This document shows, piece after piece, positions 1 through 64,000 of a stretch of 64,000 nucleotides of DNA (position 1 is the stretch's first letter; every line of letters begins with the position of its first letter). The notes beneath the pieces are model-generated. The model had not been told where the DNA came from. It worked only from the letters and a program-made list of their open reading frames with translations, and did not search any database. A program made the position numbers and the translations under genes. The DNA comes from Aromatoleum diolicum (GTDB taxonomy: Bacteria; Pseudomonadota; Gammaproteobacteria; Burkholderiales; Rhodocyclaceae), in contig NZ_WTVQ01000018.1 of the NCBI RefSeq assembly GCF_012910955.1, positions 1 to 64,000 on the forward strand. The letters run 5' to 3'.

Positions 1-116
1 ATGAAGATCACCCGCGTCACGGCAAACACCAGCACCAGCGCGAGCGCGAGCAGCGCATAAATCGCACCGTTGGTGATGCCGTCCTGTGCGAGCAACAGCG
101 CTATCTGGAAATCCAT
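1..116 (-). CDS. Branched-chain amino acid ABC permease, LivH family (N-terminal part)
   Basis: Only the first 38 codons lie in the window; the gene runs off the left edge. The translation starts [20 protein letters not shown] and continues as a hydrophobic helix, which is the typical N-terminus of LivH-type inner-membrane permeases (compare the other LivH genes at 5565-6431 and 37158-38072, which also begin with a short amphipathic stretch, then an NG-AxY-L element). The ATG at 114-116 is the only start upstream of the helix. It is a third LivH-type transporter in the window, probably the first gene of an operon continuing to the left. Substrate unknown. Confidence 0.75.
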
Positions 117-592
117 GGACGAACCCCTTCAACCCGCTCCGTGGAGCGGGAAGCAAACGACATCGAGGAAGGCTAGGGCTCAGACCGGCGGTCTAGAACC
201 CGTGCCAAGGTGCTAGGTGGCGCCGCGCAAAACGGCACAAGAAAATCAGCCGGGAAATCGAATCGCCGGCATGTGGCACGGCTCGGGGGAAAAGTGGCGT
301 TCATCTCGTACCTCCTCCTGGACTTGCCGCCCCCGATCGGGGTCCGGCACATGGCAGCCTGATGACCGCTCTCTGATATTTCGGCGGGGGATGCTCACCT
401 GCGTACGACAAAATTACAGACGTTAAACAGTCTTGTCAAACACTTGGTTAAGTAGTTTGTTATACTCTATTCCAACAGGATGCGTCGGGCCTGAAAACAC
501 CAACCACCCGGCGCTGACGGTGATGATGCCGTGCGTGCCAGCCTGAGGATCGCTATGATTGCGACCCGTACCGCGATGATCGACCCGCTTCG
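117..592. other. 476-bp intergenic control region between divergent livH-type gene and tetR-type gene
   Basis: No convincing gene is seen here. The stretch separates a leftward permease gene from the rightward TetR-type regulator, the usual arrangement for a regulator controlling both itself and its divergent neighbour. The part from about 420 to 475 is AT-rich compared with its surroundings and contains an imperfect dyad (437-459) and a TATACT hexamer at 461-466 that could be a -10 element. A reading frame at 217-426 has no recognisable features and was not called. Confidence 0.5.
437..459. promoter_or_regulatory. Imperfect dyad, candidate operator of the adjacent TetR-type regulator
   Basis: The left arm CAAAC-ACTT (437-445) pairs with AAGT-A-GTTTG (450-459), giving nine paired positions with one bulged A around a GGTT centre. 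It directly precedes TATACT at 461-466, so a bound protein would cover the promoter. TetR proteins usually autoregulate from such dyads. Assignment is inference from position and symmetry only. Confidence 0.35.
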
Positions 593-1495
593 ATGAACTC
601 CGCCTTGACTGACGCTGACCACCAAACACATATCCCGGCTACTGAAGTCGAAATCCTCCGGCTTGCCCGCGAGGAGCCGGAACTTGGTCAGGCTGCGGTC
701 GCCGAACGCTTGCGTCGCGCCGGTTTCTCGATCTCGGCGTCGGGCGTCCGATACCTCTGGCAAAAACACGGCCTCGAGACGACCGTCAAGCGGCTGCGGG
801 CACTCGCCGACGGATCCGGGGAGGGCATCGCAGCCCTCACGGACCAGCAACGCAGCCTGCTCGAACGCGGCGCGTTGAGTGCCCAGCTCGCCCGCGCACC
901 GTCGCCGGGGGAACCCGGCAGTCCGGGCGACGAGCCGCTCGATCGGTACCAGGTAATACTCAATGCGGCGGCCGAGCTGTTCTCCGAACAGGGGTACGAC
1001 CGCAGTTCGATCCGCGACATCGCGCGCAAGGTCGGTTTGCTGCCGGGATCCGTGTATCACCACTTCGCGTCGAAGGAAGAGCTGTATCTCGCAGTCCATC
1101 GCGAAGGCTTCCATGAGGTGATGGAAGCCGTGAAGGCCGCGATCGCGGAGGGCAGCGATCCATGGGACCGCCTGACCCGTGCCTGCGAGGTGCATGTGCA
1201 TCTGATCGTCGGAGGATCGCCGATCCACCGTGTCACCGGCCACAGCCTCTCGCTCATCGGCAACCACGAGTTGCTCGCGAAGATCCAGCCGGTGCGCGCC
1301 GCCTACGAGGATGTGTTCCGCGCGCTGATCGACGCCCTGCCCGTCACGCCCGGCGCCGACCGCACGTTGCTGCGGCTGATGCTGCTCGGCGCGATGAACT
1401 GGGTCTATCTATGGTACCGGGAAGGCCGGCGGTCGCCGAAGGAGATCGCCGACGCGATGGTGGAGATGGTGCGGCGCGGCGTGCAGTCCGCCTGA
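593..1495 (+). CDS. TetR/AcrR-family transcriptional regulator with an extra N-terminal winged HTH
   Basis: 300 residues, about 100 longer than a normal TetR protein. Residues about 118-170 form the TetR DNA-binding domain (helix LFSEQGYDRSSIRDIA followed by GSVYHHFASKEEL). The C-terminal part is all-helical and ends like the usual ligand-binding/dimer domain. Residues about 18-65 form a second HTH resembling the winged HTH found in transposase N-termini: an ILRLAREEPELG helix, then VAERLRRAGFSISASGVRYL and KHGL. The linker (about 66-117) is Pro/Gly rich near its end. The gene sits just beyond the end of the benzoate locus and is divergent from a LivH-type permease gene, so it may regulate that transporter or the benzoate transport genes. 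The ligand cannot be read from sequence. Confidence 0.85.
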   Translation: MNSALTDADHQTHIPATEVEILRLAREEPELGQAAVAERLRRAGFSISASGVRYLWQKHGLETTVKRLRALADGSGEGIAALTDQQRSLLERGALSAQLARAPSPGEPGSPGDEPLDRYQVILNAAAELFSEQGYDRSSIRDIARKVGLLPGSVYHHFASKEELYLAVHREGFHEVMEAVKAAIAEGSDPWDRLTRACEVHVHLIVGGSPIHRVTGHSLSLIGNHELLAKIQPVRAAYEDVFRALIDALPVTPGADRTLLRLMLLGAMNWVYLWYREGRRSPKEIADAMVEMVRRGVQSA

Positions 1496-1600
1496 GCATC
1501 ACTGCACACGCAGCCACGGATGAATCGTCAAGCGGCCTCAGCCGCGTAAGCGGAACACCCGCCCGCCCCGCCACACGCGAAGCGGGCAGTCATTACGCCG

Positions 1601-2959
1601 TCACTCCCCCACCACGCCGAGTTCGCCCGCATACGCAAGCGGCTCTTCCTCTTCGGGTGCGTGCGCGGCGCTGCGTGCGACCAGCGACACGGCAAACGCG
1701 GCGATGGCTCCCGGAATGGCGAAGAACAGGAAGTTGAAGTGCAGCGGCATCGCCATCGCGAGCAAGGTGCCACCGAGAATCGGGCCGACGATCGCACCGC
1801 TGCGGCCGACACCGGAGGCCCAGCCGATACCGGTCGAGCGGATCGCCATCGGATAGAACTGCGCGACATAGGCATACAGCAGGATCTGCGAGCCGATCGT
1901 GGTCGCGCCGGCCAGCGCCACCAGGAGATACAGCACGCCGGTCGGGCTCTTGTACCCGAGCAGGCTGATCGACATCGCGGCGATCGCAAAGAACACCATC
2001 AGCACCGTCTTGAGATGCAGACGATCCGCCACGAAGCCACCGCCCACCGCACCGAAAATCGCCCCGAGGTTCAGCACAAGCAAGAAGGACAGGCTGGAGC
2101 CGAGTCCGTAACCGGCCTGAGTCATCAGCTTCGGCAGCCACGATGCCAGCGCATAGACCATCAGCAGGCACATGAAGAACGCCAGCCAGAACATCACCGT
2201 ACTCAACGCGCGGCCGTTCTTGAACAACGCCACCAGCGACACGTGCTGGCTCTTGCCAGTGGGAAAATCGTACTGATTTCCCGGCTGAGGCACGAAGCTC
2301 GGTTCCAGGCGGGCAAGCGTGATCGCGGCCTCGCCATCACGCTTTGCGTGCAGCAGGAAGCCGATGGATTCCGGCAGAAAATAAAGGATTGCGGGCAAGA
2401 GCAACAGCGGAATGCCGGCGACGAAGAACACTGACGACCAGCCGAATTCCGGAATCATGTAGATGCCGAGGCCTGCCGAGAGCATGCCCCCCACGGAATA
2501 GCCGCTGAACATGATCGCGACCAGCGTGGTGCGCATTTTCTTCGGCGAATACTCGGTCATCAGCGCAACCACGTTCGGCATCACCCCGCCGATGCCAAGT
2601 CCGGCAAGGAATCGGCAGATTGCGAACTCCGTCACATCGCGCGCGAAGCCATTGATGAACGTGAAGAAACTGAACAGCACGACACAGATCGCGATCACGC
2701 GCTTGCGTCCGAAGCGGTCGGACAATGGACCGAAAATCAGGGCACCGAACATCATGCCGAACAGGGCGTAACTACCCAGGGTTCCGGCCTGCATCGGGGT
2801 CAGCGCCCACTCCTTCATCAGTACCGGCAACACGACACCGTAGATCACCAGGTCGTAGCCGTCGAAAATGATGATCAGCGCGCACCAGAACAGTACCTGC
2901 CAGTGAAAGCGGTTGAACCGCGCGCCGTCGATCAGTTTGTGAACATCGATGTTTCGCAT
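1601..2959 (-). CDS. benK: Aromatic acid:H+ symporter, BenK type (MFS, AAHS family)
   Basis: 452-residue major facilitator protein with 12 predicted membrane helices. The DGYDL motif of aromatic acid:H+ symporters is at residues 33-37 in the first helix, and the MFS loop motif LSDRFGRKRV follows at about 79-88. The start chosen (MRNIDVHKLID) has GAGGAG nine to ten bases upstream and fits the BenK/PcaK family; upstream in-frame codons lack hydrophobicity or family likeness. It lies 165 bp downstream of the ABC importer genes on the same strand, giving the benzoate locus a second uptake system, energised by the proton gradient. Benzoate as substrate is inferred from family and context; 4-hydroxybenzoate is possible. 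Confidence 0.88.
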   Translation of the reverse strand: MRNIDVHKLIDGARFNRFHWQVLFWCALIIIFDGYDLVIYGVVLPVLMKEWALTPMQAGTLGSYALFGMMFGALIFGPLSDRFGRKRVIAICVVLFSFFTFINGFARDVTEFAICRFLAGLGIGGVMPNVVALMTEYSPKKMRTTLVAIMFSGYSVGGMLSAGLGIYMIPEFGWSSVFFVAGIPLLLLPAILYFLPESIGFLLHAKRDGEAAITLARLEPSFVPQPGNQYDFPTGKSQHVSLVALFKNGRALSTVMFWLAFFMCLLMVYALASWLPKLMTQAGYGLGSSLSFLLVLNLGAIFGAVGGGFVADRLHLKTVLMVFFAIAAMSISLLGYKSPTGVLYLLVALAGATTIGSQILLYAYVAQFYPMAIRSTGIGWASGVGRSGAIVGPILGGTLLAMAMPLHFNFLFFAIPGAIAAFAVSLVARSAAHAPEEEEPLAYAGELGVVGE

Positions 2960-3124
2960 GCCTCTGTGTCTCCTCTTTATGGTCTGAAGCGTGTCGGGGC
3001 GGCTTGCATCACGGGAATGCGGGCAACACCGGGTCACGCTTCGGTACGGACGGGTGTCCCGCCCGAAGCCGGCTGAATTTCTTCGGCACATCGCCGGCGC
3101 GAGGTGCCGATCTCGGGAATCCTC

Positions 3125-3841
3125 TCAGCTCACCCCCAGATGCTTGTGCAGCACTTCCGGATGGGCACGCAGTTCGGCGCTGCTGGCCTCGTAAGCCACC
3201 TTGCCTTTGACGAGAATGACGTTGCGATCGGCAATCGACGTCACTGCCGCGTGGTTCTTGTCGATGACGATGGTCGCAATACCGGTCGCGCGGATCTGGC
3301 GCACGATGTACCAGATCTCCTTGGCGATCAGCGGCGCCAGACCTTCGGTGGCCTCGTCGAGAATCAATAGGTCGGGGTTCGTCATCAGCGCGCGCCCGAT
3401 GGTGAGCATTTGCTGTTCGCCGCCCGAAAGTTGCCCGCCGCCGTTGGTGAACCGCTCGCCGAGACGCGGAAAGGTGTCGAGCACGCGCCGCAGATCCCAG
3501 TCGCGCCGCCCGTCCACGCCCGGTTTGGCGGCCATGATCAGGTTCTCGCGCACCGTCAGGTTCGGGAAGATCCCCCTGCCCTCCGGCACGTAGCCGATGC
3601 CCTTGCGCGCCACCAGATACGGGGCTGCACCCGTCATTGTCTTGCCGCGCACCGCGACGCGGCCGTGGCGCGGTCGCACGTGGCCAAGCATGCTGCGGAT
3701 CAGCGTGGTCTTGCCCATGCCGTTGCGGCCCATCAGCCCGATCGTCTCGCCACGGCGCACGGCAAAGTCGATGCCGTGCAGGATGTGGCTGGTCCCGTAA
3801 AACGAATGCAGCCCTTCGGCTTCCAGCAGGATGTCACTCAT
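3125..3841 (-). CDS. livF: ABC importer ATP-binding protein, LivF type (benzoate locus)
   Basis: 238 residues. Walker A GRNGMGKTT is at residues 38-46, the signature LSGGEQQ at 138-144 and Walker B LLILDE at about 158-163. This is one of the two ATPases that power a branched-chain-type (HAAT) importer. The start overlaps the end of the upstream ATPase gene by eight bases, which shows translational coupling. An upstream in-frame codon exists, but the MSDILLEAEG start fits the family. Linkage to bzdA suggests that the transporter imports benzoate or a related aromatic acid; this is inference from position. Confidence 0.88.
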   Translation of the reverse strand: MSDILLEAEGLHSFYGTSHILHGIDFAVRRGETIGLMGRNGMGKTTLIRSMLGHVRPRHGRVAVRGKTMTGAAPYLVARKGIGYVPEGRGIFPNLTVRENLIMAAKPGVDGRRDWDLRRVLDTFPRLGERFTNGGGQLSGGEQQMLTIGRALMTNPDLLILDEATEGLAPLIAKEIWYIVRQIRATGIATIVIDKNHAAVTSIADRNVILVKGKVAYEASSAELRAHPEVLHKHLGVS

Positions 3842-4595
3842 TGTCGGACTCTCCCCCACCCAGATAGGCTTCCTGCACCGCGATACTCGCCCGGATCTGC
3901 TCCGGCGGGCCACTCTCCAGCACCTGCCCGGCCACCATCACGGTAATCACGTCGGCCACCGCGAATACCGCATCCATGTCGTGCTCGACGAGCAGGATCG
4001 CGTGATCCGGCGAGAGCTTCTGCAGCAATGCCACCATCGCCTGCGATTCCTCCGAGCCCATGCCCGCCAGCGGTTCGTCGAGCAGCAGCACCGAAGGCCG
4101 GGTCGCTAGCACCATCGCGATCTCAAGCTGACGCTGTTCGCCGTGGCTCAGCGTCGACGCGACCATGTCGCGCCGTTCCGCGAGCCCGGCCTGCTCAAGC
4201 GCCCGGTCGGCGGCCTCGGCCAGGTCCGCATAGCCCTGCGCCTTCGACAGGATGCGCAGCGCTCGCGGCGCTCGCGATTGCGCGGCAAGTCGGCAGTTCT
4301 CGAACGCCGTGAAGGCCGGAAAGATGTTCGTACGCTGGTAGCTGCGCCCGATGCCGGCACGCGAGCGCTTGTCGGGACTCCAGCCGGAAATGTCCTGGTC
4401 GCGGTAGAGAATCTGTCCGTTGGTCGGCGGCAAGTCACCTGACAGCAGGTTGATGAGCGTCGACTTGCCCGCGCCGTTGGGGCCCAGCACCGCGTGCAGC
4501 ACGCCGCGATGCAGGTCGAGCGATACATCCTTGTTGGCGAACAGGCCGCCGAAGCGGCGCGACAGCCCCTTTGCTGTCAGTACCAGCTCAGCCAT
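3834..4595 (-). CDS. livG: ABC importer ATP-binding protein, LivG type (benzoate locus)
   Basis: 253 residues. Walker A GPNGAGKST is at 38-46, the signature is LSHGEQ at about 149-154, with His in the third position, and Walker B LLLDEP is at about 170-175. LivG-type ATPases pair with LivF under the LivHM permeases. The gene overlaps its neighbours on both sides by eight bases, so the five transporter genes form one translational unit. The C-terminal part (LESGPPEQIRASIAVQEAYL) is typical of LivG. Confidence 0.88.
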   Translation of the reverse strand: MAELVLTAKGLSRRFGGLFANKDVSLDLHRGVLHAVLGPNGAGKSTLINLLSGDLPPTNGQILYRDQDISGWSPDKRSRAGIGRSYQRTNIFPAFTAFENCRLAAQSRAPRALRILSKAQGYADLAEAADRALEQAGLAERRDMVASTLSHGEQRQLEIAMVLATRPSVLLLDEPLAGMGSEESQAMVALLQKLSPDHAILLVEHDMDAVFAVADVITVMVAGQVLESGPPEQIRASIAVQEAYLGGGESDNE

Positions 4596-5562
4596 GGGTG
4601 CCTCCCCCGATCAGCAGGCCGCGCAAGCGCCGCGGCAGACTGGACAGGCCGCCGGGTAGCAGCATCACCACCAGCACGATCATCCCGCCCATCAGAAACT
4701 GCCAGTGCTTGGTCACCGAGGAGAACACTTCCTGCAACACGACGAAGGCGAATGCCCCGATGGCCGCGCCGTTGAGCGTGCCCATGCCGCCGAGGATCAC
4801 CATCAGCAGCACGTTGCCCGACTGGTGCCAGGACAGGATTTCCGGCGTGACGAAGCCGAACTGGCACGCCGACAGAAAGCCCGCCAGCCCGGCGAGCCCG
4901 CCCGCCGCGACGAAGCCCGCGAGCTTGTAGAGAAACACGGGGAAACCCAGCGACAGCATGCGGTGTTCGTTGCTCTTGATGCCCGCCAGCGCATGCCCCA
5001 GTGGCGAGCGCAGCAACACGCGCAGGAACACGTAGGCCACGACCAGGAACAGCAACACGAGGTAGTAGAACTGCGACGGCGAGCCGAGATCGAGCAGCAG
5101 CGTCTCGCCGATGCGCAGTTCCGGCTTGACGTTGAGGAACACGCCGTCCGAGCCACCACCCAGCGGCGAATCGTGGAACACGAAGTAAATCATCTGGGCG
5201 AAGGCGAGCGTCACCATGATGAAATAGATCCCCTTGGTGCGCAGCACGAACAGGCCGACGACGAAAGCCACCGCCGCCGCGGAAAAAATCGCCGCAGGCA
5301 GCACCACCAACAGGTTTCCGGGATCGTATTTGGGCGACACCAGCACGACCGCGTAGGCGGCAACACCGAAAAACGCGGCATGGCCGAAACTGACGAGTCC
5401 GGTGAAACCCACCAGCAGATCGAGACTCATGGCGAAGATCGCCATGATCATGATCTTCGCCAGCAACTCGTTGTAGTACGCGGATCCGAACAGCGGGAAC
5501 AAGGCCAGCACGAACAGGATCAGCAGCAGTGCGTTACGGCGTTTTTTCACGGCAGCAGGCAT
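4588..5562 (-). CDS. livM: ABC importer permease, LivM type (benzoate locus)
   Basis: 324-residue membrane protein of the LivM family. It has many hydrophobic helices, the conserved GLVSFGHAAFFGVAAYAV segment after the second or third helix, and the EAA-like loop LGHALAGIKSNEHRMLSLGF. The ATG at 5560-5562 is preceded by GGAGGATCTGACC. It lies two bases after the LivH-type gene and overlaps the LivG gene. It forms the translocation pore together with the LivH partner. Confidence 0.87.
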   Translation of the reverse strand: MPAAVKKRRNALLLILFVLALFPLFGSAYYNELLAKIMIMAIFAMSLDLLVGFTGLVSFGHAAFFGVAAYAVVLVSPKYDPGNLLVVLPAAIFSAAAVAFVVGLFVLRTKGIYFIMVTLAFAQMIYFVFHDSPLGGGSDGVFLNVKPELRIGETLLLDLGSPSQFYYLVLLFLVVAYVFLRVLLRSPLGHALAGIKSNEHRMLSLGFPVFLYKLAGFVAAGGLAGLAGFLSACQFGFVTPEILSWHQSGNVLLMVILGGMGTLNGAAIGAFAFVVLQEVFSSVTKHWQFLMGGMIVLVVMLLPGGLSSLPRRLRGLLIGGGTHG

Positions 5563-5564
5563 GG

Positions 5565-6431
5565 TCAGATCCTCCGGAAGATGCCTTCGGGCCGCCACAG
5601 CAGCACCGCAGCCATCAGGATGTATACGGTCAGCCCCGCGTAGTCGGGGATGATGACTTTGCCGAAGGTATCGGCCAGGCCGATCAGCAGTGCTGCCACC
5701 AACGCGCCCCACACTGATCCGACGCCGCCGATCACGACGACCACGAAGCAGATGATCAGCACCTGGTTGCCCATCCCCGGATACACCGACGACACCGGCG
5801 CGGCGAGCATGCCGGCGAACGCGGCGAGCGTGACGCCGAGCGCGAACACGAGGCGGTAGATGAGGTCGATGTTGATGCCCAGCGCCTGCACCATCTCGCG
5901 ATTGCTGCTGCCGGCGCGGATCATCATGCCCAGGCGGGTGCGACGGATCAGCCAGTACATTCCTATCGCCAGCGCGATGCAGACCGCCGACATGAAGAGT
6001 CGATACACCGGATAACTGAGCGTCTCGCTGAGCTGGATCGACGCCGACAGCAGTTCCGGGATCGGCACGCCATGCACGTCGTCACCGACGATCAGGCTGC
6101 GCGTTTCCTCGAACATCAGAATCAACCCGTAGGTCAGCAACACCTGGTCGAGGTGGTCACGCTTGTACAGCCGGCTGAACAAGCCCCATTCGAGCAGGAA
6201 GCCGATCAGCGCACTCAGCGCCACGCCCAGTACCACGGCGATGAGCAGATTGCCGGTGAGCGAGGTCAGCGAGAACGCCATGTAAGCGCCCATCATGTAG
6301 AAGCTGCCGTGCGCGAGGTTGATGATGCCCATGATGCCGAAGACGAGCGTCAGGCCACTGGCGACCAGAAACAGGAGCAGGCCGTACTGAAGCGCATTGA
6401 GCAGCTGGATCAGGAAGGTCGAGAAATCCAT
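5565..6431 (-). CDS. livH: ABC importer permease, LivH type (benzoate locus)
   Basis: 288-residue LivH-family membrane protein. It opens with MDFSTFLIQLLNALQYG, then contains the family segment FGIMGIINLAHGSFYMMGAY and the cytoplasmic EAA-like loop with GMMIRAGSSNREMVQALGI. The ATG at 6429-6431 has GGAGGAGAAAGCTG directly upstream, so the longer in-frame reading was not used. A short GC-rich stem-loop (6446-6462) precedes it, separating it from the binding-protein gene. Membrane partner of the LivM-type gene downstream. Confidence 0.88.
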   Translation of the reverse strand: MDFSTFLIQLLNALQYGLLLFLVASGLTLVFGIMGIINLAHGSFYMMGAYMAFSLTSLTGNLLIAVVLGVALSALIGFLLEWGLFSRLYKRDHLDQVLLTYGLILMFEETRSLIVGDDVHGVPIPELLSASIQLSETLSYPVYRLFMSAVCIALAIGMYWLIRRTRLGMMIRAGSSNREMVQALGINIDLIYRLVFALGVTLAAFAGMLAAPVSSVYPGMGNQVLIICFVVVVIGGVGSVWGALVAALLIGLADTFGKVIIPDYAGLTVYILMAAVLLWRPEGIFRRI

Positions 6432-6445
6432 CAGCTTTCTCCTCC

Positions 6446-6462
6446 GGGCGCCACGGGCGCCC
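6446..6462 (-). promoter_or_regulatory. Short stem-loop between binding-protein gene and permease gene
   Basis: GGGCGCC and GGCGCCC form a perfect 7-bp stem around a 3-base loop, just upstream of the permease ribosome-binding site and 91 bases beyond the binding-protein stop codon. No U-run follows, so it is not a standard terminator. Stem-loops at this junction often protect the abundant binding-protein mRNA from 3' decay; that role is inferred. Confidence 0.5.
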
Positions 6463-6552
6463 GAACGCAAATGAAGCAGCAGGCGGGCGTTCGCATGTGC
6501 CATGCGATTGCCCTATGTCGGCAAGGTGCAGCCCGCCGGGGCGGTGCGAGGA

Positions 6553-7740
6553 CTACATCCGGCAGCCGCGCGCAGGATCGGCCAGCGCCTTGGCGGCTAC
6601 CGACACCAACTTGTTTTCCTTCCCTTCCACCTTGCGCAGATAGATGTCCTGCACCGGGTTGTGCGCCTTGGAGAGCGTGAAGGCGCCGCGCGGGCTGTCG
6701 ATGGTCGCGCTCTCCATCGCCTTGATCAGTTCGGCGCGCTTGCCGACGTCGCCCTTGACCCCCGCGAGGCCAGCCCCGAACAGCTGCGCGGCGTCGTAGC
6801 CCTGCACGGCGAAGACGTCCGGCTGGACCTTGAACGCCTTGAAGTAGGCGGCCTTGAAGGACTTGCTCTTCGGAAAGTCGAGGTTATCGGCGTAGTGCAG
6901 CGTCGTCAGCAGGCCCTCGGCCGCCTCGCCCTGTGCTTCGAGCGTGCCGTCGGTGAGAAAGCCCGGCCCGTACAGGGGGATCGAAGTCCGCAGCCCGGCG
7001 GTCGCGTAATCCTTGACGAATTTGACCGCACCGCCACCGGAGAAGAACACGAACACCGCGTCGGGCTTGAGCGCAGCGATCTCGGTGAGATACGGCTGGA
7101 ATTCGACGTTCGGGAACGGCAGGTACATCTCCTTCACGACCTTGCCGCCCGCCTTCTCGAAGGCCTCCTTGAAGCCCGCCACCGATTGTTCGCCGAAAGC
7201 GTACTTCCAGCTCAGCGTGACCACGGTCTTGTGCTTGCGCTCCGCCATCACGTTGCCCATCGCATACGACGGCTGCCACGACGAGAACGAGGTGCGGAAG
7301 ATGTTCGGCGCACACAGCGGCCCCGTGATCTCGTCCGCCCCCGCGTTGGGAACGATCAGCAGCGTATTGGTCTCGCGTGCCACCCGCGCCATCGCCAGCG
7401 CCACGCCCGAATGCACGGTGCCGATCAGCACGTCGACCTTGTCGCGCTTGACGAGCTTGTTGGCGTTTTCCGGCGCCTTGGCAGGGTCAGACTCGTCATC
7501 CACGGTGAAGTACTCGATGTCCATGCCGCCCAGCTTGCCGCCGCTCTCCTCGACCGCCAGCTTGAATCCATTGGTGATGGCATTGCCCAGGGATGCGTAG
7601 GTGCCGGTGTAGGGCAGCATCAGTCCGATCCGGATCTTCCTGTTGCTCTGTGCGAAAAGCGGACTTGCGGGCAATGCGAGACCGGCTGCGACGCCGGCCG
7701 TCGACAGCAGGAATTGACGGCGATTAAAGCCTTGGTCCAT
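6553..7740 (-). CDS. Periplasmic substrate-binding protein of HAAT-type ABC importer (benzoate locus)
   Basis: 395 residues. The N-terminus has a twin-arginine-like signal (NRRQFLLSTAGVAAG), ending near ASPLFAQS, so the protein is exported to the periplasm. The mature part starts KIRIGLMLPYTGTYASLG, the classic opening of periplasmic binding proteins of the leucine/amide/aromatic group. A good ribosome-binding site (GGAGGAG) lies eight bases before the ATG. It precedes the permease and ATPase genes and follows bzdA, as expected for a benzoate-binding component. The ligand is inferred from location only. Confidence 0.88.
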   Translation of the reverse strand: MDQGFNRRQFLLSTAGVAAGLALPASPLFAQSNRKIRIGLMLPYTGTYASLGNAITNGFKLAVEESGGKLGGMDIEYFTVDDESDPAKAPENANKLVKRDKVDVLIGTVHSGVALAMARVARETNTLLIVPNAGADEITGPLCAPNIFRTSFSSWQPSYAMGNVMAERKHKTVVTLSWKYAFGEQSVAGFKEAFEKAGGKVVKEMYLPFPNVEFQPYLTEIAALKPDAVFVFFSGGGAVKFVKDYATAGLRTSIPLYGPGFLTDGTLEAQGEAAEGLLTTLHYADNLDFPKSKSFKAAYFKAFKVQPDVFAVQGYDAAQLFGAGLAGVKGDVGKRAELIKAMESATIDSPRGAFTLSKAHNPVQDIYLRKVEGKENKLVSVAAKALADPARGCRM

Positions 7741-7803
7741 GTCGGCACTCCTCCAGTGGTATGGCCGCTTTCTGCGGCTCTGTTTGTCGTTGTGCTGCGG
7801 AAC

Positions 7804-9405
7804 CTACACTGTGGAGACGGAACGCAGCTTGAATCGCTGAATCTTGCCTGTTGCCGTCTTCGGCAGTTCTTCGACGAACTCCAGCCAGCGCGGATACTTG
7901 TAGGGCGCCAGCTTCGATTTGACGTGCAGCTTGAGTTCCGCAGCGATGCTTTCCGACGGAGTCAATCCGGGCTTGAGCACGACGAACGCAAGCGGCTTGA
8001 TCAGGCCATCATCATCGGCCTTTCCCACCACCGCCGCTTCGAGCACCGCAGCATGTGTGATCAGCGCTGATTCGACTTCGATCGGCGATACGTAGATGCC
8101 GCCCACCTTGAGCATGTCGTCGTTGCGCCCGGCATAGTTGAAGTTGCCGTCCGCATCCTGGCTGTACTTGTCGCCGCTGCGCGTCCACTGGCCGACGAAG
8201 GTCTCACGACTCTTCGCCCGGTTGTTCCAGTAATACGCCGCACTGGTCGGTCCGCGCACCTGCAGTTCACCCGACTCGCCGGGGGCGACCTCCTCGCCGT
8301 CATCACCGATGAGGCGCAGCTCGTAACCGGGAACCGGCTTGCCGCTGCTACCGTAATGCACGTCTCCGGCCCGGTTCGACAGAAAGATATGCAGCATTTC
8401 GGTGGAACCCAGACCGTCGAGAATTTCCACACCAAAATGCTCGGTCCAGCGCTTGCCAACCTCCGCCGGCAGGGCTTCGCCTGCCGACGCGCAGCGGCGA
8501 ATCGACACCTCCTCGCGCCCCGGGAGTTCCTCACTCGCGAGCATCGAGGCGTACAGCGTCGGCACACCACAGTAGATCGTCGGCTGGTGCTCGCGCAGCA
8601 CCCGTGCCACGGACGCAGGCGTCGGCCGCTCTGCCATCAGCACAGCCGTTGCGCCAACCGCAAGGGGGAAGGTCAACCCGTTACCCAGACCGTAGGCGAA
8701 GAACAGTTTGGCCGCAGAAAAAACGACGTCATCCTCACGCACGCCAAGGATGGGGCGTGCATACAATTCGGCGGTATGGATCAGGCTCGAATGGACGTGC
8801 ACCGTGCCTTTCGGTGCGCCGGTAGAGCCCGACGAATACAGCCAGAAACAGGGATCATCGACACAGGTCGGCGCGGCTTCGAACGGCGGGCGCGGCGCCG
8901 CCACCAGTTCGGCAAAATCGAGATGACTCCCCCTCACGCCCGCATCGCCACCGGAGACGACGACGTTCTTGACGAAGGGGCTGGATTCGATCGCATTCGC
9001 GAAAGCCGGCAGCAACAGGGACGAAACCACCAGTGCACGTGCGCGGCTGTCGCGCAGCATGTAACTGTAGTCGGACGCAGTCAGCAGTGTGTTGACGGGA
9101 ATCGGGACGACACCGGCCTTGATGCAGCCGAGAAACGCCGTCGGAAAATCAATCGTGTCGAGCAGGCACAGCAATACCCGCTCTTCCATTCTGATACCAA
9201 GCTCGCCCAGCGCATGGGCGAAGCGGTCGACGCGCTCGGCCAGCTGTGCATAGGTGTGGCTGCCGGACTCGTCGATGATCGCAACCTTGTCACCACGACC
9301 GGCGCGCAGGTTGCGTTCGATCAAGTCGTGCGCGGCGTTGTAATCGCGCGGAATGGAAAGGCGCGGCGGGCTGACACCGTGATCCGCGCTGCTGAGTTCT
9401 GACAT
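7804..9405 (-). CDS. bzdA: Benzoate-CoA ligase (AMP-forming)
   Basis: 533-residue member of the ANL adenylating superfamily. The AMP-binding P-loop YSSGSTGAPKG is at residues 190-200, the YGLGNGLTFPL region follows, and the catalytic lysine of the C-terminal lid is K521 in TATGKIQR. Length and the N-terminal DYNAAHDLIERNL stretch match benzoate-CoA ligases of Thauera and Azoarcus (also called bclA). It activates benzoate with ATP and CoA to benzoyl-CoA in the cytoplasm, the first step of both the anaerobic pathway and the aerobic box pathway. GGAGGAGAAGG precedes the ATG. It lies between the SDR gene and the importer genes, linking uptake to activation. Confidence 0.93.
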   Translation of the reverse strand: MSELSSADHGVSPPRLSIPRDYNAAHDLIERNLRAGRGDKVAIIDESGSHTYAQLAERVDRFAHALGELGIRMEERVLLCLLDTIDFPTAFLGCIKAGVVPIPVNTLLTASDYSYMLRDSRARALVVSSLLLPAFANAIESSPFVKNVVVSGGDAGVRGSHLDFAELVAAPRPPFEAAPTCVDDPCFWLYSSGSTGAPKGTVHVHSSLIHTAELYARPILGVREDDVVFSAAKLFFAYGLGNGLTFPLAVGATAVLMAERPTPASVARVLREHQPTIYCGVPTLYASMLASEELPGREEVSIRRCASAGEALPAEVGKRWTEHFGVEILDGLGSTEMLHIFLSNRAGDVHYGSSGKPVPGYELRLIGDDGEEVAPGESGELQVRGPTSAAYYWNNRAKSRETFVGQWTRSGDKYSQDADGNFNYAGRNDDMLKVGGIYVSPIEVESALITHAAVLEAAVVGKADDDGLIKPLAFVVLKPGLTPSESIAAELKLHVKSKLAPYKYPRWLEFVEELPKTATGKIQRFKLRSVSTV

Positions 9406-9456
9406 TTCCTTCTCCTCCTTGAATTCGTGTGACCCTGCTACGCGGTGCGGTGTCGG

Positions 9457-10203
9457 CTAGTGAATGGTCATCCCGCCATCTGCTGCCAGCACCTGCCCGG
9501 TCACATAACTCGACGCGTCCGACGCGAAGAACAGGAACACCGGCGCGATCTCCTCCGGCTGCGCCCAGCGTCCGAGAGGAATTCGGTCGAGGTATTTGTC
9601 CTTGAAGCGCTCGTCGGTGCGGATGGTCTCGGTCATCGGCGTCGCCGCACCCGGCGCGATCGCGTTGGCGGTGATGTTGTAGCGCGCCAGTTCCTTGGCG
9701 GTGCTCTTGGTCATGCCGAGGATGCCGGCCTTGGCCGCGCTGTAGTTGATCTGGCCGATGGTGCCCAGCACGCCGGCCGTGGAGGTGACGTAGATGATGC
9801 GACCGTACTGGCGTTCGATCATGCCGCCGACGACGGCCTGCAGGCAGTTGAAGGCGCCGGTGAGATGCACCGCCAGCACCTGCTGCCACTGATCCGGCGT
9901 CATCTTGTTGAGCATCGCCGTACGCGTGATGCCGGCGTTATTGACGAGAATGTCGATGCGGCCCCAGGCCGCGTTCACCTGTGCCGCCATCGCCTCGACC
10001 TGTTCGCGGTTGGCAACATCGCAGGCCACGCCCAGCGCCTGACCGCCGCTTTCGATGATTTCCGCGGCAACACGATTGGCCGCGGCGAGATCGAGATCGA
10101 TCACCGCAACCTTCGCGCCTTCGAGCGCATAGGCCTTGGCAACCGTTGCACCGATTCCCTGCCCTGCCCCGGTCACGATGGCGACCCTGTCCTTTAATTG
10201 CAT
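9457..10203 (-). CDS. bzdZ: Short-chain dehydrogenase/reductase of the benzoate locus (BzdZ-like)
   Basis: 248-residue classical SDR. The NAD(P)-binding motif TGAGQGIG is at 11-18, NNAG at 88-91 and the catalytic triad S141, Y154, K158 (YSAAK). The aspartate ending beta-2 (VAVIDLD) favours NAD(H). The start MQLKDRVAIVTG has GGGAG upstream; a longer frame reaches into a non-coding repeat and was rejected. By position it corresponds to bzdZ in strain CIB, a dehydrogenase proposed to act in the modified beta-oxidation branch, but which hydroxyacyl-CoA it oxidises cannot be told from the sequence. Confidence 0.87.
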   Translation of the reverse strand: MQLKDRVAIVTGAGQGIGATVAKAYALEGAKVAVIDLDLAAANRVAAEIIESGGQALGVACDVANREQVEAMAAQVNAAWGRIDILVNNAGITRTAMLNKMTPDQWQQVLAVHLTGAFNCLQAVVGGMIERQYGRIIYVTSTAGVLGTIGQINYSAAKAGILGMTKSTAKELARYNITANAIAPGAATPMTETIRTDERFKDKYLDRIPLGRWAQPEEIAPVFLFFASDASSYVTGQVLAADGGMTIH

Positions 10204-10280
10204 GGCTGCTCCCTTTCGCCCCGCGGCGACCCATCCTGTCGTTGCGCTGCCAATTCTCCCCTTCCCTGAAGCCGAAAAGA

Positions 10281-10322
10281 CCGGGGTGGAAGGAAACGGC
10301 ATCACCGCTGCCCCCACCCCGG
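10281..10322 (-). promoter_or_regulatory. Intercistronic inverted repeat between bzdY and bzdZ
   Basis: CCGGGGTGG (10281-10289) is perfectly complementary to CCACCCCGG (10314-10322). A second, overlapping pairing of CCCTTCCC (about 10259-10266) with GGGAAGGG (10321-10328) is mutually exclusive with it. The gap is 157 bp, long for this operon, and holds no gene. No U-run follows on the minus strand. A role in mRNA processing or in limiting expression of the distal genes is inferred. Confidence 0.5.
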
Positions 10323-10360
10323 GAAGGGAGAGACCTTACAAAACCAGCACAATCAATTCG

Positions 10361-11491
10361 TCAGGATTTCGGCTTGGCCAGCACCTGCTCGGCGAACGCC
10401 TCGTCGAACACGGCGCCCTCGGCCACCAGCTGACGGTACTTGATGAAGTCGATCACGTCCTTGCCAGTCTGCTTCTTGCTGTCGAACGCGGTGAAGCCGA
10501 GATAGGCCTCGTGATTCATGTTCGCAGCGAGCCAATGACGGTTGGCGAGCTTCATCTGGTCCCAGAAGAACTTCTTCTTGCCGCGGATGCCGTCGATCGA
10601 CTTGATCAGGCAGTGCGGGAACAGGTTCGTGAACTTCCACACCAGCGCATTGACCGCTTCGTCGAGCTTCGAGAAGTCCGTCGTGCATTGCGCGATCAGT
10701 TCCTTCGCTGCCTGCGTCTTGTCGGCGGCGACCGACTCGCCATACACCAGTTCGCCGTCATCGACGTAGGCGTCGGTGCGCACCAGCGGGTTGCGGACCC
10801 ATTCACCGTCCTTCTTCAGCACCGGCACGACCTTCGTGACGAGGTTCTTCGCCTTCATCTTGTAGGCGCTCCACGGCTCGCACGAGATGCAGTTGTACAT
10901 CGCATCTTCCATGTTCAGCATCCACGGCAGGAAGTCGGTCGAGCCGCCATCCGGCGCGCTGCCGTGCTTCGGGCCGGCCTGGCCGAACACCGCCATGTCC
11001 GACGTGATCGTGATGTCGGTCGCCATGCCGATTTCCTGGCCACCGCCGACGCGCATGCCGTTCACGCGGCAGATCACCGGCTTCTTGCAGTTCAGGATGC
11101 CGTCGACCATCAGGTTGAACAGATCCATGTATTCGCCATACTCGTTGGGGCGCTTCGAGTAGTACGCGGCGTATTCGGCCGTATTGCCGCCGGTGCAGAA
11201 CGCCTTGTCGCCGACTGCGGTGAATACCGCGGCGACGATCGAGCGGTCGGCCGACGCACGCTGGAAGCCGGCGATGACGGCCTTGACCATCTCTGTGGTG
11301 TAGGAGTTGTACTGCGTCGGGTTGTTCAGGATGATCCATGCCGCGTACAGGCCCGGGACCTGGTTACCCTGCGGGTCGGTCACCGGTCGCTTTTCAAAGA
11401 CGACCGACGGGGCTTCGGTACCGAAATGCTCTTCGCCGAGCAGGGCGTGATCCTTGATGCCGTTGTCGCGGCGCAGCCAGTTGAGTGCCAT
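10361..11491 (-). CDS. bzdY: 6-oxocyclohex-1-ene-1-carbonyl-CoA hydrolase (ring-opening)
   Basis: 376 residues, longer than simple crotonases as is usual for this hydrolase (Oah in Thauera). It has the crotonase oxyanion-hole regions: AFCTGGNTAEYAAYY, then MRVGGGQEIGMATDI in the middle of the protein. The enzyme adds water to 6-oxocyclohexene-carbonyl-CoA and opens the ring to 3-hydroxypimelyl-CoA, the last ring step of the benzoyl-CoA pathway. It follows bzdX directly (36 bp gap) and precedes bzdZ, as in the CIB operon. Confidence 0.92.
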   Translation of the reverse strand: MALNWLRRDNGIKDHALLGEEHFGTEAPSVVFEKRPVTDPQGNQVPGLYAAWIILNNPTQYNSYTTEMVKAVIAGFQRASADRSIVAAVFTAVGDKAFCTGGNTAEYAAYYSKRPNEYGEYMDLFNLMVDGILNCKKPVICRVNGMRVGGGQEIGMATDITITSDMAVFGQAGPKHGSAPDGGSTDFLPWMLNMEDAMYNCISCEPWSAYKMKAKNLVTKVVPVLKKDGEWVRNPLVRTDAYVDDGELVYGESVAADKTQAAKELIAQCTTDFSKLDEAVNALVWKFTNLFPHCLIKSIDGIRGKKKFFWDQMKLANRHWLAANMNHEAYLGFTAFDSKKQTGKDVIDFIKYRQLVAEGAVFDEAFAEQVLAKPKS

Positions 11492-11527
11492 GAGATGTCT
11501 CCTGTCTATTGTCAGTTGCGTGCGTAA

Positions 11528-12595
11528 TCAGAAATCGGGCGTCAGGATGACGCGCCGCTTGAGCTTGCCGTGGTGTGCTTCGTCGAACACTTGTTCGATC
11601 TGGCTCATCGGGCGGGTTTCGACGAATGGTCCGAGCTTGATGCGCCCATCGAGGCACATGTCGCGCACCGCCGCGTAGCGGTCTGGCGGGCAGCCCCAGG
11701 TGCCGATGATCTCGGCATCGAAGGCCATCAGCTTCGACAGCATGTAGCTGGTCTCGGCGGTGCCGTAGCCGACGATTACCAGCTTGCCGGTGAAGGACAG
11801 CAGCGACAGCGCAAGCTCCTGGCCGGGTTTGCTGCCGGTGACCTCGAAAATCTTCCAGCCGTAGTTCGACGGCAGGCCGCGTTCCTTGCAGAAGGCCTTG
11901 AAGAGTTCCTTGACCTCCTTCGCGCTCTTGTCCTTCGGGTTGATGACGAAGTCGGCACCGAAGTCCTTCATCATCACCAGCTTCTCTTCATTGATGTCGA
12001 TGCCGATGACGGCCTTCGCGCCCATGCCCTTCGCAGTCTGCACCATGAAGCTGCCGACGCCGCCGGCGGCGCCGATGACGATCACCAGATCGTCCTTCTT
12101 CAGGTCGGCGCGCACCGCCGCCTGATACGGCGTCGTCACCGCATCGGCCACCACCGCGAGGTGCTCGAGCGGCGTGTCGCCACGGTTCTCGACCACGCAC
12201 AGGTACTTCGACTGCGCGACGATGTGGCTCGAATAGCCGCCGTAGATGCCCATCGAGTTGCCCGGCATCTTCTGCGCGAGACAGCGGTTGCCGCGCCCGG
12301 TCTTGCACAGCTCGCACTCGCCGCAGGGGATCACCGCCGGCACGATCACTTCCTTGCCGATCATCGACGCTTCACCGCCGATCACCACGCCGGAGATCTC
12401 GTGGCCGAGCGACAGCGGAGGCTTCTGCATCGTCGCCACGCCCATGTAGAAGTACGACAGGTCGGTGTGGCACACGCCGCAACCGGCGATCTTCACGACG
12501 ACGTCGCCAGCGCCTAGTTCGGGCATCGGCACGCGGGTCTTCAGCAGCTTGCCCGGCTCGGTCATCTGCCAGGTATCAATGAATTCTGGAATCAC
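11528..12595 (-). CDS. bzdX: 6-hydroxycyclohex-1-ene-1-carbonyl-CoA dehydrogenase
   Basis: 355-residue zinc alcohol dehydrogenase family protein (Had in Thauera). The catalytic zinc region GCGVCHTD contains C39 and C42 and is followed by GHE at 64-66; the structural zinc cysteines are C91, C94, C97 and C105. The nucleotide fold has GAAGGVGSFMVQ. The start is GTG at 12593-12595 with GGGAG seven bases upstream. It oxidises the hydroxy-enoyl-CoA made by BzdW with NAD+. An unusually long inverted repeat lies in the 174-bp gap upstream. Confidence 0.92.
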   Translation of the reverse strand: MIPEFIDTWQMTEPGKLLKTRVPMPELGAGDVVVKIAGCGVCHTDLSYFYMGVATMQKPPLSLGHEISGVVIGGEASMIGKEVIVPAVIPCGECELCKTGRGNRCLAQKMPGNSMGIYGGYSSHIVAQSKYLCVVENRGDTPLEHLAVVADAVTTPYQAAVRADLKKDDLVIVIGAAGGVGSFMVQTAKGMGAKAVIGIDINEEKLVMMKDFGADFVINPKDKSAKEVKELFKAFCKERGLPSNYGWKIFEVTGSKPGQELALSLLSFTGKLVIVGYGTAETSYMLSKLMAFDAEIIGTWGCPPDRYAAVRDMCLDGRIKLGPFVETRPMSQIEQVFDEAHHGKLKRRVILTPDF

Positions 12596-12672
12596 GCTTT
12601 GTCTCCCACTTGTCGAATGTCGGTCTGTTACACCATCAGTTCCTGCATCACGCCGCCGAATGCCACGCAGTA

Positions 12673-12748
12673 GCCCGCGGCGAGGCGTGTTCCGTGCTGA
12701 GGCGTCCGCCCCGCACCAACGAAGCGCGCAACACGCCTCGCCGCGGGC
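12673..12748 (-). promoter_or_regulatory. Perfect 19-bp inverted repeat between bzdW and bzdX
   Basis: The arm 12673-12691 (GCCCGCGGCGAGGCGTGTT) is exactly complementary to 12730-12748, with a 38-base loop. In RNA this gives a very stable stem within the operon transcript. There is no U-run, so it is not a simple intrinsic terminator. It may set a processing or stability boundary between the hydratase and dehydrogenase messages, or be an old repetitive palindromic element. Confidence 0.65.
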
Positions 12749-12769
12749 GGGCCATCAACCCGCGTCAAA

Positions 12770-13549
12770 TCAGCAGTTGCGCCACACCGGCTTGCGCTTT
12801 TCAAGGAACGCCGCGAGACCTTCCTTCGCGTCCTCGGTCACCATCAGCTCTTTCAGGTAGATGTTCTCGGCCGTATCGAGCGCCGCACCGAAAGGCTTGT
12901 CGGCCACTGCGCGGATCGTCTTGCGTGTGCTCACCAGCGCCGCGCGGCTCAGCCCCAGGAAGGGCGCGACAAAGCCCTGCACGTCGGCAGCGAAACTCTC
13001 CTTGGCGAAAACCCGGTTCACCAGCCCGATTGCCTTCGCCTCGTCCGCGCCGATGTTCTCGCCACCCAGCAGCAGTTCCAGCGCACGCGCCGGCGGCACC
13101 AGGCGCGGCAGCAGCACCGCGGCGATCGGCGGGAACACCGCGAGCTTGATCTCCGGCTGGCCGAACTTCGCATTCGCTGCCGCAACGATCATGTCGCAGG
13201 CGATCGCCACTTCCATGCCGCCCCCGAGCGCAACACCGTTGACCGCAGCAAGCGTCGGCACCGGCAGCTGCTGCATGCGGCGGAAGATGCCATGGAAGAC
13301 CTCGATCATGCGGTCGACCTTGTCCGGCGTGTGGTCCGCGACCTCGACGCCGGCCGAAAAGGCTTTCTCGCCCGCGCCGGTGATCATCAGCAGCTTCACG
13401 CTCGTATCGGCGACGCACTGGTCCAGCGCGACGTTCATCTCCTCCATTGTCGGGATGTCGAGCACGTTGAACGGTGGCCGGTTGATCGTCAGCGTCGCGA
13501 GGCCGTCGGCCACGCCGTAGGTGATGAACTGGAATTGCGCTTGCGTCAT
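12770..13549 (-). CDS. bzdW: Cyclohexa-1,5-diene-1-carbonyl-CoA hydratase
   Basis: 259-residue crotonase-superfamily enzyme (Dch in Thauera). Oxyanion-hole segments are EKAFSAGVEVADHTP and NGVALGGGMEVAIACD. The start MTQAQFQFITYG has GGGAG seven to eight bases upstream. It hydrates the dienoyl-CoA product of benzoyl-CoA reductase to 6-hydroxycyclohex-1-ene-1-carbonyl-CoA. The order W-X-Y places the three consecutive reactions in pathway order, and the gene follows a small Cys-rich open frame. Confidence 0.92.
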   Translation of the reverse strand: MTQAQFQFITYGVADGLATLTINRPPFNVLDIPTMEEMNVALDQCVADTSVKLLMITGAGEKAFSAGVEVADHTPDKVDRMIEVFHGIFRRMQQLPVPTLAAVNGVALGGGMEVAIACDMIVAAANAKFGQPEIKLAVFPPIAAVLLPRLVPPARALELLLGGENIGADEAKAIGLVNRVFAKESFAADVQGFVAPFLGLSRAALVSTRKTIRAVADKPFGAALDTAENIYLKELMVTEDAKEGLAAFLEKRKPVWRNC

Positions 13550-13581
13550 GTTGTCTCCCGATGTCACTGAATTTCAGTGGT

Positions 13582-13764
13582 TCAGTTTTCGTTCTTCATT
13601 TGCAGTCGGTACGGACAAACCGCATCGCAGTCCGCACAGCACACTTCGCCGTCGCAGCGGATGTGCCACAGGTCCGCGCCGCAGTTCGTGCACCGGCATT
13701 TGGCGTCCGGCTTGATGGCGGGGCGGATCTCCTCCGCCGACCAGAAATCGATCACCTGTCCCAT
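13582..13764 (-). CDS. Small cysteine-rich protein between bzdV and bzdW, function unknown
   Basis: 60 residues with nine cysteines, arranged as C-x-C-x2-C (CRCTNC), then C (IRC), and C-C-x2-C-x3-C (CCADCDAVC). The spacing fits a zinc ribbon or a small metal/iron-sulfur protein. The start follows bzdV by ten bases, so the two genes are likely translationally coupled, and a gap of 32 bases separates it from bzdW. I do not recognise the family and know of no assigned role in benzoate breakdown. The density of Cys pairs and the tight operon position argue that it is real. It could be an assembly factor or redox partner of BzdV or the reductase. Confidence 0.7.
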   Translation of the reverse strand: MGQVIDFWSAEEIRPAIKPDAKCRCTNCGADLWHIRCDGEVCCADCDAVCPYRLQMKNEN

Positions 13765-13774
13765 GTGGCGCCCC

Positions 13775-16324
13775 TTAGAACAAGTCGTCCAGCTCGTCGG
13801 AACCGCCGCCGGGCATCTTCCCGTACTGCTGCAGGTAGGCCTGGATCATCTGGCTCTCGCGCGAGGTGTACATCGCCGCTTCCTCGAACACGAAGTTGGT
13901 CGCCTCGCTACCGCGCTCGAGCTGCTCCGTCAGGCCATCGCGCAGATTCTCGACGCCCTTGATCATCATTACGTTCTTGTCCGCATCGAGCAGCTGGAAC
14001 ACGCCCGCCTCGGTCGGCACTGCAGCGATTGCCGCGGCGTCGAAGGTCAGTGACGACTCCGGTGGCAGCACCGCGTCGGCAATCTTCGGCGCGAGGTTGC
14101 ACTTGAAGCAGCGCGCCGCCTCGGCCCGCGCAGTGGCGTCGTCGAAGCCCAGCTCCACCTCATCCCAGCCGCTGCGTGCTTCCGGCGCCAGCATGATCGG
14201 GTGGAACTTGCGCGTCTTGTTGAAGCCTTCCTTGCGGCCGATATAGGGGCTGGTTTCCCAGCCGTCGCGCAGCAGCACTTCCGAGATGTCGCCGTCGCCG
14301 CCGAGCGCCTTGTCCATCGCCGAGGCCGCGACGCGCCCCTGAGCGACCGACTCGATCAGCGTCGATGGTCCCATCACGCAGTCGCCGCCGGCATACACGC
14401 CGGGCCGGCTGGTGAGCATCGAGTCCTCGCGCACCGTGATGCGCCCCTTGCGGTCGGTCTCGACGCCGAAGCCTTCGTAGCGCTTGGGGTACTGCCCGAC
14501 CGCCGAGATCACCAGATCGACACCTTCGGTGACTTCCTCGCCGGTCTCGACCGGGCGACGACGGCCCGACGCGTCCGGTTCGCCGAGGCTCATCCTGGCG
14601 TAGGTAATCTGCAGCCGGCTGCCGTTGTCGCCTGCCTCGATCTTCTTCGGCGCGAGCAGGTAGCGGATATTCACCCCTTCCTCGACGCAACCTTCGAACT
14701 CTTCGAGACGTGCCGGCATTTCCTCACGGGTCCGGCGATACACCATATCGACGTCGGCACCGAAACGACGCGAGCTGCGTGCGTTGTCGGTCGCGACGTT
14801 GCCGCCGCCGATCACCGCGACTTTCTTGCCGGTCTGGATGCCATCGGGCGTGTTCACCAGATCCATCGTCACCGCCTGCAGGTAAGTCGGGCTATCGATC
14901 ACGCCGGGCAGGTCGTCACCCGGGATGCCGAGCGTGTCGCCCCCCTGGCAACCGATGCCGACGAACACCGCGCCAAAACCATCACCGAAGAGCGTATCGA
15001 CATTCTCGATGCGCGCACCGTACTGGAATTGCACGCCAAGCGCAGCGACCTCGGCGACTTCGTCGTCGATGACCTCGGCGGGCACGCGATACGAAGGAAT
15101 GCCGTAGCGCGCCATGCCACCGGCCGCGGGCTGGGCATCGAAAATCGTCACGGCGTGGCCCTGTTTCGCGAGGTAGTAAGCAACCGTCAGACCCGCCGGA
15201 CCGGCGCCGACCACCGCCGCCTTCTTGCCGGTCGCGGGCAGCTTCTTGGCATGCTCGCGCCAGATCCCGGTATCGTTGTCCGCGGCGATACGCTTGAGGT
15301 TGCGGATCGACAGCGGGTCGTCGAGGTCCTTGCGACGGCATGCGGACTCGCACATCGCAAAGCATGCTCTCCCGAGGATGCCGGGGAACGGCAGCTTTTC
15401 GCGCACCACCGCGATCGCCTCGCCATATTTGCCTTCGGCCGCAAGTTGCACGTAGCGCGGCACATCGATGCCGGCCGGACAGGCCGACTTGCACGGCACC
15501 ATCGACTCTTCGCGTTTGGCGGGATCGAGCGTGCGATCCATCAAGGCACCGGTCGGGCACACCGTCACACAGGCCTGGCAGAAGGTACAGCCGGACTCGA
15601 TCAGCGTCGGCGCGATCGTGCCGACATAAGTGCGCTTGCCCTGCGGCGTCTCGACTTCCTTCACTTCGAGACAACCGACTCCGCGCACGTCGTTACAGGC
15701 GACGAGACAGCGGCGGCAGTCGATACACAGGTTGTAGTCGCGATCGAAGAAAGGTTCGTTCTTGATCACCGGCAACTGCACCGGCTTGTATGGGGGCGTC
15801 GAGTTGGGGATGCCGATGTAATCGGAAACCTTGCGCAACTCGCAGCTCGAAAAGATCGTACAGCAGCGCGTCTCGGGCGGATTACCGTAGGAACACTGCG
15901 AGCGCGAACAGCCGTCGCGCTGGGGACAGGTCAGGCACACGTGCGGATGCGGACCGAGAATCTTCGCAAGACTCGCTTGGCGCGACTGCTGGATCGCTGA
16001 CGATTGTGTCGACACCACCATACCGGCGGACACCGTCGTCGAACAGGCTTTCGCAAGCCCGTCCACACCGCCGATCTCCACCATGCACAGGTTGCAACCG
16101 CCGTCACCCGCGCCACGCTGGCCGGCCGGCGGCAGATCGGGGTGCGCACACAACGCCGGAATGTAGAGGCCGGCGGCCGTTGCCGCATTCAGTACCGAAG
16201 CACCCGCGGGGGCCTCGACTTCGACGCCGTCGATACTCAGACGGACGGTCTCGCCGAATTCGGCCATCCCGGCCGGCCGGCTCGCCTTCCACCACCTGAT
16301 TTCGGTTGTCTGTACGGCTTCCAT
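13775..16324 (-). CDS. bzdV: Large iron-sulfur flavoprotein oxidoreductase, BzdV
   Basis: 849 residues built from several modules. An N-terminal 2Fe-2S ferredoxin-like domain (cysteines near 59, 77, 80, 94) is followed by a NuoG-like Cys-rich stretch (HVCLTCPQRDGCSRSQC, about 128-144), two 4Fe-4S ferredoxin motifs (CIDCRRCLVAC at about 200-210 and CTFCQACVTVCP at about 246-257) and a GltD-like half from about 275 on. That half has the FAD motif VVGAGPAGLTVAYYLAKQGH (about 371-390) and a second dinucleotide motif VIGGGNVATDNARSS. Such a protein can move electrons between NAD(P)H and ferredoxin, and it is the natural candidate for supplying low-potential electrons to the reductase through BzdM. 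The start MEAVQTTEIRW is chosen by family fit. Confidence 0.85.
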   Translation of the reverse strand: MEAVQTTEIRWWKASRPAGMAEFGETVRLSIDGVEVEAPAGASVLNAATAAGLYIPALCAHPDLPPAGQRGAGDGGCNLCMVEIGGVDGLAKACSTTVSAGMVVSTQSSAIQQSRQASLAKILGPHPHVCLTCPQRDGCSRSQCSYGNPPETRCCTIFSSCELRKVSDYIGIPNSTPPYKPVQLPVIKNEPFFDRDYNLCIDCRRCLVACNDVRGVGCLEVKEVETPQGKRTYVGTIAPTLIESGCTFCQACVTVCPTGALMDRTLDPAKREESMVPCKSACPAGIDVPRYVQLAAEGKYGEAIAVVREKLPFPGILGRACFAMCESACRRKDLDDPLSIRNLKRIAADNDTGIWREHAKKLPATGKKAAVVGAGPAGLTVAYYLAKQGHAVTIFDAQPAAGGMARYGIPSYRVPAEVIDDEVAEVAALGVQFQYGARIENVDTLFGDGFGAVFVGIGCQGGDTLGIPGDDLPGVIDSPTYLQAVTMDLVNTPDGIQTGKKVAVIGGGNVATDNARSSRRFGADVDMVYRRTREEMPARLEEFEGCVEEGVNIRYLLAPKKIEAGDNGSRLQITYARMSLGEPDASGRRRPVETGEEVTEGVDLVISAVGQYPKRYEGFGVETDRKGRITVREDSMLTSRPGVYAGGDCVMGPSTLIESVAQGRVAASAMDKALGGDGDISEVLLRDGWETSPYIGRKEGFNKTRKFHPIMLAPEARSGWDEVELGFDDATARAEAARCFKCNLAPKIADAVLPPESSLTFDAAAIAAVPTEAGVFQLLDADKNVMMIKGVENLRDGLTEQLERGSEATNFVFEEAAMYTSRESQMIQAYLQQYGKMPGGGSDELDDLF

Positions 16325-16371
16325 GTCTCTCTCGTCCTTTTTCCGCTGCCGGGCTCTGGCTGCGCCCCGGT

Positions 16372-17013
16372 CTAGGCCGCCTGCGCCAGTCCGACGTAAC
16401 CCGGGAAGTAGCTTCCCTGGCACGCACCGGCGCGCACCGCCGCGATAAAACTTGCCATGTCGGTCACGGGCTGCTGGAACTTCGTCGCACAGCGCCCCAC
16501 CGCTTCGGTCTTGTGGCAATCGCTGCCGCCCAGCGCCGGCAAGGCCATGTGCCGCGCGGCGTTGATCGCCAGCTCATTGTCACTTTCACGGTTGCTGCCG
16601 TTGTGGGTTTCCACCCCGGCGATTCCGCGCAGGTCGAGCAGGCCTTCCAGCAGGCTCGCGACCCCGACCTCGCGGAAAGGATGTGCCGGCACGCAGATTC
16701 CCCCCAGGCTGTTGATGTGCGCGATGACTTCGGCGATCGGGAGGTAGTTGTCGCGCCCCCAGATGTTCCAACCGTCGTCCTCGACGCCATACGCCAGCAT
16801 GTGTCCGCGATCGGTTGCGATCTCCACCCCACGCAGCACCAGCAGACCCTCGTCGCGCCCCACCTGCTCCACAGGTTCCGACGCTTCGTACGAATAATGC
16901 TCGGTGATGCAAACCCCATCGAGTCCCAGTGCCTTCGCGCGACGGACCAGGTCCACCGGCTCCAGCCAGTTGTCGTAGGAGTACTTGGTGTGGCAATGGC
17001 AATCGATCCACAT
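16372..17013 (-). CDS. bzdU: PHP-domain putative metallo-phosphoesterase (position of bzdU)
   Basis: 213 residues of the PHP fold. Metal ligands are visible in order: H6 and H8 (CHCHTKYS), H39 (ITEHYS), E64 and H71 (GVEIATDRGHML), H111 (AHPF), D165 and H167 (GGSDCHK). The catalytic set is therefore complete. PHP enzymes hydrolyse phosphoesters, for example nucleoside 3',5'-bisphosphates or histidinol phosphate. The gene name is by synteny only (third gene between the ferredoxin and bzdV). A plausible but unproven role is clearing a phosphorylated by-product such as a CoA-derived nucleotide. Confidence 0.78.
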   Translation of the reverse strand: MWIDCHCHTKYSYDNWLEPVDLVRRAKALGLDGVCITEHYSYEASEPVEQVGRDEGLLVLRGVEIATDRGHMLAYGVEDDGWNIWGRDNYLPIAEVIAHINSLGGICVPAHPFREVGVASLLEGLLDLRGIAGVETHNGSNRESDNELAINAARHMALPALGGSDCHKTEAVGRCATKFQQPVTDMASFIAAVRAGACQGSYFPGYVGLAQAA

Positions 17014-17043
17014 GGGACTGACTCTGCGCGCCGCCGCGGCCGC

Positions 17044-17496
17044 TCAGGAAACCGTGTACTCGAGGTTGATGCGCTTGGACGGCGAGAAACGCTGGCGGGA
17101 GAAGAATTTCTCCAGCGCGAAGTCGTCCCAGTTCACCAACGTGTACACCTTGTTCACCCCTGCGGCCTTCATGTTCATCATGAACTGGTCGAGCAGTTCG
17201 CTCGCGACGCCGCGATTCTGGAAGCGCGGATCGACGCCGATCGTGTCGATGGTCGCGGTGGTCTCGGGAATACCGAATTCGCCGAAATAGATGTCACCCA
17301 TCACGAAGCCGGCGACCTTGCCGTCGATCTCGCAGACGATCGACGCATTGATGTTGTGCTTCGGGTTCAGGATCGCATCGAGCTTGCGCTCGTAGTAGTC
17401 ACGGCGATTCTGCTTGGAACCCGCTGCGTCGATCTCCACGATCGCATTCAGGTCGTCCTGCTTCAGCACCCGCATTACACGCTTCTGATCGGCCAT
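17044..17496 (-). CDS. bzdT: GNAT-family N-acetyltransferase (position of bzdT)
   Basis: 150 residues with the GNAT core: beta-strand TATIDTIGVDP, acetyl-CoA pyrophosphate loop RFQNRGVASELL, then the C-terminal VYTLVNWDDFALEKFFSRQ. The ribosome-binding site AAGGAGATAGGGAA precedes the ATG. It lies in the operon between a short acidic protein gene and the PHP gene. Acceptor unknown; it might acetylate a pathway protein such as the CoA ligase, as Pat/GNAT enzymes do, but nothing in the sequence shows this. The gene letter comes from order alone. Confidence 0.78.
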   Translation of the reverse strand: MADQKRVMRVLKQDDLNAIVEIDAAGSKQNRRDYYERKLDAILNPKHNINASIVCEIDGKVAGFVMGDIYFGEFGIPETTATIDTIGVDPRFQNRGVASELLDQFMMNMKAAGVNKVYTLVNWDDFALEKFFSRQRFSPSKRINLEYTVS

Positions 17497-17549
17497 TTCC
17501 CTATCTCCTTTGGTGTCCCGACGCTGCGCCCACGCGCGGCATCCGGTCT

Positions 17550-17876
17550 TCAGAACAGTTCGTCTTCCTGCTGGGGCTTCGCGGCGCGGCGCGTATACAC
17601 AGTGCCGATCACCTTCCCCATTTCCTGGTCGGCGTCGAGGCAGGTCGTGCACCCGTCGCCTTCGGTCTGATACGTTTCGACGTGTACCTCGAACCCCATG
17701 CCCCGGTAAGCCTCGGCAATTTCGGACAGGCGCGGTTCACCAATCGTCGTCAGGCGCTTCCAGCCCTGACGCAGCAGGCGGTCTTCCACCTCCTCTTCCT
17801 GGCTTGCCGACGCCAGCTTGATCGGGATCGTCTTCTTGGTGCTCATCGCGAAACCCTCCGTCATCGCCCGGTTCAT
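17550..17876 (-). CDS. bzdS: Small protein of the benzoate operon (position of bzdS), function unknown
   Basis: 108 residues from the first ATG, which has AGGAGG five bases upstream; a second start at 17846 (MSTKKTIPIK) also has a good site, so the N-terminus is uncertain. No signal peptide or membrane helix. A single CTTC pair lies in GDGCTTCLDADQEMG. The C-terminus QQEDELF resembles the tails of BzdN and BzdV. It starts nine bases after bzdM, so it is co-translated with the ferredoxin. I do not recognise the fold; a role in assembling or regulating the electron-transfer proteins is possible. Confidence 0.7.
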   Translation of the reverse strand: MNRAMTEGFAMSTKKTIPIKLASASQEEEVEDRLLRQGWKRLTTIGEPRLSEIAEAYRGMGFEVHVETYQTEGDGCTTCLDADQEMGKVIGTVYTRRAAKPQQEDELF

Positions 17877-17885
17877 GGCCGCCTC

Positions 17886-18170
17886 CTACCAGGAGTGCTT
17901 GATCGCGCCCGGAGTACAGGCGGTGGTACAGGGCAGGCTGGTGTGGCCACCGGCCGGCTTGCACTCGGCACAGTCGTACGCCAGGGTGCGCGTATTCGAT
18001 TTCTTCACCCAGGCCACTTCGTCATCGTAGTCATCGGTGATCATTTCGAACATTTCTTTCGGGCACGCGGTCAGACAGGCCCGGTTCGCTGCACAGTCGA
18101 TACACTTGTCGGTATCGATGCTGATGTAATACTCGCCGGACCCGTCCTTGTAGCCGTAGTTCGCGATCAT
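17886..18170 (-). CDS. bzdM: 2[4Fe-4S] ferredoxin, electron donor of benzoyl-CoA reductase
   Basis: 94 residues. The first cluster motif is CIDCAANRACLTACP, with three extra residues between the second and third Cys compared with standard ferredoxins. The second is CAEC, then after ten residues CTTACTP. This irregular spacing is seen in the ferredoxins that serve benzoyl-CoA reductase. The ATG has AGGAGA eight to nine bases upstream. A strong stem-loop in the 106-bp gap after bzdQ precedes the gene, which may alter its expression relative to the reductase subunits. Confidence 0.9.
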   Translation of the reverse strand: MIANYGYKDGSGEYYISIDTDKCIDCAANRACLTACPKEMFEMITDDYDDEVAWVKKSNTRTLAYDCAECKPAGGHTSLPCTTACTPGAIKHSW

Positions 18171-18212
18171 GTCCGTTCTCTCCTGTGAATTGAGTCACCG
18201 GCTACCGGCCGC

Positions 18213-18249
18213 CCGGGAAACCGCAGCATTCAACTGCGGCACTTCCCGG
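18213..18249 (-). promoter_or_regulatory. Long interrupted stem-loop between bzdQ and bzdM
   Basis: An outer stem CCGGGAA/TTCCCGG (7 bp) encloses an inner stem CCGCAG/CTGCGG (6 bp) with a 7-base loop, separated by one base on one side and three on the other. It directly follows the last reductase subunit. No U-run follows on the minus strand, so read-through into bzdM is expected. A 3'-protecting or processing role for the bzdNOPQ part of the message is inferred. Confidence 0.6.
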
Positions 18250-18276
18250 ACGCCGCCGGCGCACTCCGGCCTGGCC

Positions 18277-19194
18277 TTAAGCTGCTTTCGCCTGCTTCTG
18301 CATCAGCGTGTAGCCGAACAGGGCCGCGCCCAGCGCACCGGCGATCTGGCTGTCGATCTTGGTATCGACCGCCTTGATGCCGAGAATCCGCTCGATGCGC
18401 TTCACCACGCCCGGGTTCTTCGCGATGCCGCCGGTGATGAAGAAGCCCTCTTCCACACCGATCCGCTCCAGCAGGCTCACCACACGCTCGGCCATCGCCT
18501 GGCAGTACGCCGCGATGACCTTGTTCTTCGTGTAGCCGGCCTTCAGCAGGCCCAGCGCCTCGGATTTCGCGAACACCACGCAGATCGACGAAACCGCTTC
18601 CGGCTCCACATCCACGTCGAACGAGCGCGGGCCCAGTTCGGCGATCGGGATCTGCATCAGATCGGAGATGACTTCCATGCCGCGGCCGGTACCAGCTGCG
18701 CACTTGTCGTTCATCAGGAAGTTGGTGACCTTGCCCTTCTCGTCACAGTGGATGGCCTTGCAGTCCTGGCCGCCCATGTCGAGAATCGTGCGCACCTTGT
18801 TGCCGCCCATGTAGTTCGCGCCGCGGGCGTGGCAGGCGATCTCGGTGATCGCCTTGTGGGCAAACGGCACGTTCACCCGGCCGTAGCCGGTGCCGACGAC
18901 ATAGTGGATGTCCTCGAGCTTCATGCCGATCTTGTCCATGATGCCCTGCAGCGCATTCTTCGCCGAGTCCGGCGAGTTGTTGCCGGTGCGCATGCTGTTG
19001 TAACCGAACAGCTCGCCGTCACAGACGATGACCGCCTGCGAGGACACCGAGCCGACGTCGATGCCGCAGGTGATGACCTTTGCATCTTTCCAGTTCTTCG
19101 TCTCGTCGAACCAGACGTTTTCCTGCCAGCGCCAGAATTCCTTCTTCTCGGGGGCCGCTTCTGCCACGGTAGCAGCTGCAACTTCTGCGTTCAT
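18277..19194 (-). CDS. bzdQ: Benzoyl-CoA reductase, ATP-binding subunit BzdQ
   Basis: 305 residues of the BadF/BadG/BcrA/BcrD ASKHA ATPase family. The phosphate-1 loop is GIDVGSVSSQ (44-53), phosphate-2 is LDMGGQDCK (139-146) and the adenosine motif is GGIAKNPGVV. C165 (NDKCAAGTG) and C205 (SSICVVFAKSEA) match the cysteines that bridge one [4Fe-4S] cluster between the two ATPase subunits. The module hydrolyses ATP to push electrons into the BzdNO catalytic module. The N-terminal 40 residues before the ATPase fold are extra relative to BzdP. Confidence 0.93.
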   Translation of the reverse strand: MNAEVAAATVAEAAPEKKEFWRWQENVWFDETKNWKDAKVITCGIDVGSVSSQAVIVCDGELFGYNSMRTGNNSPDSAKNALQGIMDKIGMKLEDIHYVVGTGYGRVNVPFAHKAITEIACHARGANYMGGNKVRTILDMGGQDCKAIHCDEKGKVTNFLMNDKCAAGTGRGMEVISDLMQIPIAELGPRSFDVDVEPEAVSSICVVFAKSEALGLLKAGYTKNKVIAAYCQAMAERVVSLLERIGVEEGFFITGGIAKNPGVVKRIERILGIKAVDTKIDSQIAGALGAALFGYTLMQKQAKAA

Positions 19195-19231
19195 TTGATC
19201 GCTCCTTTATCCGTATCTATCGCGTATCGGT

Positions 19232-20041
19232 TCAGTGCTGACGTTCGGCCGCAATCAGCGCGCAGCCAAGCGCGCTGACGAATTCCGGCAGATCGGGCAG
19301 CAGGACCTGATCGACATCCATCGCGTTCTTCAGCGAAGCGACGAAGCCCGGGTTGTGCACCATTCCCCCGATCAGCACGACGTTGCCTTCGATGCCGACG
19401 CGGCGCACCATCGCGCACACCCGGCTTGCCACCGCGTCGAGCACCGCCTTCGCGATGTCTTCCTTGGGCGTCGCCGAGTGGATCAGCGACACCACTTCGG
19501 ACTCGGCGAACACCGTGCATTGCGCGTTCATCGGAATGCTCTTGTCCGAACGCAGACTCGCTTCACCGAACTCCTTCAGCGACATCTGCAGCGCCCGGCT
19601 CATCGCCTCGGCGAAGGAACCCGCCCCAGCGGCGCACTTCTCGTTACCGGCAAAGTCGATCGCCTTGCCATCGGAGTCGGTCTTGATGCCGCGACCTTCC
19701 TCGGCACCGACATCGACCACGGTGCGGGCCTGCGGATACATGAACACCGCGCCCTTTGCACCGGCAGTCATCTCGGTGACGCCTTCGGTCGCGAACTCGA
19801 CCTGCTTGCGCCCGGCACCGGTCGCGAACACCGACGTGACCTGGTCACGCGACACCCCGGCCGCGGCCAGCGCTTCGGTGAAGGCCTTCTCGGCGGCCTG
19901 ATCGGCATCGATATCGCCCGGCATCATCAGATGCGCTTTCTTGACCGAGTAGTTCAGTTGCGGTGCGCCATCCACCTTGATCTCTTCCAGCAGCACAACC
20001 TTCACGCTGCGGGAGCCCATGTCGATTCCAGCGGTAATCAT
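19232..20041 (-). CDS. bzdP: Benzoyl-CoA reductase, ATP-binding subunit BzdP
   Basis: 269 residues, same ATPase family as BzdQ. Phosphate-1 is GIDMGSRSVK (5-14); C136 (NEKCAAGAG) and C175 (NAQCTVFAESE) match cluster cysteines; the adenosine motif is GGMVHNPGFV. The phosphate-2 region reads VVDVGAEEGRGIK (108-120) where BzdQ has the canonical GGQD, so the two ATPase subunits are not equivalent. GGAGGAG lies upstream of the ATG. It probably forms the BzdPQ activating module with one bridging cluster. Confidence 0.92.
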   Translation of the reverse strand: MITAGIDMGSRSVKVVLLEEIKVDGAPQLNYSVKKAHLMMPGDIDADQAAEKAFTEALAAAGVSRDQVTSVFATGAGRKQVEFATEGVTEMTAGAKGAVFMYPQARTVVDVGAEEGRGIKTDSDGKAIDFAGNEKCAAGAGSFAEAMSRALQMSLKEFGEASLRSDKSIPMNAQCTVFAESEVVSLIHSATPKEDIAKAVLDAVASRVCAMVRRVGIEGNVVLIGGMVHNPGFVASLKNAMDVDQVLLPDLPEFVSALGCALIAAERQH

Positions 20042-20073
20042 CCTCGTCTCCTCCTAGGGTTCCAGTATTCCGA

Positions 20074-21402
<1,329 letters not shown>

Positions 21403-21407
21403 TCAGT

Positions 21408-22547
21408 TCAGAACAGCTCTTCTTCGCTCAACGTCTCGAGGAATGCCTCGATACGGATTCGGAAGGGGCCGATCGGGTTCGTGATGTCGAATTCCAGGAA
21501 CAGCGTCGGGATGCCATTGGCTTCCAGGTGACGCTTCAGATCCGGGTAATCGCCCTCGTGCGGATCGCAGAACTTCTGCTGCAGGAAGATGGCGCCCTGA
21601 ACGTCGTAGTCCTTGGCCAGGCCGAGCACGTGGTCGAAACGGGTGTGGACCGGGTAATCCTTGGTCGGACAGGCCGGACGATCGCAATAACGATCGGCAA
21701 TTGCCTTGATGACGTCGGTCTCGGGCTTCGACTCGTTCCAGAAGTAACGAGTACCGGAGCACTGGTCGTCGATGACAATGGTCGCGCCGACCGACTCCAC
21801 CATCGCCATGAACGCGATGTCGTCGTTCTCTGAACCGATGGTCATGAAGCGGGCACCGGTCTTGCGCTCGACCTGGCGAGCCGGCAACGCAGCCAGAACC
21901 TTCTTCAGTTGCTCGTTGTGTTCGCGCTTGTCGATGAACTGCGCGGTCAGCGACGCGTACACCGCTTCGACACCGGTCACCTTCGGGTTGGCATCCTTGC
22001 GGTAGTCGAAGAGCTGGCGCAGCAGGCGGCGGTTCTCGTCGACCACTGCCAGCGATTCGCGCAGCATGTCGTCGGTAATCGTCTTGCCGGTCAGCGTCTG
22101 CAGGAACACGCGGAACGATTGCAGCTCCTCGTAATGCGCCTTGCGGGCATGCGGCGACTGCACGTCGTTCGGCATCGGCACGTAGTAGTCCCACTTCACG
22201 GTCGGGACATGCATGCGCCACGAACCGAAAGTCTGGCGGTACTGGATGCACGACTGCGTCAGGGTCACGCCTTCGGCGTAATCGAAACGGCCGAGCAGGC
22301 CCTGCGCCAGCGAGTCGCGGCAGAACGGACAGAACATGCCGAAGATGTGCGGCTCGGTCACGTTTTGCGGTTCGTGGGCACCAAGCACGCGCACCGGCAA
22401 CATCCCGGCAGCGATCAGCAACTCCTCGGCGGTGTAGGTACACATCGTCGCCACCACTTGGCCACCGGTCCGAGCCTTCCAGTCCCGTGCATAATCGTGG
22501 CGCTTCTCGTACCAGGTCTTGAACTGGTCGAACAAACCATCGCTCAT
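21408..22547 (-). CDS. bzdN: Benzoyl-CoA reductase, catalytic subunit BzdN (BcrC-like)
   Basis: 379 residues, HgdB superfamily, first structural gene of the operon. Visible landmarks are the N-terminal YTAEELLIAAGMLPVRVLG, the Cys pair in FGMFCPFCRDSLAQG, the central DDQCSGTRYFW and the C-terminal LEFDITNPIGPFRIR, all at places expected for cluster and substrate binding. The start MSDGLFDQFKTW has AGGAGATAG upstream; 11 in-frame residues further upstream are not used. The tail ends SEEELF. The 5' leader from the inferred start site is about 77 bases and contains a TGCA operator motif. Confidence 0.93.
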   Translation of the reverse strand: MSDGLFDQFKTWYEKRHDYARDWKARTGGQVVATMCTYTAEELLIAAGMLPVRVLGAHEPQNVTEPHIFGMFCPFCRDSLAQGLLGRFDYAEGVTLTQSCIQYRQTFGSWRMHVPTVKWDYYVPMPNDVQSPHARKAHYEELQSFRVFLQTLTGKTITDDMLRESLAVVDENRRLLRQLFDYRKDANPKVTGVEAVYASLTAQFIDKREHNEQLKKVLAALPARQVERKTGARFMTIGSENDDIAFMAMVESVGATIVIDDQCSGTRYFWNESKPETDVIKAIADRYCDRPACPTKDYPVHTRFDHVLGLAKDYDVQGAIFLQQKFCDPHEGDYPDLKRHLEANGIPTLFLEFDITNPIGPFRIRIEAFLETLSEEELF

Positions 22548-22599
22548 CGAACTATCTCCTCTGATGTGTCCGCGGGCCAATTACCGGATCCACGGTTGC

Positions 22600-22651
22600 T
22601 GCATTATTGTTCCGTTGCTGCATGATTTCGCATACTACGCACTCGAGTGCA
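22600..22651. promoter_or_regulatory. BzdR operator covering the PN promoter and leader
   Basis: TGCA occurs at 22600-22603, 22619-22622 and 22648-22651. The last overlaps the perfect 12-bp palindrome GCACTCGAGTGC (22639-22650), and GTTGCTGCAT is repeated directly at 22595-22604 and 22614-22623. The block spans the -10 hexamer and the inferred start point, so bound repressor would block RNA polymerase. In strain CIB, BzdR binds TGCA-containing sites here and is released by benzoyl-CoA (known from that system); the assignment in this genome is by sequence match. Confidence 0.75.
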
Positions 22652-22672
22652 GTTGATATTGACTTAAGTCAA
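22624..22672 (-). promoter_or_regulatory. PN promoter of the bzd operon with FNR/AcpR box
   Basis: TTGACTTAAGTCAA (22659-22672) is a perfect 14-bp palindrome of the FNR/CRP type. On the minus strand the hexamer TAGTAT (22637-22632) lies 31 bp downstream centre to centre, and a start near 22624 places the box at -41.5, the class II activator position. The sequence at the -35 place (AATATC) is poor, so the promoter should need the activator and thus work only without oxygen. The activator gene is not in this window. Confidence 0.8.
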
Positions 22673-22690
22673 ACAAAACGAAGGTTGGCA

Positions 22691-22704
22691 TGCACTCTCG
22701 TGCA
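22691..22704. promoter_or_regulatory. Upstream BzdR operator (TGCA-N6-TGCA)
   Basis: TGCACTCTCGTGCA: two TGCA elements spaced by six bases, at about -67 to -80 from the inferred start. The spacing of ten bases between repeats puts them on one helix face. Position matches the second operator known for PN in strain CIB. Confidence 0.7.
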
Positions 22705-22753
22705 TTTTGTTGATGCGCTTTGGTAATCGCGTTAAGAAATAACGCCTTCCAGA

Positions 22754-22767
22754 TGCATTTTGTTGCA
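22754..22767. promoter_or_regulatory. Upstream BzdR operator (TGCA-N6-TGCA)
   Basis: TGCATTTTGTTGCA at about -130 to -143, same element and spacing as the site at 22691-22704. The 63-bp distance between the two is about six helical turns, which would suit looping or cooperative binding. Corresponds in position to the third operator known in strain CIB. Confidence 0.7.
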
Positions 22768-22831
22768 TCGCAACATCGATCGCAGCGCGGAATGAACAAG
22801 GGCGGCCCGCCACGGACATGCCCGCACGACC

Positions 22832-22845
22832 TGCACTCCGATGCA
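22832..22845. promoter_or_regulatory. Additional far-upstream TGCA-N6-TGCA element
   Basis: TGCACTCCGATGCA has the same repeat and spacing as the two proximal upstream sites but lies at about -208 to -221, next to the bzdR terminator. I do not recall an operator described this far upstream; functional status unknown. Confidence 0.5.
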
Positions 22846-22876
22846 CAGAAATTCAGCCACGAAGGAAATTCGGGCG

Positions 22877-22902
22877 AAAAAAAAACCCGCCATTCGGGCG
22901 GG
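22877..22902 (-). terminator. Intrinsic terminator of bzdR
   Basis: On the minus strand CCCGCC and GGCGGG form a 6-bp GC stem with a 5-base loop followed by nine U residues (A-run at 22877-22885 on the plus strand). It lies 64 bases after the bzdR stop and insulates bzdR from PN. Confidence 0.85.
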
Positions 22903-22965
22903 GTGCAAGGAATCAAAGTGCGCCGTCGTCGCCGATCGGCCGCGCCGGACGGCGCGCTACTGGCG

Positions 22966-23862
22966 TCAGCGGGCGAGAACCTCGAGGAGCTCCGTAAAAG
23001 TGTCGTCAAGGGATTTTCCGGAAGTGTCGATCACGGCATCCGCCTTGCTATACATGGCCGTACGCCCGGCCAGGATGCGTTTTAGGTCATCCATCGCTTC
23101 CTGATTGCCCTTCATCGGCCGGTAATCGCCCTGCGCCATCACACGCGACATGTGTTCCTCGGGCGAGGCCCGCAGCCAGATCGTGAAGCACGACGACAGC
23201 AACAGATCGAAGTTGGCCGGCTCGGACACGATACTGCCGCCCGCCACCAGCACGAAAGCCTCGTTGTTCGTCACCGCCGACTCCAGCCCGCGCCGCTCGT
23301 ACCGTCGATAGGCACTCTGCCCATAGAGGGAAAAGATTTCCGACAACTCGGCACCCGCCTCGTGCTCGATCACCTTGGCGAGCTCCATGAACGGCACCCC
23401 GAGATGCTCGGCCAGCATCTTTCCCAGGGTCGTCTTGCCTGCACCGCGCAAACCGATGAATGCAACGCGTTGCCGCCGGGCGGCGCGACCGGAGGATTCC
23501 AGTTCACCCTGCAGCAGACGCCTTGCCCACTCGTGCGTCTTCGGCGGATACCGGCTCAGATACTGGAGCAACAGCGTGAGTTCAGGCGACTGCTCCGGCT
23601 CCTCGCGCACCAGATCCACGAGCGGGAACCCGAGCCCCTGCGCGATCTGACGCAGCAATATGATAGAGATGTTGCCGTGCCCCGTTTCGAGTTGCGCGAG
23701 GTAGCGTTCCGAGACCCCCGACTGCTGCGCCAGCATCTTGCGCGTCATCCCGCGCTGCGCGCGCAGATCACGGATACGGTCCCCCAGCATCAACAGATAG
23801 TTGTTTTCCTCAACCGAGAGATCGGGCCGCTTCAGCCTGGCTGTGCTTTCATCGTTAGGCAT
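22966..23862 (-). CDS. bzdR: Benzoyl-CoA-responsive repressor BzdR
   Basis: 298 residues. An Xre/lambda-type HTH occupies about 25-85 (LGDRIRDLRAQRGMTRKMLA, then QQSGVSERYLAQLETGHGN). A linker rich in charged residues follows, and from about 130 the protein resembles shikimate kinase, with the P-loop GLRGAGKTTLGKML. This two-domain build is the hallmark of BzdR, where the kinase-like domain binds benzoyl-CoA and relieves repression. It lies upstream of and in the same direction as bzdN, as in strain CIB. GAGGT precedes the ATG. Its own promoter carries the GCACT-N2-AGTGC palindrome, consistent with autoregulation. Confidence 0.95.
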   Translation of the reverse strand: MPNDESTARLKRPDLSVEENNYLLMLGDRIRDLRAQRGMTRKMLAQQSGVSERYLAQLETGHGNISIILLRQIAQGLGFPLVDLVREEPEQSPELTLLLQYLSRYPPKTHEWARRLLQGELESSGRAARRQRVAFIGLRGAGKTTLGKMLAEHLGVPFMELAKVIEHEAGAELSEIFSLYGQSAYRRYERRGLESAVTNNEAFVLVAGGSIVSEPANFDLLLSSCFTIWLRASPEEHMSRVMAQGDYRPMKGNQEAMDDLKRILAGRTAMYSKADAVIDTSGKSLDDTFTELLEVLAR

Positions 23863-23894
23863 GAACTTACCTCATCGCGGCGGCAAATTGCCGG

Positions 23895-23929
23895 TGCACT
23901 ATAGTGCTCAAGGTCCGGGGGGATTGCAA
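23895..23929 (-). promoter_or_regulatory. bzdR promoter (PR) with palindromic operator
   Basis: The perfect palindrome GCACTATAGTGC (23896-23907) shares its arms GCACT/AGTGC with the PN palindrome at 22639-22650, and a TGCA overlaps it at 23895-23898. On the minus strand TTGCAA (23929-23924) and CACTAT (23906-23901) are spaced by 17 bp and could be -35 and -10, so the operator covers the -10. Autorepression of bzdR is known in strain CIB; here it is inferred. Confidence 0.6.
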
Positions 23930-24064
23930 CACGCAATTCACGCATCTCGCTTGTGGATTTCCCCTATTGCAGCCGGTAGTCATCACGGGCGCAATCGTCG
24001 GCGAACGCGCAGGACAATCATATGTCATGATATGGCGCATTCGTTCTCTCTCTCGCACTCGTCA

Positions 24065-24541
24065 ATGCCGCAATCCACGATTTTCAGGCGAACCCGCCTT
24101 TTCGGCATCGCAGCCCTACTCACCGCCCTGCAGTCTGTCCCCGCGACCGCACAGGTCTTTGAGTGTCCGGGCGAACACGGGCCGAGCTTCCAGGCCGTCC
24201 GCTGTGCCGATCCCGGCCGCACGGTTCCGCTCGCGATTCATCATCCAAATCGTGCTGAACGCGCGGCAGCCAAAGCCCTTGCACGCAAAGAACAGGTTTT
24301 CGTAAGCAAGACCGAGGCGGAGCGGGAAACTGCTCGGCGACAGGCTGACACCGAGCGCGAGCGACGCAAGGCCGAACAGCAGGTCAAGGACGCGCGTTGC
24401 GCGCGCTATGTCGAGGACGCCGAACGCGCCGACGAAGACGGCAGGACCCATCACCGACGGAATCGCCACAAGCTCAATCACGAACGCAGAGCGCGTGACT
24501 TGCGTGACCGCCACTTCAGCGAGTGCTTTGCCGCAAGCTGA
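24065..24541 (+). CDS. Small exported protein with basic coiled-coil region, function unknown
   Basis: 158 residues. The N-terminus is a good Sec signal peptide (FRRTRLFGIAALLTALQSV, cleavage after ATAQ). The mature part starts with a short domain containing two cysteines (FECPG and VRCADP), which could form a disulfide, followed by a long Arg/Glu/Lys-rich helical stretch (about 75-125) likely to be coiled-coil, and two later Cys (RCARY, ECFAAS). No ribosome-binding site is clear; an in-frame ATG at 24032 is an alternative. It is divergent from bzdR. No family recognised. Confidence 0.6.
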   Translation: MPQSTIFRRTRLFGIAALLTALQSVPATAQVFECPGEHGPSFQAVRCADPGRTVPLAIHHPNRAERAAAKALARKEQVFVSKTEAERETARRQADTERERRKAEQQVKDARCARYVEDAERADEDGRTHHRRNRHKLNHERRARDLRDRHFSECFAAS

Positions 24542-24573
24542 AGAGAAAATCCAGCCCCCGCCGCAACTGCGAT

Positions 24574-25683
24574 TTACTTCACTGACCTTTCTTCAATAAT
24601 GCGCCAGACCTTCGCTTCGGAAATCAGCACGACGGTCTTGCGATCGATCGCCTGGAGGCTGTCGCTGCGATATTCCTGCTGAAATTTAGCCACGGCGCGA
24701 TCGCCTTCAACCGTGACTGCAAGTTCCGATAGCTTCACCTCGATCGATGCAGCGCCGCCCAGGCGTTGGCGGCGCTGCGTCCGCCAGGCGTCGATGCTCT
24801 TGCCGTCCGCCGGCTTGAAGCTGCTCGCATAGCGAGCAAGATAAGCATCGACATCGCGCGACGACCACGCGGCCGCCCACGCCTGCAGGGCGTTCCGTAC
24901 CGACTCTTCCGCATTAACCGTCGATGCAGACGATGGCACGGCTGTGGCCGTCGCACTGGCGGCGGACGCAGTCGTGCCGGCCTGTACTGCAACAACTGGC
25001 ATCGCCGCAATCTCCACCGCCTCACCCGCTGCCTGCGGAGCCGCTCCGGTAGTATGTCTGGCGCGCATGGGGCCGGTCGCTTCAGCTTCGTCCAGCACCG
25101 CCCCAAGCGGTTCCGCGCTGATACGCAGGGGATCGAGGCTGTACGACGCAAACACCATCAATTCGGCAACCGCGCTGCGTCCGCGCGCATTGCGCAGCCG
25201 CCCGTCCGCTCCCGCGTCGAGCAAGGACCGGGCAACGGCAACCTCGGAATCGGACCGGCGACGCATCGCCAGCAAATGCAGCGGTGTATTGCCCTGGGCG
25301 TCCGCAGCGTCGGGATTCGCGCCCGCCGCGAGCAACAGTTCCACCGTGGCGAGGTCCGCACGCTGCGCCGCATGATGCAGGGCAGTTCTCCCCGTGTACC
25401 GTACCCGCGAATCGGTCACCGATACATCCGCCCCCTCGGCCAGACGTGCGCGCACCCGGAATGCATCGCCGCAAGCCACCGCATCGATGAGCGGTCGCGG
25501 CAGAGCCCCTGCTTGCGGACACGATACATGGGCGACCGCGGTGAATTCCGGACGGAAATCGACTTTGAAGGGCACCGGCATGGAGGCGGACAAGGCCATT
25601 CCATACCCCCCTGCAAGCACAAGACCGGCGACGCCCCGGATTACACGAACACCGATGCAGCGCCTCAAGGAAAGATATTGCAT
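24574..25683 (-). CDS. Ankyrin-repeat protein with C-terminal NTF2-like (Cds6-type) domain
   Basis: 369 residues. The start MQYLSLRRCIGVRVIRG begins a signal peptide or anchor (hydrophobic to about residue 35), so the protein is exported. Ankyrin repeats occupy about 65-170, with clear TGRTALHHAAQRADLATVEL and GNTPLHLLA units. An Ala/Thr/Ser-rich linker (about 215-260) follows. The last 105 residues (AWAAAWSSRDVDAYLARYAS onward) match the NTF2-like domain seen at the ends of envelope proteins and some L,D-transpeptidases. It probably binds proteins or peptidoglycan in the periplasm. An FNR-like palindrome lies 105-122 bp upstream. Confidence 0.78.
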   Translation of the reverse strand: MQYLSLRRCIGVRVIRGVAGLVLAGGYGMALSASMPVPFKVDFRPEFTAVAHVSCPQAGALPRPLIDAVACGDAFRVRARLAEGADVSVTDSRVRYTGRTALHHAAQRADLATVELLLAAGANPDAADAQGNTPLHLLAMRRRSDSEVAVARSLLDAGADGRLRNARGRSAVAELMVFASYSLDPLRISAEPLGAVLDEAEATGPMRARHTTGAAPQAAGEAVEIAAMPVVAVQAGTTASAASATATAVPSSASTVNAEESVRNALQAWAAAWSSRDVDAYLARYASSFKPADGKSIDAWRTQRRQRLGGAASIEVKLSELAVTVEGDRAVAKFQQEYRSDSLQAIDRKTVVLISEAKVWRIIEERSVK

Positions 25684-25787
25684 TTTGTTACCAATGGCGG
25701 GAGGGACCGATTCTATCAGCTTCCCCTTGGCGCACTGAATGCCGAAAAGGGTCCGAATCACGCGGCAGTATCGACAAACTGAGCGCA

Positions 25788-25805
25788 ATTTGATCGTAAT
25801 CAAAT
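25788..25805. promoter_or_regulatory. Perfect FNR/ANR-type palindrome upstream of the ankyrin gene
   Basis: ATTTGAT-CGTA-ATCAAAT is an exact inverted repeat and contains the full FNR consensus TTGAT-N4-ATCAA (25790-25803). On the minus strand a possible -10 (GATACT, 25772-25767) lies 27 bp downstream centre to centre, about four bases shorter than the ideal class II spacing seen at PN. Oxygen-dependent control of the ankyrin gene is inferred. Confidence 0.6.
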
Positions 25806-25953
25806 CGCCCCGCCGGACCGTTACGTTGCCAACAGGCATGACAAAAAAACGACGCAGCGTGTGCCGCCTGGCGAGCAGCGGCAAACGGTGCAATGATCGC
25901 AGCGGCCAGGCCGCTGCGCGCTACCCCGCATTGAAACAGACGAAAAGCGACAC

Positions 25954-25971
25954 GCCCCGATCTGATGGGGC
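25954..25971 (-). terminator. Possible gltX terminator hairpin
   Basis: GCCCC/GGGGC stem with an 8-base interior on the minus strand, 16 bases after the gltX stop; the only U-run is four U residues, about six to nine bases later. Weak evidence. Confidence 0.3.
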
Positions 25972-25986
25972 ATGCGACCGGATCCT

Positions 25987-27384
25987 TCAGACGTAACGCG
26001 CCATGCGGGCCTGCACCCGCTCGCGACCCAGCACTTCCAGGACAGCGTCAATCGCCGGCGTTTGCGCGACACCGAGCGTCGCCACGCGCAGCGGAATCGC
26101 CACTTGGGGCATCTTCAGGCCGTGCTCGGCCATCGTGTCCTTGATCGCCTGGCTCAGCGCCGCCTTGTCCCACGTTACCGAAGCGAGGCGCGCCTTTAGC
26201 GTCGCCAGCGCGGCCCTTGCGGGGTCGGTCAGATGCTGCGCGATCAGTTCCGGCGCGGGGTGGACTTCCACGCAATAAAGTTCGGCTGAATCCGCCAGTT
26301 CGTTAAGGTTCGCGACCCGCTCCTTGTATAGCGCGATCACTGCTTCCAACGCCGGCCCTGCCTCGGGATCGACACCGCGTCGCGCGAGACGGCTCGATAC
26401 GTCGGCAGCCAAGTGACTGTTGTCCGCCTGCTTGATGTAATGCGCGTTGAGCCAGTTCAACTTTTCGGTATTGAACTGCGCTGCCGAGGGCGTGATGTGG
26501 TCGAGGTCGAACCACTCGACGAATTGCTCGCGCGAAAAGATCTCGTCGTCACCGTGGCTCCAGCCCAGGCGACCAAGATAGTTCACCACCGCTTCCGGCA
26601 GGTAGCCCTCGTCGGCATACTGCATCACGCTCACCGCGCCATGGCGTTTGGAGAGCTTGGTGCCGTCATCGCCAAGGATCATCGACAGGTGTGCGTAAAG
26701 CGGTACCTCAGCACCCAGCGCCTTGAGGATGTTGATCTGGCGCGGCGTGTTGTTCACGTGGTCATCACCGCGGATGACATGGGTGATTCCCATGTCGCGG
26801 TCATCGACGACGACGCAGAAGTTATAGGTTGGCGTGCCGTCGGCGCGCGCGATCACCAGGTCGTCGAGTTCCGCGTTGGCGATCTCGATGCGCCCTTTCA
26901 CCAGATCGTCCCACGCCACCACGCCATCGGTCGGATTGCGGAAACGCACCACCGGCTTGACGCCTTCCGGCGGTACCGGCAATGCCTTGCCGGCGTCAGG
27001 TCGCCAGCGTCCGTCATAGCGCGGCTTCTCGCCGCGTGCGCGCTGCTCCTCGCGCATCCGGTCGAGTTCCTCTGGTGCGGTGTAGCAGTAATACGCAGTG
27101 CCGGCGGCCAGCATTTCCTGGATCACGGCCTTGTAGCGATCCATCCGCTGCATCTGGTAGAACGGCCCTTCGTCGGCGTCCAGACCGAGCCACTTCATGC
27201 CATCGAGAATCGCCTGCACCGCCTCTGGCGTCGAACGCGCGACATCGGTGTCTTCGATACGCAGGATGAAGGTTCCCGCGTGTCGGCGCGCATAGGCCCA
27301 GGAAAAGAGCGCGGTGCGCGCACCACCAATATGGAGATAGCCGGTGGGGCTGGGAGCGAAACGGGTGCGAATGTTGGAAGACAT
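25987..27384 (-). CDS. gltX: Glutamyl-tRNA synthetase
   Basis: 465 residues, the usual length. The HIGH-type motif appears as HIGGARTAL (18-26) after FAPSPTGYL, and the second class I motif is [11 protein letters not shown] in the middle. It charges tRNA-Glu with glutamate. The start [15 protein letters not shown] is standard for the family; a further upstream ATG would add 25 unrelated residues. It is separated from the downstream-strand tRNA genes by about 155 bp. Confidence 0.95.
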
Positions 27385-27496
27385 CGGATTGGGACTCAGG
27401 GCCGGATCTAAAGACGCGGATTTTACGCCATCGACCGCATCAACCCCACTTGCATGCACTGGCAGCAGTCAATGCTGATGGCAAACCCGCACTCGC

Positions 27497-27525
27497 AAAA
27501 AACAAAAGCCCCGAAACCGAGGCTT
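27497..27525 (-). terminator. Terminator after the tRNA-Val pair
   Basis: On the minus strand AAGCCTCG-GTTT-CGGGGCTT forms an 8-bp stem with one G-U pair and a four-base loop, followed by a U-rich run (TTGTTTTTT). It lies 14 bases downstream of the second tRNA of the pair. Confidence 0.75.
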
Positions 27526-27539
27526 CAGGGCCCTGTATT

Positions 27540-27614
27540 TGGTGGGCGGTACTGGGATCGAACCAGTGACCCCTGCCGTGTGAAGGCAGTGCTCTACCGC
27601 TGAGCTAACCGCCC
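27540..27614 (-). tRNA. tRNA-Val (anticodon CAC), downstream copy
   Basis: 75 nucleotides with encoded CCA. Acceptor stem GGGCGGT/ACCGCCC, anticodon stem CTGCC/GGCAG around loop TTCACAC (anticodon CAC, reads GUG), T-loop GGTTCGATCC. The mature sequence is identical to the second copy. Confidence 0.95.
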
Positions 27615-27641
27615 GGTATTCCGTGCGTCTTCGCCATTAAC

Positions 27642-27716
27642 TGGTGGGCGGTACTGGGATCGAACCAGTGACCCCTGCCGTGTGAAGGCAGTGCTCTACC
27701 GCTGAGCTAACCGCCC
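27642..27716 (-). tRNA. tRNA-Val (anticodon CAC), upstream copy
   Basis: Identical to the copy at 27540-27614, with 27 bases between them. Both are probably transcribed together from a promoter upstream of 27716 and end at the terminator near 27500. Confidence 0.95.
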
Positions 27717-27968
27717 ATTGGGCGAAGAGGCGCGATTGTAGAGGCAGGCCAATTCGCTCGTCAAGGCTGCCGCAGCTAGACTGATGGAAAACCACGCGCG
27801 TATCGAACGCGCAGCGAGCGAATGTGCAGGAAGCACTGACGCCACATCCGCGGCCAGTCAGAACGCGAGCCATGCACACACACTGCCACCGAATAGGACA
27901 AACGTGCCAGAATCGCCGCCGGACGCCCCTCGACGGGCGTTGCGGATACAGACAAGAGGAGACAACCT

Positions 27969-28478
27969 ATGGGCGTGGTATTCGCCAAGACTGCCAAGGG
28001 GCAGCAGGAAATCGCAAACCGCAGTGGCGAGCTGTCACCACGCGTTCGCCGAGTGCTGATACTGATTGATGGTCGCCGCAGCGTCGAGGCGCTGCGCGAA
28101 CTGGTAACGGCGGACGACCTGACACATACGCTCGGAGCCCTCGAAGAGCTTGGCCTGATCGAGGTAAATAGTGTCGTAACCGACAAGGGCGTGCAAAGCG
28201 CCCCCAGCGGGCCACTCCCGTCAATCACCGCGTTCCGCGAATTGCCAATCGCACCTGATCCGCGCGAACTCGAGATGGCGCGGCACTTCATGATCAATAC
28301 GCTCAAATCCTTCTGTAGTCTGTACGGGCCGATCTCACTGATGACCAACATCAACTCGGCGGGCAGCCACGAAAAACTGCGCGAACACTTCCCGAACTGG
28401 TACCACATGATCGTCGATAGCCGGACCGGCCGGCGACGCGCGGAAGAACTGCGCAACGACCTGTTGAAGGTGCTGTAG
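27969..28478 (+). CDS. Conserved-type cytoplasmic protein of unknown function
   Basis: 169 residues, no signal or membrane segment. The N-terminal half (about 1-65) looks like a winged-helix: ELSPRVRRVLILIDGRRSVE, then ELVTADDLTHTLGALEELGL and IEV. The C-terminal half is helical with SFCSLYGPISLMTNINSAGS. The start has AAGAGGAGACAACCT upstream, a strong ribosome-binding site. It stands alone between the tRNA pair and an HDOD gene. It could be a small regulator, but no family was recognised. Confidence 0.7.
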   Translation: MGVVFAKTAKGQQEIANRSGELSPRVRRVLILIDGRRSVEALRELVTADDLTHTLGALEELGLIEVNSVVTDKGVQSAPSGPLPSITAFRELPIAPDPRELEMARHFMINTLKSFCSLYGPISLMTNINSAGSHEKLREHFPNWYHMIVDSRTGRRRAEELRNDLLKVL

Positions 28479-28504
28479 CCGGGGGGCGCAAGCGCCCGCG
28501 TGAA

Positions 28505-29440
28505 TCAATCCACCCAGCTGGACGGCAAGGCTGCGATGCGCGGCTTGGGCAGCCGGACGAGTTCCGTCCACATCGGCAGCTCGGCAAGTGCATCCGTCGC
28601 GAGTGCCCGGGTTTCATCCGGAGTGAGATCGAGAATCGCCGCGCGCAGGTAGACAGTGGCAACGCTATCCACATCGGCTTGCTCGGCCAGACAGGTTTCC
28701 GCCAATCGCGTTGCGAGCTGCAAGCCACAGGCGAGGTTGTACGAGCGTGAATCCGATTCGAAGCCGCCGCCCTCCGGATCGCGCTGCCAGTAAACCACGT
28801 CTGCCAGCGAAGTCGGAATCCCCCAGTCGGCGAGCAGCACGGCCGACAATTCATGACGATCAAATCCGAAGGTCTGCTGTTCGATAGACTCGACCGGGTC
28901 CTGACTTTGCGTTGCCCGCTCGAGCACCAGATCGTAGCTGGCGGGCGCCGCTGTCGCAAACGCAAGCATGCCGATGTCGCTGAGCAGTCCAAGTGTGAAC
29001 GCTTCGCTCGCGGGAAGGTCGCCACGATGGCGGGCAAGCGCTTCCATTACGGCAGCATTGAGCAGCGAGGCCGTCCAGAAAGCGTTGTAGTCGAACCGCT
29101 GCGACGTGATCTTGGGGCGGTTCGCGACCAGCGACAGGGCCACTGCATGGGCGCGTACGATATTCATGCCAAGCCGCACCACCGACTGACGCAAATCGAG
29201 CGGACGTTCGGTGCGTCCGAAGCGCGCCGCCGAGGCCGCGCGCAGCACGAAGCCGGAGAGCGCGGGATCGGAACGGATGACGCGCACGATCGCATCGATG
29301 CTGACTTCAGGGTCGCGCGATAATTCGATCAGTTGGAGTGCTGCACCACGCGGACTGGGCAGCTCGTCGGCGGCGAGCAGAAAATCGCGGATGTTACCCG
29401 TCACCTGGCCGCGATCGCGGTGGTCTGTACTTTGAGTCAT
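28505..29440 (-). CDS. HDOD-domain signalling protein
   Basis: 311 residues. The segment DELPSPRGAALQLIELSRDP, then VSIDAIVRVIRSDPALSG, and the QSVVRLGMNIVRAHAVALSL and LGLLSDIGML stretches match the HDOD fold, a relative of HD phosphohydrolases lacking hydrolytic residues. Such proteins act in signalling and stress regulation, often downstream of c-di-GMP or chemotaxis systems. It starts 16 bases after the stop of the large DUF1631 gene, so the two probably form an operon. Confidence 0.85.
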   Translation of the reverse strand: MTQSTDHRDRGQVTGNIRDFLLAADELPSPRGAALQLIELSRDPEVSIDAIVRVIRSDPALSGFVLRAASAARFGRTERPLDLRQSVVRLGMNIVRAHAVALSLVANRPKITSQRFDYNAFWTASLLNAAVMEALARHRGDLPASEAFTLGLLSDIGMLAFATAAPASYDLVLERATQSQDPVESIEQQTFGFDRHELSAVLLADWGIPTSLADVVYWQRDPEGGGFESDSRSYNLACGLQLATRLAETCLAEQADVDSVATVYLRAAILDLTPDETRALATDALAELPMWTELVRLPKPRIAALPSSWVD

Positions 29441-29456
29441 GCCGGTTTCCTCTGGC

Positions 29457-31577
29457 TCAACCCCGCAGTTCATCGAGAACGTCGTCGACAACTCGATCCA
29501 GCAGAGGTTCTTGATCTGCAGTGACGGCTTCGCCGGTGGCGAATCGCCGTGTCAATTCGACGCGCGTCAACGCCAGCGCACGCTGGCCCTGACGGTTGGC
29601 GAACAGATACATCGTCCGCGCCGGGCTGATCCAGGTCAGACGCACGCGGCGAATCTCGCCGAACTCGTCCTTCAACTCGACCCAGCTGCCACGACTCAGC
29701 AAATCAAGTTCGAGCGTTTCCGGCGTCGGCTCGTCGGCGGGCGGTTTCAGACCGACCGCAGCAGTCTTGCGCGCAGTCGTCATCGAGTTGGGGTCTGCCT
29801 GAGTGATGCCCGCTTTCAGAGCTGCCGCGTGGCACTGCACCAGTTCGGAAAAGAAGGCCTTTTGGCCAGCGTCATCGAGGCCCGCCGTTGCCATGCCGGC
29901 CTTGACCGTGCGCAGGATCACCGGCAGACGCTGCACCATGCGCTGGCGTGCTTCGGCGCCCTGCTTCGGCAGCACGCTCCACACCAGCTCCTCGACCGTC
30001 GCCATGGCCTCGCGCCAGCGCTCGCTGCTGACTGGCGCCTCACTGGTGGCACCACTGTCGAGCGCTGCCTGAGCCAGCACCTTCAACCAAGCCCCTGCGA
30101 TGAAGTCGCGCACGACCTGCGGGATGTCTTCGTTTGCGAGATGCGCGGCAAGCGCATCCTGCGCAACCTTACGGGCAAGTTCCTGGCGCTCACGCTGCTT
30201 GAGGCGTTCGGTCAGGGTCGCAGCGCGGGCGTCGGCGTAACGCTCCTGCTCGACCAGGTAGGTTTCGAATTCCTGAAGACAGCTGGCGAATACCCCGGGG
30301 TCTTCGGAAAACTCATTCTGAATGCGCAGGACGATCGCCTCGGCGCTGCGCTGTAGCGAACTGTCCGGGGTAAGCGGGCCATCCCAGGTCACCCCGGCCT
30401 GGGCAAGCGCGTTGATGAGGCGGCGTGCGGGATGGGCGCGGTTGGAGAAAAAGCTGTGATCCATCATCGCCAGCTTGAGCACCGGAATCTGCAGGCGGCC
30501 GATCAGCCCTTTCATCGGGTCCGGGACCCGCGAATCGTCGAAAATGTAGTCGAACAGGGTCGCCACGACATCGATGACGATGCCGTCGACCGATCCGACG
30601 TGCTTCCCCAATCCGGCCTCGAGCAAGGCACTGATGACATTGCCGGACGCGGATGTGTCGGTCGCAAGCGAAAAACTCTGACCGCCGATTGCGACATCCG
30701 ACTGGCCCCTCTGCAGACCATTGAGCAATTGCATCAACTCGTTCGCGCCGGTACGTGTGATCCAGTCGGGCTCCTCGCCTGCAGACGATCTGCTCGAGAA
30801 CAACTGCTTGACGACGTCGGAAGCATCCGGCTCGCCCGCCGCGACATCGCGCTTGCGCGCTGCAATGCGCTGCGAAGCCTTCCCGCGCTTGGCGCGCGCA
30901 CGCACGTTGGGCATCACCCGCCGCGACACCAGCAGCGCATTGACCTCGTGATACACGTTCGACATTTCGCCCGTCAATCGCGTAACCAGCATTTCGAGGA
31001 TGGTCGCACGACGCTCGCCGGATGCATCCTGGGCCCAGCAGATATCCTTGAGGGTCTCGCAAATCGCGGCGGGCCCGATCGGATTGGCCGCGTTGTCGAT
31101 GTCGCTTTCGCCGAGCATGAAGGCGACGCGCGTCTGCAAATCCTGATTTTCCGCTTCGCAGGATTTTTCCAGCCGCGCCGCGAGGTTGCGCACCGTCAGC
31201 GTGTCGTCGATCTCGGCGTCGTCGACCAGCGCCAGTTCGGGGAAGAAGCCGTTTTCGTCCTGATAGATGGTGCCGACCACATTGGAGGTCTTGGCACGCT
31301 CCTGGAACTGCTCTTCGAAGCCCGTACCGAAGGCACGGTCAACACCGGCGCCGACGCTGCGCAGGAGGACCTGGAGTTCAATGAGTTTCTGAGATTCGTC
31401 GGAACTGCTCGCAGCCTGACGGCGGGCCTGGAGTTCGTCCTCGATTTCGCCCACGGCCTTGGCAAGCGCTTCACGCACGCGCTGACAGACAAAATCGCGA
31501 CATTCGAGCAATACACCCTGGTGCGGGCGAAAAGCCTCGGATGCTCCTGAGTGGCGCGATGGATGTTCGATGGTCAC
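29457..31577 (-). CDS. DUF1631 family protein
   Basis: About 706 residues from a GTG at 31575-31577 with GGAG nearby; the exact start is uncertain and upstream in-frame codons exist. The body contains regularly spaced helices with the family blocks LMQLLNGLQRGQSD, then PDPMKGLIGRLQIPVLKLAMMD and PARRLINALAQAGVTWDG. The last 90 residues (LSRGSWVELKDEFGEIRRVR onward) form a beta-rich module like the PilZ/YcgR type. Function is not established; the family is common in Proteobacteria with PilZ or HDOD neighbours, which suggests c-di-GMP-linked signalling (inference). Confidence 0.82.
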   Translation of the reverse strand: MTIEHPSRHSGASEAFRPHQGVLLECRDFVCQRVREALAKAVGEIEDELQARRQAASSSDESQKLIELQVLLRSVGAGVDRAFGTGFEEQFQERAKTSNVVGTIYQDENGFFPELALVDDAEIDDTLTVRNLAARLEKSCEAENQDLQTRVAFMLGESDIDNAANPIGPAAICETLKDICWAQDASGERRATILEMLVTRLTGEMSNVYHEVNALLVSRRVMPNVRARAKRGKASQRIAARKRDVAAGEPDASDVVKQLFSSRSSAGEEPDWITRTGANELMQLLNGLQRGQSDVAIGGQSFSLATDTSASGNVISALLEAGLGKHVGSVDGIVIDVVATLFDYIFDDSRVPDPMKGLIGRLQIPVLKLAMMDHSFFSNRAHPARRLINALAQAGVTWDGPLTPDSSLQRSAEAIVLRIQNEFSEDPGVFASCLQEFETYLVEQERYADARAATLTERLKQRERQELARKVAQDALAAHLANEDIPQVVRDFIAGAWLKVLAQAALDSGATSEAPVSSERWREAMATVEELVWSVLPKQGAEARQRMVQRLPVILRTVKAGMATAGLDDAGQKAFFSELVQCHAAALKAGITQADPNSMTTARKTAAVGLKPPADEPTPETLELDLLSRGSWVELKDEFGEIRRVRLTWISPARTMYLFANRQGQRALALTRVELTRRFATGEAVTADQEPLLDRVVDDVLDELRG

Positions 31578-31813
31578 GACATGCTCCGCTTCGATGGCAG
31601 TTCGGGGCTTGTGCCGCCATTGCGGCGGCTCCGGGGAGAACCGCGTCGAATGGCAGTTTGACACAAAAACGGCGCCTGTCGCTGTGCCAAACGACTCAAT
31701 CCACCAGCATTCCGACAGCCGGCGCCCCGCGTGGCACGAATGGAGGGATGACGGACACAACAGGTATCATCCGCAGCGCTGATCAATCTACACCTTCGCA
31801 CCCGGAACCCGCC

Positions 31814-32242
31814 ATGCCCCGTATTCGCATCGACCTGCCCGAACATTTTGCCTTTTCGACCGAATTGCAGATCTATGCGAGCCATATCAACGAGGCCGCG
31901 CATCTGGACAACGCACAACTACTGACCCTGGTGTCCGAGGCACGTCAGCGCTTCTTCAAGTCGCTCGGCTACACACAGACGCAGGTCGAAGGCGTCGGCA
32001 CGGTTGTCGCCGACGCGGCGACACAGTACGTGTCCGAGGCCTTCCACGGTGAAACCCTGGTCATCGAGATGGCCGCGAATGATTTCAACAAGTACGGCTG
32101 TGACCTGGTCTATCGTGTGTGCGACCGGGACAGCGGCCGCGAGGTGGCGCGCGGCAAGATAGGCATCGTGTTCTTCGATTACGGGAATCGCAAGGTCGTG
32201 GCAGTTCCCGAGCGTTTCAGGGAGCAGCTCTCGGCCGTCTGA
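31814..32242 (+). CDS. 4HBT-superfamily acyl-CoA thioesterase
   Basis: 142 residues of hotdog fold. It opens with MPRIRIDLPEHFAFSTEL, then the IYASHINEAAHLDNAQLL segment, which corresponds to the YSDTDAxGH catalytic region of the family (here N-x3-H-L-D-N), and ends with GKIGIVFFDYGNRKVV. It probably hydrolyses an acyl-CoA; the substrate is unknown. An alternative start 22 codons upstream would add a non-conserved stretch. Divergent from the DUF1631 gene. Confidence 0.85.
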   Translation: MPRIRIDLPEHFAFSTELQIYASHINEAAHLDNAQLLTLVSEARQRFFKSLGYTQTQVEGVGTVVADAATQYVSEAFHGETLVIEMAANDFNKYGCDLVYRVCDRDSGREVARGKIGIVFFDYGNRKVVAVPERFREQLSAV

Positions 32243-32268
32243 TCCGGAGCGGACGGTGCTGACCACAC

Positions 32269-33471
32269 TCAAGGCGGATCCAGGCGCAGGATTCTCCCCT
32301 GCGACTCATCAAGCAGATAAATCTTGCCGTCCGGCCCCTGCCTTACGTCGCGAATGCGGATGCCCAGTTCGGTAAGTAACCGTTCCTCGCGGACGATCTT
32401 GTCGCCATCCAGTTCGAGGCGCGCCAGCAACTGTCCGCGCAAGGCGCCGACGAACAGGCTGCCTTTCCATTTCGGAAACGCATCCCCGGTGTAAAACGCC
32501 ATCCCGGAGGGGGCGATGGACGGCACCCAGTAATGCACGGGGGGCTCTATATCGGCACGTTCGCTGCCTTCTCCGATACGCGCGCCGGAGCCATATTCGC
32601 GACCGTAGGTCACCATCGGCCAACCGTAGTTGAGTCCCGGCTTGACGACATTCACTTCATCGCCCCCCTGCGGACCATGCTCATGGGCCCACAGCGCCCC
32701 GGTTTGCGGATGAAGTGCCGCACCCTGCAGGTTGCGATGGCCGATGGACCAGATTTCGGGTAGTGCTCTGGACATCTTCACATACGGGTTGTCGGGCGGA
32801 ACGCTGCCATCCGGGCGGATCCTAACTACCTTGCCGAGATGACTGCGCAGCTCCTGCGCGCGATCGCGAAGAAAGAAGCGGTCGCCAAGCGTCACGAACA
32901 GGTTTCCCTCGCGATCGAAAACCAGCCGCGAACCCCAGTGGTGGCGTCCATCCGGATCGTCGCGCTGGGCGAAGATCACCTTGACGTCCTGCAGACTCAG
33001 GTCCTCGACGTCCAGCGCGGCACGTGCGACCGCGGTGCGTGCGCCACGTGCCGTCGGCTCGGCGAAGGAAAAATAGATCAGGCGATCGGTCGCAAAGTTC
33101 GGACCCAGCACCACGTCGAGCAAGCCGCCCTGCCCCTCCGCATGCACGGCAGGTACATTCTTCACGGGCGCGGACAACGTACCATCCGCGGCGACAATCC
33201 GCAGACGACCCGGCCGCTCGCTCACCAACATCCGTCCCCCAGGCAAAAAGGCCAGCGCCCAAGGGGTTTCCAGGCCACGCGCGACCTCCGCGACGTTCAC
33301 CGGTCCGGCCTCGCTCCGCACCACGATCTGGGCGCGGACCGATGACGACGCAAGGATGGCGCCCACTGCAGCAATCAGTGCAAAAAGCGCAAGCAACTGG
33401 ATAACCGCATGGCGCGATGGCCGGACATGCCGCGCGCAGGTTGAACGAACGAGAGCAAGAAGTCGGATCAT
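32269..33471 (-). CDS. PQQ-type soluble aldose sugar dehydrogenase (YliI/Asd-like)
   Basis: 400 residues with an N-terminal signal/anchor (LLALFALIAAVGAILASSSV, cleavage near VRAQ), so periplasmic. The six-bladed propeller family blocks are GLETPWALAFLPGGRMLVSE, then RDDPDGRHHWGSRLVFDREG, IGHRNLQGAALHP, and EHGPQGGDEVNVVKPGLNYG. The catalytic His (HHWG) and PQQ-binding region are conserved. It likely oxidises aldoses with PQQ as cofactor. A GGAGACGTTA site precedes the ATG. Confidence 0.88.
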   Translation of the reverse strand: MIRLLALVRSTCARHVRPSRHAVIQLLALFALIAAVGAILASSSVRAQIVVRSEAGPVNVAEVARGLETPWALAFLPGGRMLVSERPGRLRIVAADGTLSAPVKNVPAVHAEGQGGLLDVVLGPNFATDRLIYFSFAEPTARGARTAVARAALDVEDLSLQDVKVIFAQRDDPDGRHHWGSRLVFDREGNLFVTLGDRFFLRDRAQELRSHLGKVVRIRPDGSVPPDNPYVKMSRALPEIWSIGHRNLQGAALHPQTGALWAHEHGPQGGDEVNVVKPGLNYGWPMVTYGREYGSGARIGEGSERADIEPPVHYWVPSIAPSGMAFYTGDAFPKWKGSLFVGALRGQLLARLELDGDKIVREERLLTELGIRIRDVRQGPDGKIYLLDESQGRILRLDPP

Positions 33472-33663
33472 TAACGTCTCCGGAACAGAGCAAGCCGATC
33501 TTTAGGATAATTTGACAGACATCAATGAGATTGGCTCCCCCTTTCTGGGATCCTTCGCACCTGCACGACGGGGAGTGTCCTGCTGCTGGTGACAGTCAAT
33601 GATGCGCGTCGCCGCGTCAAGCCCCCATCGCCCCTACCTGAATGCGAAAAGCAAGGGCTCATC

Positions 33664-34275
33664 ATGCATCAACCCGATTTTTTCCGGAACGTGCGCCGAA
33701 TCACCGTCCGCGATCCGCTGGCGGAATTCCTCGGCGCAGCGGATGGCGGATTGATCGAATATGAATATGGGGATGCCGTGAAACTGGCAGGCCATTCCTG
33801 CCCCACCGTGGCCTCCGCCTACATGCTGAGCTGCCATGCCCTTGCGGCGCTTTACCCGGATCAGCCACCCGAGCGTGGCGGCGTTCGCGTGGCATTCAGG
33901 ACCCGCCTTGACGATGGCGTGACCGGCGTCACAGCGAGCGTCGTCACGCTGCTTACCGGAGCGGCGCAGGAAGGCGGCTTCAAGGGCATCGCCGGACGTT
34001 TCGTGCGCCGCGGGTTGCAGGACTTCGCCGTCGATATTCCGCTGGGCTTGCGCTTTACGCGGCTCGACACGGGTGCTGGCGTCGATGCGCAGTCGGACCT
34101 CTCGGGCATTCCAGCGGATGCGGAGATGCCGGAACTGATGGCGCGCTGTCTGCACAAGGAAGGCGACAGTGCAGCACAGCGGCGTTTTGCCACGCTGTGG
34201 CAGGAACGCGTACGCAAGATCCTGATCGACCACGGTGATGATCCGGAGGTGTTCCGGATTCGCGCCTGCAACTAA
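33664..34275 (+). CDS. FmdE-like (formylmethanofuran dehydrogenase subunit E family) protein
   Basis: 203 residues. The key motif is VKLAGHSCPTVASAYMLSCH (about 40-60), resembling the GHxCPGxxxGxxxA motif of FmdE/FwdE domains, where the Cys and His bind metal. Elsewhere in the protein no C4 zinc finger is seen. There is no methanofuran pathway here, so this is a stand-alone paralogue of unknown role. The start MHQPDFFRNVRR has AAGGG upstream. A strong hairpin follows the stop. Family call is by the motif and general length. Confidence 0.62.
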   Translation: MHQPDFFRNVRRITVRDPLAEFLGAADGGLIEYEYGDAVKLAGHSCPTVASAYMLSCHALAALYPDQPPERGGVRVAFRTRLDDGVTGVTASVVTLLTGAAQEGGFKGIAGRFVRRGLQDFAVDIPLGLRFTRLDTGAGVDAQSDLSGIPADAEMPELMARCLHKEGDSAAQRRFATLWQERVRKILIDHGDDPEVFRIRACN

Positions 34276-34281
34276 GTACGG

Positions 34282-34310
34282 CCCTGCCGGAGCCGATCCG
34301 GCAGGGTTGT
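34282..34310 (+). terminator. Hairpin terminator after the FmdE-like gene
   Basis: CCCTGCCGG and CCGGCAGGG form a perfect 9-bp stem around a 7-base loop, six bases after the stop codon, followed by TTGT only, so termination may be partial. Confidence 0.6.
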
Positions 34311-34389
34311 CGATCGAGCGGCGATTCGGCGGCGATCCACCCGGTGAATGTGCTAGCCTCGGGCTGCTCCGAAACGATGGCCGTCGCCG

Positions 34390-34788
34390 ATGAACGCCCG
34401 AACGATTCCCGAACTTCTTGTCGTCTGCCTGTGCGCCGAATGGTGCGGAACCTGTCGCGAATATCGCGCAGGCTTTGACACGCTCGCCGCACAGTGGCCG
34501 AACGCAGGTTTCTACTGGGTAGATGTCGAGGATGACGCCGACTGGATCGGCGATCTGGACGTCGAGAACTTCCCCACCCTGCTTATCCAGCGCGGCGATC
34601 TGGTGCTGTTCTTCGGCACGATGTTGCCGCAGCACGTTTTCCTGCAACGCACGCTAGAGACCCTGAGCGCACTGACCGAAGCAGAAGCGCGTGCCTATGC
34701 GCATGCTAACGCTGAGCGACGCGCCTGGCAGCAGGAGTGCAACATGCGCTCGGCGCTGCAGCAGCACCTGGCGCGCAACCTCGCCTGA
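34390..34788 (+). CDS. Thioredoxin-like protein
   Basis: 132 residues. The active site is AEWCGTCREY (WCGTC, Cys 19 and 22), followed by FYWVDVEDDADWIGDLDVEN and the cis-proline segment FPTLLI. The C-terminal 40 residues are an added helical tail (EAEARAYAHANAERRAWQQE). No signal peptide, so it acts in the cytoplasm as a disulfide reductase. It may pair with the Cys-rich short protein downstream. Confidence 0.85.
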   Translation: MNARTIPELLVVCLCAEWCGTCREYRAGFDTLAAQWPNAGFYWVDVEDDADWIGDLDVENFPTLLIQRGDLVLFFGTMLPQHVFLQRTLETLSALTEAEARAYAHANAERRAWQQECNMRSALQQHLARNLA

Positions 34789-34876
34789 TCGGGATTTGCA
34801 CTCCGACAGGCCCGACACCACTCATCACGCTCGTCACCGTTCTCGACTGCCAAGGCATCTTTCGCCCCGTCGCCCC

Positions 34877-35089
34877 ATGGCCACCCAACCGTCCGACCGC
34901 AAGCGCTGTGTCTCCTGCAACCGCTGGGGCGGCATTCGACAGCCGGGCGCAACGCCCGGCGAGGTTGAATATGCAGAAGACGCCCGCGGCCCCTGCAATG
35001 AAGGGCCGTGGCATGGCTCCCTTCGCAGCCCGCGCAACGCCTGTGGCCAGTGGGTGATGTGGATTGCACTGAAGCAGCCCGACACCTGA
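34877..35089 (+). CDS. Short Cys-rich protein, CVSCNRW type
   Basis: 70 residues with four cysteines: C-x2-C (KRCVSCNRWGG), C (RGPCNEGPW) and C (RNACGQWVMW), the order and spacing suggesting a small zinc-binding fold. No signal peptide. Located between the thioredoxin-like gene and the GntR regulator; it may be co-transcribed with the former (88-bp gap). Function unknown. Confidence 0.65.
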   Translation: MATQPSDRKRCVSCNRWGGIRQPGATPGEVEYAEDARGPCNEGPWHGSLRSPRNACGQWVMWIALKQPDT

Positions 35090-35175
35090 GCGTTCCGCCG
35101 GAAACATCGGCAAATCATCATGTTGCAGCGCAGCTTGCGTTCCCGATCGAGGAAGGGTACTTTTCGCGGCTTCTA

Positions 35176-35190
35176 CGTATACCGTATACG
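35176..35190. promoter_or_regulatory. Palindromic operator of the GntR regulator
   Basis: CGTATAC-C-GTATACG is a perfect 7+1+7 inverted repeat placed 20 bases before the regulator start codon. GntR/FadR regulators usually bind such short palindromes to autoregulate. A partial match (TATACCGTA) recurs at 37129-37137 before livH. Confidence 0.65.
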
Positions 35191-35210
35191 ATCTTACGAA
35201 ACGCCGCGCA

Positions 35211-35909
35211 ATGACCTCTCCCCTCGCACACCTCGAAATCCCGCGCATCTTGCGGCTTTCGGCCTCGGATCAGATCGCCGAGGCGCTGCGCGATGCCATC
35301 GTCGAAGGGCAACTCCCGACGGGCGAGGTGCTGCGCCAGGACGAGATCGCGGCACGTTTTCACGTCAGCAAGATTCCCGTACGCGAGGCCCTGAAGCGAC
35401 TCGAAGCAGAAGGGCTGGTGAGCTTCGCGAAGAACCGCGGCGCCGTTGTCGCCGGTCTCTCCCCAGCGGAAATCCTTGAATACATGGACATCCGCGCGAT
35501 GCTCGAAGCCCGCGCCGCGGGACTCGCCGCCGTGCGGATTAGCGATGAGCATCTGGCCGAAGCGCGCGCCAGGCTGGCCGAGTTCGGTGCCTCGCCGAAC
35601 ACCGGACGTTGGGGCGAGCTGAACTGGCAGTTTCATTCGACGCTGTACGCAGACGCGGACCGCCCCATCCTGCTGGCCGAAATCCGCGCGCTGTACGACA
35701 AGGTCGAGCGCTACGTGCGCGCCCTGTTGGCGATGACCACCCAGACGGAAATGCCCAAGACGCAACGCGAACACGCCGCCATCCTGGATGCGTTCGCGCG
35801 GCGCGACCCCGACGCAGCGGCAGCCCTTACGCGAGCGCATGTGCTCGACGCAGGGGCGTCACTCGTGCAGTACCTGAACGACCACAGACACCACGGAGGA
35901 AACACATGA
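35211..35909 (+). CDS. GntR-family regulator, FadR subfamily (FCD domain)
   Basis: 232 residues. The winged HTH is at about 15-80 (SASDQIAEALRDAIVEGQLP, then ARFHVSKIPVREALKRLEAE). The C-terminal helical FCD domain has the metal-binding pattern D-x3-R (DIRAMLEARAAG), then FHSTLYADADRP with its central His and a later His (EHAAILDAF). It overlaps the downstream binding-protein gene by four bases (ATGA), so it belongs to the same operon and probably senses a substrate or product of that transporter. Confidence 0.88.
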   Translation: MTSPLAHLEIPRILRLSASDQIAEALRDAIVEGQLPTGEVLRQDEIAARFHVSKIPVREALKRLEAEGLVSFAKNRGAVVAGLSPAEILEYMDIRAMLEARAAGLAAVRISDEHLAEARARLAEFGASPNTGRWGELNWQFHSTLYADADRPILLAEIRALYDKVERYVRALLAMTTQTEMPKTQREHAAILDAFARRDPDAAAALTRAHVLDAGASLVQYLNDHRHHGGNT

Positions 35910-37003
35910 AGAAGACCCTGATCGCTACTGCCTTCCTCGCGCTCGGCGCACAGATCAACCTCGCGCATGCCGATCTGACGGTGGCGATTGCCGGCCCGAT
36001 GACCGGCCAATATGCCTCCGCTGGCGACCAGATCCGGCGCGGCGCCGAGATGGCGATCGCCGACATCAACGCCAAGGGCGGCGTGCTCGGCCAGAAGCTG
36101 AAACTGGAAGTCGGTGATGACGCTTGCGATCCGAAACAGGCTGTTTCGGTTGCGAACACCATGGTCAATAAGAAGATCGTGTTCATGCACGGTCACTGGT
36201 GTTCCAGCTCGACGATCCCGGCGTCCGAGGTGTACCAGGAGGCGGACATCCCGATGGCGACGGTGTCGACCAACCCGCAGGTTACCGAGCGCGGTCTGAA
36301 GAACGTTTTCCGTATCATGGGTCGTGACGACCAGCAGGGTCTGGTCGCCGGCGAGTATCTGGCCGACAAGTTCAAGGGCAAGAAGATCGCCGTGGTCGAC
36401 GACAAGAGCGCCTATGGCAAGGGACTCGCCGACGAGATGGCGAAGGCGCTCAATGGCAAGGGCGTGAAGCCGACGCTGCGCGAGTCGATCACCGCGGGCG
36501 AAAAGGATTACTCCGGTCTGGTCACCAAGCTCAAGCAGGCCGGTGTCGAAGTGCTGGCCTACGGAGGCTACCACACCGAAGTCGCGCTGATCCTGCGCCA
36601 GGCGCAGCAGGCCGGCCTGAAGCTGACCGTGATGGGCGGCGACACGATGACCAACTCGGAACTCGTCACCGCCGCCGGCGCCAGCGCCGACAACGTGATG
36701 TTCACGTTCTCGCCCGATCCGCGCAAGAATCCGGACGCAGCCCCGGTGGTCAAGCGTTTCCGCGACGCCAAGGTTGAGCCGGAAGGCTACGTGATGTACG
36801 CCTATGCCGCGATGCAGCTGTTCGAGCAGGCCGCGACGCAGGCCAAGAGCACCAAGTTCGCCGATCTGGAAAAGGCGATGCGCGGCGGCAGCTTCAAGAC
36901 CGTCATCGGTGACATGAACTTCGATGCCAAGGGCGACCAGAAGAAGCCCGGTTTCGTCGTCTACCAGTGGAAGGGCGGCCAGTACGACTACGCCGCCAAG
37001 TAA
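35906..37003 (+). CDS. livK: Periplasmic binding protein, LivK type
   Basis: 365 residues with a Sec signal (MKKTLIATAFLALGAQINLA, cleavage near AHAD). The mature part begins LTVAIAGPMTGQYASAGDQI, and the ACDPKQAVSVANTMVNKKIV stretch matches Leu/Ile/Val-binding proteins closely. GGAGGAAAC lies just before the ATG. First structural gene of the livKHMGF set. Substrate is probably a branched-chain or related amino acid; an aromatic ligand is less likely given the closeness to classical LivJ/LivK. Confidence 0.9.
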   Translation: MKKTLIATAFLALGAQINLAHADLTVAIAGPMTGQYASAGDQIRRGAEMAIADINAKGGVLGQKLKLEVGDDACDPKQAVSVANTMVNKKIVFMHGHWCSSSTIPASEVYQEADIPMATVSTNPQVTERGLKNVFRIMGRDDQQGLVAGEYLADKFKGKKIAVVDDKSAYGKGLADEMAKALNGKGVKPTLRESITAGEKDYSGLVTKLKQAGVEVLAYGGYHTEVALILRQAQQAGLKLTVMGGDTMTNSELVTAAGASADNVMFTFSPDPRKNPDAAPVVKRFRDAKVEPEGYVMYAYAAMQLFEQAATQAKSTKFADLEKAMRGGSFKTVIGDMNFDAKGDQKKPGFVVYQWKGGQYDYAAK

Positions 37004-37040
37004 GACCGCAGCTATTGGCCGGGAAACCCTCCCGGTCATC

Positions 37041-37069
37041 GCACCGCCGGCCCACAAGGCCGGCGGTGC
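37041..37069 (+). promoter_or_regulatory. 12-bp perfect stem-loop between livK and livH
   Basis: GCACCGCCGGCC and GGCCGGCGGTGC pair around a 5-base loop. No U-run follows, so transcription should continue. Stem-loops after binding-protein genes protect the upstream mRNA and raise the level of binding protein over permease; the same junction in the benzoate importer (6446-6462) also has one. Confidence 0.65.
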
Positions 37070-37127
37070 CATCTCCGACTGACTCCACGCGCGGACACCA
37101 CCACCGAGCGCCGGCGTCGAGCGTGAG

Positions 37128-37142
37128 ATATACCGTAAAACG
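37128..37142 (+). promoter_or_regulatory. Partial match to the GntR operator before livH
   Basis: TATACCGTA, identical to the core of the 35176-35190 palindrome, followed by AAACG in place of TACG, 16-30 bases before the livH GTG. Only one arm is intact, so this may be chance. Confidence 0.25.
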
Positions 37143-37157
37143 ACAAAGGAGACCGCT

Positions 37158-38071
<914 letters not shown>

Positions 38072-38072
<1 letters not shown>

Positions 38073-39373
38073 TGAGCGCCGTCATTGTCGCGCGCCATGC
38101 GCGCACGCCCACCGAGCGTTTCAAGGACGCCGCATGGGTGGCCTTCGTCGCGCTGCTGCTGGGCATCCCGATGGTCGGCATGACGACCGTGGACCAGGGC
38201 GGCGCGCTGGTCGTCACGACCCGCTTCGGGGTGCTCGCAGCGTTCGTTGCCGCGTCCTTCGCGGGTCGCTTTGCGTTCCGATGGGTCATGGACCAGTACC
38301 GTACCCGTCGCGATGCGAAGTCCACCACCGTCAAGGTCGATCGCACGGCAAAAGTCGTGCAGGTGCTGGGCTGGGGGATCCTCGGGGTCGCGCTCTTCCT
38401 GCCGGCGATGTATTCGGACAATCGTTACGTCGTCGACACCGCGACCACGGTGCTGATCTACGTGATGCTAGGCTGGGGCCTCAACGTCGTGGTCGGCCTC
38501 GCGGGCCTGCTCGATCTCGGCTACGTCGCCTTTTACGCCGTCGGCGCCTACACGTACGCGCTGCTGTTCACGCACTTCGGCTGGACCTTCTGGGAGGCAT
38601 TGCCAGCGGCCGGTGCGATGGCCGCGACCTTCGGCATCCTGCTCGGTTACCCGATCCTGCGTCTGCGCGGCGACTACCTGGCGATCGTCACGCTGGGCTT
38701 CGGCGAGATCATCCGGGTCATCCTGGTGAATTGGACCGAGCTTTCCAATGGTCCGAACGGCATCGGCTCGATTCCGCGCCCGACCCTGTTCGGCCTACCC
38801 TTCGAGCGCAATCCTGCCGAAGGCGAACAGAGCTTCGCGACATTTTTCGGCCTGGAATTCTCGGGCATGCACCGCATCATCTTCCTGTATTACCTGATCC
38901 TGGTGCTCGCGCTGCTGACAAACCTGTTCGTGTCGCGCCTGCGCAAGCTGCCGGTCGGGCGGGCGTGGGAAGCACTGCGCGAGGACGAGATCGCATGCAA
39001 GGCGATGGGCATGAACGTGACCAACGTCAAACTCTCGGCCTTCGCCATCGGCGCGATGCTCGGCGGCTTCGCCGGCGTGTTCTTCGCCGCGCGCCAGGGC
39101 TTCATCTCGCCGGAAAGTTTCACCTTCAGCGAGTCCGCGATCATCCTCGCGATCGTCGTGCTGGGTGGCATGGGCAGCCAGATGGGCGTCGTGCTCGCAG
39201 CACTGGTGCTGGTGCTGCTGCCCGAACTCGGGCGCAATTTCGCCGAATACCGCATGTTGCTGTTCGGTACTGCGATGGTGCTGATCATGGTGTGGAAGCC
39301 GAGCGGCCTGCTGTCGTCGCGCGAACCCACGATCCGTCTTGCGAAGGCGTCGGCCATGGGAGGTCAGAAATGA
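38072..39373 (+). CDS. livM: ABC importer permease LivM
   Basis: 433 residues, longer than minimal LivM because of about 120 additional N-terminal residues with three predicted helices, as in E. coli LivM. The family element is GLLDLGYVAFYAVGAYTYAL; the EAA-like region is GRAWEALREDEIACKAMGMN. The start MSAVIVARHARTPTERF follows from the TGATG overlap with livH. Confidence 0.92.
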
Positions 39374-40205
39374 GCGCCGCCACACTGCTCTCGGTCGAGA
39401 ATCTGACGATGCGCTTCGGCGGCCTGACCGCCATCGATGACCTGTCGCTGTCAGTGCCCGCGGGCAAGATCACCGCGATCATCGGCCCCAACGGCGCCGG
39501 CAAGACGACCTTCTTCAACTGCCTGACCGGTTTCTACAAGCCGACCACCGGCAGCGTGCGGCTCGCGCATCCGAAGCGCGGTGAAATGCGCCTGGAAACG
39601 ATGACCGGCCACCGCGTCGCGCGTGATGCACAGGTGGTACGGACTTTCCAGAACATCCGCCTGTTTCCCAAGATGACGGTACTGGAAAACCTGATCGTCG
39701 CGCAGCACAACCGCTTGCAGGACGCATCGCGCTTCTCGATCGCCGGCCTCTTCAGCCTGCCCGGCTACCGCAAGGCGGAAGTCGAAGCGCTGAAAACGGC
39801 CGTCCATTGGCTCGATCGACTCGGTCTCACGGGCATCGCAGACACCGCCGCGGGGGACCTGCCGTACGGCACGCAGCGGCGCATCGAAATCGCACGCGCG
39901 TTGTGCGTCGATCCGGTGCTGCTGTGTCTCGATGAGCCGGCAGCGGGCTTGAACCCGCGCGAGTCGGCGGAGCTGAACACGCTGCTGCTGTCGCTGTGCC
40001 GTGAGGAAGGCATCGCGATCCTGCTGATCGAACACGACATGAGCGTCGTGATGAACGTCTCGGATCACATCTGCGTGCTCAACTACGGCCGCAAGATCGC
40101 CGAAGGCACACCGCTTGAAATTCGCAACGACCCGCAAGTCATCAAGGCCTACCTCGGCGAGGACGATGAGAGCGAGCCGGCCACACTGATCGGGGGGAAC
40201 GCCTG

Positions 40206-40206
<1 letters not shown>
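39370..40206 (+). CDS. livG: ABC importer ATP-binding protein LivG
   Basis: 278 residues. Walker A GPNGAGKTT is at about 39-47. The usual LSGG signature is reduced to LPYGTQRRIEIARAL, as in many LivG proteins, and Walker B is LLCLDEPAAGLNP. The segment DDLSLSVPAGKITAIIG and the C-terminal GTPLEIRNDPQVIKAYLGE are typical. It overlaps livM by four bases (ATGA). Confidence 0.92.
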
Positions 40207-40918
<712 letters not shown>

Positions 40919-40919
<1 letters not shown>

Positions 40920-41821
40920 TGAGTTCGACCGCCGCCCCGCCGCGCTGGATGCCCTTTGCCGTCCTCGGCACGGGGCTGCTCGCGATCTCCTTCGGCGCGA
41001 TCCTCGCTCGCCTCGCGCAGGCCGAGGGCGTGCCCTCGCTCGCAGTGGCGAGCTGGCGGCTGGGGTTGGCTGCGCTGATCGTCACGCCGATCGCACTGTT
41101 CCAGTCGCGTCGCGCGCTCGCGTCACTCAATCGCAGCCAGGGACTGCTGGCTTTGGCGGCCGGCTTCTTCCTCGCACTGCATTTCGCCACCTGGATCACT
41201 TCGCTGGAATACACCTCGGTCGCGTCGAGCACCGCGCTGGTGACGACGAATCCGCTGTGGATCGGACTCGCATCCTTCGTGTTGTTCCGCGAACGCCCGA
41301 GCCGCATGATGATGGGCGGCATTGCGCTGTCCTTCGGTGGCAGCCTGCTGATCTTCTGGAGCGACAGCCAGACCGCAAGCGCGGGATCTGACCCCATGTT
41401 CGGCAATCTGCTTGCGCTGATCGGCTCGTGGTGCTTCTCGGCGTACCTGCTGATCGGTCGCCGACTGCGCGCCGGGCTGCCGCTACCCGCCTACGTTTGG
41501 CTCGCGTACGGCGCGGCGGCGCTGTTCCTCGTCGCTGCGAGCAGCGCATCCGGTGCGCCGCTGACCGGTTTTGACCTGACCGCGTGGGCGGTGCTCGCCG
41601 GCATGGCGCTGGGGCCGCAACTGCTTGGCCATACCGCCTACAACTGGTCGCTGCGCCACGTGTCGGCGACATTCGTCGCGGTCGTCACGCTTGGCGAACC
41701 GGTCGGCAGCGCGGCAATGGCGTTCATCGTCTTCGGCGAAGGTTTCGCACCGCTGCAGTTCGGCGGCTTCGCGTTGCTGCTCGCGGGAATCTATCTGGCG
41801 GCACGCGGCGAGAAGTCCTGA
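40919..41821 (+). CDS. EamA/DMT-superfamily exporter at the end of the liv operon
   Basis: 300 residues, ten predicted helices in two EamA halves. Signature segments are EGVPSLAVASWRLGLAALIV in the first half and SLRHVSATFVAVVTLGEPVG, then LLLAGIYLA in the second. It starts within the livF stop codon (TGATG), so it is part of the operon. Such exporters often remove amino acids or metabolites; an overflow role for the imported amino acid is inferred. Confidence 0.85.
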
Positions 41822-41897
41822 TCCGTTTCGCGCCGGCATCGAAAATTGCTTCCGCAGGCTGTCGTGCCGCCCCTAGGCGGACCCTCCGTTCGCCTCG

Positions 41898-42098
41898 TCA
41901 ATAATGCGGAGGAATCTCCTCGCGCAGGTCGCGGCGTTCCCCCGGCGAGCCGGAAGCGAGTTGACGGTGCAGATCGACGATCTGCTGCTGCAAGCGATCG
42001 ATCTGCTGCTGCTGACGGAACACCATCAGATTCAGTTCCTCCAGCAGATCCTCCGAAAGCGCGATCTTGGATTCGATTCGGTTGAGGCGATCTTCCAT
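41898..42098 (-). CDS. slyX: SlyX family protein
   Basis: 66 residues. MEDRLNRIESKIALSEDLLE starts a single coiled-coil of the SlyX type, with the NLMVFRQQQQIDRLQQQIVD heptad repeat, and the C-terminus ends in the typical REEIPPHY (consensus EPPPHY). Molecular role unclear; the gene was first linked to peptidyl-prolyl isomerase slyD. Confidence 0.88.
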   Translation of the reverse strand: MEDRLNRIESKIALSEDLLEELNLMVFRQQQQIDRLQQQIVDLHRQLASGSPGERRDLREEIPPHY

Positions 42099-42196
42099 GC
42101 ATGGTCCTTTAATACCCTCGTCCGCAGGCCGCGGGATGACCCGTGCCGGAACAGAGTGGTGGATGAAGCTTTCGGGCTGACGTCCCGCACCCGCGC

Positions 42197-42442
42197 TTAC
42201 ACGCTCTTGTGCGTACCGTCGCAGAACGGCTTGTGGCCCGAGTGTTTGCAGCCGCACAGATAGGCCGTGCCGGTGGTTTCGGCGGTGAATTTGACCGGGG
42301 TAAAAGGGCCACTCTTATGCGACCCGTCACAGAACGGCTGGTTCTTGCTGTTGCCGCACTGGCACCAGAAGTACACCTTGCCAGCCTCGAGTTCGACAGC
42401 GTAAGGGCCTTTCTGCGCAATATTGGGGACCGGCTCGCTCAT
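42197..42442 (-). CDS. CDGSH iron-sulfur protein with two domains
   Basis: 81 residues with two [2Fe-2S] CDGSH motifs: FWCQCGNSKNQPFCDGSHKS and LCGCKHSGHKPFCDGTHKS, each giving C-x-C-x(n)-C-D-G-x-H. No signal or membrane helix. Tandem CDGSH proteins bind two labile 2Fe-2S clusters and may take part in cluster or electron transfer. A ribosome-binding site GGAGAAC precedes the ATG. Confidence 0.92.
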   Translation of the reverse strand: MSEPVPNIAQKGPYAVELEAGKVYFWCQCGNSKNQPFCDGSHKSGPFTPVKFTAETTGTAYLCGCKHSGHKPFCDGTHKSV

Positions 42443-42532
42443 GGTGTTCTCCTTGACGAAGGGCGCGGGACTGATTCGCCTGCCCGCACCCCCTCAATCT
42501 AGGCGTCCGCCACGAAGCTGCAAGCGCGGTCG

Positions 42533-44146
42533 CTATGCACTGACCGGCGCGCCGAGGAGCGTAGTCGCCAACGCTTCGGCAACCCGGATACCGTCGACAC
42601 CGGCCGACAGGATACCGCCGGCGTAGCCGGCCCCCTCACCCGCCGGATACAGCCCCTTCACGTTGAGGCTCTGGCAGTCCGCACCGCGGGTGATGCGCAG
42701 CGGCGACGAGGTGCGCGTTTCCACGCCTGTCAGTACGGCGTCGCGCATCGAAAAACCCCTGATCTGCCGCTCGAAGGCCGGCAGCGCCTCGCGCACCGCC
42801 GCGATTGCGTAATCCGGCAGGCTCGTCGAGAGATCGCCAAACTTGACGCCGGGCTTGTACGAGGGCTCCACCGAGCCCGGTGCCGACGACGGCTGGCAGG
42901 CGATGAAGTCGCCAACGAGTTGCCCTGGCGCCTCGTAATTATCGCCACCGAGTTCAAACGCACGCGACTCCCAGCGGCGCTGGAACTCGATGCCTGCGAG
43001 CGGTCCGCCCGGATAATCTTCCGGCGTGATGCCGACCACAATGCCCGCGTTGGCGTTGCGCTCGTTGCGCGAATACTGGCTCATGCCATTGGTGACGACA
43101 CGGTTCGGCTCCGACGTCGCCGCGACCACCGTGCCGCCCGGGCACATGCAGAAGCTATACACCGCGCGCCCGTTCTTCGCGTGATGCACCAGCTTGTAAT
43201 CCGCCGCCCCCAGCAGCGGATGTCCCGCATGGGGGCCGAAACGCGCCGTGTCGATCAGCGACTGCGGGTGCTCGATGCGGAAGCCCACCGAAAACGGCTT
43301 GGCTTCCATGAATACCCCGCGCGCGTGCAGCATCTCGAAGGTGTCGCGCGCACTGTGTCCGAGCGCCAGCACGACGTGGTCGGTGCGGATTTCCTCGCCC
43401 GACGCGAGGGTCAGTCCGCGTACCTGACCGTCCTCGATCAGCAGATCCGTAACGCGCTGCTGGAATCGGATCTCGCCGCCCAGCGCCTCGATGTCGTGGC
43501 GCATGCTCTCGACCATGCCCACAAGGCGGAAGGTGCCGATGTGGGGTTTGGCCACATACAGGATCTCCTCCGGCGCACCCGCCTTGACGAACTCGTTGAG
43601 CACCTTGCGGCCGTAGTGCTTCGGGTCCTTGATCTGGCTGTAGAGCTTGCCGTCCGAGAACGTGCCCGCCCCGCCTTCGCCGAACTGCACGTTGGATTCG
43701 GGGTTCAGCACATTCTTGCGCCACAACCCCCAGGTGTCCTTGGTTCGCTCGCGCACCGCCTTGCCGCGCTCGAGGATGATCGGCCGGAAGCCCATCTGCG
43801 CAAGAATCAGCCCGGCGAAGATGCCGCATGGGCCAAAGCCGACCACCACCGGCCGGTGTGCGAGCGTTTCCGGCGCACGTCCGACGAAACGGTAGTTCGT
43901 ATCGGGCGTTGGCGTCACATGGCGGTCGCCGGCGAACTTCGTCAGCAATGCCGCCTCGTTGGCGACGGTCATGTCGACCGTGTAGATCAGCATGATCGCA
44001 CTGGCCTTGCGTGCGTCGTAACTGCGCTTGAAGACCTTGAAATCGATGAGCTCTGCCGGCTTGATGTCCAGCCGAGCGAGGATGGCTTCCCTCAGGGCGC
44101 CGTCCGGATGGTCCAGCGGCAGCCTGAGTTCGGTAATTCGCAACAT
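42533..44146 (-). CDS. FAD-dependent dehydrogenase (COG2509 type)
   Basis: 537 residues. The FAD motif VVGFGPCGIFAGLILAQMGF (about 105-124) replaces the usual GxGxxG with GFGPCG. Further segments are NVQFGEGGAGTFSDGKLYSQ and PSSAPGSVEPSYKPGVKFGD. The C-terminal GLYPAGEGAGYAGGILSAGVDG closes the FAD fold. The first 80 residues form a separate small alpha/beta domain (ITELRLPLDHPDGALREAIL). Substrate unknown. The start is chosen by alignment to this N-domain. Confidence 0.86.
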   Translation of the reverse strand: MLRITELRLPLDHPDGALREAILARLDIKPAELIDFKVFKRSYDARKASAIMLIYTVDMTVANEAALLTKFAGDRHVTPTPDTNYRFVGRAPETLAHRPVVVGFGPCGIFAGLILAQMGFRPIILERGKAVRERTKDTWGLWRKNVLNPESNVQFGEGGAGTFSDGKLYSQIKDPKHYGRKVLNEFVKAGAPEEILYVAKPHIGTFRLVGMVESMRHDIEALGGEIRFQQRVTDLLIEDGQVRGLTLASGEEIRTDHVVLALGHSARDTFEMLHARGVFMEAKPFSVGFRIEHPQSLIDTARFGPHAGHPLLGAADYKLVHHAKNGRAVYSFCMCPGGTVVAATSEPNRVVTNGMSQYSRNERNANAGIVVGITPEDYPGGPLAGIEFQRRWESRAFELGGDNYEAPGQLVGDFIACQPSSAPGSVEPSYKPGVKFGDLSTSLPDYAIAAVREALPAFERQIRGFSMRDAVLTGVETRTSSPLRITRGADCQSLNVKGLYPAGEGAGYAGGILSAGVDGIRVAEALATTLLGAPVSA

Positions 44147-44206
44147 GGGTGTTTCCAGTATCCGGGTTCGGTGAGCGTATTGGCACAAACGGCCGAGGGC
44201 GCGATT

Positions 44207-45415
44207 CTAAACGGGATCGCTGTCCGTCACCGCAGAGCCTGCGCGATCACGTATTTCCATGCCTTTGAGCACCACCACCAGCAAGGTTCCCACCACCATC
44301 ACTGCCGCTGCAAGATACAGTCCGTCGGCGTAGCTGCCGCGCAATGCCGCCAGCCAGCCGGTCACTGCCGGGCCGATGATCTGTGCAATACCGTAGGCGA
44401 TCGTCATTCTGCCCATCATCTTGGCCGGGCGGGTCGGGTAATAGCGCCCTGCCATCGTCAGGACGAGGCTGACCGCGCCGATGAAGGTGCCGCCGAACAG
44501 CACTGCGCCCAGCAACGCCGGGATCAGACCGCCGGCCAGCACCGGCAGCAGGATGCCACCGATCTGCAGGCCATAGGCCAGGATCAGCGAGTTAAGGTCA
44601 CCGATACGACGCGCAATCAAGTCCCAGACGATGCATGCCGGAGCCGCGGCCAGTCCGAGGACAAGAAACACCAGCCAGCCCCGTCCCGCGAGACCGGGCA
44701 GCTTGTCGATGATCGCAACGATGAAGGTTGCGCTGACGACGTAACCAACCCCCGCACAGAAGTAGGCCGCCATGAAGATACGCATGAATGCCGGCCCCGG
44801 CGGACTATCGACCATTTTTTGGCCGCCGACCGTAAAGGACGTGCGATCCGGCGGCGGCAACCAGCGCCACGCCGGGATCAATACCAGCACCCCGAGCGCG
44901 CTAAAAATGAACCACTGGGTGCGCCAGTCGAACCACTGTGTCATCAATGCCACCGCTGCCGCACAACCGGCAATGCCCAGCCCGATCCCGGCAAAATGAA
45001 TGCCGAGTTCCGAACGATGCTGGTGGCGGATCAACCAGTTCAGGATCAGCCCTGTACCGAGCAGCATCCCCGCAGCGCTGCTGAGCCCGGCAATGAAGCG
45101 GAACACCGACCACAGCAGCGGGTTGGTCGTCAGGCCCATTGCCGCCGTGCTGACCACCGCCACGACGAGACCGATGCGGTACAGGCGGTCCTTCAACACA
45201 AGGTCGCTGATCAGCGAAGCGATCAGCGCACCGCAGAGATAACCCGCGTAATTCCACGCTGCCAGGACGCCGCCCTCCCCCAGGCCCAGGCCGGCCTGTT
45301 GCTGCATCAGCGGCAACAGCGGCGTATAGGCGAAACGTGCGATCCCGAGCACCAGGATCAGACTCAGGATGCCCGCACTCAGGACTTTCAGACGCTGCTT
45401 CTGTTCGTCGCTCAT
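44207..45415 (-). CDS. YbfB/YjiJ-family MFS transporter
   Basis: 402 residues, 12 helices. The N-terminal GILSLILVLGIARFAYTPLL matches the first helix of this family, and helices 3 to 4 show NYAGYLCGALIASLISD. Probably an efflux or sugar-type porter; substrate unknown. Divergent from the dodecin gene. Confidence 0.85.
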   Translation of the reverse strand: MSDEQKQRLKVLSAGILSLILVLGIARFAYTPLLPLMQQQAGLGLGEGGVLAAWNYAGYLCGALIASLISDLVLKDRLYRIGLVVAVVSTAAMGLTTNPLLWSVFRFIAGLSSAAGMLLGTGLILNWLIRHQHRSELGIHFAGIGLGIAGCAAAVALMTQWFDWRTQWFIFSALGVLVLIPAWRWLPPPDRTSFTVGGQKMVDSPPGPAFMRIFMAAYFCAGVGYVVSATFIVAIIDKLPGLAGRGWLVFLVLGLAAAPACIVWDLIARRIGDLNSLILAYGLQIGGILLPVLAGGLIPALLGAVLFGGTFIGAVSLVLTMAGRYYPTRPAKMMGRMTIAYGIAQIIGPAVTGWLAALRGSYADGLYLAAAVMVVGTLLVVVLKGMEIRDRAGSAVTDSDPV

Positions 45416-45638
45416 CGAACCTGATCCTTGTGCGTGATTGCGATACGGTACGGTACGGTGCCCGGCATCGCAAGTCGCACAAATGCAGGGATAAGATCCG
45501 TCGATGACGATTCATTGCGATCACGACATGCGGCAGCACGGCTGCGAGCGCGTTTGATCCTGCATATCCGCGCGCGCAGCCCTTCGCTCCTTCTCTATAC
45601 TGGGAGCGCAACCCCGATCAACGCGCAAGGAGATGGCA

Positions 45639-45848
45639 ATGTCGGCCCACGTCTACAAACTCGTCGAGCTTGTCGGTTCATCACCCGTCAGTGTCGACGA
45701 CGCGATTCGCAATGCCATCGAAATGGCGAGCAAGTCGGTCCGTCACATGGACTGGTTCGAGACGACCGAAATCCGCGGCCACATTGCCGACGGCAAGATC
45801 GCGCACTTCCAGGTCAAGCTGAAGGTGGGCTTTCGACTGGAAGAGTGA
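45639..45848 (+). CDS. Dodecin (flavin-binding)
   Basis: 69 residues, length and sequence typical of dodecin: HVYKLVELVGSSPVSVDDAI, then HMDWFETTEIRGHIADG with the flavin-stacking tryptophan (W38 region), then FQVKLKVGFRLEE. Dodecins store and buffer riboflavin/FMN/FAD as dodecamers. AGGAG lies seven bases before this ATG; the ATG two codons earlier is too close. The end overlaps the converging GTPase gene by 35 bases. Confidence 0.9.
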   Translation: MSAHVYKLVELVGSSPVSVDDAIRNAIEMASKSVRHMDWFETTEIRGHIADGKIAHFQVKLKVGFRLEE

Positions 45849-46752
45849 TCCCGCGGCCCTGCTCCAGCATTGCACGGCGCGTTTCGGGCGTTTCGAGGCT
45901 GATCCGCCCAAGCGAGCCGCTGCGATAGTCGTTGAGCAGGATGTGCGACGCCTTCTCGAGATCCGGCGCGCCGCCTTTCAAGCGGCAGCCGCGCCGAGCC
46001 GCAACGGCTTCGATCACGCCGACTCCGTCGAGCGCTTCCATGCGCTCGGGCGCGATGCCGTAGCGCGCGGCCACCAGCGCGGGGTAGCGGTCGAGCAAGA
46101 GGTAGCCGAGAAAGGCCGCCACCTGCTCGTCGATGACCGCGTTGCGCCCGATCGCGTGACTCGCGGCGAGCATGAAGCCGTCCGAATCATGGTCGATCTT
46201 CGGCCACATCAGGCCCGGTGTATCGGTGAGCGTCATCTGGTCCCCGAGGTCCAGGGTCTGCTGCGACTTCGTCACCGCCGGCTCGTCGCCAACTGCCGCG
46301 ACGCGGCGTTTCAGCAGCGCGTTCATCAGCGTCGATTTGCCGACGTTCGGAATACCCATGATCATGATGCGCAGCAACTTGGTACCGTCATTGCGATGCG
46401 GTGCGAGCCCCTGACACAGCTTCGGCACGCGAGCGACATCGCCCGGTTTTTTGCACGACAGCGCGACCGCCTTGACGCCCGGTTGGCTGTTGAAGAAATC
46501 CAGCCACGCGCGCGTCGCGACCGGATCGGCAAGGTCGGCCTTGTTGAGCAGCTTGAGGCAGGGCCGCTGCCGGAATAGGCGCAGCTCGCGGATCATCGGG
46601 TTGCTGCTCGCCTCGGGAATGCGCGCGTCGAGCACCTCGATCACGACATCGGTCAGCGCCATGGTCTCGGCCGCCTTCTTGCGCGCCGAGGTCATGTGAC
46701 CGGGAAACCACTGAATGGACATCTGGGACGGAACCGTGGACAAGAGGCGCAT
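45814..46752 (-). CDS. YlqF/RbgA-type ribosome-assembly GTPase
   Basis: 312 residues. The GTP motifs are circularly permuted: NKAD (LLNKADLADP) comes first, then the P-loop GIPNVGKSTLMNAL and DTPGLMWPK. The family start MSIQWFPGHMTSARKKAAET is at 46722; the ATG at 46752 (MRLLSTVPSQ) has GAGG upstream and was used here. It probably acts in assembly of the large ribosomal subunit. The C-terminus overlaps the dodecin gene, convergently. Confidence 0.88.
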   Translation of the reverse strand: MRLLSTVPSQMSIQWFPGHMTSARKKAAETMALTDVVIEVLDARIPEASSNPMIRELRLFRQRPCLKLLNKADLADPVATRAWLDFFNSQPGVKAVALSCKKPGDVARVPKLCQGLAPHRNDGTKLLRIMIMGIPNVGKSTLMNALLKRRVAAVGDEPAVTKSQQTLDLGDQMTLTDTPGLMWPKIDHDSDGFMLAASHAIGRNAVIDEQVAAFLGYLLLDRYPALVAARYGIAPERMEALDGVGVIEAVAARRGCRLKGGAPDLEKASHILLNDYRSGSLGRISLETPETRRAMLEQGRGITLPVESPPSA

Positions 46753-46809
46753 TATCGCCTCGTTCGCTCGTGGATTGGGGCAAAATGGCGGACTTTCGAG
46801 GGGTAGCGC

Positions 46810-47370
46810 ATGAATCGTGACGAAGTGATTGCGGCGACGCGGCAGTGGCTGGAAAAAGCTGTGATCGGGCTCAATCTGTGTCCGTTCGCGAAATCGGTGT
46901 ACGTGAAGACCCAGGTACGTTTCGTCGTCAGCGACGCGAAGCACACCGACGCCTTTCTCGAAGAACTCGACCGCGAACTCGATTTCCTCGCCGCCGCCGA
47001 CCCGCAGGAGGTCGACACGACACTGCTGATCCACCCGACCCTGTTCTCCGACTTCCTCGATTTCAACGAGATCGCCGGCATCGCCGAAGAAGCCGTCGTC
47101 GAGCACGAACTCGAAGGCATCCTGCAGGTCGCGAGCTTCCACCCGCGCTTTCAGTTCGAAGACAGCGCCGAAGACGATATCGCAAACTTCACCAACCGTT
47201 CGCCCTTCCCTTCGCTGCACCTGCTGCGCGAAGAAAGCATCGAGCGCGCCGTGGCAGCCTACCCCGAGGCCGAGTCGATCTACGAGCGCAACATCGAAAC
47301 GCTGCAGAAACTCGGCCACGCTGGCTGGAAGGCCTTGGGCGTTCCCGACGGACAGGACGGCGAAAAGTGA
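46810..47370 (+). CDS. DUF1415 family protein
   Basis: 186 residues. The opening VIAATRQWLEKAVIGLNLCP with FAKSVYV, then TTLLIHPTLFSDFLDFNEIA and the tail region FTNRSPFPSLHLLREESIER match DUF1415. Function unknown; soluble. It is divergent from the GTPase gene and its stop overlaps the next gene's alternative GTG. Confidence 0.88.
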   Translation: MNRDEVIAATRQWLEKAVIGLNLCPFAKSVYVKTQVRFVVSDAKHTDAFLEELDRELDFLAAADPQEVDTTLLIHPTLFSDFLDFNEIAGIAEEAVVEHELEGILQVASFHPRFQFEDSAEDDIANFTNRSPFPSLHLLREESIERAVAAYPEAESIYERNIETLQKLGHAGWKALGVPDGQDGEK

Positions 47371-47375
47371 ACCGC

Positions 47376-48269
47376 ATGCGCAAAAAGGCCATCTCGGAGA
47401 CCATGCTGGCGACCGCGCAAGTACCGAAAACTCCGGCCACTGCGATCCCGGACATCCGCCCCGGGCAGTCAATCGAACTGCTCAAGGAACTGCACATCCT
47501 CACGCGCGACGGCAAGCTCAACCAGGACAGCCGGCGCAAGCTGAAGCAGGTCTATCACCTCTACAATTTCATCGAGCCGCTGCTCGAAGAGGTAATCAGC
47601 GCGCACGGCGATCTCACCCTTGCCGACCACGGCGCGGGCAAGTCCTACCTCGGCTTCATCCTCTACGACCTCTTTCTCAAGGCGCGTGAGGGGAGGCACA
47701 TGAGCGGCCACATCTACGGCATCGAAACCCGCGACGAACTCGTGTCGAAGTCGCGCGAACTCGCCGCACGGCTCGACTTCGGGCGCATGTCCTTCCTCAA
47801 CCTGTCGGTCGAGGACTCGATCCATTCCCCGGAACTGCCCGAGCATATCGACGTCGTCACCGCGCTGCACGCCTGCAACACTGCCACCGACGACGCGATC
47901 CGCTTCGCGCTGCACAAGCAGGCCCGCTTCATCGTGCTGGTGCCCTGCTGCCAGGCCGAAGTCGCCGCCGTTCTGCGCAAGCACAAGAACGAATCGTTCG
48001 CGAAGACCCCGCTGTCCGAAATCTGGCGCCACCCGATCCACACCCGCGAATTCGGCAGCCAGCTCACCAACGTGTTGCGCTGCCTGCTGCTCGAATCGCA
48101 CGGCTACCAGCTCACGGTCACGGAACTGGTGGGCTGGGAGCATTCGATGAAGAACGAACTGATCATCGCCCGCGCCGCCGGCCAGCCCCGCGGCAATGCC
48201 CGCGAGCGTCTGGAACAGATTCTCGCCGAACTGAACCTGGACGAGTTGCACGAGCGCTTCGTGTATTGA
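47376..48269 (+). CDS. SAM-dependent methyltransferase (class I)
   Basis: 297 residues. The SAM-binding motif is LTLADHGAGKSYLGFILYDL, with GIETRDELV and the post-motif region IDVVTALHACNTATDDAIRF. The LVPCCQAEV motif with paired cysteines resembles that of the TrmO/methyltransferase-like DUF2431 group. Target unknown, possibly RNA. The start ATG is six bases after the DUF1415 stop; a GTG overlapping that stop (47367) is equally possible. Confidence 0.82.
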   Translation: MRKKAISETMLATAQVPKTPATAIPDIRPGQSIELLKELHILTRDGKLNQDSRRKLKQVYHLYNFIEPLLEEVISAHGDLTLADHGAGKSYLGFILYDLFLKAREGRHMSGHIYGIETRDELVSKSRELAARLDFGRMSFLNLSVEDSIHSPELPEHIDVVTALHACNTATDDAIRFALHKQARFIVLVPCCQAEVAAVLRKHKNESFAKTPLSEIWRHPIHTREFGSQLTNVLRCLLLESHGYQLTVTELVGWEHSMKNELIIARAAGQPRGNARERLEQILAELNLDELHERFVY

Positions 48270-48347
48270 GTCGGACTTGATCTTGGCGAAGTACAGCGCC
48301 CTTAGTGACGGTTAATCTGCAGTTCCACACTCCGGCGACTCGCTAAA

Positions 48348-48638
48348 ATGTCCGATATTCCCTTCCCGATCCTGGTCGCCGCCATCTTCCTGTTCGGCTG
48401 CCTTGCCGTGCTTCACATACACCGGCGCCAGCAGGACGCCCAGCGTGCACTGCCGCAACGTGACGCCTATCTCGCCGCGCATGGCCAGCAAACCCCCGCC
48501 TGCCAGCGCTGCCGCTCGATCGACACGCGCGAATTCGGCCTGCACGACGGCGAGGACCATCGCCGCGTCGTCGCCTGCGCGCACTGCGACAAGCTGATGT
48601 TCCAGTACAGTCGCAACACCGAAATGCGAAGAAGCTAG
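48348..48638 (+). CDS. Small membrane-anchored zinc-ribbon protein
   Basis: 96 residues. One N-terminal helix (FPILVAAIFLFGCLAVLHI) anchors it in the inner membrane; the cytoplasmic part has C-x2-C (ACQRCRS) and C-x2-C (ACAHCDK), a zinc ribbon. Function unknown. Confidence 0.75.
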   Translation: MSDIPFPILVAAIFLFGCLAVLHIHRRQQDAQRALPQRDAYLAAHGQQTPACQRCRSIDTREFGLHDGEDHRRVVACAHCDKLMFQYSRNTEMRRS

Positions 48639-48692
48639 AACGTTCTCGAGCGTCGACCGGTCAACGGGAGATCTCCCTCCCGGAGCCCGGCC

Positions 48693-50210
48693 ATGGAACT
48701 CGCTTCCTTAACGGCGTCGCTGCTGACGCACCTCGGTGTCGCAACAGACCAACTCGACCGCGGCGACCTGGCCGTGCGTAGTCCCATCGATGGCGGGACG
48801 ATCGCACGGCTGGCGGCCACTCCGCCAGCGGACGCCGATGCCGCACTGAAGCGCGCCCACGCCGCCTACCTCGCCTGGCGCAAGGTTCCGCCGCCACGGC
48901 GCGGCGAACTGGTGCGCCGTTACGGCATTCTGCTGCGCCAGCACAAGGCTGAACTGGGCGAACTGGTGACCATCGAGACCGGCAAGATCCGTCAGGAAGG
49001 TCTCGGCGAAGTGCAGGAGATGATCGACATCAGCGACTTCGCCTGCGGTCTGTCGCGCCAGCTCCACGGACTCACCATCGCCAGCGAACGCCCGGGCCAC
49101 CGCATGATGGAGCAATGGCACCCGGCGGGCGTGGTCGGTGTCGTCTCCGCGTTCAACTTCCCTGCCGCGGTATGGGCCTGGAACGCAACGCTCGCGTGGG
49201 TGTGCGGCGACAGCGTGGTATGGAAACCGTCCGAACGCACGCCGCTCACCGCACTCGCCTGCGCGGCCCTTTTCAACGCGGCGGCCCGCGAACTCGGCGA
49301 AGTCCCCAAAGGATTGTTGGAAGTGCTCGTCGGCGGACGCGAACTCGGCACCCTGCTCGCCGACGACCCACGCATCGCGGTGTTCTCGGCGACCGGCTCG
49401 TGCGCGATGGGCAAGGCGCTTGCCCCGCGTGTCGCCGCCCGGCTCGGGCGCTCGATCCTCGAACTCGGCGGCAACAACGGCGCCATCGTCTGTCCCAGCG
49501 CCGATCTCGCGCTCACCGAACGCGCCATCCTGTTTGCCGCCGCCGGCACCGCCGGCCAGCGCTGCACCACTCTGCGGCGGCTGATCGTGCACGAATCCGT
49601 GTGCGATGCGTTGCTCGAACGCCTGCACTCCGCGTGGCGGCGCATCCCGGTCGGCAACCCGCTCGACCCCACACCTCTTGTCGGCCCGCTGATCGACAGC
49701 GCTGCCGGCACGGCGATGGATGCGGCACTGGCCGAGGCACGCGAAGAGGGTGGTACCGTCCGCGGCGGCGAAAAAATTTCTGTCCCGGGCTGCGAAGGCG
49801 GCTGCTACCGGCGACCCGCCCTCGTCGAGATACCGGCGCAATGCGCCGTGGTCAAACGCGAAACCTTCGCGCCGATCCTCTATGTCATGCGCTACCGCGA
49901 CTTCGACGACGCCATCGCGCTGCACAACGACGTGCCACAGGGACTCGCTTCGTCGATCTTCACGCGCGACCTGACCGAAGCCGAGCGTTTCCTGTCGACC
50001 ACCGGCAGCGACTGCGGTATCGCCAACGTGAATATTGGCCCCTCCGGCGCGGAGATCGGCGGCGCCTTCGGTGGCGAGAAGGACACTGGCGGCGGTCGCG
50101 AATCGGGCTCGGATGCGTGGAAAGCCTACATGCGCCGCGCCACCTGCACGATCAACTATTCCGGCGCGTTGCCGCTGGCGCAGGGCATCCGCTTCGGGCT
50201 CGACGAGTAA
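48693..50210 (+). CDS. Aldehyde dehydrogenase, ALDH7 type (piperideine-6-carboxylate/aminoadipate semialdehyde dehydrogenase-like)
   Basis: 505 residues. The catalytic Cys is in AAGTAGQRCTTLRRLIVHES, the general base Glu in SILELGGNNGAIV. The glycine-rich FSATGSCAMGKAL and the ALDH7-specific tail GGEKDTGGGRESGSDAWKAY are present. This subfamily oxidises alpha-aminoadipate semialdehyde in lysine breakdown. The ribosome-binding site GGAGCCCGGCC is near the start. Assignment to ALDH7 is by length and tail. Confidence 0.87.
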   Translation: MELASLTASLLTHLGVATDQLDRGDLAVRSPIDGGTIARLAATPPADADAALKRAHAAYLAWRKVPPPRRGELVRRYGILLRQHKAELGELVTIETGKIRQEGLGEVQEMIDISDFACGLSRQLHGLTIASERPGHRMMEQWHPAGVVGVVSAFNFPAAVWAWNATLAWVCGDSVVWKPSERTPLTALACAALFNAAARELGEVPKGLLEVLVGGRELGTLLADDPRIAVFSATGSCAMGKALAPRVAARLGRSILELGGNNGAIVCPSADLALTERAILFAAAGTAGQRCTTLRRLIVHESVCDALLERLHSAWRRIPVGNPLDPTPLVGPLIDSAAGTAMDAALAEAREEGGTVRGGEKISVPGCEGGCYRRPALVEIPAQCAVVKRETFAPILYVMRYRDFDDAIALHNDVPQGLASSIFTRDLTEAERFLSTTGSDCGIANVNIGPSGAEIGGAFGGEKDTGGGRESGSDAWKAYMRRATCTINYSGALPLAQGIRFGLDE

Positions 50211-50222
50211 TTCAGGCCAGCC

Positions 50223-51521
50223 TCAGGCGCCGGACTTTGGCGCACGCGTGACCAATAGCTGGTCGATACGGTAATTGTCGATATCGACGACTTCGAACTT
50301 GTAGTCGCGGTAGGTCACCGAGTCCGTCCGCTTGGGCACCTTGCGCAGCATGTACATCATGAAGCCGGCGATCGTCTCGTAACTCTCGCTGTCGTCGAAT
50401 TCGTCGATTGCCAACGCAAACATCACGTCCTCAATCGGCGTAATACCGTCGATTAGCCAGGAATCCTCGTCGCGCTTGACGATAAGTTCCTCCTGCTGCG
50501 TGCTGCCGAGCTCACCCATCACCGTGTTCATGACGTCCTGCAAGCTCAGCAGACCGACGATCAGTGCGTACTCATTGACGATCATCGCGAAGTCTTCGCG
50601 TGCGGCGCGGAAGCGGTCGAGCGCCTCGAACAGGGTCAGGGTATCCGGTATTACCAGCACGTTGCGCACCACCGGATCGGCGCGCAGCGAGAGCTTCTGG
50701 CCGGTCAGAATGCGCGCAAAGATGTCCTTCAGATCGACATAACCGACCACTGTATCGATCGTGCTCTCGCACACCGGGAATTTACCGTGCGGCTGTTCGG
50801 TGAGCTTCGCGCGGATGCTATCGTCGGATTCGTTCAGCGTGAAGAACACGATGCTCTCACGATTGGTCATCGCCGACCCGACCGTGCGCGTATCCAGCTC
50901 GAACACGTTGGCGATCAGCTGATGCTCCTGCTTGAGCAATGCCCCGGTCTGCGCGCCGGCAAAGGCCATTGCAACGATCTCGTCGGACGTGATGTCCTCC
51001 GGGCGCACGGTAGGCAGCTTGAAGAGGCCGATCAAACGGTTCGCCAGCCCGTCGAAGAGCCACACCAGCGGCGCAAATACCGTCAGAAAGAAATGAATCG
51101 GCTTGACCACGACCACCGCGACGCGCTCGGGCGCAATCATGCCCAGGCGCTTGGGAATCAGATCCGCAAACAGGACAAAAAGCGACGTGACCACGACGAA
51201 TGACAGCACGAAACTTGCCGACTCCAGCCACGGTCCGTCATAGACGAGTCCGATCAACCGCGACAGCGCCGGCGACAGGGCAGACTCGCCGACGATACCG
51301 CCAAGGATGGCGATGGCGTTGAGCCCGATCTGCACCACCGTGAAGAAATGCCCCGGATTTTCCTGCAGCGCGAGCACCTTCCCGGCCGCTGCATCGCCGT
51401 GTTGGGCCATCACGCGCAGCTTGATCTTGCGCGACGCTGCGAGCGATATCTCGGAAATCGAAAAGAATGCGCTGAGCACAATCAACAGCGCGATGACAAA
51501 AAACTGATTGGTGAGACTCAC
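50223..51521 (-). CDS. CNNM/CorC (UPF0053) membrane protein with CBS domains
   Basis: 432 residues from a GTG at 51519-51521 with GGGGG upstream; an upstream ATG would add 11 residues. The N-terminal CNNM domain has four helices (LTNQFFVIALLIVLSAFFSI, EISLAAS, then VQIGLNAIAILGGIVGESAL). Two CBS domains follow (about 195-320, containing NRESIVFFTLNES and VGYVDLKDIFARIL), then the CorC C-terminal transporter-associated domain (SWLIDGITPIEDVMFAL). Linked to magnesium or cobalt efflux in the family. Confidence 0.88.
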   Translation of the reverse strand: MSLTNQFFVIALLIVLSAFFSISEISLAASRKIKLRVMAQHGDAAAGKVLALQENPGHFFTVVQIGLNAIAILGGIVGESALSPALSRLIGLVYDGPWLESASFVLSFVVVTSLFVLFADLIPKRLGMIAPERVAVVVVKPIHFFLTVFAPLVWLFDGLANRLIGLFKLPTVRPEDITSDEIVAMAFAGAQTGALLKQEHQLIANVFELDTRTVGSAMTNRESIVFFTLNESDDSIRAKLTEQPHGKFPVCESTIDTVVGYVDLKDIFARILTGQKLSLRADPVVRNVLVIPDTLTLFEALDRFRAAREDFAMIVNEYALIVGLLSLQDVMNTVMGELGSTQQEELIVKRDEDSWLIDGITPIEDVMFALAIDEFDDSESYETIAGFMMYMLRKVPKRTDSVTYRDYKFEVVDIDNYRIDQLLVTRAPKSGA

Positions 51522-51621
51522 GATACTGCCCCCGATGCGCCGGCGCCCGAACACCCTGCGGGCGCGCCCCCGGAACTATTGCGACGACCAGCGGCAATTC
51601 AAGTAACGCTGCGTCGCCTTG

Positions 51622-52575
51622 TCAGAACCTGATATCGACGCCGACGCCCAACGCCCAGTTTTGGCCGCGCACGGCCTTTGCTTCGCCCTGCGGCCAGAAA
51701 TGCCCGACGCTCACCTCTAGGATGGTCCATTCGCGATAGATGGGCTGTTGCCAGATCGCGCGCACGCCATATTCGCCAATATCGTCGGACGCGGCGGTTG
51801 CGCCACTGACCACCGCCTCGAGCGACGCCAGGCGATCGACCCCGTAACTCTTGAAAACGCCCAGACTGCTCGCCCACGCCATGCCGTCGGTTTCCTTCGA
51901 TATGGTTCCGGCACTTTGCCAGCGCAGCGCCACCGAGGGCGAGAATGCATGGCTGACGTTGAACACCGTAGTCGCCCCAAAACCGTCGTCCGGCTTCCAG
52001 AATAGGGTCTCGCGAAACTCCACACCGTTCCGTTCCGACACGAGCCAGTTCTTTTTGTAGCGAGCCTGGGCATACGGCTTGAATCCGCCACGCACGCCCG
52101 CACGGAAATCGATCATGTCACGCAGCGCGTAGCCCAGGCCGGCAAACCCGGTCAGATCGGCTTTCCTGTCTTCGGGCAGCAGCAACTCACGCCGAGTGAA
52201 CGCGTCCGGCTGGTCCGTGATCAGCTCTTGTTCGTTTTCCTGACCGAAAAAGAGATAGGTTTGCTCCTTCACGTTCGGCAGGTCGAGGCGCGCCCGAAAA
52301 CGCAAGTTCATTTCCGGGCTCTCATGCTGCTGCGCGAGGAACTTTAATCCGATGCTGCCGGATACCTTGCCCCCCGGCTCGAACGGCTTGTCCCCAAACC
52401 ATCGATCGACATGGCGCGCGACAGACTCGGTCAGGTCACGTACCGCCGCCCGCCCGCGCACCATGACGCTATCCTGCCCCCCCAAGTCCTGCTCGGGAGC
52501 CGACGGCACAGGTTCTGCTGCGCCTGCCCCCACCAGGTATCCGAAAAGGATACAACTCACCAGACTGCGTCTCAT
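51622..52575 (-). CDS. Outer-membrane beta-barrel protein, function unknown
   Basis: 317 residues. A Sec signal (MRRSLVSCILFGYLVGAGAA) precedes repeated amphipathic strands such as KVSGSIGLKFLAQQ, and the last residue is Phe in VGVDIRF, the outer-membrane barrel signature. AGAGGGG lies upstream of the start. The family is unrecognised. Confidence 0.72.
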   Translation of the reverse strand: MRRSLVSCILFGYLVGAGAAEPVPSAPEQDLGGQDSVMVRGRAAVRDLTESVARHVDRWFGDKPFEPGGKVSGSIGLKFLAQQHESPEMNLRFRARLDLPNVKEQTYLFFGQENEQELITDQPDAFTRRELLLPEDRKADLTGFAGLGYALRDMIDFRAGVRGGFKPYAQARYKKNWLVSERNGVEFRETLFWKPDDGFGATTVFNVSHAFSPSVALRWQSAGTISKETDGMAWASSLGVFKSYGVDRLASLEAVVSGATAASDDIGEYGVRAIWQQPIYREWTILEVSVGHFWPQGEAKAVRGQNWALGVGVDIRF

Positions 52576-52711
52576 GGCAGATCCCCTCTGCAGCAATCGG
52601 AACGCGACACCATCATGACTTTACGGCGTTGGCGGACAAAAGGCGACTCTCATATGCGCACAGAGCGGTACCCCGTCACACCACGCATGCCACTGAGCTT
52701 GCGTTGGCGCC

Positions 52712-53257
52712 TCAAATTCTGGGGCTCATCAGACGCTCAGGCTCGACAAGGACGGTCGTAATGCCGTTGGTGATCCACAGCTGGCCATCCTGCAGCGTGC
52801 ATTGCAGTTTCATGCCGCGTTCCGTCATTGCTGCAAGGGCGGGAGCGACATCGCTCGGCAGATTCCAGACGGTCAGGTTCGACAAGCGCGCGAGCTTGTC
52901 GCGGACACCGTTCCACCAGATGTCCGCAGCGCGGCCGTAGCTGACGACGACCACCTCGCGCGCGCGGCCGCATGCTTTGCGGATCCATTTCTCATCCGGC
53001 TGTCCGACATCGATCCATCGTTCGATCTGCCCCGTGAGATCCTTTTGCCAAAGGTCCGGCTCGTCGTCTACACACAGTCCCTTGCCGAAACCCAGCGCCG
53101 GATCGGCGTACAGTGCAAACGCCAGGAGCCGCACCATCATGCGCTCATCCGTTTCGGACGGATGACGGGCAATGGTCAGGCTGTGATCGCCGTAATAATT
53201 GCGGTCCATGTCGGCCACCGCGAGTTCGGCCTTGTAAATGGTTGCCTTGATTGCCAT
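52712..53257 (-). CDS. yaeQ: YaeQ family protein
   Basis: 181 residues, full length. MAIKATIYKAELAVADMDRN, the DHSLTIARHPSETDERMMVR block and the VVVVSYGRAADIWW block are family hallmarks. The fold is nuclease-like (PD-(D/E)XK), function not clear. Follows the next gene upstream by 12 bases, so probably one operon. Confidence 0.92.
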   Translation of the reverse strand: MAIKATIYKAELAVADMDRNYYGDHSLTIARHPSETDERMMVRLLAFALYADPALGFGKGLCVDDEPDLWQKDLTGQIERWIDVGQPDEKWIRKACGRAREVVVVSYGRAADIWWNGVRDKLARLSNLTVWNLPSDVAPALAAMTERGMKLQCTLQDGQLWITNGITTVLVEPERLMSPRI

Positions 53258-53269
53258 GCCAGCTCCCGG

Positions 53270-54058
53270 TCAGTGCGTGGTGCCGTCTGCCGGCCGGCGC
53301 GCCTGCTGCCAGCGAAGGACGGCCTGTGTCGCGTAGGCCATTGCGCGGTCGCGATGTTGCGCGGGAAGTTCCTGCGACAGTGCCGCGAACAGCGCCTCGT
53401 TCATCTCGCGCGCCAGCCCCTCTGCGGCAAGTCCGTCCGCAAGGCATTGAATCTGGATATTGGCGAGCGCATCGGCCACCAGCCGCCAGCCCAGCTCCGG
53501 CATCAGCTCGACCAGCGCGAACATCATGCCGCCCAGCCGCGTGAGAATCATCGTCGCCTGCTCACGCTCGTTGCTCGCAATCATCGCGTGCCACAGCGCG
53601 ATATGAATGCCACGTCGCAGGTCGATCTTGAAGTCGATCGCATTGCCCTCCGCAGCGTCGATCGCTGCGAACTGCTGCAGGAAGCGCGCCTCCTGTTGCG
53701 GCTCCAGCCCGGTGCGCAGGGCGCCAACCAGTTCCGTCAGCCCGGGAATCGCCGCCAGCCCGAAAGCCTGGCTGTAGGCAAGCCCCCATTGATCGAGGCC
53801 GGCAACGATCATCGCCAGGCGCAAGGCACGGGCCTCGTCGCGATCGGCCGCGTTGCTCCAGTTGCGCAGAGCCGTCGTCAGCAACTTGACTCCGCGCGCA
53901 CGCCCCTCGTCATCCTCGTTGAGCGTCAAGCGGAAAACCTGCGCAAACCCGTCCTGCGCCATGCGCGCGGCGTGTTTCTGCACGCCCGCTTCGACCAGTG
54001 TGGCCAGCGTGTCGTCGGGAATGGAGCTGGCGATTGCAGCGGAAGCGTTTTGCGTCAT
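53270..54058 (-). CDS. Hypothetical helical protein upstream of yaeQ
   Basis: 262 residues, almost entirely helical, no Cys-rich or catalytic motif visible. The first block MTQNASAAIASSIPDDTLAT is followed by helices with WGLAYSQAFGLAAIPGLTEL and IALWHAMIASNEREQATMIL. A longer frame from 54181 adds residues overlapping the next promoter and was rejected. Probably co-transcribed with yaeQ. Not recognised. Confidence 0.65.
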   Translation of the reverse strand: MTQNASAAIASSIPDDTLATLVEAGVQKHAARMAQDGFAQVFRLTLNEDDEGRARGVKLLTTALRNWSNAADRDEARALRLAMIVAGLDQWGLAYSQAFGLAAIPGLTELVGALRTGLEPQQEARFLQQFAAIDAAEGNAIDFKIDLRRGIHIALWHAMIASNEREQATMILTRLGGMMFALVELMPELGWRLVADALANIQIQCLADGLAAEGLAREMNEALFAALSQELPAQHRDRAMAYATQAVLRWQQARRPADGTTH

Positions 54059-54198
54059 CCTTCGGATCCGGGCAAAGCGCACTATTGTGAGCCCCTTGAC
54101 CAGCGCCGGCAAATCGGTTCGCGATGAGACTTGTGCATTGCCCGATTCCTGACAGAATGGTCCGCCCCGATCTAGCGGCACCCGCTGCCGAACAACTC

Positions 54199-55191
54199 AT
54201 GCCGACCCTGCCGTTCGAATCACTCACGCCGCATCTCATCCTGGACGCCCTCGAAAGCGTCGGACTGCAACCGGACGGGCGAATGCAGGGACTCAACAGC
54301 TATGAGAACCGCGTCTACCAAGTCGGCATCGAGGATGCCCCGATGCTGGTGGTGAAGTTCTATCGCCCACAACGCTGGAGCGATGAAGCGATCGCGGAAG
54401 AACACGCCTTCGTCGTCGAACTGGCCGAGAGAGAGATTCCGGTCGTGCCGCCGCTCGCCTTGCGCGGTGCAACCCTGCATCATTACGAAGACCTGCGTTT
54501 TGCGCTCTTTCCACGAGTCGGCGGTCGCGCACCGGAGCTGTCCGATCCGGCCACACTCGAATGGATGGGACGCTTCATCGGCCGCATTCATGCCGTCGGC
54601 GCGCTCAAGCCCTACTACGCCCGCCCGGTACTCGACATTGCCCGCTTCGGCGAGGAACCGCGAGACTGGCTGTTGGCCCACGACTTCATCCCTTCCGACC
54701 TGTTACCGGCGTGGGCCAGCACCGTCGCACAGGCGCTCGACGGCGTGCATCGCTGCTTTGATCGCGCCGGCGATTTCGCGCAGATCCGCCTGCATGGCGA
54801 CTGCCACGGCGGCAACGTGCTGTGGACCGAATCCGGCCAATCGCCCGGCCCGCAGTTCGTCGATTTCGACGACAGCCGCATGGGCCCGGCGGTGCAGGAT
54901 TTATGGATGCTGATGTCCGGCTCGCGCGAGGACATGAGCCGGCAGCTCGGGGATGTGCTGGCGGGCTATGAAGACTTCCACGATTTCTCGCCGCGTGAAT
55001 TGCATCTGGTCGAAGCGCTGCGCACGCTGCGGCTCATCCACTATTCGGCATGGATCGCCCGCCGCTGGGACGATCCGGCGTTTCCCGCGGCATTTCCCTG
55101 GTTCAACACTCAGCGCTACTGGCAGGACCGCATCCTGGAACTGCGCGAGCAGATCGCGCTGATGGACGAGCCACCGCTTTGGTCAGTCTGA
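54199..55191 (+). CDS. srkA: Serine/threonine kinase SrkA (RdoA/YihE)
   Basis: 330 residues, usual length. The APH-like kinase fold has YENRVYQVGIEDAPMLVVKF with the ATP-binding Lys, the catalytic loop HGDCHGGNVLW and the metal-binding FVDFDDSRMG. Known SrkA counters stress-induced death. The start MPTLPFESLTPHLILDALES fits the family. Confidence 0.92.
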   Translation: MPTLPFESLTPHLILDALESVGLQPDGRMQGLNSYENRVYQVGIEDAPMLVVKFYRPQRWSDEAIAEEHAFVVELAEREIPVVPPLALRGATLHHYEDLRFALFPRVGGRAPELSDPATLEWMGRFIGRIHAVGALKPYYARPVLDIARFGEEPRDWLLAHDFIPSDLLPAWASTVAQALDGVHRCFDRAGDFAQIRLHGDCHGGNVLWTESGQSPGPQFVDFDDSRMGPAVQDLWMLMSGSREDMSRQLGDVLAGYEDFHDFSPRELHLVEALRTLRLIHYSAWIARRWDDPAFPAAFPWFNTQRYWQDRILELREQIALMDEPPLWSV

Positions 55192-55194
55192 ATC

Positions 55195-55698
55195 TCAAGC
55201 GCGACGCAGGAAGGAAGGCTGGCGACTGACCGCGGGAACAGGGGTTCCCGTGCGGAAATTTTCGAGCATGCGCCGAAGTGCACCAGCATCCTCTTCAGTG
55301 AAACCACGCTTGAAATCGGTCAACAACAAGTGCGACCGGCTGAACCAGTTACCCGGCGCATCGTCCAGCGCACACCACGTGGCGGTCGCCACATCGGGCA
55401 CATGCTGTCCCAGCCAAAGCATCGCCTCGCGCTCGCGCAGGCCATGCAGCTCCGCGCCATGCTTCGGAATCACATGCGGAGTCACCCCCGCAACACGCGG
55501 ACGGATGTCCTCCGCAAAGCGGCTCACCAGCTTGGGCAGCGAAAAAAGCATTCTCCAGTCCGATGCAATGACAATTCTGGCTTCATCGTAATCGCGCAGC
55601 ACCGCTTCGATGAGCGGCAGGCAGCGGAAGTCCTCCACCTCGCCCCACGGGTGGGTCACGCCATCGAAATCCATGAATATATAAGCTGTCTGGGTCAT
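55195..55698 (-). CDS. HAD-like phosphatase (HAD in Swiss Army Knife RNA repair type)
   Basis: 167 residues. The first HAD motif is FMDFDGVTHP (nucleophile Asp 10, second Asp 12), followed by ARIVIASDWRMLFSLP (motif II Ser) and WCALDDAPGNWF (motif IV Asp pair). The length and order match short HAD proteins. Substrate unknown. Converges on srkA with a three-base gap. Confidence 0.78.
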   Translation of the reverse strand: MTQTAYIFMDFDGVTHPWGEVEDFRCLPLIEAVLRDYDEARIVIASDWRMLFSLPKLVSRFAEDIRPRVAGVTPHVIPKHGAELHGLREREAMLWLGQHVPDVATATWCALDDAPGNWFSRSHLLLTDFKRGFTEEDAGALRRMLENFRTGTPVPAVSRQPSFLRRA

Positions 55699-55876
55699 TG
55701 CTTGCTCGTTGGCAGGAAAGGCGCTTCACCGCCTGGGGTGTTAGAATGCTGCATTGCGCAAATTACTGCAAGCGCCCGTATTTCGGGACATTCCGGCCGA
55801 TCGCCCGGTGCCTGGCTACATATATCCAGGCATGTTCCCGCACCCCAATTTGACGAACCTCCCTCGGAGCTCCCCC

Positions 55877-56656
55877 ATGAAATCCCTTCTCAACCTCGAA
55901 GGCAAAGTCGGCCTGATTACCGGTATCGCCAATGAGAAATCCATCTCCACCGGCGTTGCCGAGGCCTGCGTGGAAGCCGGCGCCACGCTCATCATCACCT
56001 ATCAGAACGAAAAGACCCGCGCCTTCATCGAGCCCGTCATCAACCGCTTGGGCGTCAAGGATGCCTATCTGATGGACGTGACCCGCCCGGAAACGCTCGC
56101 CGACGTCTACGAGAAGATCAATGCTCGCTACGGCAAACTGGATTTCGCCATCCACAGCATGGCATTCGCCAAGCGCGACGACCTGCACGGCCGGGTGGTC
56201 GACACTTCGCAGGACGGCTTCGCAATGGCGATGGACGTCTCCACCCACTCCTTTGTCCGCCTCGCCAAAATGGTCGAGCCGCTAATGGAAAAGGCCGGCG
56301 GCGGTTCGCTGGTGACGATGACCTACCTGGGCAGTGAAAAGGTTATCGCCAACTACGGCGTGATGGGCCTGTGCAAGGCCGCGCTGGAAGCCGCCACCCG
56401 TTACATGGCCTTTGAACTCGGCAGCAAGAACATCCGCGTCAATGCCGTGTCCCCCGGCCCGCTGATGACCCGTGCGGCCTCGGGCATCGCCGGCTTCGAT
56501 GGTCTGATGGCCGCTGCCGTCGAACGCTCGCCGATGCACAGCCTCGTCACCCCGGAAGACATCGGCGCACTGACTGCCTTCCTGGTTTCCGACGCCGGGC
56601 GTCTCGTGACGGGCGGCGTACATTTTGTGGATGCCGGCTACAACATCATGGCCTGA
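55877..56656 (+). CDS. fabI: Enoyl-[ACP] reductase FabI
   Basis: 259 residues. The N-terminal LEGKVGLITGIANEKSISTG with the GIANEKSI motif is specific to FabI; catalytic residues are in SLVTMTYLGSEKVIANYGVM (Tyr and Lys region), and the tail is VTGGVHFVDAGYNIM. It reduces enoyl-ACP with NADH in fatty-acid synthesis. A GGAGCTCCCCC site precedes the ATG. Confidence 0.95.
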   Translation: MKSLLNLEGKVGLITGIANEKSISTGVAEACVEAGATLIITYQNEKTRAFIEPVINRLGVKDAYLMDVTRPETLADVYEKINARYGKLDFAIHSMAFAKRDDLHGRVVDTSQDGFAMAMDVSTHSFVRLAKMVEPLMEKAGGGSLVTMTYLGSEKVIANYGVMGLCKAALEAATRYMAFELGSKNIRVNAVSPGPLMTRAASGIAGFDGLMAAAVERSPMHSLVTPEDIGALTAFLVSDAGRLVTGGVHFVDAGYNIMA

Positions 56657-56673
56657 CGCCGGAACGCCAAGTC

Positions 56674-57270
56674 GTGATCGATCTGGCTGAAGCGCGCGCC
56701 AAGATGGGCCGGGAATCGGTAATCCTGCCAGATCCGGTACCCGCTCATTCCCTGCTGGACGGCAAGGCCGAGATCGGTCGCGGCGAGTACAGCATCGTTC
56801 TGGAGCATCCGGACCCCGAGCGCGTGTACAAAGTCATCAGTTCGCCCGCCGACGTGTTCCTGTACACCGCCGACGACCGCCCCCGCGGCATGCACTTTCC
56901 CGTCGTCTACGCCAGCCACGGCATCATCGGCCGCGCCGTCTCGGGCTATCCGTTCCACCTGCTGGAAATGGAGCGTCTCTATCCCTTGACGGAAGGCACG
57001 CCGCCCGCCGACCTGGCGATGCGCCTGGTCGACGTATACTGGTCCGCCTGCCAGCAGTGGAGCCAGCTGGGCGCGGACATGGGGCGCATTGCGCTCTATC
57101 ACCTGAGCCTCAATCCACCGGACGTCGGCCAAACGCTCACGCAAGCGGTCAAAGCATTATCCGACTTCGTCGAGGAATATCAGGTACTGCCGGACATCCT
57201 CAACGCCAACAACCTGATGATGCGCGCGGACGGCACGCTGGTATTCTCCGATCCGGTATTCATCGCCTGA
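56674..57270 (+). CDS. Minimal protein-kinase-like protein
   Basis: 198 residues, GTG start. The N-terminal region has a P-loop-like GRGEYSIVLEHPDP and VYKVIS with an ATP-contacting Lys; the C-terminal region has LPDILNANNLMMRADGTLVF and SDPVF, which mimic the catalytic-loop Asn and the DFG-type metal-binding Asp. The HRD-like Asp appears replaced, and the protein lacks a long C-lobe. It could be a kinase, an antitoxin-like or a pseudo-kinase. It starts 17 bases after fabI, so they may be co-expressed. Not recognised by name. Confidence 0.6.
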   Translation: MIDLAEARAKMGRESVILPDPVPAHSLLDGKAEIGRGEYSIVLEHPDPERVYKVISSPADVFLYTADDRPRGMHFPVVYASHGIIGRAVSGYPFHLLEMERLYPLTEGTPPADLAMRLVDVYWSACQQWSQLGADMGRIALYHLSLNPPDVGQTLTQAVKALSDFVEEYQVLPDILNANNLMMRADGTLVFSDPVFIA

Positions 57271-57308
57271 ATGCTGCGCGCTGCCCCAAAAGGACCGGAG
57301 TTTCAATC

Positions 57309-57950
57309 ATGAACGATTGCCACGATCATCCTCCTCCCCATTCGTCGCAAATCGGAGTGGGCATCCCCCGCACACGCGAATTCGACGCCGTGGCCTTCGA
57401 GCGTGCCGTCAATGACCTGCTGGCCGCCTGCGGCGTCGCTACCGACACCACCCACACCGGCCGGACCGCGACACGTGTGCGCGAACTATGGCAGCGCCGG
57501 CTGCTCGGCGGCTACGACATGGACCCGGCCGAAGCGCTCGGCGAAGGCTTCCCGGACGACCGCAAGGATATGGTGGTCATTCGCGGCATCGCAGTGCACG
57601 GCGTGTGTCCGCATCATCTTGTGCCGTTTCGCGGAGTGGCCCATGTCGCCTACCTGCCAGGCGGGCGCCTGCATGGCTTCGGACGCATTGCGCGCCTTGT
57701 CGATGCCATAGGCCACCGCTTCACCTACCAGGAATGGATGACCCGCGACATCGCCGACGCGCTCTTGCACCATGGCCACGCGCGCGGCGCGGCCTGCATC
57801 ATCGAAGCCGAACAACTGTGTCTGCTGCTCGGTGAAGACCGGCGGGGTGACGAACGCGTTGTCACCCAGGCCTTCGCCGGTGAATTCGAAACGCGCGAAC
57901 ATCTGCGCGGCGAGTTCCTGCACGCGATCGGCAATCGCAGCCCGCGCTAA
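57309..57950 (+). CDS. folE: GTP cyclohydrolase I FolE-like
   Basis: 213 residues. The zinc and catalytic segment is VHGVCPHHLVPFRGVAHVAY: the Cys and two His are present, but the usual Glu (CEHH) is Pro here. The C-terminal LCLLLGEDRRGDERVVTQAF corresponds to the HxCxxxRG strand, with Cys present (QLCLLL). The N-terminal region to about residue 30 is non-conserved. It makes dihydroneopterin triphosphate. Substituted motif positions make activity less certain. Confidence 0.82.
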   Translation: MNDCHDHPPPHSSQIGVGIPRTREFDAVAFERAVNDLLAACGVATDTTHTGRTATRVRELWQRRLLGGYDMDPAEALGEGFPDDRKDMVVIRGIAVHGVCPHHLVPFRGVAHVAYLPGGRLHGFGRIARLVDAIGHRFTYQEWMTRDIADALLHHGHARGAACIIEAEQLCLLLGEDRRGDERVVTQAFAGEFETREHLRGEFLHAIGNRSPR

Positions 57951-57981
57951 AGTCCGTTCGGCGGTCGGCCGGGCCACCCGC

Positions 57982-58314
57982 TCAATGCAGCGTGAAGGTA
58001 GTCGGCGCCCCCCGTGGCGCAATCTCGAGCATGATCACCTCTTTGCCTCGCACCATCACCGAACCGCGCAGCCGGTCGTTTCCTGAAACCGAATATTCGA
58101 ACTCATAGACCCGCTGCGGACACATTCTCCCCTCGTCGTTACGCACCAGACGCAGCGAACGTAGAGACACGGTATCGTCGAGAAACTGTACCCCTTCACG
58201 TGCGCACGCGTTGCGCGCCGCCAACACTCCGATTTCCCGCGTCCGGACGCCGTCAAGCCAAAGCCAGCCGCCCAGGCACAGCCCAATCAACGCAAAAAGT
58301 TCGAGAGCTGACAT
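57982..58314 (-). CDS. DUF3301 family membrane protein
   Basis: 110 residues. A single N-terminal helix (ELFALIGLCLGGWLWLDGVR) is followed by the DUF3301 block ACAREGVQFLDDTVSLRSLR and RVYEFEYSVSGNDRLRGSV. Inner-membrane anchored, function unknown. Confidence 0.85.
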   Translation of the reverse strand: MSALELFALIGLCLGGWLWLDGVRTREIGVLAARNACAREGVQFLDDTVSLRSLRLVRNDEGRMCPQRVYEFEYSVSGNDRLRGSVMVRGKEVIMLEIAPRGAPTTFTLH

Positions 58315-58351
58315 CGGAAGTCGTTCCTGATCGCCGTGCGGCGCATATTCA

Positions 58352-59935
58352 TCAATCGAGCATCATGCCGCGCATCATGTAAAACAGGATGGCCGCCATG
58401 AGCGCCGAGGCTGGCACCGTAATCACCCATGCGGCGCCGACACGAAGCAGTTGCGAACGTTTGACCAGTTCATGGCGATATATATTGCGCAGGTTCTTGC
58501 GGTCGGTCTTGGAAAAATTCGCGGGGTCGAGTCGCTGCTTGGACCGGAGCTTCAGGTCCGCCAGCATTTCCCCTTTAACGTCGATCGACGCCCGGGCGAA
58601 GCGATCAAGAAACGCGTCGATCGCTTCCTGATCTCCCGCGGGGTGATGTGCCTTGATGTCGGCCACCATGCGGGCGTAGTTGCTCTTGAGGTATTCGCGC
58701 AGAAAACCCACACCGAATACGCCGCCAACGGCGATATGCGTCGAACTCACCGGCAAGCCGAACTGACTGGCGATAATCACCGTGACCGTTGTCGACATTG
58801 CGATGCAGTACGCACGCATCTGGTCCAGTTCGGTAATTTCCGAACCTACCGTCCGGATCACGGTGGCCCCGAACAGGGTAAGCCCCACCGACAATCCTAG
58901 CGCCCCCACCATCATCACCCACAGCGGAACCGGCGCCGTACGCGAGATTTCCGCAGTCTCCGTGCTGAGCACATCGAGAATCGCTGCCAGCGGGCCGACG
59001 GCGTTGGCCACGTCATTCGAACCGTGCGCAAAACTCAGCAACGCCGCGGCAAAAATCAGCGGCGCGGTAAATAGCTCATTCACACTTCGCTTCGTGTTCG
59101 CAATCAGGTGCACGCGGCGCGCGAGGAGCAACCTCACCGACACCAGCGCTGTCACCGCACAGGCGAGACCCGCAAGGGCCGCGACGATAAAACTCACCGT
59201 CAAGACGTGCCGTAGCCCTGTGAGCAACACGTAGGTAACAAAAGCCCATGCCATGAATGCGACAAGATACGGCACCATGCGCGTGGCTGCCGCCACCATG
59301 TCGGGCTGGTAAGTGATACTGCGTTTGATCAGGTAGAGGAAGGCCGCCGCGACGACGCCGCCCATCAGCGGCGAAATCACCCAGCTCGCGACAATCGCGC
59401 CCACCGAATTCCAGTTAGCGATCTCCACACCGCTGGCCGCGATTCCGGCGCCGAGCACCGCGCCAACAATGGAATGCGTGGTGGATACGGGGGCGCCTAG
59501 CGCATTGGAGAAGTTGAGCCAAAAGGCCGCCCCGAGCAGCGCCGCCATCATTACCCAGACGAACGTATCCGTATCGGGAATCTTCGACGGATCGATGATG
59601 CCGCTGCGGATCGTGGCAACCACCTCGCCACCGGCGATCAGCGCACCGGCCGCCTCGAAAATGGCAGCAATGGTCAATGCGCCGGCCAGTGTCAGAGCCC
59701 GCGAGCCGACCGCCGGCCCGACATTGTTGGCGACGTCGTTGGCACCGATATTCATCGCCATGTACGCGGCGAGCATCGCGGCGATCACTAGCATGATGCC
59801 ACCGTGACCTTCACCATTCATTGCGGCGTACAGCATGACGCCAACGACAAACATCAGCCCGATGCCAAGCCGAACGAGCTCCGCCCGCCCCTTTCTGGTA
59901 GCTTTTTCGATCTCGCTGATGTGCTTGAGCTCCAC
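58352..59935 (-). CDS. Inorganic phosphate transporter, Pit family
   Basis: 527 residues, about 11 helices. The duplicated signature is present: MNIGANDVANNVGPAVGSRA (N-half) and FAHGSNDVANAVGPLAAILD (C-half), which mark PiT/PNaS carriers. A cytoplasmic loop of about 90 residues near the C-terminus (HHPAGDQEAIDAFLDRFARA) is long for this family. Low-affinity phosphate import driven by H+ or Na+. Confidence 0.92.
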   Translation of the reverse strand: MELKHISEIEKATRKGRAELVRLGIGLMFVVGVMLYAAMNGEGHGGIMLVIAAMLAAYMAMNIGANDVANNVGPAVGSRALTLAGALTIAAIFEAAGALIAGGEVVATIRSGIIDPSKIPDTDTFVWVMMAALLGAAFWLNFSNALGAPVSTTHSIVGAVLGAGIAASGVEIANWNSVGAIVASWVISPLMGGVVAAAFLYLIKRSITYQPDMVAAATRMVPYLVAFMAWAFVTYVLLTGLRHVLTVSFIVAALAGLACAVTALVSVRLLLARRVHLIANTKRSVNELFTAPLIFAAALLSFAHGSNDVANAVGPLAAILDVLSTETAEISRTAPVPLWVMMVGALGLSVGLTLFGATVIRTVGSEITELDQMRAYCIAMSTTVTVIIASQFGLPVSSTHIAVGGVFGVGFLREYLKSNYARMVADIKAHHPAGDQEAIDAFLDRFARASIDVKGEMLADLKLRSKQRLDPANFSKTDRKNLRNIYRHELVKRSQLLRVGAAWVITVPASALMAAILFYMMRGMMLD

Positions 59936-60031
59936 GTCGCAACGCCCGGGATATAGGAAGCTGCGTATTCTTCCAGAGATACGCCGTTAACCAAATCGCA
60001 ATAAACTGTGCGGCCCGAAGGAAGCGGCAGA

Positions 60032-60388
60032 TCAGAGGCGGTCGTACTTGTCCGAACGGCCACGGGACTTGTCGCCGGGGTAGCGAGCGGCATTGACATC
60101 GATCTTGCGCCGTGCAGCATCGGCAAGATCGATGTCGAGCACATCCGCCAGACGGACCAGGTAAAGCAGCACGTCGGCAAGCTCGAGCGCAACCTCGGCC
60201 CGTTGTTCAGGTTGCAACGCGGCAGATTCCTCGGGGCTGAGCCACTGGAAGTGCTCGATTACCTCACCGGCCTCGCCTGCCAGCGCCATCGCAAGATTCT
60301 TCGGCGTGTGAAAACGATCCCACTCACGCTCCGCGGCAAACACGCGCAGCGCATCACGGAGTTCGTGCAACGAGTCGGCGGCGCTCAT
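60032..60388 (-). CDS. MazG-like nucleotide pyrophosphohydrolase
   Basis: 118 residues. Metal-binding blocks are MALAGEAGEVIEHFQW (E-x2-E) and ELADVLLYLVRLAD (E-x2-D). It belongs to the RS21-C6/dCTPase-like branch of the all-alpha NTP-PPases, which clear aberrant dNTPs. Its ATG overlaps the rlmJ stop (ATGA), so they are coupled. Confidence 0.88.
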   Translation of the reverse strand: MSAADSLHELRDALRVFAAEREWDRFHTPKNLAMALAGEAGEVIEHFQWLSPEESAALQPEQRAEVALELADVLLYLVRLADVLDIDLADAARRKIDVNAARYPGDKSRGRSDKYDRL

Positions 60389-61230
60389 TCGATGTGATGC
60401 TCTAGATCAAAACCGGCACTGTCATCCTCGCCGAGCGTGCGCGCCAGCCATGGCATAACCGATTCCAGTGTTTCCGGCAGCACCCATGGCGGATTCACAA
60501 TGTAAAGTCCGCTACCGAACATGCCGAAGCCGTCACGCGCCGGCTTGCGCACCGCCAAGCGCACGTCGAGCCAGTTTTCCGCCCCGAGGTCTGCCAGCCG
60601 GCCTGGCAACTGCCGCGCTTCCGGCCGGGCAAGCATGGGGTACCACACTGCATAGGTCCCGCCAGGAAATCGCTTTATCGCGTCAGCAAGCGTGTCGACC
60701 ACACGGCGGTAATCGTCCTTCACCTCGTACGGCGGATCGATCAGCACCACCACGCGGCGCGAGGGTGGCGGCAACAATCCGCGCAGGCTTGCAAAGCCGT
60801 CGGCCTTGCGAACCACGACGCGATCGGTATCGCGGGCGAAGGTCTGGCCAAGCAAGTCCACATCTGCGGGATGGAGTTCGAACAGGCGCATGCGATCCTG
60901 CTCGCGCAATTGCGTCATCGCCAATGCCGGCGAACCCGGGTAGAAGGTCAGGCGGCCATGCGGATTGAACTGGGCTAACGCATCGAGATAGGCCTGCATG
61001 GCTTGCGGAACGTCTTCGCGCCCCCACAACCGCCCTATTCCGTCGACAAATTCCGCGTTCTTCCCCGCCTGTTCGCTGTCCAGCGCATAGCAACCCGCCC
61101 CGGCGTGGGTGTCGACATACCACCACGGTTTGTCCTTGCGGTTGAAATAGCGCAGAAGCTCGATCAGCACAAAGTGTTTGAGAACATCGGCGTGGTTGCC
61201 GGCGTGGAAGGCGTGGCGGTAACTGAGCAT
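60385..61230 (-). CDS. rlmJ: 23S rRNA m6A2030 methyltransferase RlmJ
   Basis: 281 residues. MLSYRHAFHAGNHADVLKHF is the family N-terminus, WYVDTHAGAGCY contains the SAM motif, and VVVLIDPPYEVKDDYRR the catalytic DPPY. The ATG at 61228-61230 is chosen because the family begins MLSYRH; longer upstream frames are not conserved. Methylates A2030 of 23S rRNA. Confidence 0.95.
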   Translation of the reverse strand: MLSYRHAFHAGNHADVLKHFVLIELLRYFNRKDKPWWYVDTHAGAGCYALDSEQAGKNAEFVDGIGRLWGREDVPQAMQAYLDALAQFNPHGRLTFYPGSPALAMTQLREQDRMRLFELHPADVDLLGQTFARDTDRVVVRKADGFASLRGLLPPPSRRVVVLIDPPYEVKDDYRRVVDTLADAIKRFPGGTYAVWYPMLARPEARQLPGRLADLGAENWLDVRLAVRKPARDGFGMFGSGLYIVNPPWVLPETLESVMPWLARTLGEDDSAGFDLEHHIE

Positions 61231-61329
61231 GAAAGGAAGAATCCTGAGTAGGCGGCGAATGCTAACACTGCCTGCTATGATTGCGCCCCTGCCGGCGCAC
61301 GCGCAGCCGGTCCCGACGGAGACAAAATA

Positions 61330-61878
61330 ATGGCGATTTACGCCCTCGGCGAACGCACCCCGCACTTTGGAGAAGGCTGCTGGGTTGCCGACAACGCCAC
61401 AGTAATCGGCCAGGTGGAAGCCGGCCGCAACGTTAGTGTCTGGTACAACGTGGTGATTCGCGGCGACAATGACCCGATCACGATTGGCGATAATACCAAC
61501 ATCCAGGACGGCTCGATCCTGCACAACGACGACGGTGTGCCGCTGGTCATCGGCTCCAATGTGACCGTTGGCCACATGGTGATGCTGCACGGCTGCACCG
61601 TCGGCGACGGATCGCTTATTGGTATCAACGCCGTCGTCCTCAACCACGCCGTGATCGGCAAGGACTGCATCATCGGCGCCAATGCGCTGATCCCGGAAGG
61701 CAAGGTCATCCCCGATCGTTCACTGGTCGTCGGTTCGCCGGGGCGAATCATCCGTGAACTGACCGACGAGGACATCGCCGGCCTACGCCAGAATGCGGTC
61801 AACTACGTTCAGAACGCCCACATGTACGCCGCGGAACTTCGCCACATCAGCCCGGTTCTGCCCAAGCGACCGGGCTGA
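61330..61878 (+). CDS. Gamma-carbonic anhydrase family protein
   Basis: 182 residues of left-handed beta-helix with hexapeptide repeats. Metal-binding His are in SILHNDDGVPLV and VTVGHMVMLHGC (three His). The conserved RGDNDPITIGDNTNIQDGS segment marks the YrdA/PaaY branch. GGAGACAAAAT precedes the ATG. May hydrate CO2 or act as a thioesterase; physiological substrate unknown. Confidence 0.9.
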   Translation: MAIYALGERTPHFGEGCWVADNATVIGQVEAGRNVSVWYNVVIRGDNDPITIGDNTNIQDGSILHNDDGVPLVIGSNVTVGHMVMLHGCTVGDGSLIGINAVVLNHAVIGKDCIIGANALIPEGKVIPDRSLVVGSPGRIIRELTDEDIAGLRQNAVNYVQNAHMYAAELRHISPVLPKRPG

Positions 61879-61956
61879 GCCCCTCTCACGCATGTCGTCG
61901 GCCGTACCGGCAGCACCACAGGGACCGTCGGCACGGCCCCTGACGGTCTCTCCGAC

Positions 61957-62829
61957 TCAGGCACTGTTGGGCGTGCCGGCGCGAGTGAGCCAGACGACGG
62001 CCCCCAGTATCACGACGCCGCCGACAATCTGATTCGGCAGGATCGGTTCGCCGAGAAAAGTCGCAGCCAGCACGAAGGTCACCACCGGCTCGAGTGTCGA
62101 CAGCGTCGCCGCATCGGCGGCACCCAGCTTTTGCATGCCGACGAAGAAGCTCACCATCGCAATCACCGTCGACACGACAGCGATCAGCACGACCGCAAGC
62201 CAGCCGGTCGCGCCCTGCGGCCATAACGGCCCATTCAGCGCCGCCAGTGCACCGAATACCACTGCCGCGGCAATCATCACCACGGTAGCCGAGGCCAGTG
62301 GTGCCTCCTCGTTCATCACCCGGCTCCCGACCAGAATATATATGGAGTAGATCACCGCCGCCCCGACCCCTAGTGCAATCCCCAGAGGTTGGCCGCTGAC
62401 GCTGCCACCAATCGTCAACGCGGTCCCGGCCAGCGCCGCCAGCACCGCGGCAAGGCGCCCCGCAGTCAGTCGCCGGCGAAGAATTACCGCGCCGATCACG
62501 GTTACCAAGATCGGGTAAAGATAGAGCAACAGCGCGACGAGCCCGGCCGACGCATAATTCAGCGCGGAGAAAAAGCTGAAAGACTGCCCGACGTACCCGA
62601 CTCCACCCATCGCGGCAAGAATCACGAGGTTCCGCGACGAGGGCCAGCGGCGGCGGCTGGCCAGCATTACGACCGACATCAGCACCGCAGCGATCAGGAA
62701 GCGCAGAAACAGGACCGTCACGACATCCGCGCCACTGTCCCGAGCAAAACGCGCGAAAATCGCCATCGCACCGAATGCCGTCGCCGAAACCGCGATATAC
62801 AGAGCCCCGACAAAGCGCCCGTTGCTCAT
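61957..62829 (-). CDS. EamA/DMT-superfamily transporter
   Basis: 290 residues, ten helices in two EamA halves. MSNGRFVGALYIAVSATAFG starts the first half, QSFSFFSALNYASAGLVALL corresponds to helix 3/4, and LEPVVTFVLAATFLGEPILP belongs to the second. The start with GGAGGTGGC upstream is used instead of a longer frame. Substrate unknown. Confidence 0.87.
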   Translation of the reverse strand: MSNGRFVGALYIAVSATAFGAMAIFARFARDSGADVVTVLFLRFLIAAVLMSVVMLASRRRWPSSRNLVILAAMGGVGYVGQSFSFFSALNYASAGLVALLLYLYPILVTVIGAVILRRRLTAGRLAAVLAALAGTALTIGGSVSGQPLGIALGVGAAVIYSIYILVGSRVMNEEAPLASATVVMIAAAVVFGALAALNGPLWPQGATGWLAVVLIAVVSTVIAMVSFFVGMQKLGAADAATLSTLEPVVTFVLAATFLGEPILPNQIVGGVVILGAVVWLTRAGTPNSA

Positions 62830-63092
62830 GCCACCTCCGGATATGAAAATCGATATGCTTGCCCACGCCACAAGGCATGGTCAATGCTGCGCCCGCAGAG
62901 TTACCGCCATGTCGGAATTAGCCGCGGACGCGGCGTACCGGCACGCGCCTAGCTTTCCCGCCGCACCCGAATCCGCATCCGCACGCTTGTGCGACGATCA
63001 TTATTTACAAGACATTACACGCACCCGTGCGCCCGTGCGCTGAGTGGCGTTACACTGCGCGCCTCCAGGCACTCACGCAGGGGATTGCCCTC

Positions 63093-63800
63093 ATGATTTT
63101 CATTCCGCGACGACATCTGCTTGCGTTACCGCTAGCTCTCCTTCTGCTCGGCAACGTCCATGCCGCCGCGGCAGAACCGGCGCGCGCGCCAACCACCGTC
63201 GAACTGTCCGCGGAGGCGAGCCGCCCGGCCCGGAACGACATGGCCACCGCAATCCTGTATTTCCAGGCCGACGACAAGAGCCCGGCTGCACTCTCGCGCC
63301 AGGTGAATGCGGCGATCGCCGCTGCGCTCGAACAGACACGTACCTATCCCGCAGTCAAGGCGAAGACCTCCGGCGCGAGCACCTTCCCCGTTTATGGCAA
63401 GGAAGGACGGAAGATCGAAGGCTGGCGGATGCGATCGGAGATACATCTCGAAAGCCGCGACATTGCCGCGCTGTCCGAATTGCTCGGCAAGCTCCAAAGC
63501 AGCCTTGCCCTCGCCAGCCTCGCAATGCAGCCAGCACCGGATACGCGCAAGAGCACCGCCGATCTCGCCGCTACCGATGCCATCCACGCCTTTCAGGCAC
63601 GGGCCCAATCGATTGCCGGCACCTTGGGCAAGCCGTACCGCATCCGCCATCTCTCGGTAACCTATGGCGGCAATCAACGCCCGGTTTTCCCGGTCATGAA
63701 ATCGGCCGCATTCGCCGCCGATGCCGCACCAATGGCCGTCGAAGCGGGCGAAAGCGAAATCGCCGTCACGGTCAGCGGCACCATCGAACTCAGCGACTGA
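63093..63800 (+). CDS. SIMPL-domain (DUF541) periplasmic protein
   Basis: 235 residues. A Sec signal (LLALPLALLLLGNVHAAAAE) precedes the SIMPL domain: TTVELSAEASRPARNDMATA, then AIAAALEQTRTYPAVKAKT and the C-terminal ESEIAVTVSGTIELSD. The family forms periplasmic oligomers; role unclear, possibly stress related. The start follows from the signal peptide. Confidence 0.85.
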   Translation: MIFIPRRHLLALPLALLLLGNVHAAAAEPARAPTTVELSAEASRPARNDMATAILYFQADDKSPAALSRQVNAAIAAALEQTRTYPAVKAKTSGASTFPVYGKEGRKIEGWRMRSEIHLESRDIAALSELLGKLQSSLALASLAMQPAPDTRKSTADLAATDAIHAFQARAQSIAGTLGKPYRIRHLSVTYGGNQRPVFPVMKSAAFAADAAPMAVEAGESEIAVTVSGTIELSD

Positions 63801-63848
63801 CCCTGCGGTCCGCAGACCCGCTCCTGCCCCCCACTATTTAACAAGAAT

Positions 63849-64000
63849 ATGCATCTGAATCGCCACCTCGTCGTACTCTCGGCCCTGCTGGGCACAGCTG
63901 GCATGCTTGCAAACTCGGCATACACACGTGATGCATCGCGCATCGTCAGTTACGCCTGTCCGAGCGGCGAGCAATTTACAGTTGAATACCTGCGAGATCA
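63849..64000 (+). CDS. Putative MliC-like lysozyme inhibitor (N-terminal part)
   Basis: 50 codons, truncated by the right edge. A signal peptide (LVVLSALLGTAGMLANSAY) is followed by IVSYACPSGEQFTVEYLRD, which resembles the YxCxxGxxFxVxY element of MliC/PliC inhibitors of c-type lysozyme. No lipobox Cys is visible. The family call needs the missing part. Confidence 0.55.
   Translation, partial: MHLNRHLVVLSALLGTAGMLANSAYTRDASRIVSYACPSGEQFTVEYLRD

Follow-up and report, generated by a model that had tools for sequence, protein, structure and literature searches.

Genes of the bzd type are published as the operon string bzdNOPQMSTUVWXYZA (PMC6678401, in the part available). The core of the benzoyl-CoA reductase has been produced on its own: BzdNO of strain CIB, expressed from a bzdNO plasmid in E. 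coli, contained iron-sulfur clusters with 10.9 Fe per dimer and yielded an X-ray structure with the catalytic cluster; it catalysed the reverse reaction only, with no forward reduction with the donors tried (PMC11971306, likewise in part). The route by which NADPH electrons reach the very low potential needed for benzoyl-CoA reduction in the bzd-type pathway looks unsettled, since the available parts of PMC5658619 and PMC6678401 describe BzdV as no more than a putative oxidoreductase (in the former, a putative NADPH:ferredoxin oxidoreductase). A second protein encoded right behind BzdV, such as the one described here, would offer a direct handle on this electron-supply question.

BzdV combines a NuoG-like [2Fe-2S]/[4Fe-4S] N-terminus with a GltD-like flavin part. 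In complex I, the counterpart of NuoG is NDUFS1. The small zinc subunit NDUFS6 contacts NDUFS1, its knockout in Yarrowia leads to loss of cluster N4, and it is also found in some bacterial enzymes (PMC7699753, in the part available). In the electron-bifurcating hydrogenase HydABC, the subunit HydB carries a zinc site near its flavin and a mobile iron-sulfur domain (PMC9499530, also in part).

A small gene between bzdV and bzdW

The window, a stretch of 64,000 nucleotides from Aromatoleum diolicum, contains the bzd genes in the order bzdR, N, O, P, Q, M, S, T, U, V, [mini-gene], W, X, Y, Z, A, with bzdR, M, S, T, U, Z, and A named by position, aided by domains. The mini-gene is a real, optional, and unlettered gene in a well-studied operon, and is ordinary in kind. 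The features are as follows, in window coordinates.

7804 to 9405, minus strand: bzdA, benzoate-CoA ligase (by position; AMP-binding)
9457 to 10317, minus strand: bzdZ, short-chain dehydrogenase (by position; start approximate)
10361 to 11491, minus strand: bzdY, 6-oxocyclohex-1-ene-1-carbonyl-CoA hydratase/hydrolase (TIGR03200 above cut-off)
11528 to 12595, minus strand: bzdX (TIGR03201 above cut-off)
12770 to 13549, minus strand: bzdW (ECH_1; best NCBIfam model TIGR03189 at 172 bits, under its cut-off of 292.5; name also by position)
13563 to 13581, no strand assigned: imperfect palindrome CACTGAATTTCAGTG in the spacer between mini-gene and bzdW, terminator-like on the plus strand only
13582 to 13764, minus strand: gene of the probable zinc-ribbon-like mini-protein (translation, pN/pS, conservation)
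13775 to 16324, minus strand: bzdV, putative NADPH:ferredoxin oxidoreductase (849 aa from the ATG at 16324; Fer2_4, Fer4_20, Pyr_redox_2)
16372 to 17013, minus strand: bzdU, PHP-domain protein (by position)
17044 to 17496, minus strand: bzdT, GNAT acetyltransferase (by position; start at MADQ... inferred)
17550 to 17876, minus strand: bzdS, 108 aa (by position; no Pfam match at E≤1e-5)
17886 to 18170, minus strand: bzdM, ferredoxin (by position and cysteine motifs; no Pfam match at E≤1e-5)
18277 to 22580, minus strand: bzdQ, bzdP, bzdO, and bzdN, ATP-dependent benzoyl-CoA reductase (NCBIfam models TIGR03192, TIGR00241, TIGR03191, and TIGR03190, respectively, all above cut-off)
22966 to 23862, minus strand: bzdR, repressor with HTH and shikimate-kinase-like domain (by position)

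The mini-gene is a frame of 60 codons on the minus strand (13764-13582), where the entire bzd operon lies; read on the plus strand, these positions give a different sequence. By translation, its product is MGQVIDFWSAEEIRPAIKPDAKCRCTNCGADLWHIRCDGEVCCADCDAVCPYRLQMKNEN, with eight cysteines at positions 23, 25, 28, 37, 42, 43, 46, and 50. The start follows the bzdV stop after a gap of 10 nt (13765-13774), and the end lies 32 nt before the probable ATG of bzdW (13549). An earlier note on this DNA had reported the 60-residue frame without naming a strand, had placed it ten bases after bzdV and just before bzdW, and had pointed out its motifs CRCTNC and CCADCDAVC; all of this holds, although its count of nine cysteines was one too many. 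It had also stated that the gene naming has no member at this place, and the published string indeed has no letter there (PMC6678401, in the part available). In the accessible parts of the literature on the bzd operon no mention of the mini-gene was found, a statement that does not extend to print or public annotation at large.

Because the ratio of nonsynonymous to synonymous differences per site (pN/pS; 16 coding sequences of the genus, 15 of them distinct) is as low as 0.107 in its own frame, versus 1.26 and 5.6 in the two shifted frames, the mini-gene is a genuine gene, with purifying selection acting on its frame. An antisense artefact of the plus-strand frames at 13561-13962 and 13577-14053 was considered and rejected, the frame test, which compared three minus-strand frames, favouring the minus-strand frame described here.

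On the operon strand, promoter- or terminator-like sites were looked for between 13300 and 14000, and none was found. The palindrome CACTGAATTTCAGTG is not a terminator for the bzd operon, because it is terminator-like only when read on the plus strand; by eye, it is absent from the 60 nt downstream of the mini-gene in 15 other members of the genus. The same spacer is about 75 nt longer in G008 (L012, approximately 1320-1500) than in G005 and G007, and there it contains an inverted repeat, TTCGCCCTGAGCC...GGCTCAGCCCGAAC, resembling a REP-type element. Elsewhere in the operon, bzdS is another member without an assigned family.

Linkage to bzdV and distribution

Among the window's genome and 60 relatives, the mini-gene is present at E≤0.001 in 17 of 61 genomes, comprising 16 of the 17 belonging to the genus Aromatoleum and one other. 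In G011, the sole genus genome without it, neither bzdV (at E≤1e-80) nor bzdN (at E≤1e-20) was matched. Identity of the mini-protein to the window copy is 85%–98% within the genus and 50%–83%, over the aligned part, in ten loci outside it. In 297 genomes of the family, bzdN was found at E≤1e-100 in 51 and the mini-protein at E≤1e-10 in 22; on the assumption that both draws of 297 genomes are one set, as their handles indicate, the mini-protein occurs in 21 of the 51 genomes with bzdN versus 1 of the 246 without. That one genome, G095, has the mini-gene behind bzdV near a contig end, with no bzdN even at E≤1e-20. All 22 family genomes matching profile A1 at E≤1e-10 have the mini-gene after bzdV. 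At the laxer limit of E≤0.01, 30 of the 51 bzdN-bearing genomes still have no mini-protein match.

The mini-gene is linked genetically to bzdV and tracks with it, a relationship that the earlier note had proposed to check. In a set of 57 bzdV loci—the window, 52 loci in 51 other bzdV-matching genomes, and four more of the genus, with G134 contributing two loci and, for G170, the one of its two pieces with the 3′ end—the mini-gene stands directly after bzdV in 26 and is absent from 31. The 26 are made up of 16 loci of the genus together with G025, G077, G095, G134 (one of its two loci), G142, G188, G240, G259, G312, and G323. In every locus carrying both genes (26/26), the mini-gene is the next gene after bzdV, and in 25 of these its start lies between -1 and +14 nt from the bzdV stop; in G188, G240, and G259, stop and start overlap. 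Between the bzdV stop and the probable start of bzdW lie 221–318 nt in loci with the mini-gene (25 loci; in G095 the contig ends) and 2–178 nt in those without it (29 loci; G170 and G181 have no bzdW in the stretch). A CxxC-x(8-25)-CxxC motif between bzdV and bzdW was found in all 26 loci with the mini-gene and in none of the 31 without, the scanned stretch beginning 30 nt ahead of the bzdV stop and ending 60 nt inside bzdW or, where bzdW was not found, after 500 nt.

Overlooked homologues in the gene-less loci were sought by three-frame translation of nine bzdV-bzdW junctions, which revealed none, in agreement with the motif scan (0/31). Tracking with a type of bzdW was likewise rejected: BzdW is 56%–100% identical to that of the window in loci with the mini-gene, yet 82%–84% identical in two loci without it.

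Since 31 of the 57 bzdV loci are without it, the mini-gene is most likely optional and not a general part of the bzd system, and BzdV presumably can work without the mini-protein. The earlier note had seen in it a candidate for an undescribed part of this system and would have counted its absence from related bzd loci against that reading: what stands is a conserved gene without a letter, present after bzdV in 26 loci, and what falls is its generality.

Within the genus, two bzdN genes over the family cut-off are present in 11 of 12 genomes of the family draw and in all four genus genomes matched in a further search, and bzdV was matched just once, at E≤1e-80, in every one of the 12 genus genomes that have it. 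The window's own genome has its second bzdNOPQ locus on contig 60 (L148, 8000-27900), where the genes lie on the reverse strand at 7158-12024 together with a bzdT-like gene. The mini-gene goes with bzdV and not with the reductase genes, because this second locus shows neither: over the 19.9 kb covered there, tblastn gave no match to bzdV or the mini-protein at E≤1e-4. Identities between the second locus and the window are 88% for N, 77% for O, 88% for P, and 98% for Q; as Q is 98% identical while N, O, and P reach only 77%–88%, the sequences suggest recent gene conversion of bzdQ.

A protein rich in cysteines, encoded among many iron-sulfur enzymes, might be taken for an iron-sulfur scaffold or assembly factor of the benzoyl-CoA reductase BzdNOPQ. 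We regard this as highly improbable, given that the second bzdNOPQ locus has no copy within the 19.9 kb covered, that most bzdN-bearing genomes of the family have no match, and that three of the cysteines (C23, C37, and C50) are not invariant. Moreover, assembly of the clusters of the core BzdNO by the mini-protein is unlikely because recombinant BzdNO, expressed in E. coli with a bzdNO plasmid, contains such clusters, a result that concerns BzdNO only and a preparation with no forward activity with the donors tried (PMC11971306, in the part available). Of the earlier note's proposal of a metal or iron-sulfur assembly factor for BzdV or the reductase, metal binding stays plausible, and assembly of the reductase core is unlikely. 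The functional bzd cassette pLB1 is uninformative on whether the mini-gene is dispensable because it spans the cluster from bzdR to bzdA (PMC5658619, in part).

Larger groups were sampled by draws from the class, order, and phylum. Only the window's own genome matches the mini-protein at E≤0.001 among 369 genomes of the class; a broader profile gave four other, weak matches among 300 genomes of the order (E 1.5e-7 to 6.5e-5); and the only matches among 378 genomes of the phylum are a strong one in the own genome and two weak ones elsewhere (E 8e-5 and 9e-4). These two weak phylum matches were left uncounted, as were those in G191, G287, and G295 (E 0.008-0.009), four in the class draw (E 0.001-0.005), and a match on contig 113 of the own genome.

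Several gains, losses, or exchanges probably mark the history of the mini-gene, a reading that is tentative because a protein of 60 residues carries little signal. On a quick tree of BzdV, built from 55 of the 57 proteins (two shorter than 600 residues were left out), the distribution of the mini-gene requires at least five changes, four of them forced by starred branches. The BzdV of G323 groups with that of G312 and with gene-less relatives (87%–92% identity), being 87% identical to the BzdV of G312 and 74% to that of G240; its mini-protein, however, has its nearest counterpart, within the set compared, in G240 (76% identity, with a similar C-terminal tail) and is only 60% identical to that of G312. 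This probable exchange between lineages speaks against tight co-adaptation of mini-protein and BzdV. Across the 26 loci, identities of the two proteins correlate with r = 0.87 (325 pairs, uncorrected for shared ancestry).

Such a patchy record (26 of 57 loci, with its several changes), the exchange in G323, and the existence of relatives outside any bzd operon—on contig 92 of the own genome and in four members of the order—could be read as marks of a passenger: a small zinc-ribbon protein that landed behind bzdV and was kept for a reason unrelated to benzoate, or only for translation coupling at the junction. Strong purifying selection within the genus and a position that is the same in all loci with the gene, and in all 22 strongly matching family genomes, argue the other way, and we consider a passenger unlikely.

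Cysteine core and relatives

The mini-protein is probably a small zinc-ribbon-like protein, classed as such by its motif and relatives and not by a curated family. Its core is CxxC-x14-CxxC. C25, C28, C42, C43, and C46 are invariant in all 26 members, C50 is kept in 25 (it is missing in G095), C23 in 19, and C37 in 16; the CxxC pairs C25/C28 and C43/C46 also occur in all rows of profiles A2 and A4. The second knuckle reads CCADC followed by D or E in 26/26 members, and 24/26 end this region with CxxxCP. The variability of C23, C37, and C50 speaks more for a zinc ribbon with four cysteines than for an iron-sulfur scaffold. In L030, L031, L033, L034, L050, and L094, which come from members of genus g2 and a Sulfuritalea MAG, the C-terminus is extended and includes an additional cysteine within R-[RQ]-x-x-C.

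The [4Fe-4S] ferredoxin motif is CxxCxxCxxxCP. The mini-protein shares with 2[4Fe-4S] ferredoxins such as BzdM a small size, a richness in cysteine, and the operon, but not this motif; a ferredoxin reading of its CxxxCP ending was rejected, because the motif is incomplete and neither G095 nor the relatives outside the operon have C50.

The window mini-protein has no match in Pfam (E≤1), NCBIfam (E≤0.1), or PHROG (E≤1), and hence none to a curated zinc-ribbon model. Weak library matches of its members include Zn_ribbon_RRN7 (3 of 13 members, best E 0.051), A2L_zn_ribbon, and QRL_CxxC_CxxC, while the commonest family is DUF7567, of unknown function (6 of 13, best E 0.0037). An AlphaFold model is of low confidence (mean pLDDT 63, pTM 0.33), with short strands at 33-35 and 41-43, and structure comparison of this low-confidence model gave a best Foldseek E of 3.1 and, with VIA, nothing at Z≥2.

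Distant relatives lie outside the operon. P0005, encoded on contig 92 of the own genome, is 37% identical to the mini-protein over 46 residues, and hhalign of the mini-protein against the outside relatives aligned the core with probabilities of 96.7% and 96.6%, from shallow profiles compared one to one. P0005 and the proteins of four order members (L134-L137) share with the mini-protein an N-terminal M-x-x-[VI]-[VI], then CxxC, 14 residues, and CxxC. They differ in that P0005 is on another contig than bzdV and is without C50, and that L134-L137 are without C42 and C50 and have different ends. The phage family phrog_3207, of unknown function, is weakly matched by P0005 (E 0.18), L134 (0.008), and L137 (0.03), in contrast to the window mini-protein. 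P0005 itself (L018, 1483-1773) has 96 residues with CxxC...CCxxC and lies downstream of a 304-aa frame that by eye resembles a short-chain dehydrogenase; a similar protein is found in G009 (L019).

Viral contigs contained no relative of the mini-protein, and tblastn with an order-member relative gave no match in phages. In plasmids, the single tblastn match of the mini-protein (E 0.4) has a frame interrupted by a stop codon and was taken as chance; P0005 gave one match there, at E 0.09, covering residues 49-82 from the last core cysteine region.

Zinc ribbons commonly bind nucleic acids, and some of the weak library matches are transcription related (Zn_ribbon_RRN7 and RNA polymerase subunit P), so that regulation of bzd operon expression or translation by a nucleic-acid-binding ribbon might be envisaged. 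It appears quite unlikely, however: the mini-protein is net acidic (10 acidic and 7 basic residues), nothing specific was found, and the operon already has BzdR as its regulator (PMC6678401, in the part available).

The four cysteines might instead hold iron, in a rubredoxin-like one-iron protein or another redox carrier between BzdV and a partner. The knuckles of rubredoxin are CxxCG and CPxCG, and rubredoxins have potentials much too high to drive benzoyl-CoA reduction. The first knuckle of the mini-protein fits CxxCG, its neighbour is an electron-transfer enzyme, and there is a weak match to an artificial miniaturised rubredoxin (E 0.76). The second knuckle departs from CPxCG, though, and the same core is kept by distant relatives outside the operon; together with the potentials, this makes an iron-holding carrier very unlikely.

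Proposed role beside BzdV

The preferred reading is a role for BzdV itself, to which adjacency of the two genes points indirectly. With moderate confidence, we propose that the mini-protein is an optional zinc-ribbon accessory subunit or an assembly or stability factor of BzdV. By motif and relatives, C25, C28, C43, and C46 would hold one zinc ion, with C42 and, in nearly all members, C50 stabilising or modifying the site. The position of the gene suggests that translation of the mini-protein would be coupled to that of bzdV and keep pace with BzdV synthesis, and that the mini-protein would act on BzdV as such a subunit or factor. It could perhaps help to load or shield one of the BzdV iron-sulfur clusters or, alternatively, dock a partner such as the ferredoxin BzdM.

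Such an arrangement would follow the logic of NDUFS6, a small zinc subunit touching the NuoG-like subunit of complex I. The likeness is one of logic only—a small zinc protein beside a NuoG-like iron-sulfur subunit—as NDUFS6 has the zinc motif C-X8-H-X7-C-X2-C (PMC7699753, in the part available), whereas the mini-protein lacks this motif and any Pfam match. The zinc site of HydB, too, differs: its ligands, three Cys and a single His, are part of a large subunit, whereas the mini-protein is a separate protein. A further-reaching idea, which we hold to be rather unlikely, is that a portable zinc subunit alters the action of BzdV, for instance by providing a docking site or protecting a cluster. 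NADPH would then reduce the low-potential ferredoxin that serves benzoyl-CoA reductase in a regulated or coupled reaction, and loci with and without the mini-gene would represent two working versions of one electron supply.

In practice, producing Aromatoleum BzdV without the mini-protein may give an incomplete enzyme. Loci with and without the mini-gene provide a clean natural comparison, even within one cell: G134 has two bzdV loci, on contigs 26 and 91 (L088 and L101), with bzdV 81% and 75% identical to that of the window, and the mini-gene is present in the first only.
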